From the NCBI GenBank assembly GCA_019915015.1, contig JAHBBC010000002.1, forward strand, positions 868,001-932,000: 64,000 nt of DNA, read 5' to 3'. Below are positions 1 to 64,000 of the stretch, one piece after another (the first letter of the stretch is position 1; each line of letters begins with the position of its first letter). This DNA is from Auriscalpium vulgare. Taxonomy: Eukaryota > Basidiomycota > Agaricomycetes > Russulales > Auriscalpiaceae. The position numbers and the translations under genes were made by a program. Under the pieces are notes generated by a model. It had not been told where the DNA came from. It made no database searches and saw nothing but the letters and a program-made list of their open reading frames with translations.

Positions 1-2586
1 ATGCTGAATCTGCTTGACTTCGAAGACGATGTCGTCCCCGACATCTATGCGAGCGCCGGGGCGCGTGCCGGGCGGTATCGTGATGGTCACAGAGCGCTCG
101 GGAGGCGTCCCAGGGTTTGGCGTGGTAAACGATATGCGAAAGCGCTGCGTTACGCCGTGGTACAGCTCCTCGAGCGTGAGCTCAAGGGGGAAGGTCCAGT
201 CTTTGGGACGAGGTGTCTTGGAGCGGCGTTCCCTGCGTAGCTCAACGGGCGGCGCAACGACGAAGACTGGTGGGATGTTCAACGCCCACGGGATCTCAGC
301 TTTGTCGATCTTTACAAACTCTGAGAAGCCGGAGTCGCGACGCGATTCGTCCCGCCGGCTGAAGGAGAACCGTCAGGGAGATGAACAATATGCACTGCAT
401 GGCCACCTACTGTTTACGCTCGCGTCTCTGGGGACTGGAGCTGGGTTGACGATCTTGAGTGACTTTGACATCTGGGAGAGGACCGGGCTGAGACGAGCCT
501 GAAACGGTAGCGGATAATGCTGGCGCAGGCCCCAACGAAGCATGTCGGCTGCCTTCCACAGGCGAGTCGACGTTGACACAGCGCAAGGGTGCAGAAGTCG
601 ACCGCTCGTGATATCGCTTGTGCCGTCGCCGCTTATCTTCTTTTTCCTGCGATTGAGGTACACCATCTGTTGGAAGTGGTGCAGATGGCGTTGGAGGAGG
701 CGGCGAGGGTGCCCGCGGAGGGCGTCTTCGCGGCGTCCTCCCTCGATCCTCTACAATCGGCTCGGACGATGCCGGTGCTGCTGGCTTCGTATAGTGTTCA
801 TCCGGATTCGTGGCGTAGCGGGTCTCCGGTGACTTGTACGGAGGGGAGTATAAGGGGTTAGGCGACGGATCTTCAGGCAAGTACGCGGATCGCGGACCCG
901 GAGAGTATATATCGTTGTATCGCGCGCCAGGGGAAGGTGTTGGGAAGAACGCGTCGGGAACAGTTGCGTATCGCGTCCCGGTAGACTGGGACCGCGGGCT
1001 GTAGAAGGCATTAAGCAGGGTATCGTTTCTAGCCTCGCGCTCCGTATCTTTTTGACGACTTGGCCTTGCACTGTAGCGCGGATGGGAAGCATACCGCGAG
1101 GCCTGCCTCACGGGAGCCTGTCTGCTGTACTCGTCATCGGGGAACATCGCGTAGCGCGTGCCAGGGGACTTGTACGTCGGCGTGTCGTCGGGGAACGCGG
1201 CTGGGGGCAATTCGTCGTCCATAAACGCATATCTCGGGCCAGGCGAGAATCCGGAGCTTGAGGGCATGCCGCCTGGCGATGGTTTGGGAAAGTACGAATC
1301 CGGCTGCGTAGCGTAGCGCGACCCAGAAGACCTCTGAAACGGTTCGTCATCCTCTTCGAATACGCCTGGCGGCAGAGGCAGGTCTTCCTCAAAGGCATGT
1401 GGTCGAGGACCCGGAGAATGCCCGGAGACAGAGGGCATGGGGCTTGTGATCGGGTTGGGAAAATAAGAGTCCGGCATGGTTGCATAGCGTGTTTCGGGGG
1501 ATTTGTATGTCGGCCCATCGCTTTCGAATGCGGATGCAGGGAGAGGTCGATCGTCATCTAGAAACGCATAGCGAGGGCCCGGTGAATAGCCCGTGTTGGC
1601 ATAGATAGCTCCCGGGGACGGCTTGGTGAAGTACGTGTCGGGATTCGTCGCATAGCGGGAGTCCGGCCTGGACGAGTATCGAGAATGAGCTCCTGATTCC
1701 TTGAATGACGGGGGAGTAACAACTCGAGGCTCTGTTTGCTCGGCATTGGCAGGATGCGGAGCTGGGGAGTTGGGAGGCGCTGACGGTGTGTGAAACTGGG
1801 GGTTTCGAGGGGCAGATTGAGGTAGCGCTGAAGGAGCAACACCCGCACGTGTTGTGGGCTGCGCAGCAGATTCTTCCCGGGGCGGTGACTCGGAGGGTGT
1901 AGTAGGAGGTGTCCCAGGCGCCTCGAAGAGATGAGGATTTGGAGACGGTGTTCGAGAGCGAGTAGGAGGGGATTCAGGAGGTGGAGATGCGTGCGACTGA
2001 GAGGCGGGTGGCCGCGAGGAAGTTGACTCCGAGGCAGGCGTTTGAGAATGGTTTTGCGCCTGGGGAGGCGGCTGCGAGGAAGGTGACCGAGACAGAGGGG
2101 CTTGAGCAGGAGGATCATCTGAGGGAGCTTGTCGAGGCCGATCATCATCTGAAGATGCTTGTGGGTCGGCATGTCCAGGTGAGTCGTCTCTCTCCCTCGC
2201 GTGCTGCTCCTCGGCCTCAGGTTCCGGCCGGAGCGAGGGCCGCCGCTTCAACGATGCGCGGGCATCCTCACTGTCAATCAGCAACTTGTATGCCTCGTGA
2301 ATCTGCGAGGATGGTTATCCAATGGGGCAATTATACACACGACGAGTCATGACGGACCTGGATGAATGTGCGGGTCGCGGCTTCCTTGTCGTGCTGCTGA
2401 CGATCTGGGTGGTAGACCAACACCTGGAAGGCATCAACACAACTCAAGACTACGAGAGCGATGAAAGCGCACCTGCTTGCGATATGCGGCTTTGATGTCG
2501 TCGGGGCCGGCGGAAGAGGAGAGCCCAAGAAGGGCGAGCGCGTCTCTTCTCCTCGAGGACGAATGTGAAAATGTGGGTACAGGCAT
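1..2586 (-). CDS. Class II DnaJ (Hsp40) co-chaperone with a long repeat-rich linker, 3' end beyond the window
   Basis: Four exons can be read: 2586-2473, 2423-2358, 2302-411 and 358 to beyond position 1. The J-domain is at residues about 14-75, with the HPD tripeptide in YHPDRQ on the second exon. Exon 4 begins the DnaJ C-terminal substrate-binding domain (KIDKAEIPWALNIPP, then LELTLEELYHGV and TITIPPGTRPGARIDVGD). There is no CxxCxGxG zinc region, so the layout is class II, as in Sis1/DNAJB. The usual short G/F linker is replaced by about 620 residues of Pro/Ser-rich sequence. From about residue 270 to 575 this linker holds repeats of the type RYAT-x-PD-x-YF-x-KPSPG alternating with SPGPRYAF. 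The expected role is delivery of clients to Hsp70 and stimulation of its ATPase. The identity as a J-protein is secure; the function of the linker is unknown. Confidence 0.9.
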
Positions 2587-3298
2587 CTGTGAGCGGGGAT
2601 AGAGACGCAGGGGGTTGTTATAAGAAGGACCAAGAGCGAGAGATGTGTGTTCGTGGCGGGATAGTTGTCGGTGCACAGCAGCGCAACGGGAAGTTCTTCT
2701 GTGAGATGATCGATGACGGGGTGCGTACCAATACTGACACGCAATGTACAGCCCAAGATGCAAGGAGATGATATTAAAAGACTAGATGGCGTCGACGAGA
2801 GCCAAACAATTACACCCCGAGACGGCGTGGTTTACACGTGTACGCGGTGCACCCCGTTCTTGACGTCCTTCCATCAAGCTTGAGTCAGAGCTTGGGCATC
2901 AGACACACCTGATTTGCAGGACTGGGCAGCGTGTTGTTGACGAGGTTGGCCCATCTCTAGTCCTGTCGGAAGAGGTCTTCCCCCTTCCACTTCCTCCCCT
3001 TGGACCACTTCCACCGACCTATCCGCTACGGCAGTACGCAGGCAGACCTCCATGATGAAAATGCGTCAGCAGTGAGCGTCATACCGGACCCTGGCGGAGA
3101 ACATAGAGGACGTCGACGTCGAGATGTCGCGATCATGGCTGTGTGATGCAAGAGTGGCGACCAAGTCGGTCACACGGCCAAGCCACTTGCTCGAACTGAA
3201 GAACCACAAGACGATCATATTATAGTACATCGTACACCAAGCCATGCGTGAGTAATTACAGTAAGTGGGAACTCGGTCTAGTGATTATCATTATCCGT
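2587..3298. other. Intergenic, 0.7 kb
   Basis: This stretch holds the promoter side of the DnaJ gene and the 3' side of the pirin gene. Short open frames here have no recognisable product or codon pattern. I see no RNA gene or repeat. Confidence 0.5.
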
Positions 3299-4278
3299 TT
3301 ATTCCATCTCGAACAGCAGGACCTCCGCGACACCATCTCCGACGTTCGCCACCTCCAACACCGCTCCCGATGCGTTGTCCACATACACACCGTCGCCCTC
3401 CCGGAGCACGACATCTTCCGCACCCGCGCTGCTGACCTTCACAGTCGCGCCACCCGCCTTATCGGGGTTGTATCCAGACGTCTGTACGACGTGGACGTAC
3501 GCCTTGCGCGACGCGCCCGCCGCCTCGACGGTGTGCTGCAAGGAGTGCTCGGGCGACAGCAGCGTCGCGTACAAGGAGAGCGGCGCATGCACCGGCGCGG
3601 GGCCAGTGGCCTCGCGCGCGTCCTTGGCAGACGGAGCCGAGATGGGAGCGACGATGTGCGCCCACTGGTCCTTCTTCTGCTCGTCCGAGAAGTGGCTAAC
3701 AAGTAGATGTCAATGAAACCGATATGAGACAGATGGGCAGGAAGACATACCGAGTGTAGTAGGCTGGCTTGAGATTGGATTGCGATGGGAGAGCCCAGAT
3801 CTGCAGGAAATGCACCTGCTTGTTTCCGTGCGCGTGCTCGCTGTGGCGAATGCCGGTGCCCGCAGAAGTCATCTGCAGGTCGCCGCGCTTGAGCACTTCG
3901 GTGTTGCCCATGGAGTCGTTACTGAAACAAAGTGATACGTCGTAAGCATCTTCCGTAGCGAAAGGATGGTGTGTCTACGTACTGTTGGAGCTCGCCGGAC
4001 ACCACGTACGAGAAGATCTCGAATTCGCGGTGGGCGTGCGTACCGAAGCCTGTTTTTGGGGCGACGCGGTCTTCATTGATGACACGCAAACAGCCAAACG
4101 CATTGTGTGCGCGACTCGCGTAGCTGCGAACAGACCTGTGAGCCCGATATTGCGTGATGGTCTTCTCTGAGACGTACCTGGCGAAGGAGAACGTGTGGAA
4201 CGTCTTGAGCCAACCATGGTCGGCATTGCCGCGCTCGTCGCTCGGACGGGGGCGGAACTGGACAGTATGTTTGGCCAT
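3299..4278 (-). CDS. Pirin family protein (bicupin), paralog 1
   Basis: The four exons are 4278-4178, 4123-3983, 3921-3751 and 3695-3299. The start [17 protein letters not shown] is the first ATG and precedes the typical pirin opening [12 protein letters not shown]. The N-terminal cupin carries the metal-site motif [12 protein letters not shown], followed after the next intron by [15 protein letters not shown], the second His/Glu pair of pirins. The C-terminal cupin ends in [17 protein letters not shown]. Pirins bind a single iron; some act as quercetin 2,3-dioxygenases and others as redox-sensing cofactors, and the substrate cannot be read from sequence. A TATA element lies about 135 bp upstream. 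A second pirin of the same architecture is at 50765-51754. Family assignment is confident; the biochemical role is open. Confidence 0.9.
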
Positions 4279-4410
4279 TGAACTGAGAAGAGCTTTGGAT
4301 GCGGGGGCTTGGAAGCTGGAGATGCGGGAGAGAGTTGAAGGTGCTCGAGTGAGAGAGCGGAGAGAAGCCACTTTTGCGAATGGAATGGGGCTCATCCGCC
4401 TCGTCCGGCG

Positions 4411-4420
4411 CCCTTTTATA
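4411..4420 (-). promoter_or_regulatory. TATA box of pirin paralog 1
   Basis: TATAAAAGGG reads on the minus strand about 135 bp before the pirin ATG at 4278. Confidence 0.5.
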
Positions 4421-4811
4421 TGCCAGCCGCGCGACGAGATGTGAATTTGAATGCAGAAAAAGGAGACATCTTCACGATCGTTAGAAATAGGGTGACCAGG
4501 AGGAATGACAATATCGTCTCCCGACATATACCCCTTTTGGCCCAGCCGTCCTCACGACCTCCCCCGACGCTGACTAGACGCTCGTCAGCAGGCGATGCGA
4601 GCGATGCCTGGCGTCGACGAGAGAAAGCGGGGACATTCGAGGCTGTTCTGGTGGATGCAAGTAGCTGCGAGGAAAATGAATGGCGTTGACTCAGACGAAG
4701 ACGTCGTGGTCGTTCGTAATAATAATCGGCGAATCGCGACGTCGCGGCGGCAATGCGGCCGCCTTCATCGAGGCGCCCTCGACGCCCGTCTCCCTCATCG
4801 CCCATGCATCC

Positions 4812-5778
4812 ATGACCAGTGCGCTCAGCCATATCCTCTTCCCCACCCAACTCCATGCCAGCACGCTCGAGTCCTGGGCCGCCGCCCTGCACGCGTGCCT
4901 CGACGCCGCGCACTGCCATCTCGAAGACATCGTGCACCACAAGGCCGTCGCCGGCATGGAGCACGAGCTCCTGATTGTCACCGTACGCCACCCGAGCGGC
5001 GCGCCCATCGTGCTCGGCGTCGACCGCAACGCGGAGGAAGGCATCGAGGCCGCCGAGTCGTCCGTCTCCTCGCGGTACTTCCTCAACTCCATCGTGGACT
5101 CTGCGCAAAGCGCGTCAGGCAGCGCGTCTTCGTCTAGCACACAGCGGGCCGACGCTGCGTTCGACGGGGTGCAGGTGTCGCACGACGGCACGCCCGCGCC
5201 CATCCTCGCGCGGCACGGGACGACCCTCCCTCTTAGCACGCTCACATTTTCCGCCCCGTCCGACCCATCCACCACCCCCGACACGCGCCCGACTCTCCTG
5301 CATCTCTCCGTCCTCCTCCTCACGCTCCACACACACTTCCCCACCTACGTGCTCCTCCGGCACCAGTGCTACTTCTTCGCGCGCAGCACCGTACTCGCGC
5401 TCGCAACGCTCTTCGCGGGCAATGAGACGCCGCACCCGGAGCACGCAGCCCTGCAGGCGACGTGGCGCGGCGCGCATGTATCGCTGTACGATGCCGGCAA
5501 GACCGCGCTGCAGAACATGCTGCTTCTCCCGCTGCTCGACTTCCCCATCCTGATCGTTCCGGCGGGGCTTTTCGCGGTGTACAGTGCGGTACGGCTGTAT
5601 GACGGGCATGCGGTGTCGAATGAGGAAGAGCGGAGAAAGATAAAGTGTGCATCCGTGACCTTTCTTTCCTGTCGCATCTCGCTGAGTATATGCTAGCGAC
5701 AAGAAGATCATGGACCATGGCATTGTGCAGAAGTACCAGGAAGCATGGGCTCAATATATCGCTGGGCGACAGACTTGA
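4812..5778 (+). CDS. Conserved-looking hypothetical protein, two exons
   Basis: The exons are 4812-5644 and 5697-5778, joined by an intron with GTGTGC donor and TAG acceptor that keeps the frame into KKIMDHGIVQKYQEAWAQY. I do not recognise the family. The protein is about 304 residues from the ATG at 4812 (MTSALSHILFPTQLHASTLE). An in-frame ATG at 4680 would add 44 residues, but an out-of-frame ATG at 4676 with a long reading frame just before it makes that start less likely. The N-terminal half is mixed alpha/beta in character, and the middle has a Ser-rich segment (SASGSASSSS). Two hydrophobic stretches (LLHLSVLLLTLHTHF and MLLLPLLDFPILIVPAGLFAVY) could be membrane-associated. It is divergent from pirin paralog 1. 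Confidence 0.7.
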
Positions 5779-6068
5779 GGCACCCTTGTACTATGAGGTG
5801 ATGAGTGCCGATGGCTTCCGTCCAGGCTATCTTTTGACTTCACCAGGTGCCGGCAAGCGCATATGCTCTTCACGGAACTAATTAAACATATGTAACGATA
5901 CCCAAGTCCGAGCAGTATCAATTCAGCGCGTGTATGAACGTACGGCTTTGGGTCGCAGGATCGGGGACTGTTCGCGCTCTCAAGCAGACTTCGCGTGAAC
6001 AGTATGCGCTCGACATGTTTTGAATTGCGGACTTCTATCGTACAGCGACCAGGCCCGCCTAACGTCCC

Positions 6069-7675
6069 CTATTTCAAGTTCGCGAAGCCGACACGCTTCA
6101 TTTCGACATCAAATGCAGTGTACACGTTCCGCATGAACACGTCGCCGATGATCCAGAACGCTGTCCCCGCGCGGTAAGTCTAGGGTTAGTCGAGAGAGCA
6201 AGCTCAAACTCACGCAATGGTGGCACAGACGTGAGGTAGCCAAGGCCCCCGATACAGCTGGTGTTCTTTTTGTCGACGGGGCCCAAGTTGAACGTGTCCG
6301 GGCTGATTGAGAACGCTGTTTGGTTGAACGAGAGGTCGATCGTAGAGCTGGAGTTGCACGGGACTGTGCACCCGAACGGGTGGTCAGTAATCTTCGACGG
6401 CGGGCGACCGAGTGACCAAGGCTTACTCGTATACATGCCCACGGCCTCGCTCGAGGGTAGAGCGCCTGGGATTTGAAGGTAGAAAGCGGTGACGTCCTCT
6501 GCGGGGCCAATGATCAACGTCGTACCGGTGTCGATGATGCAGTCGGCGTTCTGGAATAGAGGTAGGGATCCGTTGACGGCGATGCTATCGAAATTTGTCT
6601 GCCAGTAGCCCTGTTGCAAGTCAGTCAACCTCGTCAGTCATACGCACACGATCTGCTCACCTCTTCGGTTACGTCCACATACGTGAAGTCTCCCGTATAC
6701 AGAGCTGGATTAGTCCCTCCGAGAAACAGTTCGCTGCCGCTCTCGGCGAGCTTGAATCCGAACACCTGGTCAGTGACTTGACCATCTTCTATCAGCGTCT
6801 GGAAGAATGGGGGCGACTTGAATTGCGAAATTTCTTGAAAGCCCATGCCCATGAGTCCGTCCGCCGGAAATTGCGCAGAGTTGAAGCCTGTTGAATACGT
6901 ATTGGCGGCACCGAGAGCTTGCGCCTTTGCCTGAAAGTCGGCAGTAAGAACCAGGACATGTCCCACACGTGAGTTACTCACAGTCAGACCAGCGCAGGTT
7001 ACTACGTCCGTGTATTGCTCGCCCTCCACCGAGGAGCCGTCGCCATAAGTCAGTTTGAACGTCGCGTCGCGGTCTTGAGAGGTATGGCTTGCACTGGGGT
7101 CGTACATTGTGTGATTGTCACAATTTTCCGTGCAATCTACGCCGGGGAGGAATATGTCGCTGCTGCCGGTGTCGAAGTCCACTGTGAAGAGTCAGCGCAT
7201 CGTCCGGCTGCAGCACGCGCGCTCACCTTTATACTCCGTGGCCGGCGTGCCGACACTGATCTTGCCGTACCACAGCTCGTTATCATCGTCGTCCAAACCA
7301 TCTGGTGAGGATTTCCGCCTTGACAGCCCGAGCGGGAGGCTCGAATGGCCCGCAGGCTGCGACGGATGGCGCTGCCCTGTGTTCTCGTAGTAGGCATCGA
7401 AGCCCCGGAGGATCTTGCTGCACGAACCGTTCAGCGGCAGGTCGGGGCGCAGAGCTCTGCTACTCAGCGACTCACTCGTAGGATGCGTACATGCCTCTCT
7501 GCAGTGCGACGGGGTCCACGGTCCCACTGCGGTACGAGCGCGAGTGTTTTGCGATGGGCACGGCAATGCCGCGGGCGGAGGGGGCGGGCGAGCGTGATGC
7601 TGGCGGAACTGTGAGGGCGGAGGCGGTAGTGAGGAAAGGAATGGCGGCATAGAGAAAGGCAAGTGTGAAGTGCAT
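6069..7675 (-). CDS. Secreted A1 aspartic protease, copy 1 (intact)
   Basis: This is a pepsin-type endopeptidase. A signal peptide (MHFTLAFLYAAIPFLTTASA) and a propeptide precede the mature N-terminus near ELWYGKISVGTPATEYK. The first catalytic motif is DFDTGSSDIFLPG with the flap sequence LTYGDGSSVEGEQY, and the second is DCIIDTGTTLIIGP. The chain ends FWIIGDVFMRNVYTAFDVEM...GFANLK, the standard C-terminal strand of the family. At least seven short introns are read; the first joins YASYD to KILRGFDAYY with a GTGAGT donor. No frameshift or internal stop was seen and both active-site Asp residues are present. It resembles polyporopepsin-type enzymes of wood-decay fungi. It is the most diverged of the three copies in the window and lies 1.2 kb from the divergent peptide precursor gene. 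Confidence 0.92.
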
Positions 7676-7783
7676 ATTGAGAAAGGACAGTGTAGGGTAG
7701 AGGGTAGTCGTCGCGGTGTGGGCAGTACTAGTGGCGGTCAGAGACGGGGGCGCTCTGGAGAACGGGCTGCGGCGACGAGCCCT

Positions 7784-7791
7784 TTATATAC
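7784..7791 (-). promoter_or_regulatory. TATA box of aspartic protease copy 1
   Basis: TATATAAA reads on the minus strand about 110 bp upstream of the ATG at 7675. Confidence 0.5.
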
Positions 7792-8780
7792 CTGGTTCAT
7801 GCATGCCTTTGGTGCGATGGCTCCGTCAACGTCGACCGCATTGAGCGAGCCATCGAGCCATCGAACCAAGCGACCCACCGTTGTGGCGCGCGAGTCGCCG
7901 TCGGCAGGCAGCGCCCGCAGCGGCCTTGGCGGAGAGCAGGCTGCCACTGGCCGCATAGGCTCAACGGTGAAGTTGAGCCCACGTCTTTGCACGGCTGATT
8001 CTGGGACTCACCAGTTGGACGCCATGCGTTGAGTCGCGTTAGAGTCGCGTCCCGTTTGCTCTCGACGACGGCCATGAGAGGCTACGTTCGGATCAAATAG
8101 CTGGAAGATAAGAGTCAGTCTCCGCAACCGACCTCGCGCAGAAGACCGTAGTCTTTTGGCCACTTGAAGATGCCCACTGTCCTCGTGTTCCGCTTGTTCG
8201 CGAGAAAGGTTCATGTCCTGAACTTTCGATGTAAGTAGACTGGGAGACGTGGACAGCACACACTATTTGATCTCAATTTGCAGGCGGTGGGGATGTGGTT
8301 TGCGCGGTGTTACGAAATCTCGAGTTGATCCTCCGGTTGATGACGCGCGTGCCAAGGCGCGCGGACAGGCGGCGGTAAGAACACGCTATCATCTGGGGAC
8401 TCGAAGTGGACTCGATCGCATCCACTCCCGGGCCGAAGCCACGTTGCTCTCGCCTCCTCTCTGAGGCTCTCGCCCACTTTGAAACAAGGTTTCGAAGCTT
8501 TACGGGGGTATGAGGCCAGAGGAGAGGCGAAAGCCGCGTGAGCGCTGGAGCTCCCTCGTGGCACATATCCTATCCCTTGATTGATCTTTGTTTTGCCGTC
8601 GGCGTCCCATGTGCGGCGTACATGGACATCGTACCAAGACCTTGGCTTTCCACGGGGCTTTGATCCGAACCAAGGACACCGTCGCCCGGTGCGATGGGCT
8701 AGCGCCCTAGTTCCAGTCTACCACATGGTCAGTTCCCGTACTATCCACTCAGGAAGATAGGAAAGCGACCTATTTTTTTG

Positions 8781-8788
8781 TATAAAAG
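8781..8788 (+). promoter_or_regulatory. TATA box of the repeat peptide precursor gene
   Basis: TATAAAAG lies 65-72 bp upstream of the ATG at 8853 and just after a T-run. This supports a plus-strand promoter reading into the repeat gene. Confidence 0.55.
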
Positions 8789-8852
8789 ACATGCAATGTG
8801 GGATGAGGCCATCCGTCCCATCAGACGCCTCTCAATCCACCTGTAATTGAAG

Positions 8853-9909
8853 ATGAAGTTCATCTCTGCCATTCTTCTTCTCGCACCGCTCGCGGTTGCT
8901 GTTCTCGCCGCGCCTGCGGTAGACGTCCGCGAGCCGTGCACCGACTCGTCTGGCTCTACGTGTACGTTGTGTCTACCCTCGCACACAGCGTCAAGCCATC
9001 TTACTCATCCACGCCCTCGTGCAGGCAACCCCGGCGGAGTCAAGAACTGGAAACGCGTGCCCGCACCCGCGCCCGAACCGTGCACCGACTCGTCTGGCTC
9101 TACGTGTACGTTGTGTCTACCCTCGCACACAGCGTCAAGCCATCTTACTCATCCACGCCCTCGTGCAGGCAACCCCGGCGGAGTCAAGAACTGGAAACGC
9201 GTGCCCGCACCCGCGCCCGAACCGTGCACCGACTCGTCTGGCTCTACGTGTACGTTGTGTCTACCCTCGCACACAGCGTCAAGCCATCGTACTCATCTAC
9301 GCCCTCGTGCAGGCAACCCCGGCGGAGTCAAGAACTGGAAACGCGTGCCCGCACCCGCGCCTGAACCGTGCACCGACTCGTCTGGCTCTACGTGTACGTT
9401 GTGTCTACCCTCGCACACAGCGTCAAGCCATCGTACTCATCTACGCCCTCGTGCAGGCAACCCCGGCGGAGTCAAGAACTGGAAACGCGTGCCCGCACCC
9501 GCGCCCGAACCGTGCACCGACTCGTCTGGCTCTACGTGTACGTTGTGTCTACCCTCGCACACAGCGTCAAGCCATCGTACTCATCTACGCCCTCGTGCAG
9601 GCAACCCCGGCGGAGTCAAGAACTGGAAACGCGTGCCCGCACCCGCGCCCGAACCGTGCACCGACTCGTCTGGCTCTACGTGTACGTTGTGTCTACCCTC
9701 GCACACAGCGTCAAGCCATCGTACTCATCTACGCCCTCGTGCAGGCAACCCCGGCGGAGTCAAGAACTGGAAACGCGTGCCCGCACCCGCGCCCGAACCG
9801 TGCACCGACTCGTCCGGCTCCACATGTAAGGCCTCATCGTCTGCTGCTGGGCCAGCGAGCACTGATATGCATATTCACAGGTAATCCAGGGGGTGTCAAG
9901 AACTGGTAG
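8853..9909 (+). CDS. Secreted Kex2-processed repeat peptide precursor (KEP type), eight exons
   Basis: Exon 1 is 8853-8961, six internal exons of exactly 81 nt start at 9025, 9169, 9313, 9457, 9601 and 9745, and the last exon is 9881-9909. Introns 1-6 are 63 nt (GTACGT donor, GTGCAG acceptor); intron 7 is 55 nt. The spliced product is about 207 residues: a signal peptide (MKFISAILLLAPLAVAVLA) and seven copies of a peptide with CTDSSGSTC followed by NPGGVKNW. The first six copies end in KR, a Kex2 site, and the last ends at the stop codon directly after W. Between KR and the next Cys lies VPAPAPEP, four X-Pro dipeptides of the kind removed by Ste13-like dipeptidyl peptidases. Known relatives in design, not sequence, are yeast alpha-factor and the fungal UstA and GigA precursors. 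All introns are phase 1, so intron retention or exon skipping keeps frame. Splicing is inferred. I see no maturation enzyme beside it. Confidence 0.75.
8932..9825 (+). repeat. Tandem 144-bp exon+intron repeat, about 6.2 units
   Basis: Each unit is 81 nt of exon plus 63 nt of intron. Exon copies differ only at silent sites (for example the codon of APEP near 9362, and SSGST in the last unit). Introns 1-2 differ from introns 3-6 at two positions, so units 3-6 form a homogenised block. Because 144 is divisible by three, unspliced reading frames also stay open across the array, which produces misleading long open frames. Confidence 0.95.
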
Positions 9910-10174
9910 ATGCTCCATCTCCTAATTTCCTCAGTTTGTCCCTCCATACGTCGGTAGGATTCATTCGGTTCTTACTTGGGTCATCAGAGAATAGTTGATT
10001 GTCGAGGAGGAGGCTAGGTCAGGTGGTATAGTAATTACGATGATGTTCTCGCGAGATCTGATAGGATGTTGCAAGTGACCGACTTCATTCTGAGGGCAAG
10101 AATAAGGACAGTATGTCAGTATGAGAGGTGTAAAGTCTGCGCGCAATATATGTGAAGGAGAGACAGCATCGCGT

Positions 10175-10657
10175 TCACGCGAGATTTGCGAAGCCAATCC
10201 GCGATTTCCCGACGTCGAAAGAAGTGTACACGTTCTGCAGAAACACATCCCCGATAATCCAGAAGTTAACTTGAACGCGCAATTAGCTGATTGACGACGC
10301 TTAGAGAACACTTGGTACACTTACGCTCCGGATCCGCGATGTAGCCTAAACCACCCACGCACATGGAAGAGCCCTCCTCGATCTGGCCCATATTGAAGGT
10401 CTCGGGGCTGATCGTGAAGGCTTTCCCGCCGAAGGTCATTGTGATAGGCTTTTTGAAGCTGCAGGGGTCTATCCAGGGGTCAGCCACGCAACCGTGAACA
10501 CAGAAATATGCTACGCACAGATGTAGATGCCCTCTTGCGGTCCTGGCAATGCACCTGGGATGCGTGTATAGACTAGCGCCACTTCCGCAAGGGGGCCAAC
10601 GATGAGAGTGGTGCCGGTGTCGATGATGCAGTCCCGGTTCCTTTCCAAAACAATCGG
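10175..10657 (-). pseudogene. Aspartic protease copy 2, 3' part cut off by the retrotransposon
   Basis: This fragment continues the gene whose 5' part is at 19530-20643. It contains the second catalytic motif DCIIDTGTTLIVGP, then ITMTFGGKAFTISPETFN, CVGGLGYIADPE and the final exon FWIIGDVFLQNVYTSFDV...GFANLA with stop at 10175. Reading frame and splice sites look undamaged, so the only visible lesion is the 8.9-kb insertion. Without removal of the element, no full protease can be made from this locus. Confidence 0.9.
10654..10657. repeat. Target site duplication, left copy (TCGG)
   Basis: TCGG immediately precedes the left LTR and recurs at 19530-19533 after the right LTR. Removing the element and one copy restores alignment with protease copy 3 (caaTTGGgtgccc there, caaTCGGgtgccc here). 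Confidence 0.85.
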
Positions 10658-11814
10658 TGATGACCTATCTCGGCGCACAGGCGGTCAGATGGCAAAACAA
10701 ACCACAAAACCAACTCCTGCTGGCTCGAGCGGTGCTAGTAACAGGTTGGGGGCGCGTCCCAGGACCTACAGATGACTCGGGGAGAGGCGGGAACGCTGGG
10801 GGGAAGTCGCTAGGTGACTTGGAGGGCGATAGGACGATGGACAAGGTGATCTGGGATGGAAGTCGACACTGCTGGTGCGGAACAGGACGTTGCGATGTGT
10901 AGCGAGTTTGAGAATACCTTGCTGGAGGGCTGAGACGATGGGGGAACAAAGGCGAGGATGAGGGGACAAGGGGACAAGGTGATACGAAGGTCGCGACGTA
11001 ACGCGATAACGCTGGACGAGGTGAAAACAATGTGCTCTGCGAAGTTGAAGGCTTGTAAACGTGGGCTCTGCGAAGGTGAAGGCTATAATCTTGGGCGCTG
11101 CGAAGTTGAAGGTCGAGGTCGATGTTGAACGCGATAAAACGATGTTGCAAAGGTTTGAGACGTTGACTCTGGAGGGGAGAAGTTGTCTGATATTCAGTGA
11201 CCTAGCTACCAACAGATATACACGGGAAACATGTCTCTGTGGCTACTGTGAGTCATCTGGTAAGTATGGGGATAGTGAGACATTCTAGAAGGCGTATCCA
11301 ATCAGAAACAAGCATCGCGACGTATCGGAACAGCAAGGCTGTGCTATCTCCATGTGAAACTCCGAGATATGCGGATCGCGACGTATCGGAAACCATCAAA
11401 CCGGAACATTGCTCTGAGACACTGCATCTAGACCGGACCCTGGGAACTGTGGGTGACGTGTCGAGGGGCTGCGCAACGCTAGGACGCTCTGGGAACGAGG
11501 TGGGAGGCGAGGGCAACATGTGGATGTACGCGCGAGACATTGCGACGTGCGCACAGAATGCTAATGGCTGGCTCAGAACGTCTTGGTGACTTGGTGGGCG
11601 TGTACACATGACTTGGGGACTTGTGCAATCATCCTGCGTGGCCTGGATGGTAGAGATTTGATGGAGACGTCAAGGAGTATAGGCCCGTGTTGCTACAAGT
11701 GTGCTAGCGTCTTGGCTGGAACTGCGAGCGCGATGTGTTGCGATAGTCGATGTTGAGGCGATAGAACGTGCCAAAAATGCGAAAACAGAAGCCACCCGCG
11801 CTGGGGGCGTATCA
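10658..11814 (-). repeat. LTR (3' LTR in element orientation), 1157 bp
   Basis: It is identical to 18373-19529 except at 11657 and 11659. Read on the minus strand it starts TGATACGCCC and ends GGTCATCA. All small open frames inside it recur unchanged in the other LTR and are not genes. Confidence 0.95.
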
Positions 11815-11824
11815 CCTCCTCCTT
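11815..11824 (-). other. Polypurine tract of the retrotransposon
   Basis: AAGGAGGAGG on the minus strand abuts the 3' LTR, where plus-strand DNA synthesis is primed in LTR elements. A related purine tract lies inside pol at 13511-13530. Confidence 0.7.
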
Positions 11825-12063
11825 ACTGTAGATCTGACCGTCCTCGGTCAGCGCGTGCGTTGAATACGGGTCGGCAAAGGAGTGCTGGGGGCTGCGGTGG
11901 GTGGGAACGAAAGGATACAGAAATGGAAGAGTGAAGCATATAGCGAACTTGAATGTCCCTTCTTGGTCTCTGTAAATGGCATGGGCAAAAAGGGAAACAA
12001 AACTTAAACAAACACAAGGGAAACCATGCGTAGCATGCTGGAAAGAGAAACAAAACAAAGGAG

Positions 12064-15000
12064 TCAGGAGCCATCTGGGGGACCATCCATGTCGTCTTCA
12101 TCGGCTATTGGCATGTCTTCTAAGCTGTCATCGTCTCCTAAGGACTGGGAAGCTTCTAGTTCGCGAAGTCGAGTAGTGTCAATATCAATGGCATCTAAGT
12201 CCACTTCAATTCGCTTTCGCGCAAAGAAGGGGATGACTCTGAAGGCGGCAATGGGTCGATCAAAGACGGAACCATCTAGTTCTGCAACAAGGTAGGCGCC
12301 TCCGCGGTTTCGCGATACAACAACAAGGGGGCCTAGATAGCGAGGGCGCATCTTGCGGTTTAGCGACTTCTCGATAGCGGTGTGGCGGATCAATACAAGG
12401 TCTCCACGCTTGAAATCAAAGTCGCGAATGGTCGCTGCGTGGTCACGCTCAAAGCGCTCTGCTGCTGCTAGACGATGTGCAAAAACCTTGGAACGCAGGT
12501 GTGAAATGTGCTCGTGTCGCTTCTGGAGGGCTATGGCGCGTCGTGCAATGAGGTCTGTGGTCGAAAGAATGGACGTGGGCGGCGGCAAGAGGTACGTTGC
12601 TTCGGATATGTCAAGGGGAATGAGCGGATGACAACCTGTGACTGCAAAGTAGGGCGAGCAACCCATGCGGCGTCTTGTAGTAAGGCGCTCGGACCAAAAG
12701 ACTGTGTGCGCAGACATAGACCAGCGACTCTGTTCTCCATCGCAGGCCTTGAACAATGCTTGACGAACGTCAAAGTGTGCACGCTCAACGATGCCGTTGG
12801 CTCGCGAATTGTAACCACTGATGCGAATATGGCGAATGTTGTACTTCTTGGACAGATAGTCAAGTGCCTTGACAAATGGGCCTCCGTTGTCTGTGACGAT
12901 TTCGCTTAATGAACCCCAACGACAAAGGATATCTTCAAAGACCCAATCTGCAATGGCCTTGGCTGTCTCACGGCGTAGGAGTCGAAACTCGGGGTACTGG
13001 GTGAGTGAACAGCGTCCTTGAACAATATAGCGAAAGCCGTTAGAGACTGGCATATGCATTGTGTCAACGTAGATCTTCGCGAAGAGCGCAGCGGGTGTCG
13101 CAACAACCGGGGGGATGAGAACTTGACGCTTCTGACGCTGCTGACAGATGAGACAGCTGCGGACATACCACATGGCATCCGCTTCGGAAGCTGGCCACCA
13201 AAAACGTTCTTGAATAAGCGATCTTGTAGCAAAAACTCCGCGATGTCCAACACGATCATGACATTCTGCAAGAACTTGAAGTCGTTGAGCTGGTTGTATC
13301 ACAAGCTTGTGTGCGCCATCAAGACTGCGTCGCCAAAGTCTTGTCTTGTCGATAAAGAAGCGCGTCGCATAGCGGACAAAGGTCGCGAACTCAGAATCTG
13401 ACAAGTCTTCTGGGCGTTCTGGTTTCCTTAACCAATTGTGGACTGCTTGAATGCGAAGGTCGTGGGTTCTAGCTGAGTCGGAACGTGGCACATCGTCATA
13501 ACAGAGCTTGGGCTCCTCCTCCTCCTTACTGAAGTCTTGACCGTCCTCGGTCAGGGCATAGGTCGCGAAGCAGGGAGGGTGGGTGGGCACAGCTAGGATG
13601 TGGGAACGAAACGCAGAAGGCGAAGGGTAGACAATGTGAAGGAATCCATGCATGTTATCAAGCCAATCGTCATAACTGTCATCTTGTTCTGTCTCTGCTG
13701 GGGTATCTTCACCTTCTTGTCTATGTCGCGAAAGTCCGTCTGGTCCATGGCGAACTCCTGGAACGTGGCGAAGCTTGAAATGGAAGATGAGGATGCCTAG
13801 AATCCATCGATTGATACTTGCACTAGGGACGAGATCCGGGTTCTTGAGCATTCCTTTGATAGCGCTAGCGTCAACTTCAACAACTAGGTTGCGAACACCA
13901 AGTAGATAGATGCGGAGTGTGCGTAGTGCACGGAAAAGGCCGTAAATCTCAAGCTTAGGCTGGGAGAAGCGTCGTTCGCGGTCGTTGAGCGTGATAGAAC
14001 CAAAGCGATTGATATAGCGGAGCGTCTTCTTGGGGGTCGCGACGTCTTGCGCTAAGATATAGCCTATTGCAATGTACGAGGAGTCAACAGCTAAGACAAC
14101 TGGGTCGGGTGATTCATAGTTGATGGCACAGAGCGCTGGCGAGGCGAGCAAGGCTACTTTAAGGTCTTCTTGAGCGGCAATATGTTCTGGTCCAAACTCG
14201 AATGGGACACCTTTGCGGGTAAGCTGTGTCAAGACGTGGGCACGTTTCGCGAACGAGTCGATGAAAATGCGGCAGACTCCAATGGTACCAAGGAATGCAC
14301 GAACGTCAGAGACATCTTTGCAGGGGCCCCAGTTGCGGATAACTGAGACAGTGGACTCGTCAGGACGTCGACCTTCTGGGGTGCAACGATGGCCAAGAAC
14401 GGTGAACTCGCGACTGATAATGATAGACTTGGTGCCAGAGAATGTGCCACCACAATACTTCATGCGCTGCAAGATACGGTTGACATTCTGGAAGTGCTCC
14501 CAGACAAAACGGCGGATGTTGCGATTGTTCGCGATGTGCTCGGGCTTGCCATATTCGTCAAGATACTCGGATGCGGGACCTTTGAGTGGGACATCGTCGA
14601 TGTAGGGGACTGTAATCGCTGGTATCTCAGGCTGGAGGATGTACGTGACGTCGTCATGGAAGATAGGAACTGAGTTCGTCCATCCCATGGGTAGGGTGAC
14701 AAGGCGCTTGGCTCCAAAGGGCGTCTGGAACGTAGTGAGATCTCGCGAGTGTTCGTCAATGAGGCGTTCGTCATAGCCAACGTAGAGATCGAGTATTCCA
14801 CCGCATGCGCGGCCTCCGAACTGTTCTGCAAGGTGCTCTGGCGTGGGTGTGACTCCGGAATGTGCGATAGTGACGGCGTTGAGGGGCTCAAGACTGTGAA
14901 CAATGCGTAGCGACTTGCCATCTTTCTTCGCGACGCAGAACCAACGCGAACGATACGATGAATTCGAGTCTTCATATGTGCCTGCATGAATCTTGCGACG

Positions 15001-15882
15001 AATGAGATCTGTGACTTCTTTGTAAAGACCTGGTGGGATCGGAATATTGCGCTGTACCCAAGGTGTATGCGGAACAACAGGGATTTGGACTGGAGGAAAG
15101 AACTCGCGCTTGAAACTGCCTCGCTCTGAGTCATTCCAAGCGAAAGCGTCGTTGTGAACTGAAATGACGTGGTGCAATAGGTCTCGTTCGGCTGGCTGAA
15201 GGAAATTGTAGCACTCTTGGCTATCAACAGTGTCTTTGCGTTCTTGCGTGTAGCGTCCGGTGGGTACAAAGGGCGGGGGATGCGTAGGGAGCATAGGGAG
15301 CGATGCAAGGGGATCTCCCTGTATGTTGCGAACTATGCGGAACTGTTCTGGGACTGAGCCTAGCACAGGCTTGACTTTCTGGGCAACGGGCTTGTACTTG
15401 CGCTTCGCAAACGTTTTGCGAACTGGGGGTATCTGATTCTCTGGCAAAGGCAATGGACGAAGGTCTGAGGCAAAGGTAGAAAAGAGTGTGGATTGCGTTG
15501 AGGCGGGATTTGGAGCGAACGTTGAAGTCAAAACTGTAAAAGCTGCTGGAGCGGCGTGGTTGGGAAGCAAAGAACGAGCGTCGGAGGCAGTTAAATAAGC
15601 AAACTGGAGCGAGGATTCGTCTGAAGGGTCAAGAGGGGTATAAGCAAGTGCGCGAACACTCGCGCCGTCGCCTTCCAAGATGAGGGCGACTTCTTCACCA
15701 TCTTCTAGATAATCAAGCAGCGAAAGTTGTCTCCTGTGAGACTCGAAACCGATGATGCCCTCTAGGGAACGTAGGCACTGTGACAACAGCTGTCGAGTTG
15801 GGATTGCGAAGCGTAACAGTCTGGTCTTCGTTCTTGAAGTTGCGCACAACACTCTCTGTGATAACGTCGAAGGGGCGTCCAA
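12064..15882 (-). CDS. pol: Pol polyprotein of the Ty3/gypsy element (RT, RNase H, integrase)
   Basis: The open frame has about 1270 codons without a stop. The reverse transcriptase includes FCVAKKDGKSLRIVHSL, TTFQTPFGAKRLVTLPMGW and the catalytic PYIDD. RNase H follows (VVLAVDSSYIAIGYILAQ, KLEIYGLFRALR). The integrase has an HHCC zinc domain (CHDRVGHRG ... CLICQQ) and a DDE core (IYVDTMHMP, IVTDNGGPF, NGIVERAHF), then a C-terminal region with RYLGPLVVVSRNRGGAYLV and an acidic tail. The frame has no ATG at its beginning and overlaps the end of gag in the +1 frame, so it is probably expressed by frameshifting. All catalytic motifs appear present, and the element may still be mobile. Confidence 0.93.
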   Translation of the reverse strand: MDAPSTLSQRVLCATSRTKTRLLRFAIPTRQLLSQCLRSLEGIIGFESHRRQLSLLDYLEDGEEVALILEGDGASVRALAYTPLDPSDESSLQFAYLTASDARSLLPNHAAPAAFTVLTSTFAPNPASTQSTLFSTFASDLRPLPLPENQIPPVRKTFAKRKYKPVAQKVKPVLGSVPEQFRIVRNIQGDPLASLPMLPTHPPPFVPTGRYTQERKDTVDSQECYNFLQPAERDLLHHVISVHNDAFAWNDSERGSFKREFFPPVQIPVVPHTPWVQRNIPIPPGLYKEVTDLIRRKIHAGTYEDSNSSYRSRWFCVAKKDGKSLRIVHSLEPLNAVTIAHSGVTPTPEHLAEQFGGRACGGILDLYVGYDERLIDEHSRDLTTFQTPFGAKRLVTLPMGWTNSVPIFHDDVTYILQPEIPAITVPYIDDVPLKGPASEYLDEYGKPEHIANNRNIRRFVWEHFQNVNRILQRMKYCGGTFSGTKSIIISREFTVLGHRCTPEGRRPDESTVSVIRNWGPCKDVSDVRAFLGTIGVCRIFIDSFAKRAHVLTQLTRKGVPFEFGPEHIAAQEDLKVALLASPALCAINYESPDPVVLAVDSSYIAIGYILAQDVATPKKTLRYINRFGSITLNDRERRFSQPKLEIYGLFRALRTLRIYLLGVRNLVVEVDASAIKGMLKNPDLVPSASINRWILGILIFHFKLRHVPGVRHGPDGLSRHRQEGEDTPAETEQDDSYDDWLDNMHGFLHIVYPSPSAFRSHILAVPTHPPCFATYALTEDGQDFSKEEEEPKLCYDDVPRSDSARTHDLRIQAVHNWLRKPERPEDLSDSEFATFVRYATRFFIDKTRLWRRSLDGAHKLVIQPAQRLQVLAECHDRVGHRGVFATRSLIQERFWWPASEADAMWYVRSCLICQQRQKRQVLIPPVVATPAALFAKIYVDTMHMPVSNGFRYIVQGRCSLTQYPEFRLLRRETAKAIADWVFEDILCRWGSLSEIVTDNGGPFVKALDYLSKKYNIRHIRISGYNSRANGIVERAHFDVRQALFKACDGEQSRWSMSAHTVFWSERLTTRRRMGCSPYFAVTGCHPLIPLDISEATYLLPPPTSILSTTDLIARRAIALQKRHEHISHLRSKVFAHRLAAAERFERDHAATIRDFDFKRGDLVLIRHTAIEKSLNRKMRPRYLGPLVVVSRNRGGAYLVAELDGSVFDRPIAAFRVIPFFARKRIEVDLDAIDIDTTRLRELEASQSLGDDDSLEDMPIADEDDMDGPPDGS
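13511..13625 (-). repeat. Internal copy of the PPT-proximal segment inside pol
   Basis: The minus strand reads AGTAAGGAGGAGGAGGAGCC at 13511-13530, with the adjoining CTGACCGAGGACGGTCAAG block. This resembles the segment at 11815-11930 next to the 3' LTR. Here it is coding (ALTEDGQDFSKEEEEP) and sits between RNase H and integrase. It is therefore a duplicated cassette and a candidate second, central polypurine tract. Confidence 0.6.
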
Positions 15883-18232
15883 GTAGAATGTCGTACGCGA
15901 CGTTGCGAATGACGTGGATCTGCAAGTAGATGGTAATATTCGCGATCTTGACGGGGACGTTGCGAGCTAATCCAAGCGAGCTGTCATAGTGTGTGTTGGC
16001 ACTCTGAACACGAATGCGGATCGAAGGGTCGTATGCAAGGCCAAGATGGTGACAAATCTCTTCTGACATCGAGATAATCTGTGACCCGGGATCCAAAAGG
16101 CATTCAACTGTGTCTTTGTTGTCAATGATAGCGTCGATGGAGCGGAGCGCATGTGATTCGCGGGCGACAGTCAAGACTTTAGGCTCTTCTTCAGGGGCTA
16201 AGTCCATCAGGTACGTCTCATATGGATCATCAATGACTAGGACGCCGGGCGGAGGGTTATTGCGATCTGGCGCGATAACACGAGGGGCAGGGACATAGTT
16301 TGCAAACGTCTTGGCTTCAGCTTCGGCAATTGCCGCGGCGGGCGAGACTATGTCTTCTGGGACCTCTTCGACAGTGGGGAAACTGGAAATGACTTGCTCA
16401 TTGACTGCACGACGAGGTGTGACAACATCGCGATACTTCGCGCGGACCTCTGGCGAGAGTGAAAGGAGTTCCTCAGGTGTGAGCGTGATCGAGTTCGCTT
16501 TCATCGAGCGAGCAAACACTGTGTCTGCTATCTCTGTCTTGTGAACTGGAGCATTTGTCTTGTAAGCGGTGTCTCGCGCATTCAAAGGCCTGGGCGGGTC
16601 TGCAGGGACAAAGCGTGTCTGCTTGACTGGGGCGGAAGTAGCGTCACGAGCTTTGGCAAAGGGGTGCGAAGGTGTGCGAGGTGCTGATGACTGTGCTGGA
16701 CTAGGAGCGGGAGCTTGCGCTGGAGCTGGAGCTTGAACTGGTGGGGCATCTTGAGTCGGCTTCACGTTCGCGGTTCGACGAGGGGGCACTTCTACGCCGT
16801 CGAAGACCAACTTGAACGAATCGCGAGCCTGTGGGCCTTTCAGTGCTGCTAGCTCAGCTTCAAGTGCGGCGATGCGATCTGTCGCGGAAAGCGTGAACGT
16901 CGAGAGCGGCTCAACTGCGAGCATCATCTGGGCTTGTGCGCGCTGGCCTGGGTTGCGTCGATGCCACTCCATCATGCGATCACGAAGGGTGTTGCCTGTA
17001 ATAAAGCGGGGAACAAATCCTCCACCAGGCAGTATGACTCTTCCTTCATGGTTTCGCTTGACGTAGCCAGTGCGGATGTCTTCTTCGACTGCAGGACAGT
17101 TCGCGATGTGATGATCTGGAGCGCCATCATATAGGCAACGATTCTCTGAGCGAATGGTGTCAACTGGAGCAGGTGTGGGCGTGGACAAGGCTGCTGGGAC
17201 TGCGCTATTGCCTTGAATTGCTTGGGTGAGCGAACGAACGAGGGTGACAAGGAGTTCTTCTGTCTTGATCGCTGGGGCTGGCATTAACGATGAGCTGGGT
17301 GCTAAAGCGGCGTCGTTGCGAAAGGAAGAGGCTGCTGTGCCATGTAGAACATAGTTCGTTGCGTCCTTGACGTCAGAAACAAGATAGGGGTCTTCTGGCT
17401 CCTGGTCTGGCAATTTGATCTGAAGGCGAGCATGGACACGCTGCCAAAGCTCAGCTGGGATGCCTCGAACGAATTCTCGTTGTTGCTGGAGGTCTGAGAG
17501 GCGCTTGTGCTTGATAAGATAGCTGGAGAGCGTCAAGAAGTCGCGATGGAATGTTGCGAACTCTTCCAGTGTCGAGATTCCGTTGGCGCGACGTTCCGCG
17601 ACGAGGTGCTCAAGGTCTGCAACTGAATATGCTTTGTCTTCGCTAGCACCTGGGTAGAGCTTCGCGACAGCTTCCTTGAACTCTTTGTATGACTTGGAGG
17701 CGTCGGTGAACTCTGTCATGGCGTCGAAAAGATCGGCTACTTCGATAGGGACATAACTCTGTGCCCAAGTCTTCTTCTCTTCATCCTTGGTGATTGAGCA
17801 ACGAAGGAATAGGATTTCAAGGTCTGCAAAGAACCTGCGGATTGAACGAGGCTGTTCTGGGGTAAATATAGGGGCGGTGCGATCACCACGAGCTGGCATA
17901 AGCGTAGTCATCGCGATAAAAGGTTGGGGATTGGTGATAGGGACTTGAACGGTGTGTGTGCGACGGTTCGCGATATAAACGGCGGGCGATGGAAGACGAC
18001 TGGTGATGGCTGGAGGTGTGGAAATAGGCTGGGGCGATGGCGAAGGCGGAGTGCGCGATGTGACGGGATGTAACAAGGGGCGAGGCGACGATGGGAAGCT
18101 TCCTGGAAACGGTGGAGAGTCTTCTAATGGATCTAGGAGGTTGATATCACTGAGAAGGTCGGAAGGAAGGTTGTTGTGTGTCGCAAATGGACTAGGGACT
18201 GAGGAAAAGAGTTCTCCTGGACTGGGGGCCAA
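15713..18232 (-). CDS. gag: Gag polyprotein with C-terminal retropepsin
   Basis: The capsid-like part contains RRFFADLEILFLRCSITKDE, YKEFKEAVAKLYPGASEDK and QQREFVRGIPAELWQRV. A zinc-knuckle-like remnant follows (CLYDGAPDHHIANC), lacking the second Cys of CCHC. A Pro/Ala-rich linker leads to a retropepsin-like region with VECLLDPGSQIISMSEEIC, where DPGS takes the place of the usual D-T/S-G. So the protease belongs to this frame, not to pol. The open frame begins before any ATG: the first in-frame ATG is at 17911 (MTTLMPARGDRTAPIF). Initiation could be there, or further upstream if the transcript is spliced. Pol overlaps the last 170 nt in the +1 frame. Confidence 0.88.
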   Translation of the reverse strand: MAPSPGELFSSVPSPFATHNNLPSDLLSDINLLDPLEDSPPFPGSFPSSPRPLLHPVTSRTPPSPSPQPISTPPAITSRLPSPAVYIANRRTHTVQVPITNPQPFIAMTTLMPARGDRTAPIFTPEQPRSIRRFFADLEILFLRCSITKDEEKKTWAQSYVPIEVADLFDAMTEFTDASKSYKEFKEAVAKLYPGASEDKAYSVADLEHLVAERRANGISTLEEFATFHRDFLTLSSYLIKHKRLSDLQQQREFVRGIPAELWQRVHARLQIKLPDQEPEDPYLVSDVKDATNYVLHGTAASSFRNDAALAPSSSLMPAPAIKTEELLVTLVRSLTQAIQGNSAVPAALSTPTPAPVDTIRSENRCLYDGAPDHHIANCPAVEEDIRTGYVKRNHEGRVILPGGGFVPRFITGNTLRDRMMEWHRRNPGQRAQAQMMLAVEPLSTFTLSATDRIAALEAELAALKGPQARDSFKLVFDGVEVPPRRTANVKPTQDAPPVQAPAPAQAPAPSPAQSSAPRTPSHPFAKARDATSAPVKQTRFVPADPPRPLNARDTAYKTNAPVHKTEIADTVFARSMKANSITLTPEELLSLSPEVRAKYRDVVTPRRAVNEQVISSFPTVEEVPEDIVSPAAAIAEAEAKTFANYVPAPRVIAPDRNNPPPGVLVIDDPYETYLMDLAPEEEPKVLTVARESHALRSIDAIIDNKDTVECLLDPGSQIISMSEEICHHLGLAYDPSIRIRVQSANTHYDSSLGLARNVPVKIANITIYLQIHVIRNVAYDILLGRPFDVITESVVRNFKNEDQTVTLRNPNSTAVVTVPTFPRGHHRFRVSQETTFAA

Positions 18233-18351
18233 ACGACAAACGATTCGCGAAGTTCTGCGGCTAGGGAGGAGACTCGAGTAGGATAGCGATGTCGATGTGT
18301 AGGGGGTGTGGAAGATGAACGAGAGTGATCTGAAGCAATCCTGGTAGTGCC

Positions 18352-18368
18352 CCTCGCGGTGGGCTCCA
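18352..18368 (-). other. Candidate primer-binding site of the retrotransposon
   Basis: TGGAGCCCACCGCGAGG starts four bases inside the 5' LTR boundary on the minus strand. It begins with TGG, as expected for pairing to a tRNA CCA end. The tRNA was not identified. Confidence 0.5.
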
Positions 18369-18372
18369 CAAA

Positions 18373-19529
18373 TGATGACCTATCTCGGCGCACAGGCGGT
18401 CAGATGGCAAAACAAACCACAAAACCAACTCCTGCTGGCTCGAGCGGTGCTAGTAACAGGTTGGGGGCGCGTCCCAGGACCTACAGATGACTCGGGGAGA
18501 GGCGGGAACGCTGGGGGGAAGTCGCTAGGTGACTTGGAGGGCGATAGGACGATGGACAAGGTGATCTGGGATGGAAGTCGACACTGCTGGTGCGGAACAG
18601 GACGTTGCGATGTGTAGCGAGTTTGAGAATACCTTGCTGGAGGGCTGAGACGATGGGGGAACAAAGGCGAGGATGAGGGGACAAGGGGACAAGGTGATAC
18701 GAAGGTCGCGACGTAACGCGATAACGCTGGACGAGGTGAAAACAATGTGCTCTGCGAAGTTGAAGGCTTGTAAACGTGGGCTCTGCGAAGGTGAAGGCTA
18801 TAATCTTGGGCGCTGCGAAGTTGAAGGTCGAGGTCGATGTTGAACGCGATAAAACGATGTTGCAAAGGTTTGAGACGTTGACTCTGGAGGGGAGAAGTTG
18901 TCTGATATTCAGTGACCTAGCTACCAACAGATATACACGGGAAACATGTCTCTGTGGCTACTGTGAGTCATCTGGTAAGTATGGGGATAGTGAGACATTC
19001 TAGAAGGCGTATCCAATCAGAAACAAGCATCGCGACGTATCGGAACAGCAAGGCTGTGCTATCTCCATGTGAAACTCCGAGATATGCGGATCGCGACGTA
19101 TCGGAAACCATCAAACCGGAACATTGCTCTGAGACACTGCATCTAGACCGGACCCTGGGAACTGTGGGTGACGTGTCGAGGGGCTGCGCAACGCTAGGAC
19201 GCTCTGGGAACGAGGTGGGAGGCGAGGGCAACATGTGGATGTACGCGCGAGACATTGCGACGTGCGCACAGAATGCTAATGGCTGGCTCAGAACGTCTTG
19301 GTGACTTGGTGGGCGTGTACACATGACTTGGGGACTTGTGCAATCATCCTGCGTGGCCTGGATGGTAGAGAATCGATGGAGACGTCAAGGAGTATAGGCC
19401 CGTGTTGCTACAAGTGTGCTAGCGTCTTGGCTGGAACTGCGAGCGCGATGTGTTGCGATAGTCGATGTTGAGGCGATAGAACGTGCCAAAAATGCGAAAA
19501 CAGAAGCCACCCGCGCTGGGGGCGTATCA
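18373..19529 (-). repeat. LTR (5' LTR in element orientation), 1157 bp
   Basis: It matches 10658-11814 with two mismatches (19372 and 19374). It should hold the element promoter; no TATA box was assigned. Confidence 0.95.
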
Positions 19530-19533
19530 TCGG
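19530..19533. repeat. Target site duplication, right copy (TCGG)
   Basis: It directly follows the terminal CA of the right LTR and equals 10654-10657. Confidence 0.85.
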
Positions 19534-20643
19534 GTGCCCATTTACAGAGATGTTGTCAAAGGCTGTCTCCCAATAGCCCTAGATATATATTCTCAGCTTC
19601 AGCTACAGGGTAACTCCATTCTTAATACGACGCACCTCTTTCGTTACTGGCACATATGTGAAGCTGCCACTGTACGAGGCTGAATTGACTCCACCGAGGA
19701 ACAGCTCTGCGCCGTTCGGCGCAAGCTTGAAACTGAACACAGAATCGTCCACCTGGCCCTGCTCTATCAGCGTCTGAAAAAAAGGCGGTGCGTTGTAATC
19801 CGAGATGGACTGGAAGGCCATGCCCATGAGCCCGTCAGGCGGGAAGTTATTGCTAGAAAAACCGTCAGAGTAGGTAGTAGCAGCTCCTAGAGCCTGCCCA
19901 GTTGCCTAGAAATGATGGTAAGAGACGTCTGAGCAATACCAGTACGACCCACAGTAAGTCCGGCGACCGTAACATCGTCAGAATATTGCTCTCCAGACAC
20001 GGTCGACCCGTCGCCATACGCCAGCGAGAACGCTGTGTCACGGTCGTGCGACGTTGAACTCGCAGTGGGATCGTACGAAGTATGCCCTTGACAGTTCGAT
20101 GTGCAATGAGCACCAGGGAGGAACAGATCGCTGCTCCCGGTGTCAAAGTCCACTGCGGATGAAAGAAGCCCGGTTCAGCAACAGACGGGACACGATGTTG
20201 ACACAAAGGGCGCACCTGTGAACAGCTTCTTCGGTGTTCCAACGGAGATCGCACCGTACCACAGTTGCTGGCCGGCCGCAGTGAGGGGGTCTGAGCCAGT
20301 GGCACGCGTTTGGAGGGTGGCAGAGCCATTCACGAGAGGGTGGGGCGTGCCCGTATTTCTTTCGTATGCGGAAAAGCCGCGATGCACTTTCCTAAATACA
20401 CGGGGAAGTGGGAAATGTTGCCCGACGCTGAGAGCGAGGGTAGAGCACTTACGCGACAGACCGCGCGATGCTGCGTGCCAGCGATGCAGGGTCAACGGGT
20501 GCGCCGGCTCCGCGCTTAGCGATGGGGATTGAGATGCCAGACGCCGGTGCAGGCAAAGGAGTGCGGCAGTGGTGTGCTGGCAATGCTGCGGCAAGGACGG
20601 GGAGGGCGGCGAGCATGGAGCTCGAGGCAGCAGTAAAGCGCAT
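19530..20643 (-). pseudogene. Aspartic protease copy 2, 5' part, interrupted by the retrotransposon
   Basis: It starts with signal peptide MRFTAASSSMLAALPVLAAA and propeptide (HHCRTPLPAPASGISIPIAK). After two introns come ELWYGAIS-type sequence (QLWYGAISVGTPKKLF), the first catalytic motif DFDTGSSDLFLPGAHC, flap LAYGDGSTVSGEQY and GLMGMAFQSISDYNAPPFFQ. The frame is cut in the exon reading GYWETAFDNISVNGHP, exactly where the element sits; the rest of that exon is at 10657 and below. A TATA box is kept at 20745-20752, so transcripts ending in or reading into the element may still be made. It is very close in sequence to copy 3, so the two are recent tandem duplicates. Confidence 0.92.
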
Positions 20644-21501
20644 GGTGCAGAAAAGACAGACTGGAAGGGTCCGAGAAAATGAGTGAACGGCGTAAAACTG
20701 GGTAGGACAGGGTCAGCCTAAGGAGGTCACGCATCGATGGAGGGTTTTATATGCCAGGCTCGGGTCATGAGACGAAGGCGAGCTGTCGCATCCATGTGCA
20801 CCAGGATACTAACTGTGCAAGCGATGTCCAGAGGTGCTGAGAAACGACGCTAGAACAGAATGGAACGCCGAAAACTGAAATGAATGACTTCATCAGACAT
20901 AGAGACTAAGGCATTGCCGAGGGATTAAGTATCGTACGTGACGGGGATGAGCATGGCGCGCAGAGACGTGACGAAGCAACCCGTGGCAGGTTGCTGGGAA
21001 GGTGGGGCACGGCTAATGTGTATGCTGTAGTAGCCCTAGAGAAAGCCGGACTTATAGCCCACTCTCAGGCTGTCAATTTGGCCCTGAGCATATAATGAAG
21101 CACGAGTCGCAGCAGCAGAAAGGAGTGTGGGAGTGAGGCTGTAGACTTTATGATCAACAGCATATGTCGTGCTGGAGAATCAATATGATGAAGCTTGAAG
21201 CTTGAAGACTCAAGAGGAGGATGAAGCCGAGCGCTAAGAGCTTGAAGGCGCCTAATTTAAACCCGAACTTTACATAACGAGGAGCGCCTCGGCACAGAAT
21301 GCCGAACGGAACGACTCAGCCGCGGAGACTAATAACGTCCTCCGACTCGTCAGTTGTGTGTAACGAACATATTTTGCAACAGTTCCACCACGTTCATGGA
21401 CGAAAAGCTATGATTATTACGGTGACGTCATATGGCGCGAACAGGACTCGACTTTGACAAAAAAGAAATGTCGAAGCGGCACCGTCGTAGCACCGTCGCG
21501 T
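20644..21501. other. Intergenic between protease copies 2 and 3, 0.86 kb
   Basis: It holds the copy 2 promoter. No coding frame with a recognisable product and no RNA gene was seen. Confidence 0.5.
20745..20752 (-). promoter_or_regulatory. TATA box of aspartic protease copy 2
   Basis: The minus strand reads ATATAAAA about 105 bp upstream of the ATG at 20643. The matching segment is missing upstream of copy 3. Confidence 0.5.
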
Positions 21502-23089
21502 CTAAGCAAGGTCTGCGAAGCCAATCTGCGAATTTCCAACGTCAAATGCAGTGTACACGTTCTGCAGAAATACATCTCCGATAATCCAGAAGTAAGCTTG
21601 AACGCACAATCAGCCGATACACGACGCTTAGGAAACACCTGGCACACTTACGCTCCAGACCCGCGAAGGAGCCTAAACCACCCACGCACATGGAAGAGCC
21701 TTCCTCAATCTGGCCCTGGTTGAAGGTTTCGGGGCTGATCGTAAAAGGTTTACCACCGAAGGTCATTGTGATAGGCTTTTTGAAGCTGCAGGGGTCTATC
21801 CAGGGGTCAGCGAGACGCATCCGCGAACACATAAATCTGCTACGCACACATGTAGCTGCCCTCTTGCGGCGGCGGCAATGGCGATGCATCTGGGATCTGC
21901 GCATAGACTAGCGCCACTTCCGCACGGTGGCCAACGATGAGGGTGGTACCGGTGTCGATGATGCAATCCCGGCGACTTTCAAAGACAATTGGGTGCCCGT
22001 TTACAGAGATGTTGTCAAAGCGTGTCTGCCAATAGCCCTGAAAGCTACTCTTAGCTTCCGTTGCAGGGCAGCTCCATTATGAACATGCACGCACCTCACT
22101 CGTTACTGGCACATATGTGAAGCTGCCACGGTACAAGGCTGAATTTACTCCCCCAAGGAACAACTCTGAGCCGCTGGGCGCAAGCTTAATACTGAAGACA
22201 GAATCGTCCACCTCGCCCTGCTCCGTCAGCGTCTGAAAAAATGGCGTTGCGTTGTAATGCGAGATGGACGGGAAGCCCATGCCCATGAGCCCGTCAGGCG
22301 GGAACTGATCGTTGGCAAAGCCATCGGCGTATGTAGTGGCAGCTCCTAGAACCTGCCCAGTTGCCTAGAAATAATGATGAGAAGAGACATCTTAGAAATA
22401 CCAGTACAACTCACAGAAAGCCCGGCGACTGTGACATCGTCAGAGTATTTCTCCCCGGACACGGTGGACCCGTCGCCATATGCTAGCGAGAACGTTGCGT
22501 GACGGTCGCGCGATGTTAAGCTCGCACTTGCGTTATATAAATTATGCCCTTGACAGTTCAATGTGCACTGCACACCAGGGAGGAATAGATCACTGCTCCC
22601 GGTGTCAAATTCCACTGCGGGTGTTCAGCAACAGGGACACGAAGCTGACACAAAGGGCGCACCTGCGAACAGCTTCTTCGGCGTTCCAACGGATATCGCA
22701 CCGTACCACAGTTGCTGCTCGGCACTGGTAAGGTTGTCGTAGCCCGCGGCACGCGTTTGGATGCCCGCGGAGCGATTCGCGAGAGGATGGGGCGTGCCCG
22801 TATTTCTTTTGTATGCGGAAAAGCCGCGATGCACTTTCCTACATGCATGAGGAAGTGAGAAATCCTGCCCGACGCTAAGAGCGAGGTAGAACACTTACGC
22901 GACAGACCGCGCGATGCTGCGTGCCAGTGATGCGGGGTCGACGGGCGCACCAGACCCGCGCTTAGCAATGGGGATTGAAATGCCAGACGCCGGTGCAGGC
23001 AAAGGAGTGCGGCAGTGGTGAGCGGGAAATGCTGCGGCAAAGACGGGGAGGGCGGCGAGTATGGAGCTCGAGGCAGCAATGAAGCGCAT
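21502..23089 (-). CDS. Secreted A1 aspartic protease, copy 3 (coding region intact)
   Basis: The signal peptide is MRFIAASSSILAALPVFAAA, followed by the same propeptide motif as copy 2. The mature part has QLWYGAISVGTPKKLF, first active site EFDTGSSDLFLPGVQC, flap LAYGDGSTVSGEKY, GLMGMGFPSISHYNATPFFQ, second active site DCIIDTGTTLIVGH and the terminal FWIIGDVFLQNVYTAFDVGN...GFADLA with stop at 21502. Several 50-60 nt introns lie at the same places as in copy 2. Both Asp residues are present and no frameshift was seen. Compared with copy 2, the region upstream of the ATG lacks about 85 bp that includes the TATA box, so expression may differ. Expected role: extracellular acid proteolysis. Confidence 0.92.
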
Positions 23090-24138
23090 GGTGCAGAAAG
23101 AACAGACAAGAAAGGTCTGAGTGAACGGCTTAAAACTGGGTAGGACAGGGTCATCCAAAGGACTTAGGAGGTTACGCATACCGGTCACTGCGCTAGGGGG
23201 GAGGCTAGAACAGAATGGAACGTTCTGAACGGAAATAATTACCGCCTTTTAGAGGAACTGAGGCATTGCCGAGGCCTCCGAGATTGAGTATCCCGGACAG
23301 GATAGGATACAGGGATGAGCGAGGATAGGGAGGGATGCGGAGGCTGAAGTTTGTGAGGGACACATAGCCCGCCTCCTACTCTAGCCGCAGCAAATGGAAC
23401 ACCAGTCGCAGCAGCCTGATTCTTGTAAGCAATAGGACGCAGTGCATGCTTCAAGTAGAGCTGGACTCGATGGCACATGCCATGTCGTGCTGGACTCGCG
23501 ACGCGAAGCAGTGTGCAAAAGAACGGGCCGCGCCGGCCCCGATCCGGAAAGACACCGCCCGCTCCCGCCGAACCAGCCGCTGAGGTAGTGCGAGCGCCGA
23601 GCTCACACACCCGCACTGCAGCATACCTATGTCTTCCGATACCGTATAAGGTCAGACTACCCATCATTATTGGGACGTTGGCACGCGAGGCCGCTCCGCC
23701 ATTACCGCCGTTGTACTTAAAGACTGGTCGGAAAGTAGGCTCGAACGAGCGCAGAACGTAATGTAGAGTCTGGAATTCTGGAATTTAATTTGGTGATTAC
23801 AGGGTCTTAGTCTCAGTCTGTGATGAAGCCCAAAGTTACTTCGCCTGGGGGCAGAGATACTGAGGCGAGGAAAAAAGATGTGACGTCGAACGAATCGGTG
23901 GCCAGAGACTGGGTAATCTACCTATGTATAATAAAAACGTGCGCAGCGACTGCTGGAGCATGGGGTGACCTCCCCCTCAAAGGCTTCACCGAATGCAAAG
24001 TGCAGAGAAGGTAGCTGCCGGCAGCATGAACACTAGATGTACAACAACATACGTGGATCCAGAGGCAAACGCACAATAATGATAGATGAAACTGTCCGCG
24101 CAGTACATAAACAGCGCCATAGGTGCTGGGTATCGATA
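23090..24138. other. Intergenic, 1.05 kb
   Basis: It holds the promoter of protease copy 3 and the 3' flank of the Sec72-like gene. A few open frames lack recognisable products. I see no repeat or RNA gene. Confidence 0.5.
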
Positions 24139-24979
24139 TCATGCTTTGGCAGTCTCCGCTGGTTCCGCCAAACGTGAACTCTTCTCGAGGGCAGCAAAAG
24201 CGGCGTCAATGTCACGGAGCACGCCAATCATTTCCTGAAGTCATACCAATCAGTGATCCAAAGCACCTACAACAGGAGCCAGGTAGGACGCACCGCATTT
24301 GTTGGGTCAAATTGCAGGCCGAACTGAATGGCTTCGCGACCCTCCTTGATGCGGCCGAGGCTAATGAGCGCTTTCGCTTTGCGGAAGTGGCCCTTGGGCC
24401 AGGGCTTCTTCAGCTGGATGACCGCCTCTGCGTCTGTGAGAGCGCTGTACAGGTCGCCGGACTCGAAGTATGCGGCGGCGCGATTGGAGAGGACGGTGGA
24501 CAGTTCGTCGCGCATGATCTGCTGCGCCTCCCATGGCGGGCGCTGCACCGAGTAGTGCGCGGCCTGTGTGTAGCGGCTGAGCGCCTTGTCATACTGCCGC
24601 GTGCGAAACAGAGTCTGCGGGCGGGACGTCTCGCTCAGCAGGCAGACACGGGCGGTAACTGGTGGGTGACACGTACATTGCCCTCGTCCTTCGTGTTCGT
24701 GATCGCTACCGAGAGATTTGGGTTTGCCACGTTGGGCGGCGGTGGGCAAGCGAGATTCGGATTGTTGGCAAGAATTTTGGAGAGACGGTTGAGTTGGACA
24801 AAGTCCACGTTGCACGAGTCGCACTTGTCGAGTGAGTGCTCGGCGCAGAGGGCAGAGGTATTATTTGGTTCGCCGAGGGTGATGTCGACGGGGCTGAAGT
24901 CTGCCTCAATGATAGCCTGCATGACGGGGTCTGTGGCAGGCATCATCTGCTGCTGCTGGGGGGCATTGACCTGCGCCAT
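24139..24979 (-). CDS. Sec72-like subunit of the post-translational ER translocon (TPR protein)
   Basis: The three exons are 24979-24677, 24614-24294 and 24234-24139. The N-terminal part has the fungal Sec72 signature: LCAEHSLDKCDSCNVDFVQLNRLSKIL, then ACPPPPNVANPNLSVAITNTKDEGN. This is followed by a TPR array (ALSRYTQAAHYSV, VLSNRAAAYFESGDLYSALTDAEAVIQL, GHFRKAKALISLGRIKEGREAIQFGLQFDP). In yeasts, Sec72 joins Sec62/63 at the ER membrane and binds cytosolic Hsp70 through its TPRs. Length (about 240 residues) fits the family. It is divergent from the DED1 gene, with 224 bp between start codons. A general TPR protein is the alternative, but the Cys-rich N-terminal signature favours Sec72. Confidence 0.82.
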
Positions 24980-25203
24980 GTCGACGAGAGTGAAGGTGAA
25001 TGCGAGTGACAGCGCGCGTCCACGTAGCGCTAGGCGCCCACGCGTCCGTCTCCGGACGTGGGAGACCTGAGTCAGCGCGTCACACGAATTTTTTGGAGAA
25101 GAGGCGGTGGTGAGTGCCCGTCGCTCTTTCCCTCAGCCACTCACCACACCCAAAGGCTTATAGACAACACCTCTTCTCTTTTCAAAACAACTTTCCTTCT
25201 AAT

Positions 25204-27294
<2,091 letters not shown>

Positions 27295-28033
27295 ATACCA
27301 TCACCATCGATGCTCCCCCCAACAAGCTCCGTCCCTAATATGCCAACCTCCCATATGAACGTCCTTTCCCAACCGCTGTCCACCTGCGTACGTCTTTTTA
27401 TGACCCCATGATTTTCTTTCTCTTCCATCGCGTTTTTCGGACTGTGCGCTGCTCTCACGATTACACATGTTTTGTCTCGTTGCTTTCATCGTCTGGCATG
27501 ACTTTATGGCCCTATCTTATTACCTCTCCCGTCCTGCTACTGTTTGTGTCTTATCATCGTCATCTTTTGTGCGTGCTCGCCCCCATCCCCATCCCATCCC
27601 CTCCCCATCCTCGTCATACGTCTTTCTCTACATCACCACGGCACGCGCGCCCGAATGTTTCTGCACTGATTTCATAGACATCAACAACCAGCCGGGTGGG
27701 CCAGCCCTCCGGAGTTCCGCGATACCCTCTAGGTTGCCACTAGTTGGACAAACGTTACACTCCTAATCACTTTTCCTGCCAGCATTACGAGACAATCTGT
27801 TAGAGCATCGCATATATCTTGTAGTCCACTAGTCCCCCTTTACTACGTGTCATTCAATAAATGTGTTCTGGTATCCAGTACTCGAGATGGTCTCATCTGT
27901 CATGACATTTTACCTTGAGCAATGGCACGGAACCTTTCCATACAGCATGGAACCTTTTTATACTACATACGTTTTACAACAACACCCGCATTGGATGTAA
28001 GCCCACAAATTCTGTATTTTGGCTCGCGCAGCC
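27295..28033. other. 3' flanks of two convergent genes, 0.74 kb
   Basis: It holds the 3' ends of DED1 (plus) and argininosuccinate synthase (minus). It is pyrimidine-rich just after DED1, with an AATAAA at about 27856. No gene was seen. Confidence 0.5.
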
Positions 28034-29748
28034 TTAGACTCGGGTACCGTACACATCCTTGGGCTCGACGCCGGCTTGTCCCCGGCGGATGTTTGCCTCG
28101 GCCCATCTGTCATCGTCCGTCAGGATATATCCCAGTGCAGCGGAAGCAGCGAACCCACTTTTTGATCCGGATAGACTCGATCTGGATGAATCCAGTCGTG
28201 TCGGTGGGCTCGAAGCCGCCCAGCTCGTCCATCGATGACTCCTTTTCGTCGTACAGGCCCTGCACAGACCGGTAAGCTCGCGTTCAATTGCGCCAAAAGC
28301 TCACACGTACCTCCGCAGACGAGCGGCCCTCCACGACCACGTTGCCTTTGTACAGCTTGAGGCGCACAACGCCGTTCACCGTGCGCTGGCTCGCCGGGAT
28401 CGCGCTCGTGACGAACTCGCGCTCCGGCGTGAAGAAGTGGCCGTTGTACAGGATGCGGCTGAGCTCGACCGTGAGGAACTGGTCGCGCAGCGCGCGCACG
28501 TTGCGATCGAGCGTGAGGCCCTCGAGGTCGACGTGCGCCGCGCGCAGAATGGTCGCGCCGGGCGACTCGTAGCACCCGCGCGACTTGACGCCGATGAACC
28601 GGTTCTCGACGATGTCGATGCGCCCGATGCCGTGCTTGCGCCCGAGCGCGTTCAGCGCGAGGAAGATCTCGACGCCGTCGGTGTATGTGTCGGTGCCCGC
28701 GGTGACCTTCACAGGGAGGCCGGCCGTGAACTCGATGGAGATGCGCTCGGGAGTGGTGGGTGCGTCTTCCACGGCCGCGGTGAGCTTCCACATGTCCACG
28801 GGCGGGGTGGTGTCAGGGTCTTCGAGGATGCCCGCTTCGTAGGAGATGTGGAACAGGTTCTCGTCGGTAGACCACGGCTTCGCGGCGGTCTGTTGGACGG
28901 GGATCTGCTTCTCGGCGGCGTAGGCAAGCAGCGCCTGGCGTCCGGCAAATCGGTGATAGAATTCTGCATACGAGATACATGCTCAGTGAGTGCAGCCGCA
29001 TGAGGTGCACTGGGATGACCGACCGGGGATTCGCCACGGCGCGACGACCTTGATATCTGGCTTGAGGCCATAGAACGCGAGTTCAAAGCGAACCTGGTCG
29101 TTGCCCTTACCTGTGCAACCATGAGAGACAAAACTGCGGCGCATTTGAGCTTGAGACCTGCAACGCATGGCATGGAAGGGTGCTCACTCGCATCCCTCTT
29201 TATCGGCGACGGCGATCATTCCACGGGCAATGACAGGCCGAGCCAGGGAAGTGCCCAGAAGGTAGACATTCTACTCGCCCAATGGTCAGAGCTAGATGGA
29301 AGATTCAGACATGCCAAGACTCACTTCATAGATGGCGTTTGCTTGCACCGCAGGATAGATCAGCTCCGTTACGAATTCGCGCTTCAAGTCCTGATGAGAT
29401 ATGATCGCAATCACTCAGTGGAGTCTTCAAGTATCGTGAGGAGGTGCAAATACCTCGAGGAAAAACTTCTTCGCGCCGACGGCAAGAGCCTTCTTCCGCG
29501 CCGCCTCGAAATCCTGGTGAACGGTTAGAGATTGTGTTCAACGCACACAGCAGTAAGACACGCACCTCCTCCTGTCCCACATCAGCCATGAATGCATAGA
29601 CCTCGTATCCCTCCTCGATCAGCCAGGCAAGAATGCACGAGGTGTCTGCATCGATCTAGTGAGTATGGACGAGTGTGAAGGAGCGAGGACAAGACACACC
29701 GAGGCCACCAGAGTAGGCAAGCAAGACGCGGCCTTTGGATGCAGACAT
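28034..29748 (-). CDS. Argininosuccinate synthase
   Basis: This enzyme joins citrulline and aspartate with ATP in arginine synthesis. The start [16 protein letters not shown] leads, across an intron, into [27 protein letters not shown], giving the ATP pyrophosphatase P-loop SGGLDTS. Further exons carry [56 protein letters not shown] and [14 protein letters not shown]. The last intron (GTGGGT donor, GACAG acceptor) joins SIRIKK to [20 protein letters not shown] with the stop at 28034; without that splice the frame ends a few codons later in unrelated sequence. The gene has about seven exons. Ortholog of yeast ARG1. Confidence 0.96.
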
Positions 29749-30866
29749 TTTGAGGCTTTATTGAAGAATAAACCGCAGTACAATATGGAGTGGGCGAGGG
29801 CACGCACGAAATCGAGTCAAGGCAACAGTGAAAATCTCGACTGACCAAAAACGGACGCTATATCTATGGGCGCCTATGATTTGCCTCCGCAGATAAGATC
29901 AAGATCCTATCGCTGATATTTACTCCTGTTTATTCCCACAACAATTCAAGGTCACTCTCAGTGTACGTCCAACTACGTCCAACAACTTGAACTTACCAGA
30001 GAGCCTGTTCATTCTTCTTTCCCTTGAGACCCTCGCCGCACTACGACACTGCTCGTGCAAGACACCCGTCTGCTGGGCGTTTGTCGGTGAGCGACTGCCC
30101 TTCCCTTGCTGCGCAGCCGACCTCCTGCAAAGCGAAGGAGGGTCACAATGTCAATCGATTCACTGAACGCTTTTTCTACAGAGAGGAGGGAGTCCGCCCT
30201 GCACTAATTACTTATGGTATTGATGTGATGATGGACAGGTTCGATCTGTCCGGTGACAATGTAAGAATCGATCCTACCCTCTCGTCAGCATGGAGTTCTC
30301 CGATCTGCAGAAACTCTCCCACCTGTCACAGTCTACTATGCATCGAAGCTTCCGCGGTGCTGATTCAATGCGATAAACTGTGCATTTTGTCTTGCTCGAA
30401 GTCTCGTATGCGCCGCCTTCCAAGCTCGGGCCCGACGCCAGCGTATGCAGGTTGGAGCACGGCGTACGAAGGTTCGTCGACATTGGGCTCGGTGCGTCTC
30501 ATTTTGTTCTCCTATTCTCCAATTAAGGGGCTTCTCGGATATGCAAACCGTCACACGGCATGCTTTATTCACGTGTAGCCAGTGCGATGCAGGCCAGGCG
30601 GACGGCACGAGGCTCTTGTGTGAGGCTCTTTAGTCCTGCCAACGCCGCTTTCTACTTTCTTCCCCCACCCCCAACTTCACGCAAGTGCGTTTCTCTCTCG
30701 TTTGCTTATACTCCATTTTTCCCTGCCTGGTCAATTCGGCCGAATATCCCTCGGTAGGCGCCTTCCTCGCTTTCACGCCAACACGAATCGCTCTGATCCC
30801 TCCGCAGTTACCTTTCTCTCAATTTCTCTTCCCTCTACCTGTTGAACCTTCGATAACCGCTGTGCT
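29749..30866. other. Divergent promoter region, 1.1 kb
   Basis: It separates argininosuccinate synthase from the coiled-coil gene. The longest frame (30024-30578) has no recognisable product and no ATG in a good context. Pyrimidine-rich sequence precedes the ATG at 30867. Confidence 0.45.
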
Positions 30867-32702
30867 ATGTCCTTGGATAGGCGACGCATCACCCACCGCT
30901 CCCACAGAGACATGGACTTTGCCCTCCGCTCGCGCGACGAGCGCATCCGCGCGCTCGACGACGAGGTTCGCACCCTTAATGCACAAGCAGACAAGACTCA
31001 GAGGCGGCTCAACGCCGCCCGCGCCGCATCACACACGCAAGAGCGCGCCAGCCAGATCCAGGAGCGCACAGTCAAGCAGCTGCGCGGCAAGCTGCACGAC
31101 GTACGCGCATATTACGCAGAGGAGCGCAATACTCTTGCCCGCGAGTTGGAGCAGTCTCTCAGGGCGCGCGACGAAGAGCGGATACGATATGAGGAGCGGA
31201 TCGTCGAGCTAGAGGAGAAGCTTCGCTTGGCCACCTCGCCCCGCCCTCCGACACCTCCCATGCCTGTTGCTCTTCCCGCACCCTGCTACTGCTCCTCTCA
31301 AGATTCCTTCATTGCCGCTGTCTCTCTGGCAGTCGCAGATCTGCAAATCATAGTGTCCCTGTGCGGAGAAGACCTACCGGAATCGCCGGACGATTTCCAC
31401 ACAACATTCCTTCCTTCTTTTGCCGACCAGGGTGCTCAAACGAGTCTCGACAGCGAACTCGAACAAGCAGCCGCCCAGAAAATTATCGACCTCGAGCGCA
31501 GATGCTCCGAACAGGAGCTTGCCGCAGAGGAGAAGCAGAGCCGCCTCGAGGACTACCAGGCGCGGGAGTCAGCCCTGCTTGCCGTAGCGGAAGAGTCCCA
31601 GCGGATCAGTGCCGAGCTCGAGGAAAGCCTCGGCGTCCTGCTGCGCTGCAAGGACGACTTCATCGAGGACCTGCGCACCAAGGCAACCGATCTGCACGCC
31701 GAGCTCTCCCTCCTCCGCCAACGCGAAGCCACGCTCGAGCGCGATCTGCGCGATGCACAGGACAGAGCCGTCAGCGCGGATATCGAGATGGCGGATATGC
31801 GTGTGCGCTTGGAGGGTGCGGAGCGCACCGCGGTGGCGAAGACGAACCGGATCGTGCAGCTGGAGACCGAAGGCGCGGCGGCGCGGAGGCAGATGGCGTC
31901 TGCGGACGCGCAGGTCGCCGATCTGCAGGAGGCGGCGGCGGTCGCGGCGCAGTGGGCGGAGCAGATGGAACGCGACGTGGCTGCGGCGCAGGAGGAGCTC
32001 GCTGCGACCGATGTCCTCGTGCTGGACCTGCGGCGGGAGCTGGCGGGTAGCAGCCCTGCTATCGAACACCCGCACCCGTTCGCAGCCATGTCCGACCAGT
32101 GCGTGCAGACGGAGGACGAGCTGCATGAGGAGAACGACGCGCTGTCGGACGAGGGCTCGGTCAGGACGCTCGTCGCGGACGTTGACAACGCTGCTTTGCA
32201 GGCGTACGACTACAAGGGCGCCGACTACCTCCAGGAGGTGTACTTTGACGACATGCTGCCTGTTGCTCAAGTCGGCGCTGAAGCCCCGACGGAGGCTGTG
32301 CGTGCACTGGAGGTCCAGCTGGCGGCCATGACGCTGCGATTCGAGGCAGCCGAGGCGGCGAGGGTCTGCGGCGAGGACATCGAGGAGCAGCTCCGGGCGG
32401 AGATCCGGTCGCTCAGGAACAGCTTCCATCTTCGCGTAGACTCCTCCGAATCCGATTGTGATGAGACGGACCCGGACGACAACGCCCAGGATATAGCCCC
32501 CGTCAAGGCTAGCTCGGGTACGTGGGGGCCGTTTACCCTGTCGCCCGTCGCGTTCCGGTTTTCCCGCGACGCAGAGCCTTCGCCTAGGTGGGACGGCGAT
32601 ATGGACGTCCGGGAAGGGTCTCTCTTGGGCTGGGATCTGCCGCCGATACAGGAGGAAGATCCTGACTTTGCGGACAGCGATTCGGATACTGAGGTGTTTT
32701 AG
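30867..32702 (+). CDS. Coiled-coil protein of unknown function, 611 aa, single exon
   Basis: I do not recognise a family. Two long heptad-rich segments, about residues 15-130 (RDERIRALDDEVRTLNAQAD ...) and 195-395 (KIIDLERRCSEQELAAEEKQ ...), are rich in Ala, Glu, Arg, Gln and Leu, as expected for extended coiled coils. A Pro-rich hinge with LATSPRPPTPPMP separates them. The C-terminal quarter is acidic and Ser-rich (SSESDCDETDPDDNAQD) and ends in PDFADSDSDTEVF. The lack of introns over 1.8 kb is unusual among its neighbours. A structural or scaffold role is plausible, but nothing in the sequence fixes it. Confidence 0.8.
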   Translation: MSLDRRRITHRSHRDMDFALRSRDERIRALDDEVRTLNAQADKTQRRLNAARAASHTQERASQIQERTVKQLRGKLHDVRAYYAEERNTLARELEQSLRARDEERIRYEERIVELEEKLRLATSPRPPTPPMPVALPAPCYCSSQDSFIAAVSLAVADLQIIVSLCGEDLPESPDDFHTTFLPSFADQGAQTSLDSELEQAAAQKIIDLERRCSEQELAAEEKQSRLEDYQARESALLAVAEESQRISAELEESLGVLLRCKDDFIEDLRTKATDLHAELSLLRQREATLERDLRDAQDRAVSADIEMADMRVRLEGAERTAVAKTNRIVQLETEGAAARRQMASADAQVADLQEAAAVAAQWAEQMERDVAAAQEELAATDVLVLDLRRELAGSSPAIEHPHPFAAMSDQCVQTEDELHEENDALSDEGSVRTLVADVDNAALQAYDYKGADYLQEVYFDDMLPVAQVGAEAPTEAVRALEVQLAAMTLRFEAAEAARVCGEDIEEQLRAEIRSLRNSFHLRVDSSESDCDETDPDDNAQDIAPVKASSGTWGPFTLSPVAFRFSRDAEPSPRWDGDMDVREGSLLGWDLPPIQEEDPDFADSDSDTEVF

Positions 32703-33292
32703 TAACGTGCATAGAACTGCTATTTATCTCTTCGTATTATTTGTGTTCAGTTGTTTGCGATTTGCATCCGCTTGGTGTCCATCACGAACGCGTTCATTTG
32801 CTGCAATGTCGAGGTCGCGACCGGTCGGCCGCCGCGTTGAGTCAGCCAGCTTCGTGACGGAGACAAGATCATCCTGTTCGCGTTGACAACAGTCTCAGCT
32901 CAGTCAACAGCAGTCGCGCCTCGTCGTGACATTGACAACAGTCAGCGCCTCAGGGCCTCATGTCGTGCGGCACTCGTGGTGCCGAGACAACTTTGAACGA
33001 GGCACTCAAGAGGCACTGGACACAAACTTAGACTATGACGTGAGGATTTCAACTAAAAGCGGAATATATTATTCCCTGTGCCGGCCACACACTCCCTCCT
33101 CCCGCCCTCTCCCTCCCTTCATCATCCATCTCTCGGCTCTTCATAACGTACTCTCATTAAGCGCAGCGCACTGATGTTCAGTTCTGCAACTTCGCCGCCG
33201 CCCACCTGACATCATCGCCCCCACTTAAAGCACTTCTGCCAACAGCCGCCCATACACGGCGCCACCCTCCTCCCACCACCCCCGAGCCCCCC
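32703..33292. other. Intergenic, 0.6 kb
   Basis: It holds the 3' end of the coiled-coil gene and the promoter of the App1-like gene, with a C/T-rich stretch from about 33090. No gene was seen. Confidence 0.45.
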
Positions 33293-35720
33293 ATGGCCGA
33301 TGACATGCGCCCACCGTCCTGGAAAGCCTTCGCATCCTCCCGCCTCTCCTCGTTCAAGGGCTACGTCAAGGAGCGCGACCTCAAGCGCGCACTGCCTGTT
33401 CGGCGTGAGCTGCGTCCCGGCGAGATTGGGTACTCAGACGGCGCGGCCAAGAAGCAGAGCTGGACACAGTGGGCGGGTCAAAAGCTTGCAAAGAAGGCGG
33501 GCGATGACGTTGGCGGGAGCCTGGAGAAGGTCAATCTCTTTCCTGGCTGGGCGTCCAAGCAGTATCACAACGAGGCACCGCGGGCGGACGGAGATCGGGA
33601 AGGTGCGTGCGGTGTTGCGTGCCGCGGCCACCCTCCCAGCTTATATGGCCCTCTAGGCGAACCCTACGATGTTGAGGTCTTCGTGTCGGGCTATGCAGTC
33701 AAGACTCGCGCGCCGGGCGCGTTGTCGCGCTCACAACGAACCTTCCTCAGGCTCGCCAAAAGTATGCGGCTTGTATGTTGGCCTATCTATCAGCATTGAC
33801 CCTCTGTCCAGGCTTTGCATCTCTTCCCAAACTACCTGACCCCAACGACCCCAACGACAACTCGTTTGAACCGCCTCTTCCAATGTCCAAATCAACGGAA
33901 GACCTGCTCGCCACAATGGAACTCCCGCCCCGCCCTGATGAAATCACCGAGGAGACCGAGATACGCGCTCTCCTACACTCACATAACAACTCTTCCACTA
34001 CGCTCGTCAAAACCTCAGCCGAGTCGGAGCCCTCACACTCGCCGTCGCCTCCGCTCCATCTCAGTATCGGCGCTCTAGGCACCGGCTTACATTCTGAGCT
34101 TCAACGACTACACATGAATCTCGAGTCGCGTCTGAATCCGTTCTGGGCAGCTGCCTTACCCGCTCGCCAGGTCCGCATCTTCCTCCATCCTATACCTGGC
34201 GAAGACGAAGACTCGCGCCCGTCCTCGTCTCGCAGCGAGCGCGCCATCGTCGACGCCGCGATTGACGCGAAAGTGGTGACGACCACGCCAGAGGGAGCCT
34301 TCGAGGCGCGCTTCCGCATCCCATGGGAGGCCTTATGCACACATCCCAAAGGCGTGCACGTAGCCTTCGGCCGCGCCGATGTGGAACAACAGTTCCTTGT
34401 CCGCGTGGAGCTGTTGCCGCTGCCTCAGCCTGCAGCCAGTCGACCGGTGACGCCCTCGACGCCCACCGGATTTGGCTCGCCTACTGTGTACACGCCCGCG
34501 CCGCCGTCGCCGACCGCGGTGTTAGAGGACTACTTGCCGCTGACGCACTGCACGGTCCGTGTGATATCCGACATCGATGATACAGTCAAGAATTCTGGCG
34601 TAATCACGGGTGCACGATCGGTATTTCATAATGTGTTCGTCAAGGACTTGAAGGACAGCGTCATCCCTGGAATGGGAGAATGGTACGGAGACATGTGGAG
34701 GCAAGGCGTTCGATTTCATTACGTCGTCAGTACCCTTTTACTTCTCCATCTACCGTCGCTGACGGCGGGCTCCAGTCAAATGGACCTTTCGAGCTTCTGC
34801 CTGTGATCAATGAGTTCTTCCAGTTGGCACATCTCCCGCCAGGTGAGCGATCGAGGCTGTACGTCCGCATAGTGGTGTCCCTGACGCGAGATCCCGTAGG
34901 TTCCATTCGCCTGCGGTCATATGGCACCCGCTCCCTCTTCAACGGCCTCCTCTCCGCCGCCGCCACACGCAAACGCGCCGGCGTCGTCGACGTCCTCACC
35001 TCGTTCCCGACCTCCAGATTCATCCTCATCGGCGACTCGGGCGAGCAGGACCTCGAGCTCTACGCCGCGCTCGCGCGCGAATTTTACCCGCGCGTGCTCT
35101 GCGTCTTCATCCGCGACGTGAACACGTACGACGACGGCGGCGCGGGGCTACAGGACCCGACCGGCGCGTGGGCCACCTCGGGCGCGCCCGGCCAGGAGTA
35201 CGTCGCGGCGTACATGGCCACGCGGCGCAAGGGCAGCGGCGCGCTGAGCATCATCACCCCTGGCGCGCGCCGCAGCGGGCGCTGGTCCCCACGCACAGGT
35301 TCTGCGCCCGCGTCACCCACGGTCCCCGGCTCTGCGACAACACCATCGGCGCGCGCGTCGCGCTCGTTCACGGGCGACTACTTCAGCTCGCGGCCCGCAG
35401 AGACGCCGGCGCTCATGGACACGCTCACGGCGGAGCCCGCGACGTACGGCCCGCCGTCGCCCACGCCGTCCCTGTCGGACTCGGGATCGTCGTCGGGCTC
35501 GAGCAAGGCGAGCCAGGCGTCGCTGTCCGAGAGCGAGAAGCGGCGCGTCGGCCTACAGCTGCGCGTGTGGAAGGCGCGCCAGGAGATGCCGCCGCGCGTG
35601 GTGCTGCGCGTGTTCCGCGAGCCGGAGGAGTGCGTCGAGGCGGGCGAGGCGCTGCAGGAGGCGCGCCAACCTATGCCCCAGAGCGGCGCACAGGACGCGG
35701 TGCTCGTTGATCTGAGCTAG
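33293..35720 (+). CDS. App1-type phosphatidate phosphatase (actin patch protein family)
   Basis: At least five exons are read. The start MADDMRPPSWKAFASSRLSS leads to the App1 N-terminal region (SLEKVNLFPGWASKQY, then EPYDVEVFVSGYAVKTR). A middle linker is Ser/Pro-rich. The catalytic domain holds the HAD-like motif VISDIDDTVKNSGV (DxDxT), then FHYVSNGPFELLPVINEFF across an intron, and FILIGDSGEQDLELYAALAREF with the distal acidic GDSGEQD. In yeast, App1 dephosphorylates phosphatidate to diacylglycerol at actin patches during endocytosis. The C-terminus is a low-complexity Ser/Pro tail. Every catalytic motif is present. The DIDDT motif and the FHYVSN segment make the assignment firm. Confidence 0.92.
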
Positions 35721-36318
35721 AGTTTGTTTGCTTTGTACGACAAATTGTTTTCACTGCACTAAGTTATCGACGTTCGCACTATTACTTTGCGTGTGTACTA
35801 GACGCAGTACTGTACCAGTAGTGTTGGCCACTATTACTCTTAACTTTGGATTCATGACACAGCCACATCGACATGCAAGCGGAATAAAATACCCTTAATC
35901 GATATGTAGCTGTCGCGTGGACGAGCCCCCGGAGCAGGCAAAATCGTCTAACTACTTACGATTTTGCGAGGCTTGAATCCACTGGCACCAAGACTGGACT
36001 AGCTTGACTCCTTCCTCAGAGCCACCACGCCTTGTCCTACGACCTTATCGGCAACAAATGCCCTCCCGAGTCGACTTCTTCTATTCTCCAGTGTCGTGTT
36101 CGCACTCCTGGCGCACCATGCTTGCGCATATTCGGACCGGCGAGTGGTTCTGTGCCCATCTTAAATCCGGCTCTCGACGGTCAACTCCTTGCTACACGCA
36201 TACAATGTCAATGGGCACAACCACTGAAGCAATTGGAACTGCTCCGAAAGACATATAATTGCATGCCTACCATAAGCAACAGCAATACTAAGCACAGGCC
36301 GTGCCAGTGAGAGTGCCG
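35721..36318. other. 3' flanks of two convergent genes, 0.6 kb
   Basis: It lies between the App1-like gene and the pterin-dehydratase-like gene. An open frame at 36032-36310 has no recognisable product. No RNA gene was seen. Confidence 0.4.
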
Positions 36319-37187
36319 CTATACATCGTTCTGGCGTATCGATCAATCAGGAGCCTTCGCACGGAAACCCAACCGAAATTGCGACTCACATCTGACCGGG
36401 ACCGCTGATCCCCAGCCTTTGGCCGCCGCCGCTTGCCCCACTTCGAACGCGCTGAAGAGTTCACATCAGTCGCCCCGCTCAGAGATATCTCCTTGATCGT
36501 CTGAGGGCGCTGCGACTTGGGCAGCAAACGCTGATTATACGACAAGCTCGCGCGCATCAGGAGTCCCGCGTAGATCTTCTCCGCGCTGTACGCGAGCTGC
36601 ACGTCGCGCGCCGTGACGCCGCGCAGCCGGCCCCTGGCACAGTCGCTTTCATGCGAAACCGCCTCGTGCGAAGTCGTTATAAAGGTGACGTTCATCCAAG
36701 TGACGGCGAGCTCGGGGTGGTGCTGCCGCTGCAACGTCAGCAACCGCAGAACACCCGACACGATGGTACGCACCCTGAAGGCCACGATCTTCTTGCCCAG
36801 CATCGTCAAAAACTCGAACTGCATCACATCCGTCGGGAACGCAAAGTCTTTGTACAGCGTCACGCACGGACGGCCGCCTGGGCGCAGGAGCCCGGCCCTG
36901 TTGCGCATGCCCCACTCACGCGCGTACAGCGGCTGCACGTATTCTGCGAGCTCCGCGTCTCCTATGAGCGCGTAGCTGTCCTTCCCTGTTTGAGGCGGGG
37001 GCGTAGGCAGCGGTCTTAGAGGGCGCTTGGCCGGCGGATGCACGACGTCGAGGACGGGGGCGCCGGGCGGGGCCGCGAGCGGGTCGGTGTAGAGGAAAGG
37101 TGGAGGCGGCATGGGCTCGCGCGCGTCGTAGACGATGCGTGTCTCCTGGATAATTTTGCGCATGCTATCCGATACAGTGCTGGACAT
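36319..37187 (-). CDS. Pterin-4a-carbinolamine dehydratase-fold protein with extended N-terminus
   Basis: The C-terminal half has the PCD/DCoH signature: HHPELAVTWMNVTFITTSHEA followed by GVTARDVQLAYSAEKIY. The His-His pair and the third His are 17 residues apart, as in the known enzymes, so the catalytic His set is kept. About 12 extra residues (VSHESDCARGRLR) lie between the third His and the GVTARD helix. The N-terminal half is Pro-rich (PLRPLPTPPPQ) and unlike bacterial PCD. Near the end a GTGAGT...CAG intron of about 55 nt is likely, giving stop at 36319; without splicing the frame ends at 36288. Possible roles are recycling of pterin cofactor or a mitochondrial partner function. It is divergent from the TMEM170-like gene. 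Confidence 0.72.
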
Positions 37188-37576
37188 TTCAGGAGGGGTA
37201 TCTGCTGAGAGCTTTTGTCCTGAGTCTAAGTCTTAGAGTCTCGTTGCGGCGTACCGTCTGCCCAGGCGGTTTCCGTCTGCGTTGCGCTATCGTTTGGAAG
37301 TCCATCTTCGTGTTTCCGTCGTATTGTGTGTCGGTTTGATGACTTGAGTCGCGAGGTGAAGGGGAAGCGGGGGAAGCGGCTTGCCAGCGGCGCACGGCGG
37401 AGGGGACATGTTGCGGCGAGAAGGGTGCGATGCATGTGAGACGTGAAACGGTGGGAGTACAGTACTGGTTAGATCTGGAGTGCTCAAGTCGCGTCACGGC
37501 AGCGGTGAACGGACGCCACGTGATCTAGAAGCGGCCACTGTCACGGTCCGGCGTCGCTCTTTGCCACCCACGCTGC
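37188..37576. other. Divergent promoter, 0.39 kb
   Basis: It lies between the starts of the PCD-like and TMEM170-like genes. No further gene was seen. Confidence 0.45.
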
Positions 37577-38342
37577 ATGTCGGTGCACGTACCTACGCCC
37601 GAGTGGCCCTCGCTCTACGACCCGCTCATCGAGTTCCACAACTGGCAGCACCGCGAGCCCATCCAGCCCAAGGGCCACTACATCTACAAGGCCAACGGTG
37701 TGTGCGCCTCTCTTCCATTGCATGCGTGGCTGACCCCGCACCAGATGTCTTCCGGTACACATTCTACTGGACGCTCATCTTCCACGCGCCGTTCTTCCTC
37801 TTCAGCGGCGCGCTCGCGTTCTTCAACATCGTCTACCCCGCGCACCGCCCCGCCCTGACGCACGCAAAGGCGCCCTCGACGCCCTCGCCGCCGATCCCGC
37901 TCACGCCGCTCTCTGCCGCGCGCTCGCCGGACCTCCTCCTCGCGCACTCCCCGCGCCCAGACGCGGACGCGGACGCGCAACGGCCGACCGCGCCGCCGCG
38001 CAACGTGCACCGCTCGCGGCTGACGCTCGCGTTGCTCACGCTGACCGTGTTCCTCGTCGCGGCGGTCGGCACCGCGCTCATCGAGTCCGTCGTCGTCGGC
38101 TACCTCCTCGTTGCCGTCTTCCGTGCGGGGCACTTCAACATCTCCACGTGCGTGGGACCGTCTTTGCTTCCCGCGGTGCGTGGCTGATGGTGCGGTGTGT
38201 GTGCAGGCTCGTGCCCCCGATATGGGCCCTCATCATCACGACGGCGGAGGTGCTCGGGTGCGTGGGTTCGGCTTGTGTGCGTGCTGGTGTGTGAGGCTGA
38301 TGTGCATACAGGGTGTTCCCGACGGTTATTGATCGGATATGA
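37577..38342 (+). CDS. TMEM170-like integral membrane protein
   Basis: Four exons can be joined: the first ends KGHYIYKAN, then DVFRYTFYWTLIFHAPFFLF, then TLVPPIWALIITTAEVLG, and finally VFPTVIDRI with stop at 38342. Three or four membrane segments are visible: FYWTLIFHAPFFLFSGALAF, LTLALLTLTVFLVAAVGTA, SVVVGYLLVAVF and IWALIITTAEVLG. A cytosolic-looking Pro/Ala-rich loop with Ser-Pro sites lies between the first and second. The pattern and the FRYTFYWTLIFH opening fit the TMEM170 family, whose animal members shape ER and nuclear envelope membranes. Function in fungi is not established. All introns are GT-AG and frame-consistent. Confidence 0.7.
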
Positions 38343-39640
38343 GGGGATTTCTGATGCTGCCATCGTATTCGCCATCTCTGCAATCTACTTGCTTGTTTGA
38401 CTGAACACATGCGTGCTCCGTGCTGCTGCAGGACTCGGACCACAAACCCCTGAACGTCGAGGTGGCTCCTCAATTGGAGTAGTATTTGCCTCAAGTGCTT
38501 CCTGCTGTCGAGCGCCAGTTGTGCGTGTACGTTTCCACGGTCCGAGCGACTACCCTGGCGCACCTCTATTGGGCAGCAGCGCGCCAGTAGGCTGACTTTG
38601 ATGGTGGCATCCCCATCTTGCCTGGGCGCCGAGCTCTAGAACAGCTCGTTCAGCCAACCGGAGTCTGTGCTCGCGACAAATGATATCGATGAACAACGAG
38701 ACAACAACGGGCGCGCACGTCGGCTGCTGCCGTGTTGTATGTTGTGCCCGGCTTCCCACATCGGAACAGACGACCGTCGCCTGCCGCTGTGCCGGGTCGC
38801 GTATCCCAAAGCTGGGAACGCCGTCAGTGAGCGGGAAACGTCAAAGAGTTCGGTTGTATGAACTACGCGGGCGCGGTTCGATGATCGGTCGCGCTGCACT
38901 GGCGGGCGCGAAGTTTCAGTGTCAACTCAACCCGATGGCAACAGTGACGAACAGGAACTCCAGCTTGACGTGTTGGTGGAGCACCGCGAATGGCGCATCA
39001 AGAGCTGCAGAAAAAACGCATAATATTTCGGGGGCACGGTCGGGTGACGCGCGGGATGTCGGTCTGACGTCAGCAAAGTCACGACTCTATGACGAACATA
39101 AAGCCAGCTGACTCTGGATCAGGAGACGCGGACACTTCGAGCGTGCTGCGTGCGCCGGACAACACTTGCTTGCTGTGGCGTGATGGACGTCCATGCTGGA
39201 GGGAGGTGGCGACAAATAACTGGATACGTCGACGTCGGTACTGCTCTGCGGCTGCGTGGCGGCGGGGAAATGGGGAAATGAAATGTTGCCCGATCTCGCG
39301 TGGAGCGCTGCGGATCGAGCGGAGGTCCGTTCTGGAGCGCGGCTCGCCAAGTCGCCATTGTTAGGAGTCGCCCAGAAAATAGTGCAAAAATCGACAGGTA
39401 ATATTGTGAGCGTATGTTGGACGACGCCGAGGGAGACGGCGAGCGGGTCGAGTCGGAGGAGCGGGGAGAGGCGCAGGAGGAGGTCGGAGGGCCGACGAAC
39501 CGACAAAGCCGAGAGGGCGATACCCGGGCGACGTTCCCACGCCCTTAGTTTCTCTCCATATTTCCTCCTTTTCCCCGGTCACTCTTCCAGTGTCCCCTTC
39601 CTCCTCGCACGCCCCCGCCCGCCCCCGCCGCCAACTCACA
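38343..39640. other. Intergenic, 1.3 kb
   Basis: It holds the 3' flank of the membrane protein gene and the promoter of the Ser/Pro-rich gene. Small frames on both strands have no recognisable product. No tRNA or repeat was seen. Confidence 0.45.
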
Positions 39641-41745
39641 ATGAAGGGCTGCCTCAAACACGCCATCGTCACCCCGCCCCCGACGCGCAGTCCGTCCCCG
39701 CCCCGCCTCGCTGCCGACGCATCCCACTCCTGCGCGACGCCCGACCCCCAGCACCACTCGGTCCACTTCCCCACCGCAGACGACAGCCACGACGACCACG
39801 ATCACGACCATGACCACGAGCACGACCAGGAATGCGCCCGCCGCAAGTCCGTCTCGTTCTGCTCCCTGACCAAGAACCAGGTCTTCTACGCGGACGAGTG
39901 GGATCGCTCGCCGATGGAGGTCACGCCGCGCCTCAGCTACCAGTGAGTCGACTTCTCCCAACGTTACTCCGCTCGCCTGCGTCGCTCTCCCGCTCGCCTA
40001 GCGCGCGCGGGTGAACTTCTCGGCCTCTGCGCTCGTGCAGGCGCTGGCAGGCGGCCGTGCGTCTCAGCTAGGCGCCCCTGCCAGCCCCGTATCGCTGCTA
40101 ACGCGCCGATACTACCGCTTCTGCGCCCGAGACCGACATCACGAGTCTCCTCTTCTCCGGACCTTGCGCCGTTTCCACATAAAGCGCATACATGCATTTT
40201 CGAATTTGCGACTGACGATATCATCACCGCAGAGACATGCTTGAGCTGAAAGAGATACAACGTTCCCTCCCCCGCGCCTCGCAGCCGATGACCGACCCCG
40301 ACTTGCCGACGACGGGCCTGCACGGCGCACCGCGCCCGATGTACCTGCGCACTGTCCCCATCGCCCTTCTCCCGCTGATCAGCGAGGGGTCCCCGTCGAT
40401 CCAGCCACCGCCGCCCCCATCGCGTTTCGCATTGACGGCTTCGCCCTCAGAACCGTCGTCCCGAACCTCCTCGCCCCTCCCGCTGCAATTCAGCATGCCC
40501 GCATCAGCACACACCGACACTCCGCACGTGAATCTCCCAGCGTCCATATCCCGGCGCTCGCACACCTCCACCGCATCCACTGTCAACCCCGGATCCATGA
40601 GCACCACCACGACCACCACAACCACCACAACCACCTCCATCACCATCTCCCACCCGCCGTCTCCACCCTCGACGCCCCCACCCCCACCCCGTCTTCCGTA
40701 CAACTTCCCCCCTCCGCCGCCTCCGCAATCGACCTTCCGGTCCCCAATCATGCCTGCGCGGCCGCCGAGCGAGGCGGGTGGCCAGGCTTGGCACGGTTGG
40801 GCACCTCAGCGGCGCCCGGCGGCAGCGGTTGCGCAGCGGGTCCGGCCCAAGTTCCAATTCCTGCCATTGCTGGACTCGCCGGTGACGCCTACAGAAGCGC
40901 CAGAAGCGGAGCGCCAGACAACGCCGACGGCGGAGTCGCCCAGCCAGAGTGGCAGCGCGGACACACAAGTCGCTATACAAGATAGCCAGGAGGCTGCCAC
41001 GGAACCAGAAAAGACTGTCACGGAACCCCCAGAGCCTCCTGCAATGTCCAGCGACCCCAGTGCATCGTTTCCGCAACCGGAAGCCAGCGCGCCCCCGCCC
41101 GCTCCTGAGCCTGTCGCCCTCGCGACGTCAGCAGCGTCATCCTACTCCTACTTCAACATCCCGCCTGAACATTCCGCGCCACCCACACCGCAGCTAACGG
41201 ACGGGAAAGATTCGCCGACGCAACTTGCACCGAGCCTTGCATCGCCGTCGCCGTCGCTGCCCATGAGCGCGCTCGCGGCCCGCATGGCGCACGTCCGTCT
41301 CGCCGCGCTCCCGTCGCCCGCGCTCCCGCCGCCGTCGCCGCTGTCCCTGTACCCGCCATCGCCCGACCCATCCGCGGCGTCGACGGCCACGCTTGTATCC
41401 TCGACCATCACGACGACCACAGTTACCGACGGGGAGAGCATCACGTCGACGGCGAGGGACGCGTTCGTGCTGCGCCGCGCGGGCCCCGTGCTGCGCCGCA
41501 GCGCGAGCGTCAGCACGGGGTACGGTACGGAGGGCGAGGAGAGTGAGGCGGAGTCGTCCGTCGTGCACACGGAGGCGGAGTCGGACGGCGAGGGCTTCAG
41601 CGTCGCCGCGCGCGCACAGAGTGCGCCCAAGGCAAGCGCGGGAGGGGACGCGGTGAAGCGGCAGGAGGAGGAAGAAGAAGAGGGCGAGATGACGCTCGTC
41701 GTGCTCGAGAGCGGGGAACTCGGCTTCGTGCGCGTGCGACGGTAG
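39641..41745 (+). CDS. Ser/Pro-rich protein with a PP1-docking (RVxF-like) motif
   Basis: Exon 1 (39641-39942) begins MKGCLKHAIVTPPPTRSPSP, has an Asp/His run (DDHDHDHDHEHDQ) and then RRKSVSFCSLTKNQVFYADEW. KSVSF fits the [RK]-x-[VI]-x-F motif that docks on protein phosphatase 1. Exon 2 (40233-41745) is about 500 residues, almost all Pro, Ser, Thr and Ala, with a Thr run (TTTTTTTTTTTS) encoded by ACC/ACA triplets, and ends LESGELGFVRVRR. The 290-nt intron between them is far longer than others here, so a missed exon is possible. No enzyme domain is visible. A regulatory subunit or adaptor of PP1 is a hypothesis from the motif only. Confidence 0.72.
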
Positions 41746-42319
41746 TCCAAGTCCATTTTTGTTTCATTTTCTGATTTCGCCCCTCCGCCAAAGCGCGATT
41801 AGACGTCGTGTCCGCATCAATCCCTCCACTCGCACTCACACTTACACTTACACTACATCGCACTACTCTACTTTTCCTGGGATATTGTTCCGCCGCCGAC
41901 GCCGCCGCCGTATATTCTATGATATACTATTCTATGTCTTTGATCGCTGTAGTCCGTTTGGCGCCCCCTTCATGCGCTCTGTGCGCCTTGCATGGTTTTG
42001 CGTGTCTGCCTGGTGGTTGGTTGTTGCTTACATTTGGTTGCGGGAAATATTGTCCCATGCTGCTGATGTGCTGAAAGTACCGTACATACGCACGCAATAT
42101 AGAATTTCGTATTCTGAGTTCAAGATGACGATACTAATAGGATGGCATGAGGCGTGGCAAGCATGTGTCATATTGACTTGACCCTAAGTCATCCGCCAGT
42201 TCTGAATAACTCCTACTGGCTACCTAATGCCGCGCCGTATAGCTACACTATCAGATTCTAGATGATACAGCGTTGCGGACTACCAGGCGCTGGACCTGCC
42301 TCTAAAAATAGTCTCTTCC
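41746..42319. other. 3' flanks of two convergent genes, 0.57 kb
   Basis: It lies between the Ser/Pro-rich gene and HGH1. It is AT-richer with a CCG-repeat patch near 41890. No gene was seen. Confidence 0.45.
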
Positions 42320-43976
42320 TTACACCTCCTCAATCTTGTCATCCTCGTCGCTCTCGTCCGCCGCACCGTGCACCTCCTCGATCTGCCCATCCACACCCGT
42401 CTCGTTGCCCTCGTCGCGCTTCAGCATGTTCACCAGACGCTCCACAAGCTCCGCGATCTGTCTGCGAGTCAGCTCCCCACGCGATTAAGAACGGGTGGCC
42501 GGCGAACCTGGTCGACGGCCTCGGCCGCGTGCAGCGCGCGCACGACCTCGTACACGCCATTCGCGCGGAGGTGCTCGCGCCCCCAGCGCGTCGTACACAG
42601 CAGGAGCAGCGTCTCTACGTGCGTGCGGCGCAGTACCGAGTCCGGCTCCCGCGTCTTTGTGGGCGGGAGGAACTGCAGCGCGGGCGGGAGTAGCTCTTGC
42701 TCCTACGCGACCAGGCCCGTCAGGGTGGTGCACAGATGTGGAACGAAAGGGCAGCGTACGTCGAGGTCGTATTCCTCCGGGCCGGCAAGCGGGAGGAGGA
42801 TGTACGGCAGGGCATCGATGCCCGGCGCAGACTCTGTGGAGGGCAGAACGGTCGCGGTTTCAGTATCAGGTGTGAGTACCGCTTGGTGACCCTGGGTGTA
42901 AAATGCACAGTTTCTGCGAGTTGTATGTCGATAGGCTTTACTGCAGGTAGAAAATTGCACAGCCTACTTGATGAGAGATGCTACGCCTCCCCGACGGATG
43001 GTGTCCGCGTGCTCTGTGAAGCCGACGAGCTTCGCGAGCGGGTACTCCAGCGTACTCGACGCGTCGAGGACGTCGGCATGCTGCGGCGTCAAAAAGTACA
43101 TCCGCCCTGCCGGTGACTACACGAGATTCAGATTGACTATCGCGACTGGGATTCCTCAAGTAAACGCACCGTAGACAGGTTCGCGAACACGCTGCCAAGG
43201 AAGTGCAGCTGGCTCTTCCGCGTGCGTTTGTCCAGCGGCGTGCTCGGGTCTACGCTGGCGCCCTGCACGAATGCGTCGACGAGCAGCGGGAGCGCGCGCA
43301 CGGCCTTCTCGTCGCCGGACGGGTACGGCACGGGCGCCGCGCAGCTGCCAGAGCGCGACTGGGTCGGATAGGCCTGTGCACCGGCGATGGGGATGACGGG
43401 GATGGTGAGGGTGAGGAGCACCGCGCAGGTTGAGGGGCTCGCAGTGAGGTTGGAGAGCAGCATGGCGGCGAGGTCGGCGAGGGTGGCTTGTGGATTCTGT
43501 GCGGGTTGTAGGAGCCGTAGACCCTGACGAGCTGGAGAAGGGACGCACCGCGATATACGAGACCAGGAAAGACAGGAAGGACGGCTCTGAGAGCGCGCCG
43601 AAAAGCGTCGCCGAGTCGGACAGATTCACGAGAGCGCGGAAAGCATCGTGTGCAATGGCCTGCCTAAGAGTTCGCGGGGTCGTAATCGGGGAGCTGGAGA
43701 CGCGCGCACTAGGTTATCCCGCACGAGCAGCTTCAAATCGCGCACAACCAGGCTGTCCTTAGGCTTCTGAAGCCCTCCCTGAGACTGCGAGCCTTCGAAG
43801 AAGATGGACCGATGCGGAGAGTCCTTCGGCGTGAGCGGCAGCAGATGCTCTAGTGCGAGGCCACGCGCCTGGGGATTTTTGTCGTGCAGAAAAGGGAGGA
43901 GCTGACCGGGAAAGACGTCGGTCAAGGCGACACTGCATGCGAAGAGACTGCGAACCTCCCTGAGCTGGTCCTGCAT
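42320..43976 (-). CDS. HGH1: HGH1 homolog (eEF2-folding factor, armadillo-like)
   Basis: Start MQDQLREVRSLFACSVAL at 43976 is followed by armadillo-like helices (LPFLHDKNPQARGLALEHLL). Later exons carry NPQATLADLAAMLLSNLTASP, RKSQLHFLGSVFANLSTVRLLEE, YFLTPQHADVLDASSTLEYPL and the family hallmarks ALPYILLPLAGPEEYDLD, LPPALQFLPPTKTREPD and HVETLLLLCTTRWGREHLRANGVY. The end is acidic (ADESDEDDKIEEV). About six exons are read. In yeast, Hgh1 cooperates with TRiC/CCT and Cns1 in folding translation elongation factor 2. It lies head-to-tail behind POL1, with 0.43 kb between them. Confidence 0.93.
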
Positions 43977-44404
43977 CGTTTGCAAAGTAGACGCTACGAC
44001 TGGTGAGGGAGACGGCTGCGCGGATCTTCGCGCTTGCAGCACACAAAAGAAGCACGAAGAATATAAAGATGAAGAATATAAAGACAAACGCAGAGCGGTC
44101 GACCCGAAGGTGAGAGCGCGAATGGGGAGATCAGAAAAGAAAGCGAATTTTCATGCAATACTCCGACTCGTGGCCAAGTCTGAGTATGACAAATACAGAG
44201 TTATCAGGTGGCGGCGTCAATGCGTGGACTACTTCAGTGCGCGGAAGAAGTTTACTTCTCGATTTCATCACCCTCACCCTCACCCTCGTAGCTTCGATGG
44301 CGTTCTCAGTAAACCTACATCATGATATATTGCGGCTGATGGTGTACATACAGTGTGAGCGACAAATGACGAACGACAAACATGTGCAGATCGGGACAAC
44401 TTGG
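43977..44404. other. Intergenic, 0.43 kb
   Basis: It holds the 3' end of POL1 and the promoter of HGH1, both on the minus strand. A short CCCTCA repeat lies near 44270. No gene was seen. Confidence 0.45.
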
Positions 44405-47400
44405 TCACAACTTCAAAAATGAGAATAGACTCGCCATGTCGACCCACCGCCGGCCGTTCTGGTCTAGGTATTTATCGACAGTCTGCGACAGCTTTTGCAA
44501 AATGTCGTGCTGCCGCGCCGCAAGGGTCAACAATTGTCCTATGCACGAAACTCTTCAGGCAAATGTGGATAGTAAATAAGAGGTCATATGCTTACCTTGC
44601 GCATCTCCGCTAGCATTCTTCCGCGCCTTGTCGATATCGAAAAGATGGGCATAAGACCGGAGCTGTGTGTACAGCTGCGCGTCCGTGTACTGAAACGACA
44701 TCAGCTCAGCACTCGACAGCAAGACTGGCGAGAAGAATCGAACCTCGAAGGCGACCTTGCCTCGGCACCAGTCCTTAAGGCATCTTCGACCGTACATCCC
44801 CATCATCCTTGTCCGGTTGCCGCATGTCGGGTCATCGCACACTGTCCAACCCTCATAGTACCTGGCCACATGTGCACGAATTTGGCACTCCAGTTGCACT
44901 TGGAGGCTCGCGAGTCCAAGCCGCCCCTTGCACCCAGGGCATTTCGCGCCGTCCGCTTCGAGCAGACAAGTCTACGATTAGGGTTAGCACATGCGCATGC
45001 CGTCGCTTGAACACAGGCTTACATCGCGGTTCCCAACATGCGCAAATGCCGTCTGTGTGTCGCATGAGCGGCACCGCACGACGAAGGGTGCGGCATCTTT
45101 GTACCGTTCGCTCTCCGGCAGTTGAGACTCGAGCGTGCCAAAGTACCGCTCCTCCGTCTCTGCCGCAGCACTCGTACGGTACCGACCGGGATCCAGACCC
45201 AAGCACTCCGCGAGACGCGCTCGGTCCGTGCCTTCGATGGGTTCGCATAGACGCTCGATTGGCGGCAGCACCTGATGTGCGAGGTAGTAGTCGTAGTCTG
45301 CCCAACGGCCTTGCGTCAGCCCGTGCTGACGAACCGGACTGAGATGCTCTCACCAATCTTCAACTCAGCACCAGCGCGACGGAGTTCGTCCGGATGGTGA
45401 GCGCGGTCAGCCTGAGCGGTCTTTGATGCCTCCTCCGTCTCCCCGAGGCAAAAGATGTAGGGTATGACATCCCCGGCCCGCGCTGTTGCGCTGCGGGCTT
45501 TCATCTTCAATGCGACCTGCACGTGCGGCTGACTCTTGGCGTCAGGGTACGCCTCTGGGTCTTTCCCGAGTCGCTTGAAGATGATGAATTCGTCGAGTTT
45601 CGTCTTTCCCGCGCGAACCTCTTCTCCCGTCGTGTTGAGGTATTCGTGGATCCTCTCGACCACAATCTCCGTGGGTTCGCCGGAAAGGATCTGGTCAAGA
45701 ACGTACCTGGCGAACGGTCAGATTCATGGGGGCAGATGAACTGCGGGAGGGGCTTACTGGGATACTGCCTTCGATAAGGCGCAATATTCTCGACGCTTCA
45801 TGTCAAGACCCTTGACCTCCGTTGATGTTCGCGCACCCTCCTCGACTTTGATAGCCGCATACTTCTTTTTTTGCAAGAGAAGCAGACGCTGAAATATGCC
45901 ATCGAGGTCGATCTCGAGCAATTTATAACGGTCGTTGACAGCCTTCTTGAACTCGGCGGAGATTCTGAGGGCTTCGGACAGCTCTGTGACATTAGAATTC
46001 ACGAAGACCGAATCTGTGTCACCGTACACGACCTAGCGAACGTTCAAGAATACAGTACATCAGGGCAAGAGAGAACTTACATCTAGTTGAAGGCTTTCGG
46101 CCAGTTCACGTGTGTGGGTGAGGATTTCACGACCTTTGAAGGTGGTAAGGGCGGCGAGTGGTCGAGCATAGAACCTCGAATATTCGAATCCAAGACACCC
46201 GTACATACTGTTGGCGGTCAGCTTCAGAGCTTGTTGCTTGATATCATACTGATCAGACAGAATGTCAGGGGGCACGCCGACGTTCTGTGAAGCTGGCGTG
46301 TACCTGAAGGAGCTTGGAGTGAGCCAGGGAGCGGTCTTTCATCAGCGACTTGACCTGTCTTCGACGTTTGACTAGCGTTGCGATGAGCCGAGGCAGGACG
46401 CCTTGAGGAACGTCCGAATTCGGAGGTTCCGGTATTTTGTCCTCGTCCGTCTAGCAAATGGTCAACCGTGCAGATCTGCCTCTGGTGGAAATCGCTCACC
46501 TCGTTCTCCGATCGGTCGACGGTCGTGAAGTCAATATTGTACTCTTGTATGATGCTCGGATACAAAGAGTTGAAGTCCATTACAAGGATGAACTTGTCCC
46601 ACAGGCCACGCTTTGGTTCGAAGACTAGACCGCCCTTGTATTTGTCTCTTTTCTTGCCCTTCCCCGCTTTAGCCCCTCCGCCTTCGTTTTCCGGGTCGTC
46701 TTCGTGCTCGACCTTGACCGGTGCAGCTTTCTTTCCCCAGTGCTTGTCGGGGCAGATGTACTTCAACCGGTGAAATTCGTGCAGAAGAATGTACTCGTTG
46801 CGCTCAGCTCGCCCACCATTGAGCGTCTTGTTCCTATCAGCACGTAAATACCCAAGCGAGATAGAGATCGTAGCGATACATACCATGCGTTCCCGGCCAG
46901 ATTTGTGAGCTGCCGCGTGAGGGGTAAGATTTGCACTTTGGAAGCAATAGCCATCTGGTAATGCGCATCCAGTTCGCAATGTCTGACGAAGGTGAGCAAC
47001 CGCTCGGGCGAGCTAACGCTCCCGTCGAAGTAGCTCGCCGTGTCCTCGGGATCTATGTCTTGACGCGTGCTCTTCAAGTGCGTGCTGCACATTTCGGTGA
47101 GCGACCACGTGGTCGAGGAGATCATACTCTTGGCACCGTCAGAGGCAAGATCGCAAAGCATCCTTCCGTTCAAGAACTTGAGGTTCGTGCCTTGCCTGCC
47201 AATGTTCGGCCACTTCGATCGTCGGAAGCGGCCCAAGCGAGAGAAGTGATCTGCCTTCAATTCTCGCATTCGGTGGAGGAGGATGTCAAGAGAGACGCCG
47301 AGAAATTCGTGGCCGACGATAACATCCGGGTCCGCTTTGTGGAGGGTGACTACAGATTTGTTGTGAGCAAATTTGCATGGTAGATAAACAGGCGTAACGA

Positions 47401-49602
47401 ACCAAGAAGGCTGTTCAATAGCATGCGCTCATTCTTGACTGGGGTGACACCGCCTTTCGAGTTTGATCGAGCGACGGTCTCAAAGTTTGGCGGGAAACGC
47501 TCCAGAGGACGCACGAAGGAGTGGACCGTGCAAGGCAGCTTTTCAGGTGGCGTCGCATCTTCGATTTGCGCTTCGAGTACCGCGTCAGCGGGATCTAGCT
47601 CGTCGTAGTCTGCTAATGGCACGTACTGTTCGACCATATCCGTGCAGTGGCACAGACTATCTCCTTGATGTTCTCCTGGTGGTTGACGATCGTCCTCACG
47701 CTGAGACTCGCTATGGTCAGAGGTGGCATGTCCTTGGGTGCGTTGCCATCAGTCTCGGAGAACGGGTTAATGTCCTTAGGGTCGGTGACAGTGACTTCGA
47801 GCTTGCACCAAGACACCTGCGCGAGCGACTCAATTACGCAGAATTACCGAAAAGTGAACGATCTTTACCCCTTTGTACTCGACTTGCGGCTGCTTAATTT
47901 GCAGCCAGCATGGCCCCATGATCTTGCGCTTCATCACGAGTAGTTCAAAGGCGCTGGTGTTCGCGCCGAATACTCGCGAGAAATTGGGACTCGACACGTT
48001 GGAAGGAATCTGAGGCTCTGGGGTGTGCGTTGAGAGCTTTCTACATTCGCCGCATCCCAGAAGTACTCACCATCAAATCCATATACAACCTTCAACCATT
48101 GCGTCTCCTCTTTTGGCACATCAGGCTCTTCAAACGCGTACTTGCGCTTGACAAACTTCGCCTTCCAGCCGTTGATTCCAGCCTTTCTTCTGACTTGATC
48201 GAAGTCCTGATACACAGCCGGCATGCCAGGAACAACGTCCGTCTCGAAACCATCGTCGTCGAGCTGACGTGTACGCGGGAGAACGAACAGATTGCGCTGC
48301 AAGTTCGTCACAGTTACACAGCACGAGACGAACGTCTTGCTGGTCTGGTCGAACGTCTTTCCAACGAAGTATAAGACGCCCTCGTGTTCTAGGTAGTCGA
48401 GCCAGAAAAACCGGAATGAGCCGTCAGGTTCGAGGGCGGAAATAGTGGACGAATGAGTGGACGATGCGCCAGCAGCAGGTGTGTTTAAAGTGCCAAAAGA
48501 CTCGTCCGGAGCAATAGTGAGGGAGTCGTAGACAGACAGCCAGGACGGGACCTCGTCCTCCTTCTTGGCCGGCGTGCCGTTGAGTTGCTTCAGCGGCCGC
48601 TTGTCGACATCCATCTTCCTCGGCAAGACAGCTGCCTTCAACTCGACTTTTACAGGGACATTACCTTCATCAACGTCCATGTAAGAGGACATATCGATGT
48701 CATCGAAGGAGGTGTCGTAGTCGTACTCGTCTTCTGCAGCATCAGCTCCAACATCAATCTTGCCCAATTTTGCCGTCGTGGGGGCGATCCCTTTGGCCTC
48801 GAGTTTGACCTTTTTCTTCGGACTCATGATGGCATCGTCCGAAGAAGGATCATTGCCAAGATCGAATCCGTCCGATGGTGGACCATCTGACGAAAAGCCG
48901 TCGCCGCCGAACATGCCACCGGCGCTGTGGTGATTGCGATAGTGAGTGAAGTCCTCCGCAGAAAACGAGTCTCCAGCGTCATAGTGAGCATCAGGGGAAG
49001 GCTTGCGCTTCCGCGAGCGCGTGGTAGGCTTAGAAGGGGGTAAGGCGGTGTTGTCCATATCTCCAAGTAAGGAGGACATGAAGTCGTTCTCCTGCTCATG
49101 AGACGCAACTGGACGGTACGCGCTCATGGAGGAGATGGCAGCCGGCGGAGGGGCACTCGGTCTGGCTTTAGCGTTGGCCTTAGCCTTGTCCTTAGTCTTC
49201 CGGCTTTTCGCTGCACGACTTTCATCAATAAACGGAAGGAAATAAAAAACGCTGACACGCACCGGCTTTCCTATCCTCTACCTCGTCCTCTTCCTCTGCA
49301 TCATCTCCGTTGCCCCAATCATCCATGCCGTTGTCCATGTACTCCCCATGGCCGTCATCGACTACGAAGTCATCGCGCGCGAGGCGTCCCTTCACGACGC
49401 TGTGGTATTGCTCCTCATCAACCTCGTCGTAGATGGTGGTGTCTTCTTCAGGCTATTTGCATCGCACTAAGGATGCGTGATCGGCTTCAGACATGTATTG
49501 AGCGCGTACCTTCCAGACGCGCTTTCCTCCGGCCCTAGCTAATTTGAGGGCGGCAAACTTGTCTGCTTTGTCTTTCTTCTCGCGCCGAGACCGGTCATCC
49601 AT
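44405..49602 (-). CDS. POL1: DNA polymerase alpha catalytic subunit
   Basis: This is the catalytic subunit of the primase-polymerase complex that starts replication. It starts [20 protein letters not shown] at 49602, with an acidic N-terminal region that includes [11 protein letters not shown] and basic [12 protein letters not shown]. Family B motifs are in order: [40 protein letters not shown] and [11 protein letters not shown] (the catalytic YGDTD). The C-terminal Cys-rich domain includes [22 protein letters not shown] and [10 protein letters not shown], and the chain ends [20 protein letters not shown]. More than ten introns of about 50-60 nt interrupt it; some internal exon borders were not resolved by eye. 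The exonuclease-like domain is expected to be inactive, as in other alpha polymerases. It is divergent from the EngB-type GTPase gene, with 186 bp between start codons. Confidence 0.96.
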
Positions 49603-49788
49603 GTCGCAAAGGTATTGGTGAGAGGACGATGGAAGCTGTGGAGGAGAAGGACGCGTTCAGAAGAGGACAATCGCGCCTACAACTCAAGCTCCTCGCGGAC
49701 GCGCTTTCAGGCGGCGCTCAAAAGCGCGTCACTGCCGCTAACCGTCTTACTACTACGACTGGCACCGACCAAATGCTAGCACGCTCGC

Positions 49789-50743
49789 ATGCGCAGCCCA
49801 CATCTCCACCAAGGCATTCGTGCATTTGGACGGGCGCAGCAAGGGTATGCAACCAAGGCTCAACACGACGCGATATTCGCGAATCCGCGGTCTGCTGGCT
49901 TCCTGGCCGCCGCGCTGACAGAGGCGTCCGTGCCTACATTACAGGGCATTCCGGAGGTACGAAATCACTTCATTCTTCGCGCACCATTTCATGAATAGCG
50001 TCTGAAGGTTGTTGTCACTGGTCAGTCACTATCAGTGCAGTCGCCTCGTGGGGCTGTTCGAATCTGCATTAGGTCGCGCCAACGCCGGCAAGTCAACACT
50101 GCTGAACGCGATTCTCGGACGCAAGAACCTAGTGCTCTCCAGCAGCAAACCAGTACGGTCATCACTTGTCGAGCATTCTCACAGTCGCCACATTCACCCC
50201 TTTCATCTAGGGCCGTACCAAATCGCTGAACTTCTTCCGCGTGGGACCGGATCCAGGCAAACTCATCCTTGTCGACGCTCCCGGATACGGTTCTCGCGGA
50301 CGCCCCGAGTGGGGCCAGCTGTTTTCACACTACTTGGGAAGTCGCAAAGAGTGAGCTTTTCATGTGTCTCTGACAGCGTGCGACGTCTCATTAACAAACA
50401 TCATATTCGTAGGTTGCGGCGCGTTTACATATTGTTCAACGCTAAGCACGGCATCAATGCGGCGGACAAGCTCATGCTGGAAGACCTCAACGCGCAGTCT
50501 CTTGGCGGCGGCTTGCCATGGACATTGCAGGCTATCATCACAAAATCCGATACTGTCTCTACGCGTGAGCTCGCGACGGTTCTACCGAAACTGCAGAAGA
50601 CAATATTCGAGGTGGCTCCCACATGTCTACCCCCCATAGTCACCGCGTCCTTGAAGCACCCACTCTTTGGCGTAACAGAGGTCCGGAAGTCCATCGCAGA
50701 GGCTTGTGGACTTTTAAAGGTCGAAGCCAATCTTCTGCATTGA
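49789..50743 (+). CDS. EngB/YihA-type GTP-binding protein, probably mitochondrial
   Basis: The start MRSPHLHQGIRAFGRAQQGY is the first ATG in frame and looks like a mitochondrial presequence. A 22-nt exon (ERLKVVVT) then joins to GRANAGKSTLLNAIL (G1 P-loop). Further exons give GRTKSLNFFRVGP (switch region), LILVDAPGYGSRGRPEWGQLF (G3, DxPG) and AIITKSDTV (G4, TKSD). Five or six short introns are present. Bacterial YihA/EngB acts in large-subunit ribosome assembly, so a role in mitoribosome assembly is likely. The gene ends only 21 bp from the stop of the convergent pirin paralog 2. Motifs are complete and the call is firm. Confidence 0.9.
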
Positions 50744-50764
50744 AAACATCTACGCCCGCTCTGA

Positions 50765-51754
50765 TCAACAGTCCACGTCAAAAAGCAATATTTCTGCCGC
50801 CACTGGCCCGACGTTCACCACGACGACCTCGCTCCCACCTATCCCATATACAAACACACCATCACCCTCGCGCATCTCCACACGCTTCCCTTCAATTTCC
50901 ACTTTGACGTGACCACCTGTCCCTTCCCCTTGATTGAAACCCGAGCTTTGTATGAATTGCAGGTACGCTTTGCGTTCTTCACCTGCCCGCGACGCGGGAA
51001 GAGGCCGAGACAGCGAAACAGCGGGAGAAAGCACGGTCGCCCAAAGAGTGACGTCGGACTGCACCGGCGCAGGACCATTCGCCTCACGATCTGAAGAGAC
51101 GCCCTCAGAACCGATCGGTGCGACCACACACACCCAGTTGTCTCTCTTCTCTTCCTCTGTGAAGTGCCTGTTGCGGTGCCCTGTCAATCGGCGTATCATC
51201 GACGAACTGGATCTCGTACCGCGTGTAGTACGTTGGCTGTAGACCGCTCTTCCACGGAAGCGCCCAGATCTGCACGAAGTGCACGTCCTCGTTTCCGTGG
51301 CACACTTCACTGTGGCGGATACCCGTGCCAGCCGAGGTGAGTTGAATATCCCCGCGCTTCAGGTACTCAACGTTGCCCATGCTGTCCTTACTGCGATGCG
51401 AAGGTAGGTCAGTCCGCTTGCCTAGTAGCAAACAGCGCGGGTACTCACTGCTCTAGCTGCCCCTTGACCACGTACGAGAATATCTCGAATTCACTGTGCG
51501 CGTGGAGGCCGAAGCCGTTGTGGGTCTTCACGCGATCTTCGTTGATCACGCGCACACTGCCAAAGGACTGCAACCCGTGCCCATCGTAGATTCTGCGAAA
51601 TCGCGGTTGTTCAGTTGTTTATCTTGAGCACCCAATGTTTCCGAGTCTGTAGCACTCACCCAGGAACGGCAAATGTGTATAACGTCTGCAGCCAGCCTCT
51701 CTGCTCACCGCCGCCGCGCTTGTCGTTTGTGCGCAGCTCGATTCGTGCAGCCAT
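50765..51754 (-). CDS. Pirin family protein (bicupin), paralog 2
   Basis: The start MAARIELRTNDKRGGGEQRG is followed by GWLQTLYTFAVP. The next exons carry [12 protein letters not shown], the metal motif [19 protein letters not shown], then DSMGNVEYLKRGDIQLTSAG and GIRHSEVCHGNEDVHFVQIW. The end is VVVNVGPVAAEILLFDVDC. Gene structure and motif order match paralog 1 at 3299-4278, and both keep the His/Glu metal ligands. The two differ enough (for example ALPWKSGLQP versus [10 protein letters not shown]) to be an old duplication, not a recent tandem copy. A TATA element lies about 45 bp upstream. Substrate and partner cannot be read from sequence. Confidence 0.9.
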
Positions 51755-51794
51755 GATGAGAGGGTTACACGGAGGTGATGGACAAATCGCGCTC

Positions 51795-51802
51795 TTTTTA
51801 TA
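51795..51802 (-). promoter_or_regulatory. TATA box of pirin paralog 2
   Basis: TATAAAAA reads on the minus strand about 45 bp upstream of the ATG at 51754. Confidence 0.5.
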
Positions 51803-51976
51803 CAAGTCACCTCGTCATGAGCATTACTGTACTTTCACTCAGGCCCATCTTGCTCTGAAAGCTTATACGCAGGTTGTCGTAAAAGTTGAACGGAAATGGT
51901 CAATGTTACTATATCCAGTTGTGGCGTGTCAGCGCGTGGAAATTCGTGAATTTGCGGCTCTGTCGAAAACACATCC

Positions 51977-53937
51977 ATGGCCACCCTACTTCCTCCTCCG
52001 AAACGACAAAAAGTCTACCATGGCGTCCCGGAACCAGAGACGGAAGCTGTCAGGCCATCTCCCAACGTTGTGGTCCAGTTTGTCTCCGAAGACGACGGCT
52101 CGTCGCTCGCCCCCGCGGTCAGCCTGCCCGCGAACGTGTCTCGGGACGATTTGCAAGTTCTCGTCAATAAATTGACACAACGAGTATGACGCTCTCACTG
52201 CTATCATGACTGAGTGCTGACGAGCGCCAGCGCAGGAAGACGACCCGGTGCCGTTCCAGTTCCACATCGCGCTGCCGGCCGACGCGAAGGGGGAGTCCAC
52301 GCGCATAGTCATCGCCAAGTCAATCGAGGCAGACGTGCTCGCACACCCGTCGCAATCATTCTCGGAAGAAGACGTTTTTGTTGTGCATTGCTCCCCGCAG
52401 TCCATCTTCCGCGTGCGTCCAGCGACTAGGTGTTCTTCGACTCTGTCCGGTGAGCACGCCCCGCGCACAAGCTAGCGTCTTGCTCAACTTTTTTCAGGCC
52501 ATACATCCCCAATATTATGTGCGTCTTTCTCGCCTACCGGGAGCCTCCTAGCCACCGGCTCCGGCGACGCAAACGCACGCTTGTGGGATCTGCAGACGGA
52601 GACCCCGTCGCACACGCTGTCGGGGCACAAAGGTTGGGTGCTGTGCGTGGAGTGGGAGGCATTGGAGAGGAAGCTGGCAACAGGGGGCCACGACAACCAC
52701 GTACGTTCCCTGCATCGCGAATGTCACCACGCTGATCGTCCGTAGGTGCGATTGTGGGACCCAAAGACGGGCACGCCCATCGGTGACGCGCTGAAGGGGC
52801 ACACCAAGTGGATCACGTCGCTGGCATGGGAGCCCATACACCTGTGAGCAGCGCATCGCACTGTGCTGCCCGGACTTGCTGACGAAATCAGAAACGCAAC
52901 TGCGCCCCGGCTTGCGTCGTCCTCGAAAGACGGCACCGTGCGTGTGTGGGCGGTGGCCACGCGCCAAGTGCAGTACACGCTCGGCGGCCACACTGCAAGC
53001 GTGAATGTCGTACGTTGGGGCGGCGGCGGCCTCAATGGCAAGGGCGTGCTGTACACTGCGTCGTCGGATCGGACGGTGCGGGTATGGGACGCGACCAATG
53101 TAGCTGCTGCCTTGATCTGTCCGACATCGGATCTGACCGCCTTTGTAGGGCAGGCCGCTGCACACCCTCAAGGACCACGCGCACTGGGTGACCACCCTCG
53201 CCCTCAACACGGACTTTGTCCTCCGCACAGGCCCGTTTGACCACACCGGCAAGCGACCCGCATCTGACGAAGACGGTACGGCCCGTCCTCCTCGCACCCC
53301 ACACCTTCACTGATGCCTTGCAGCCCAAGCCCGCGCGCAGGCGCGATACACCGCGCTCGTCTCCGCGACGCCCGAGCTCATGATCTCCGGCTCTGACGAC
53401 CACACGCTCTTCCTGTGGTCGCTCTTCCCGGCACGCACCGACGCGCCCGCGGAGGCAGGCGCAGGCAAGCTGCGGCCGCTCGCACGGCTCACGGGGCACC
53501 AGCGGCAGATTGCGCACGTCGCGTTCAGTCCCGACGGGCGCTGGGCGGCGAGCGCGGCGTGGGACAACAGCGTGCGCGTGTGGGAGGGCCGCACGGGCAA
53601 ATTCGTGGCGACGCTGCGCGGGCACATCGGCGCGGTGTACCGCCTGACGTGGTCCGCGGACTCGCGGCTGCTGGTGAGCGCGAGCAAGGACACCACGCTC
53701 AAGGTGAGTGTTTTGCGCGCATCGGATTTGTGTGGTCGGTAATCGGTTTCGTAGGTCTGGGACCTGAAGACGTATAAAATCAAGACGGACCTTCCTGGGC
53801 ATACAGATGAAGTGTATTGCGTAGATTTCGTTGCGGACAAGATCGTGAGCGGAGGACGCGATCGTACGGTTAAAATGTAAGTGCTATGCGATCGATCTTT
53901 GGGGTTGTGCTCACTTCCTTGCAGCTGGAAGAATTAG
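51977..53937 (+). CDS. Notchless/Rsa4 homolog, WD40 ribosome-assembly factor
   Basis: It starts MATLLPPPKRQKVYHGVPEP. The N-terminal NLE domain (VVVQFVSEDDG, LPANVSRDDLQVLVNKLTQ, FSEEDVFVVHCSPQSIFRVRP) is followed by an eight-blade-type WD40 array: GSLLATGSGDANARLWDLQT, GHDNHVRLWDPKTGTPIGD, LASSSKDGTVRVWAVATRQ, YTASSDRTVRVWDAT, LMISGSDDHTLFLWSLFP, WAASAAWDNSVRVWEGRTG, LLVSASKDTTLKVWDLKTY and IVSGGRDRTVKIWKN at the end. The last exon contributes only WKN and the stop. Rsa4/NLE1 docks the MIDAS domain of the Rea1/Mdn1 AAA ATPase on pre-60S particles. About eight introns are read; the order of domains and the short C-terminus fit the family. Confidence 0.94.
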
Positions 53938-54350
53938 CAGACCACTCACTTGCACTGACAATTCAAAAGTATGCTACTCGGCGGCGTGGCCACGCCCGTG
54001 CTGCGGCTTGCCCAGTTATTCAAGGGATTGCTTTGTATATACGTACGGCATGTAGCTGTCGTATGCGTAACAATCTTGTATGCTACGAACTGCTATAGAT
54101 ATCACACGAGATTACAGTGCCGCCGACACTTCGCGTTCCACGCTGATGCAGATGAAGGCTCTGCAGTCCGTCTCGGTCAACGTAGCCACGCAACGTTGCC
54201 GCGCTCGTAAATGTAAGAGACCTCGTGTAGTAGCGATCACTGGCAGGCGAAGTGTGGCACCCGAAAATTATTAGTAACGCCTGGGAGCCTTTCATCCACG
54301 TCACCTTCTCTCTTGACTTTTTCCTCCAAGGTTCCAGTCTCAATCAGCGT
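53938..54350. other. Intergenic, 0.41 kb
   Basis: It lies between NLE1 and the next plus-strand gene. No coding frame or RNA gene was recognised. Confidence 0.45.
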
Positions 54351-56063
54351 ATGCCTGTCCTCGCAACGGACAGCAGCACACAGCTGTCATCGTCTGCCAT
54401 ATACCGCTCTGCTTCGCCCATATTCGATGTCCCCGAGTTTCCTCCCCTGCGCAGGGTCAAGCCCCTCCCCAAGCGTAGGCGCAGCTCGCTGGACAGCCTG
54501 CCCCCGCTTCCTCCTGTCCTCCCCCCGACGCCCGGACCCGACGCCTCCGCCGACGAGCTGATCGCGCACGCTGAGGCGCTGTCCGTCCACATGACCCTCC
54601 AGGCGTACTACCTGCCGACGCTCGCAGCTCTCGACGGTGTGCCGCCGATCGACCGCGATAGGCGCGAGGACAACGATCGCGATGCCGACGGTGACTACTT
54701 CGACCACCTGCAACAGCCGGGCAATGCGAAGAAGCGCAAGGTGCCCGCGCACCTCTCGGGCGGGGGCGCGGCGCAGGCAGGCGCAGAGGAGCCGCCGGAC
54801 GGGCTGGACGGCGCGGACGAGGAGCTCGCGGAGCGGAAGCATGGCGATGCGCCAGGGGTCGGTCGCCAGGACCACGATGCTGATGTGGGCGTGGCTGCGC
54901 CGTCGGCAGTGGCGGGTCGCGGGAGGATGCTCCCGGCAACGCTTGTCGGGCTGCAGCACAAGGAAATGCTCAGGCATCGGAAACGCCAGCTCGCGGCTGT
55001 CCTGGGTGCGCTCTCGCATGGCGACACGCTCGCCCTGGATCAAGCACTTTCGGCTCATTACCCAATTCTTAACAATGCATCTAATACCTCCCGTTCGCGG
55101 GCACGCTACGCGCGGCGGCGGAGGCCCCGCCTTCCCGTGCGCGCGCAGCGTGCGGCGGCTGCGTTTCCCGGGGGCGAGTTCTCGTTTGTGTGCCACAGCG
55201 CCAGTGAGTGCCGTGCCTTGCCTTCCGTGCGTGCGCGGGTCTGAACAGCCGAGGGCATTGTGGCAGCCTCGGACCGTCTAATTGCTACTCGGGAGGAGGT
55301 CGCGGTGCTGCATGCTCGGTTTGAGGCCGAGCTCGCGCGACAGGCCGCCAAGGCGTCCGAGGCGGCCAAGCAGGCTGCCGCTGCAGCAGGTGTCACTGGC
55401 GCGCCGTCTAAACGCAGCGATCGGGCAGCGCAGAAGGCGCGCAAGGCGCCGACGCCCGCGCAGGATGCGGACGCGCTGCTCACGCCGGCCGCGGGGGCAG
55501 CCAAGGCGTCGTCTCGCGGGAAGAAGAAAAAACGGTCGGCATTGGCGAACGCGTCGAACCCGCACCACCTGCGCAACTACGTGCCCTCGCGGTTCCCGAA
55601 TCAGGGGCAGATGAACTCGGCACAGGCGGTGGCGGCGACGCAGAACCTGCTGAGTCCGCACCCACTCGGATTTCTATCCGCCGAGATCGCACCGCGGCGC
55701 GGCAAACAGGAACGAGCCCTCGCGGCTGCGGCGCAATTGGTCAATCCAGCGGACGAGTGGATCTGCCCGCAGTGCGAGTATAAACTATTCTATGGCGACG
55801 AGCAAGCCTACCGCCTGGCTCTGCGGAACCGGAAGAAGATCCTGAAACGGCGGCGGCGGGCACGGGAGCGTGCGGCGGCAGCGGCAAGCGGGGCGGGGAC
55901 TGGCACGGCCGGGCTGGACACCGGTGGGCACGACGGGGACACGGAGGTAGAGTATGGGGGCGAGGCGGAGGAGGTGGGCGGGAGCGGTGGGACGAAGGCG
56001 GTGCGGCGGCGGGGCGAGCGGGGGAAGGATGGAGATCGAGGGGAAGGGAACGTAGGGAGATAA
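54351..56063 (+). CDS. Conserved fungal basic/Ala-rich protein of unknown function
   Basis: The exons are 54351-55203 and 55249-56063. The start MPVLATDSSTQLSSSAIYRS is in frame with no better upstream ATG. The N-terminal part is Pro-rich with a basic patch (RVKPLPKRRRSS). Exon 2 begins with an Ala-rich helical stretch (VAVLHARFEAELARQAAK) and a Lys-rich SRGKKKKRSA. It then has NPHHLRNYVPSRFPNQGQ, GFLSAEIAPRRGKQ and DEWICPQCEYKLFYGDEQAY followed by a strongly basic helix (RNRKKILKRRRRARERAAA). Only one CxxC pair is visible, so a full zinc ribbon is not shown. The basic region suggests nuclear location or nucleic acid binding. I cannot name the family. Confidence 0.72.
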
Positions 56064-56733
56064 GATGTGGACTGTGGATCGGCAATTAATTTATTACTCA
56101 CCGGAGCTCTTCTGCGTGGCCGGACGGCCGGACTCGCCGATAGCCGGAGCGGCGACGCGCCGAAAGAGGCAGGCGGCCGAGCGCCGTGGCCGAGGGCGCA
56201 GAGGTCGTCGACGTCGTCCGTGCTGTCGCTGGCGTCCATCTCGCTCACCGAGCCACCGTCGTCGCCTCTGCCGTCGCCGCCCAGCGCTCACCGCACACCG
56301 CCCGGTAGGTCACACGCGGGGTTTTACTTGCACGCGGGGTCGGGATCGGCGCCGGCCGCAAGCCATATTTGCAAATCGCGGCTGTGGGCATTGAATAAGG
56401 CCCCGGTTAGTAACGTGCAGACGGTACACCCGACATCATCAAGCCAGACTCAACGATATAGCCAACGGTAAGTCCTGTCGCTCCTGGGCCCGCGCTGCCC
56501 CCGTTTTGCGTCACTTCCACGTCGTCTGCGCGCCCAGAACACCCCTTTCACGTCCCCCGTGACAGACACACCCTTGCTCGGCTATCTTCCTACCATTGCT
56601 CTCTTCTCATGTCCTTCTCCGTCTGCTGAGCATCCATTCCTCCGGCTTTGCATTCTACACGTACCATGTCCTGTCAGTCTCACGCGCGCGCCCGATACTC
56701 CTTCTAAACCCGATTCTCATCTGCTCTCCTCCA
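56064..56733. other. Intergenic, 0.67 kb
   Basis: It is GC-rich at the left and C/T-rich toward the GATA gene. Open frames have no recognisable product. No RNA gene was seen. Confidence 0.4.
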
Positions 56734-58273
56734 ATGGCCTCCCCGCCGTCGCCCGACCGCTCACGCCTCTCTTCGACAGCCTCGCCCACATCGAATCGGC
56801 ACCCACCCCACCCCAGTGCCGCCGCACAGGCGCGTCAGGCCACCTATTCCTCGCTAAACGAGGCTCTAGGGGACCGTCAGGTCCAACAGTCATATTCATC
56901 GCAATTCCCCGCTCCCCCGTCATCCGCAAGCCAGATGTCGTCGGACGGCCGGTACATGTACCAACAACAACCGCAAGGCGTCCAGTCATACGACTACGCA
57001 TCTTATGCCCACACGTCCTACGATGCTCAGCAGCAGCAGTTCCCTCAGAACCCGCCGCGTGCGTCCAGGGCAACGTCCGCCCAGTCCACCCATTCCCCTC
57101 CGGAACCCGCATACAATCCCTCGCCGTCGTCGTACCATCCGACCTACGGATCCGGCAACTATCCCGTCGCGGCCCAGCAGCAGCAGCAGCAACCGCAACC
57201 ACCGCAGCAGCAGCAGCAGCAACAACAACCGCAGCCGTCGCAGTGGAACGGAGACAACTGGGCGCACTATGGGCAGCCGCTGGTTCCTGCGCCCGTAGCT
57301 GATGGCCCATCCGTGTCGGGTCCTGGTAGACCGGACGCCCCCGCACCGAGCTCTCAGCGCGGATACCCAGCGGCCCAGCCGAACTCGGACCCTCATCGCC
57401 CGGCCGCGATACCCAAGGTCGCAGAGGTACCCGCCCAGCCCAAACGCAAGCCTCGCGATAAAGAGCCTGCTATGCGACTCACGACCCCTCCCACGCCCGC
57501 ATCTGGTCTTGACTTTGTAAAAGTAAGTGTGCCGTTGTTACGCCGCGCATTCACAGCCGTGTCAGCTAAACGGTCGTCAGTTAATAGATTCCTATCGCGT
57601 CATAATCGATACTACCACCGCCTTATCAAACGATCCCGCTTTATCCCAAGGGCGTCCGCCTCCTGTAGAGGCTCTGCAATTGATGGCGGACTCTGCCCTA
57701 CACGGGCAACAATTATTGGGAGCCGTCGGAAGCTCTACTGCATCTCCTCCATCAGAGGAGCCAACCCCCGTCCCTCCAGGTGGAGATGAGGGCGAGGGCA
57801 CCGTTAAGCGACAGGCATGTTCTCTTTGATTCCGATAACGAGGACATACGCGCTCACCCACGCTACGCAGAAGTCAGAAGGTCCGCTCACGGAAGCGCAA
57901 ACTTGTTTGGGCTGCAACGCTACCTCCACCCCTGAATGGCGGCGCGGGCCTCTCGGTGCGTGCTTCTGTCTGCCTGCCTGGCGCTATCGTGCGCGCAGCT
58001 GACACGGTCGAATTTCAGGTCCGCGCACGCTCTGCAACGCGTGCGGCCTAGTGTACGCAAAGCTGGTACGTCAATATCACGTCTGCGCGTGCCTTTCGCA
58101 GCTCACACAATCATATATGACATCAGATCAAGAAGAGGAAGCGGGAAGCGGCCCGCCGCGGTGCAAAGGGCAACAGTGCCTCGACTGAGGACCTCGGTCC
58201 ATCCAGCGGCGAGGAGGACGAGGACTCATACGAGTTCCGGACAGAGGCGGACGAGCACGGGGGGAGGGCATAG
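56734..58273 (+). CDS. GATA-type zinc-finger transcription factor
   Basis: It begins MASPPSPDRSRLSSTASPTS. The first exon is a long low-complexity region with Gln runs (57172-57240) and Ser/Pro/Tyr-rich sequence, then basic KRKPRDKEPAMRL. The intron after DFVK uses the acceptor before TTAATAG, which keeps the frame into LIDSYRVIIDTTTALSND. The GATA finger is split over two exons: CLGCNATSTPEWRRGPL then GPRTLCNACGLVYAKL, giving C-x2-C-x18-C-x2-C, the spacing of the WC-2 type. A basic tail (KKRKREAARRGAKG) and an acidic end follow. No PAS domain was seen, so it is not an obvious WC-2 ortholog. Likely role: DNA binding at GATA sites; target genes are unknown. Confidence 0.85.
57172..57240 (+). 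repeat. CAG/CAA repeat encoding polyglutamine in the GATA factor
   Basis: Two Gln runs are separated by Pro-rich spacers. The length is probably variable between strains. Confidence 0.8.
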
Positions 58274-59764
58274 CACGCATGTTTCACGCCGCCGCGCATT
58301 CTCGTTTTCTCTTCTCCGTCCCTTCCGCTGTGCTATTATTGTTGTGCATTTTGGTGAGCTCGCTTGCAGTGTATGGGATTGTTTTGCGCAGCACGGCTGC
58401 ACGTCACGGTCGCGCTGATCCGACATGCTCCAATAGACCGACTCGGCGTACATAATGCCGCCTACTTTCCTATGACGTGCCGCAGCCCCGGTTGGCGCGC
58501 GGGAGGCGCATGTGGGCTCGCACGCAGAGGATACACCGGTGGCAGGTGCGCGCCCAATCCCCCGGCGCTGCTCGCTGCACCCAGCTGCCCATCGGATTTC
58601 TCGCCTGATGGGCCTGGATGGGCGGGCTCTGGTGCGGCAGCACGACGTCCTGAAACCTTCGCAGCCCTTCGCCCGCCGGCTACCCCGTGCGGGGTGACTT
58701 CAAACGCGGTTCTCGGACGAGAACGGCACACCGGGCGCAACTGCGCAGGCGCGTGGCGCACCATGAGGCGCTCTGGGCAAGGACAGTCGGTACACCGGGA
58801 TTTAGCGAATATGGGCGCTGTGTGTGGACTCGGAAACCGCGTCCACGGTAATCAAAGAATGCCCTCATGCGCCTCGCTTTGGGTCCCTCGGCCGTGTCTC
58901 AGAAAAAAAAACCGAGATGCTCACACACTGCAGATGCCCCGTTTGGAGGCAGCGTTGGCGAGTTGCATTTAAAAGCGGCCAATCCCGCACCGACAGTACG
59001 TCCCGCCGTTCCACTCAGATCGTACACGCCACCGTCCGTCGCAGATCTTCGTCGCGGTGCGCCGTCCGCCAACGTCAGGGTTACACATGCCATACGCGGC
59101 GCATCTTTGCTTCGAGATCAAGTTCTCGACGACGCCCGACTAGAATAGCCGCCGCCGCGCCTAGCGCGCGGTGCATGCCCCCGCGCGAGACACGCCTGCA
59201 GACCGGGCAACCGCGTCGGGAGATGGAGGGGGCACGCGGGGTGTTGTGCGTCGGTTGCGGTGTGTGGTGCGTGTGCGCAAGTGAAGGAGAGAGCGAGGCC
59301 GTTACTTGGGAGGACGCGATCGGATCTCCACAGTGGTGACGAGATTGCTTCTCCCATCTACTTGACGTGATCTATACAGGCTTCGTTGAAAGTTGTCGAC
59401 CAATGCCTGGGGTGCACCAAGACGAAATGCCAACTCGAGGGGTCAGGTCTCAGGCTGCAGACACACTTAGGCTGACAGGTTTGAATGGCCTTTGAGTCTA
59501 CGGGGTGCATGGACTATGGAGCTAAACCGGAACCACAAAGCGCTGCTTGAGATCAGCGCTCTGAAGGTGGCCCACGAAGAAGTCTTGCTCGCCGAAGGTC
59601 TGGTAGTCTGCCCCAATAGAAGCAACCACGTACCACATACCGCACATAATAATGTCGGTACTTGTAGCGTCCTCAATCTACAATTAATCCTGCACCCGTA
59701 ATGGTACCCTCCACACACCCACGAATAATACAAGATATAATACAACCAATAGATACACGCATCG
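58274..59764. other. 3' flanks of two convergent genes, 1.5 kb
   Basis: It lies between the GATA factor and SPT20. The GC-rich stretch 58460-58900 carries open frames on both strands with no recognisable product. A run of nine A lies at about 58902. I see no tRNA, 5S rRNA or mobile element. Confidence 0.4.
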
Positions 59765-62135
59765 TCACCGTCCCTGCACACTCCCCGGCGGTGCCTTCGC
59801 CATGTTGACGGGTATCGTCTGCGGGGCAGGCTGCTGCTGCTGCTGCGCCTGCCCGCCAATGGGCACGCCCATGCCGCGCGGGTACTGCCACATCTGGTAC
59901 TGCGGGGGCATGCGCTGCATGTTCATCGGCATTCCCTGGAAGTTGTACATCGGCTGGAACTGAGGCATCATCTGCTGCGGCTGGCCGTCCTGCTGGTGCT
60001 GCGCTTGCGTAGCCTGCTGATGAGCAACAGCCTGCTGCTGCGCAGCCTGCTGATGAGCAAGCTGCTGCATCTGGACAGCGTACGCCTGCGCCTGGGCAGC
60101 AGATATGCCCTGGAAGCGCTGCGGCCCGTGCTGCTGAACTTGAGCCTGAGCCTGCGCCTGAGCCTGCGCCTGCGCCTGTGCCTGAGCGTGCTGCTGCTGC
60201 TGGCCGTTGGGCATCGGCGAGCGCGTCTGGTGCGCGAGCATCGGGCTCGCGACGACCTGCGCGCCGGCCTGCTGAGGGACCATCGGGCTGCGCGTCATGG
60301 GCGGCGCCTGCGTGGCACCCTGCGCCTGCATCTGCGCCACCTGGAAGCCTGGTTGACGCTGCTGCTGCTGGGCCTGGGCCTGCTGTTGGGCTTGCTGCTG
60401 GTTGTGCTTAAGCAGCGCATGGTAGGCGGCCATCTGCACGGGCGTGTACGCCGCCATGCCCACTTTCTGTGGGACGTTCGCCTTGAGCGCTGCGGCGGCC
60501 GCAGCGTTTGCGCCCATGGGCTGGAACATTGTCTGCGACATGTTCGCAGGGTATCCTTGCGGCGCCTGCTGCTGCGCATACTGGGGGCGCTGCGTCATCT
60601 GCGGCTGTAGCTGCGGCTGTGCGATGGCCTGAGTTGGTGGACGCGGGGAGGCGACCATGGCCGCCTGCTGCTGCTGCTGATGCTGTGCCTGCGCTTGCTG
60701 AAGTTGAGCAGGCGACGGCGCGATTCTGGGTGGTTGCTGGGGAGTGGCGGTATACACCGCCGTTGGGTGAGGCGAATGGGTCGGCGGGCGGGGTGCGGGC
60801 GTAGGAACTTGTCGTGTATGAAGGGCAATAGGCTGGGCTTGTGGGGGGAGCGGAGCGACGATGGGGACAGGCGTGGGGACAGGTGTCGGTGTCCCGTTAG
60901 TCCCGTCTGTGCCATTCGGCGTGTCGCTCTTCTTCACGGCCTTCAACTTCTTGGTATCTGGGATAACGGGTGTCGGAGGAGCTACAACTGGTGTAGCGGT
61001 GGTTCGTGGTGGGGGTAGCGCAGGCTGTGGAGGCTGTGATGGTTGTGCGGGAGGTGCGGGTTGGATGGTTTGTTGCACGGGCTGGAGTGCGGCGGGTACA
61101 GTCGCGGCAGATGAGGATGCCGGCGCAGGCGCAGCTGTCCTGCTGCGGATGATAGTGTCGAGGAGGCGGTACCTATACGAGCAGTTGATTAAGTCAGGAG
61201 TTTGGATAAGAGCTTTAGATCAACGCACGAGGGTGTGGCTGAGCGATTGCGCTTCGGATCCATATATGACAGGATCTTTGCCCGGCGCGCCTGCTCACGC
61301 TCGTCCGCCTCTGAAAACTCCATAGCTGCCGCCTTCCTCTTACGAGGCCGCAGGGCGGCGGGTGTCCGCGGTGCGGAGACGCGGAACATACTGTTGGCGA
61401 CGCGGCCAAGGTGAGGGTCCGGGTCGAGGCACAGTGGCGGGGAGGTTGCCATCTAACATTCTCTGACTCAGATAGTGCGAGATTGTTTCGCAACATAGGA
61501 CGCACCAATATCCGAGCCTCGACATCTAGCGCCTCCTGGTCAGTCCACTTGCTCCCCGCCTTCTGATTTAGGAGGCACAGGTCCGCCCACAGACTCTCTG
61601 TGTTGGGTCGAAGGAGTATTCGGGAACATTCATAAGACTTGGAATCATCGGGGGCACGTTTGTCTTTCGCCTTATGAACGCGGTGGTCCTGAAGGTCGAC
61701 TATCATACATCCTGCACGTGCAAGCGGTCAGCAAACTAAGGCCCGACAGGTGACTGCGCGTCAAGTCGTCGAATCCCGACGCTTCAAAAGACACCCCATC
61801 CATCCTAAAGGATGGATGCATGGCGAAATCCGTACGCGTCTGGTAAGGGCGGCTAACCTTCGTAAAACGGCACCTTGGCCGCATCAAACAACTCCAACAG
61901 ATCCACAGGAATTCGATATGCCCGAATGTCCTCGAAGATGGCCTGAAGAAGCGATCATGAGACGTTTGCAAGTGAGGGTGAGGAGGGTGCGCACTGCGGC
62001 AGGGCTATTGTACAAGAACTTGGACCCTTGGTTGAGCGTCCAGTAGTCGGGGTATAGTTGGAGGGTGAGGGAGGCCGTTGCGAGGGCATACTTGTCGAGC
62101 AGCTCATTGCTCTGACGCGTGAAGTTGTGGGCCAT
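59765..62135 (-). CDS. SPT20: SPT20-like subunit of the SAGA complex
   Basis: It starts MAHNFTRQSNELLDKYALAT at 62135. The conserved N-terminal Spt20 region spans several short exons: IFEDIRAYRIPVDLLELFDA, then PFYEGCMIVDLQDHRVHK, then a segment with DSKSYECSRILLRPNTESLW and ATSPPLCLDPDPHLGRVANS. A basic segment (RTPAALRPRKRKAAAMEFSE) follows. The last exon is a long Gln/Pro/Ala tail, with glutamine-alanine runs near 60000-60200, ending MAKAPPGSVQGR. Spt20 holds the SAGA coactivator together and is needed for its transcriptional role. The PFYEGCMIVDLQDHR motif is the basis of the name. The Q-rich tail is unusually long and may vary in length between strains. Confidence 0.85.
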
Positions 62136-62799
62136 GGCAGGGCATGGAGGACGTTGAGAGGCGAGCAGTCCACTGGCAGCTGAGTGGCCGGAACGTGACG
62201 CTGGACCGAGATTACGTAATACATTCTCGACACGTTCATTATTTCTACCTTAAAAGTTAGTAGTCACTGTAGCTACGTCTACATGATAATGGCCAACCAC
62301 GATGGATCGAACAGGATTTGGTGCCACCCGCAGCGGCGTCGGGACTGCGATGACTTGTGGTTTGTCGAGGCATGCGGATGATCTGCATGACGCAAAGGTA
62401 AGCTCATCATACAATGAGTGCCGGGATAGAAAGATATGTTTCTCCTTGTCGCAGGACGACCGGGCGCAGTGCAGGTGCTTGAGAATGTTGCTCGTTGGTG
62501 CAGCTGCGCTCGCTGACATCCGTCCGAGTCGGCGTAAATGCTCTGCTGGATGCCAGAAGGTCAGTTCGCCATCTATGAGTAGCCTAGGCCGTCCTGGACA
62601 CACACGCTCCTGTCGCTACGCACACGGCGTCCTCGGACCTGGCACCGAGGATGAGACACAGCTCGGCATCCTCGCCTTTGTCTGCCTCGGCTCGCCCTCG
62701 CCCTCCAGCGCTACGCTTCCTCCCACACGCGCACCGAGTCTGCCTCCAGCTTCTCAACGCCCAGCATTAAAAGCGTGTCCAACGTTCCCCGCCTCAGCT

Positions 62800-63380
62800 C
62801 CTCGCAGTGACCGTGCCGGTCTCGGCGCCCTTTTCCTCTCCCTTGCCTCGTCGTGCTCTCCTTGACGTCCTTCGTCCTCCACATCTTCCTCCGCCCATGC
62901 ACTCACGCCGTCCATTCTCACCGCTCCCCACTAACAACGCACCCCAGTCTGGCGCGAAGAAGGGCGCCTGGGCAGGTGCCGCCTTCCTTGCTCGGTTCGG
63001 CAGTTGCTCACCAGGCCTCGTTTTCACCCTCTGGTCTCCAGCGCGTCGGATGGCATCAGCCGCGAGTTTGCGCTGCAGCTTCAATCTGCTGCTTGCCGGG
63101 CGCAGCACCGAGAAACTCGACTCGGTCACGCAAGAAGTCAGTGAGCTTGGTTCCATTTTTGGTATGCTCACATCGGCACAGAGGATAAAGCGACCTCAGA
63201 CGAGAAGATAATCTTCACGATTCACCTTGCCCACGCCAGCGGCGCAGCGTACGACGCGCTGAAGTCCGCGATCGCAGACGTCGACATTGGAGTCCATGGT
63301 GCGTAGCCTTTTCCCGACCCAATCCTCCCACTGACGCGACCCCAGTGAAAAACGTCCACAATTAATGCCCGCGCGCCAAC
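62800..63380 (+). pseudogene. Relic of a very-long-chain 3-ketoacyl-CoA reductase (KAR/IFA38-like)
   Basis: Pieces of this short-chain dehydrogenase are readable in different frames: membrane-like LSLTSFVLH, AKKGAWA just after a spliced-looking CCCCAG, SASDGISREFALQL (decayed TGxxxGIG Rossmann motif), FNLLLAGRSTEKLDSVTQEV in the next frame, and AAYDALKSAIADVDIGV. Between ALQL and FNLLLAG a short deletion shifts the frame. A stop codon comes soon after the DIGV segment, where the active enzyme would continue with the NNVG motif and the catalytic Tyr/Lys region. The donor expected before AKKGAWA also seems altered. At least two frameshifts plus truncation make this non-functional. The active enzyme would act in fatty acid elongation at the ER; the working gene must lie elsewhere. 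Confidence 0.75.
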
Positions 63381-63695
63381 CCCCCTCCCTATTCCACCAC
63401 GCTCCCGGCCCGGCTATAATGGGTTCCCAATCGCGATGGGAGCCGTTCGCAGTGGGTATCTGGCACGTCTGTGTCACAGTGACTTAGGGTTAGGGTTCAA
63501 TTGGCCTTACTTCGCTCTGTCGCTAGTAGTAGGAAGCACCGTCTCTCGGAGTCTGACCAACTGCCACTGAGGTTATCACAGCAGACGACTGAGAGATCTC
63601 CTAGAATGATGCTGCGTAATTATACAAGATATGCACGTGAAAACATCATGAAGAGCGATAAAATGAGATCCTTCTCGACACTTCTCGTACAGGAC
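63381..63695. other. Intergenic, 0.3 kb
   Basis: It lies between the reductase relic and the last gene. It contains two adjacent TTAGGG units near 63485. No gene was seen. Confidence 0.4.
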
Positions 63696-64000
63696 TTATT
63701 TCACAGGCTCGGCATTGATAAGATCTGGAGAGGCGTCAGAGTGGTTAAGGGACACACCAATAGCAGCTCACCTTTGGATAGCTCACGGTCAGCGTCGGAG
63801 ACCCCAGGGTCGTGCGCTTCTAGGAATGCGTCAACCTCGTCCAACACTCCGTCATTGACCTCCTCCTCCTCGTCTTCTTCGTCCTCGTCGTCCTCGTCGC
63901 CCGCGTCATCAATGGCAAACGGTGTCCGCTCCATGAGCGCCGCGTTGGCAGCCTGCACCAACGACAGGGAGTTGTACTCCGCCGGAGAAGCGATCGAGTC
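63696..64000 (-). CDS. C-terminal part of an acidic-tailed protein, 5' end beyond the window
   Basis: The frame enters from the right edge as DSIASPAEYNSLSLVQAANA, then ALMERTPFAIDDAGDEDD and a long run of Asp/Glu (EDEEDEEEEVNDGV). A GTGAGC donor after DRELSK and a CCAG acceptor join it to DLINAEPVK with stop at 63696; reading through the donor would give an unrelated hydrophobic ending. I do not recognise the protein from this fragment. The acidic tail is common in nuclear and chromatin-associated proteins, but this is not evidence of function. Confidence 0.6.

Follow-up and report, generated by a model that had tools for sequence, protein, structure and literature searches.

A Putative Kex2-Processed Repeat Protein of Auriscalpium vulgare Encoded by an Array of Exon–Intron Cassettes

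Introduction

Kex2-processed repeat proteins (KEPs) of basidiomycetes are presented, in the sections of the two main papers used here (Le Marquer 2019, PMC6339444; Vogt 2022, PMC9769878), as secreted precursors with a repeated core, in which Kex2 sites are followed by X-Pro or X-Ala dipeptides; the gene described below is of the same make-up. According to a part of PMC9769878, expression of KEPs in Pichia gave products apparently resulting from cuts at single Arg residues and from removal of the STE13 motif, and some of the peptides detected in Agaricomycetes likely originate from STE13 processing. The functions of KEPs with the Ste13 signature in basidiomycetes are described as open in passages of both papers. 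A leader, Kex2 sites, Ste13 dipeptides and several identical cores are also features of ascomycete alpha-factor precursors, as outlined in PMC6339444, where Basidiomycota are stated to use a-type pheromones only. The KEP layout is likewise found in precursors of the dikaritin/ustiloxin type, as far as the excerpted text of PMC7329392 goes.

Genes in which the repeated parts of a precursor lie on separate exons have been described in insects. In the honeybee apidaecin gene, as presented in part of PMC3415428, each of several exons encodes one peptide of a multipeptide precursor, so that this layout is not unique among all organisms; ant hymenoptaecin, compared with apidaecin in the same text, has an EAEP spacer and RR sites. 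In nasonin-6 of Nasonia, each repeated domain has its own exon, with phase 1 introns, which is explained by exon duplication in the relevant part of PMC2853521. Apidaecin, an animal precursor of unrelated sequence, differs from the A. vulgare gene in that its exons encode distinct peptides, whereas in the latter an intron splits each core (PMC3415428); nasonin-6 differs in having defensin-like domains without protease processing signals (PMC2853521). Within the text portions considered, these two genes are the nearest layout matches found. Caerulein-type frog genes are a further animal case of this layout.

In the present work, a window of 64,000 nucleotides (contig JAHBBC010000002.1, hereafter C2, positions 868001–932000) was analysed, and the genome to which it belongs, of 51.6 Mb in 96 contigs, was searched. 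What is known at this locus is the type of precursor, a KEP with the Ste13 signature, as reported in Basidiomycota; what appears to be new for fungi, going by the open-licence literature searched, is the core and the exon–intron cassette layout.

Structure of the Gene and of the Repeat Array

An eight-exon gene is located at positions 8853–9909 of the forward strand (Table 1) and comprises exons of 109, 6 × 81 and 29 nt and introns of 6 × 63 and 1 × 55 nt. Six near-identical 144-bp units, each represented by a 63-nt intron and an 81-nt exon, are followed by a diverged 55-nt intron. A single array was detected here by TRF (positions 8930–9828; period 144, 6.2 copies, 98% matches, score 1735). 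The spliced open reading frame encodes 207 aa in the order leader, APAVDVR-EP, core 1 and 6 × (KR-VPAPAPEP-core), with seven identical cores CTDSSGSTCNPGGVKNW and KR after six of them. The core consists of 17 residues, including two Cys (positions 1 and 9), and an intron lies inside every core. All junctions are of phase 1 and split the codon of the second Cys between its first and second bases; each internal exon is therefore symmetric. Introns 1–6 are represented by two variants, A (2 copies) and B (4 copies). The differences among the repeated coding parts of the gene are silent, and the cassette units differ from one another by no more than 5 of 144 nt.

The original prediction, made from the letters of this DNA, had given the same coordinates, the same 144-bp unit size and the same product, in agreement with TRF and the gene model. 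Its seven identical Cys-containing peptides, six of them with KR, were recovered in the model, and the two intron variants that it reported were found among introns 1–6 in the copy numbers given above. The claim that all coding differences are silent also held, including 8 of 8 differences between the terminal and the cassette unit over 57 nt. Six introns of 63 nt had been predicted and are present, but there is also a seventh (9826–9880, 55 nt) at the same position and in the same phase.

Table 1. Features of the peptide precursor gene in the window
Feature	Position	Strand	Basis or remark
TATA box (TATAAAA)	8781..8787	+	Also upstream of the paralogue
Exon 1, 109 nt: ATG, hydrophobic leader MKFISAILLLAPLAVAVLA, short pro-part APAVDVR-EP, first half of core 1	8853..8961	+	Hydropathy; 93/109 nt identical to the paralogue
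Intron 1, 63 nt, variant A	8962..9024	+	Gene model
Exon 2, 81 nt, phase 1-1: CNPGGVKNW-KR-VPAPAPEP-CTDSSGST	9025..9105	+	Gene model
Intron 2, 63 nt, variant A	9106..9168	+	Gene model
Exon 3, 81 nt	9169..9249	+	Gene model
Intron 3, 63 nt, variant B	9250..9312	+	Gene model
Exon 4, 81 nt, single silent change CCC to CCT	9313..9393	+	Gene model
Intron 4, 63 nt, variant B	9394..9456	+	Gene model
Exon 5, 81 nt	9457..9537	+	Gene model
Intron 5, 63 nt, variant B	9538..9600	+	Gene model
Exon 6, 81 nt	9601..9681	+	Gene model
Intron 6, 63 nt, variant B	9682..9744	+	Gene model
Exon 7, 81 nt, three silent terminal-unit changes at the 3' end	9745..9825	+	Gene model, unit comparison
Intron 7, 55 nt, diverged type, CTGAT branch-like site	9826..9880	+	51/55 identical to the last intron of the paralogue
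Exon 8, 29 nt: second half of core 7 and stop, no KR	9881..9909	+	Gene model

Paralogue on the Same Contig

Protein and DNA searches of the genome revealed one other locus, C2:1146317–1145585 on the reverse strand, 268 kb away. In this paralogue the leader is near-identical and the splice positions are the same as in the window gene. Spliced at these sites, it gives a precursor of the same kind with other cores, namely three CTDKSGITCNPSGPKND and one CTDKSGLTCNPGGPKND, which differs from the three like cores at two residues, followed by a stop codon. The four cassette introns of the paralogue are 55, 55, 56 and 56 nt long, and each of them therefore shifts the frame. The unspliced reading of the paralogue contains stops; the spliced reading is stop-free up to the end of the fourth core.

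The three linkers before the stop of the paralogue, VPAPEP, EPAPAPEP and EPAPAPEP, are composed of X-Pro dipeptides only: one whole dipeptide is lost or the first residue is swapped, and Pro is kept at every second place. This change of linker length by a whole dipeptide, with the X-Pro register kept, supports a dipeptide step in processing. In the linker after the stop one Pro is lost. Since the stop after the fourth core is premature and the last unit is decayed, with loss of Cys, the paralogue may be dying; alternatively, its present product may be four peptide copies.

The duplication that contains the paralogue extends over ~2.7 kb, with piecewise matches to window positions 7887–10612, and stops within an aspartyl protease gene. 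Between the two loci, the last introns are identical at 51 of 55 positions without a gap; directly ahead of the ATG, 60 nt (8793–8852) agree at 49 of 54 aligned positions, with 12 gap columns. Elsewhere the pair is less alike, with 82–86% identity and gaps in the cassette introns, 72% over 200 nt upstream and 78% in the 3' flank.

Spliced and Unspliced Reading of the Array

Introns 1–6 correspond to 21 codons each and are open in the coding frame, and the unspliced array forms an open frame of 345 codons from stop to stop; the window alone is thus without proof of splicing. An unspliced repeat protein, with the 63-nt segments coding and with longer repeats, CTDSSGSTCTLCLPSHTASSHLTHPRPRAGNPGGVKNW, carrying extra Cys, would be in keeping with the lengths of 144 and 63 nt, both multiples of 3, and with the frame open through introns 1–6; with intron 7 spliced, all 64 of 64 combinations of kept and removed introns 1–6 stay in frame to the annotated stop. 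With intron 7 retained, however, core 7 disappears and none of the 64 combinations arrives at this stop in frame. The corresponding segments of the paralogue are 55–56 nt long and its unspliced frame has stops, while in the window gene the segment edges coincide with GT–AG sites and with the limit of exon conservation. Furthermore, the two intron variants alter residues in the unspliced frame (L/R and P/L), whereas the exon changes are silent, and by an arithmetic estimate a 63-mer is 3n and open by chance with a frequency of ~0.12, or roughly once in eight introns. Three comparisons, those of the terminal and cassette units, of the paralogue and of the intron variants, therefore favour splicing as far as DNA can, the paralogue appearing to be the strongest support short of RNA, and an unspliced protein is regarded as very unlikely. 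An artefact of copy number is no more credible: assemblers can collapse or expand near-identical units, but the intron variants form ordered blocks, the ends of the array are unique and an independent paralogue has the same layout, although the exact number of units could still be wrong.

No branch-like site of the form YTRAY was found in introns 1–6, which contain just CTCAT, with CTTAC in addition in variant A; this is a point against the spliced reading. In the DPPIV_N locus of the same genome, two GT–AG gaps of 52 and 55 nt are present, as judged by eye, so that such short introns are normal in this genome. The spliced reading, in which a secreted Kex2-type repeat precursor was amplified as an exon plus intron unit, is that of the original prediction, and the comparisons of units and paralogues argue for it. 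To that prediction are now added the X-Pro linker, the paralogue with its other cores and the constraint on the core.

Processing of the Precursor

With good confidence, the window gene is predicted to be spliced and to encode a KEP whose linker is of the Ste13 type, and those defining features of KEPs and of Ste13-signature KEPs that were tested appear to be present. The leader has a hydropathy of up to 2.98 over 12 residues and a VLA-A end, and is called a signal peptide by hydropathy alone; it is conserved in the paralogue and would fit the ER signal peptide of KEPs. Under the splice model, the repeats are represented by seven cores and six KR in the window gene and by four cores and three KR before the stop in the paralogue. 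After KR, the linker is VP-AP-AP-EP in six of six cases, i.e., four X-Pro dipeptides, as expected for cleavage by Kex2 followed by Ste13-type trimming.

Genes for candidate processing enzymes were found in the genome. A Kex2-type protease is represented by a single P_proprotein match over the cut-off (contig C4, E 1.7e-15), which is partial, covering positions 1–59 of 86 (59/86), with one TGA inside. The Ste13-type candidate is one DPPIV_N locus on C2 with 3 exon matches.

From these features the following route may be proposed. Splicing of the seven phase 1 introns would join half-cores at each junction, and the leader would direct the 207-aa precursor to the secretory pathway, where Kex2 would cleave on the C-terminal side of KR and perhaps also of the lone R26. 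VP-AP-AP-EP (EP for copy 1) could be stripped by a dipeptidyl aminopeptidase of the Ste13 type, which should halt at Cys-Thr, and a Kex1-type carboxypeptidase would trim KR, so that as many as seven identical CTDSSGSTCNPGGVKNW peptides would be released. For copy 1, release would depend on cleavage behind the lone Arg of VDVR-EP, and the end of copy 7 would be set by the stop codon. A ring between Cys1 and Cys9 may close in the peptide, which is a guess from the sequence.

Constraint and History of the Units

The terminal and cassette units differ at 8 positions in 57 coding nt, all of them silent; among 20,000 sets of 8 changes drawn at random, not one was entirely silent. In the core, 8 of 12 synonymous sites but 0 of 39 nonsynonymous sites are changed (Fisher p 8e-7). 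Core dS is 1.65 for the terminal–cassette split, against a leader dS of 0.19 and a core dS of 0.22 for the paralogue pair, all from small samples; by this measure the split is probably old and looks older than the pair. Because the terminal unit has old silent divergence without any residue change, the comparison shows a core apparently held identical by selection, not by recent duplication alone. The few differences among the cassette units indicate that the array in its present form arose recently or has been homogenised.

Both unit types of the window gene encode the same core, which differs from the commonest core of the paralogue at 5 of 17 residues. Between the paralogues, nonsynonymous change affects ~12 of 40 sites in the core versus 5 of 82 in the leader and linker (p 7e-4); the same contrast counted by residues, 5 of 17 versus 3 of 38, is weak (p 0.09), and core dN of 0.38 and dS of 0.22 come from few sites. 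A Val-to-Pro change is present in both the cassette and the terminal exons of the paralogue. Core residues thus move together across units although silent sites do not, which short conversion tracts or coordinated selection could explain.

Copy number may have grown by duplication or unequal exchange of the symmetric exon plus intron unit, perhaps starting from a two-exon gene for one peptide. As the intron moves with each peptide copy, a less constrained stretch would come to lie beside every copy. Intron 7, having the same position and phase, may be an old copy of a cassette intron, but the alignments gave no clear signal for this: shuffled sequences align as well in 411 of 1000 cases with intron 1 and in 84 of 1000 with intron 2 of the paralogue.

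Comparison with Known Families and Systems

Homologues of the spliced protein, of the two-sequence alignment and of the unspliced reading were searched for in a set of 5.8 billion proteins (7990, 7988 and 7995 candidates scored for the three queries); none was found at E <= 10, which is weak evidence of absence. No Pfam family over the cut-off and no MF_alpha match, as would mark an alpha-factor, were found for the window product; sub-threshold matches to DUF7617 and Cir_N were taken as chance, as were two PDB matches of the first 72 residues (E 1.1 and 1.2). There was no match in NCBIfam, a prokaryote library, or, for the window, in Rfam, and the letters of the core were not found in open-licence papers. 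The original prediction had named no known peptide family, and the protein set, Pfam, NCBIfam and PDB searches likewise yielded neither family nor homologue, again as weak evidence of absence.

No match to the Ste2 receptor family PF02116 was detected in the genome search, which had no working positive control. STE3 gave 40 exon-level matches by the same method, 39 of them over the cut-off. Such a receptor pattern would suit a basidiomycete. The STE3-type receptor matches on contigs C30 and C76 form two near-duplicate sets of equal scores, as if two mating-type haplotypes had been assembled separately.

That Kex2-processed repeat precursors are known in fungi, as the original prediction noted, is borne out by the KEPs described in the consulted parts of PMC6339444 and PMC9769878. 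A passage of PMC9769878 gives Trp as the last core residue in relatives of C. cinerea KEP 490115, which is a likeness to the window gene. The core found here, with its two Cys (1 and 9) and an intron in every copy, is unlike the basidiomycete KEP cores printed in the portions of PMC6339444 and PMC9769878 that were compared.

The claim that an array with an intron for each peptide copy is unusual holds for fungi in so far as no fungal peptide precursor of this kind appeared in the open-licence literature, among the matches listed; it does not extend to all organisms, given the bee apidaecin gene (PMC3415428, in part). None is described in the relevant parts of PMC8786786, PMC10569646 and PMC4508827, and neither intron nor exon is used as a word in the main texts of PMC6339444 and PMC7329392 (0 occurrences). 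According to a passage of PMC9769878, KEP sequences free of introns were obtained by amplification from cDNA, which implies introns in at least a number of the C. cinerea KEP genes; such genes count against the novelty of the layout. The survey of C. cinerea KEPs began, according to the same source, from the predicted proteome, and genes such as this one, in which six of the seven introns are open in frame, are easy to mispredict and represent a possible blind spot of KEP surveys.

Possible Functions of the Peptide

By analogy with the systems above, a role in signalling or interaction is probable for the product, as a predicted secreted peptide. The CTDSSGSTCNPGGVKNW peptide offers studies of basidiomycetes a concrete candidate to test. 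A role directed at other organisms, antimicrobial or otherwise, and not a signal of the fungus to itself, is possible but has less than even chances. The denser nonsynonymous change in the core than in the leader and linker would suit it, but the contrast by residue counts is weak and the rate estimates derive from few sites. Being close to neutral as well as short, the core does not resemble the common cationic antimicrobial peptides. Roles in the biotic environment are favoured by the authors of PMC9769878, in the part cited, on the grounds that no phenotype was seen when 6 C. cinerea KEP genes were knocked out. A peptide-hormone system is a more speculative suggestion. In such a system duplication and homogenisation, and perhaps also the control of dosage, would proceed by whole exon–intron cassettes, the cores of the intact gene would be kept identical while the core of the paralogue diverged sharply, and a disulfide-ringed peptide resembling alpha-factor would act through a receptor other than Ste2.

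Under full splicing, all 64 of 64 paths from a donor to a later acceptor preserve the frame, and their products carry between 1 and 7 identical cores, with 1, 6, 15, 20, 15, 6 and 1 paths for 7, 6, 5, 4, 3, 2 and 1 copies. The layout thus makes the gene tolerant of exon skipping, and if the cassettes are spliced independently, splicing could set the peptide dose. A dial of copy number, in which exon skipping alters the number of peptides alone, would draw on the fact that every donor–acceptor pair is of phase 1, so that all of these paths keep the frame; skipping in frame, however, follows automatically from the repeat and hence is no evidence of regulation, and this idea is doubtful, slightly more so than the hormone system. 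Least probable among the functional readings is a ribosomally synthesized (RiPP) precursor of the dikaritin kind, cyclised by UstYa. It would share the KEP layout, and the genome has at least 14 UstYa matches, but none of the matches listed lies on contig C2. A dikaritin core needs Tyr for cyclisation, and CTDSSGSTCNPGGVKNW is without Tyr.

Neighbourhood of the Gene

Around the peptide gene, three related aspartyl protease genes are located in a row, all on the reverse strand (6098–7191; 10169–10657 with 19530–20724; 21496–23162). The first of them (6098–7191) was identified by Pfam and the other two were linked to it by tblastn. The middle gene is split by an LTR element and is 84–85% identical to the third. 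This element, an LTR retrotransposon at 10658–19529, probably of the Gypsy type, contains RT_RNaseH, integrase zinc-binding and aspartyl protease domains; its two LTRs of 1157 bp are 99.8% identical, with TCGG on either side. Its position within the aspartyl protease gene points to a recent insertion beside the peptide gene.

The nearby aspartyl protease was considered as a conserved partner of the peptide gene and rejected, the 20 kb around the paralogue having just protease C-terminal matches, next to the paralogue itself. The C-terminal aspartyl protease piece beside the paralogue (C2:1144868–1145269) is probably a remnant of segmental duplication; since only C-terminal matches occur there, the protease was probably carried along with the duplicated segment, and its presence is not taken as a sign of joint function. 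Elsewhere in the window, positions 3748–4098 and 51217–51564, 47 kb apart, are 69% identical.
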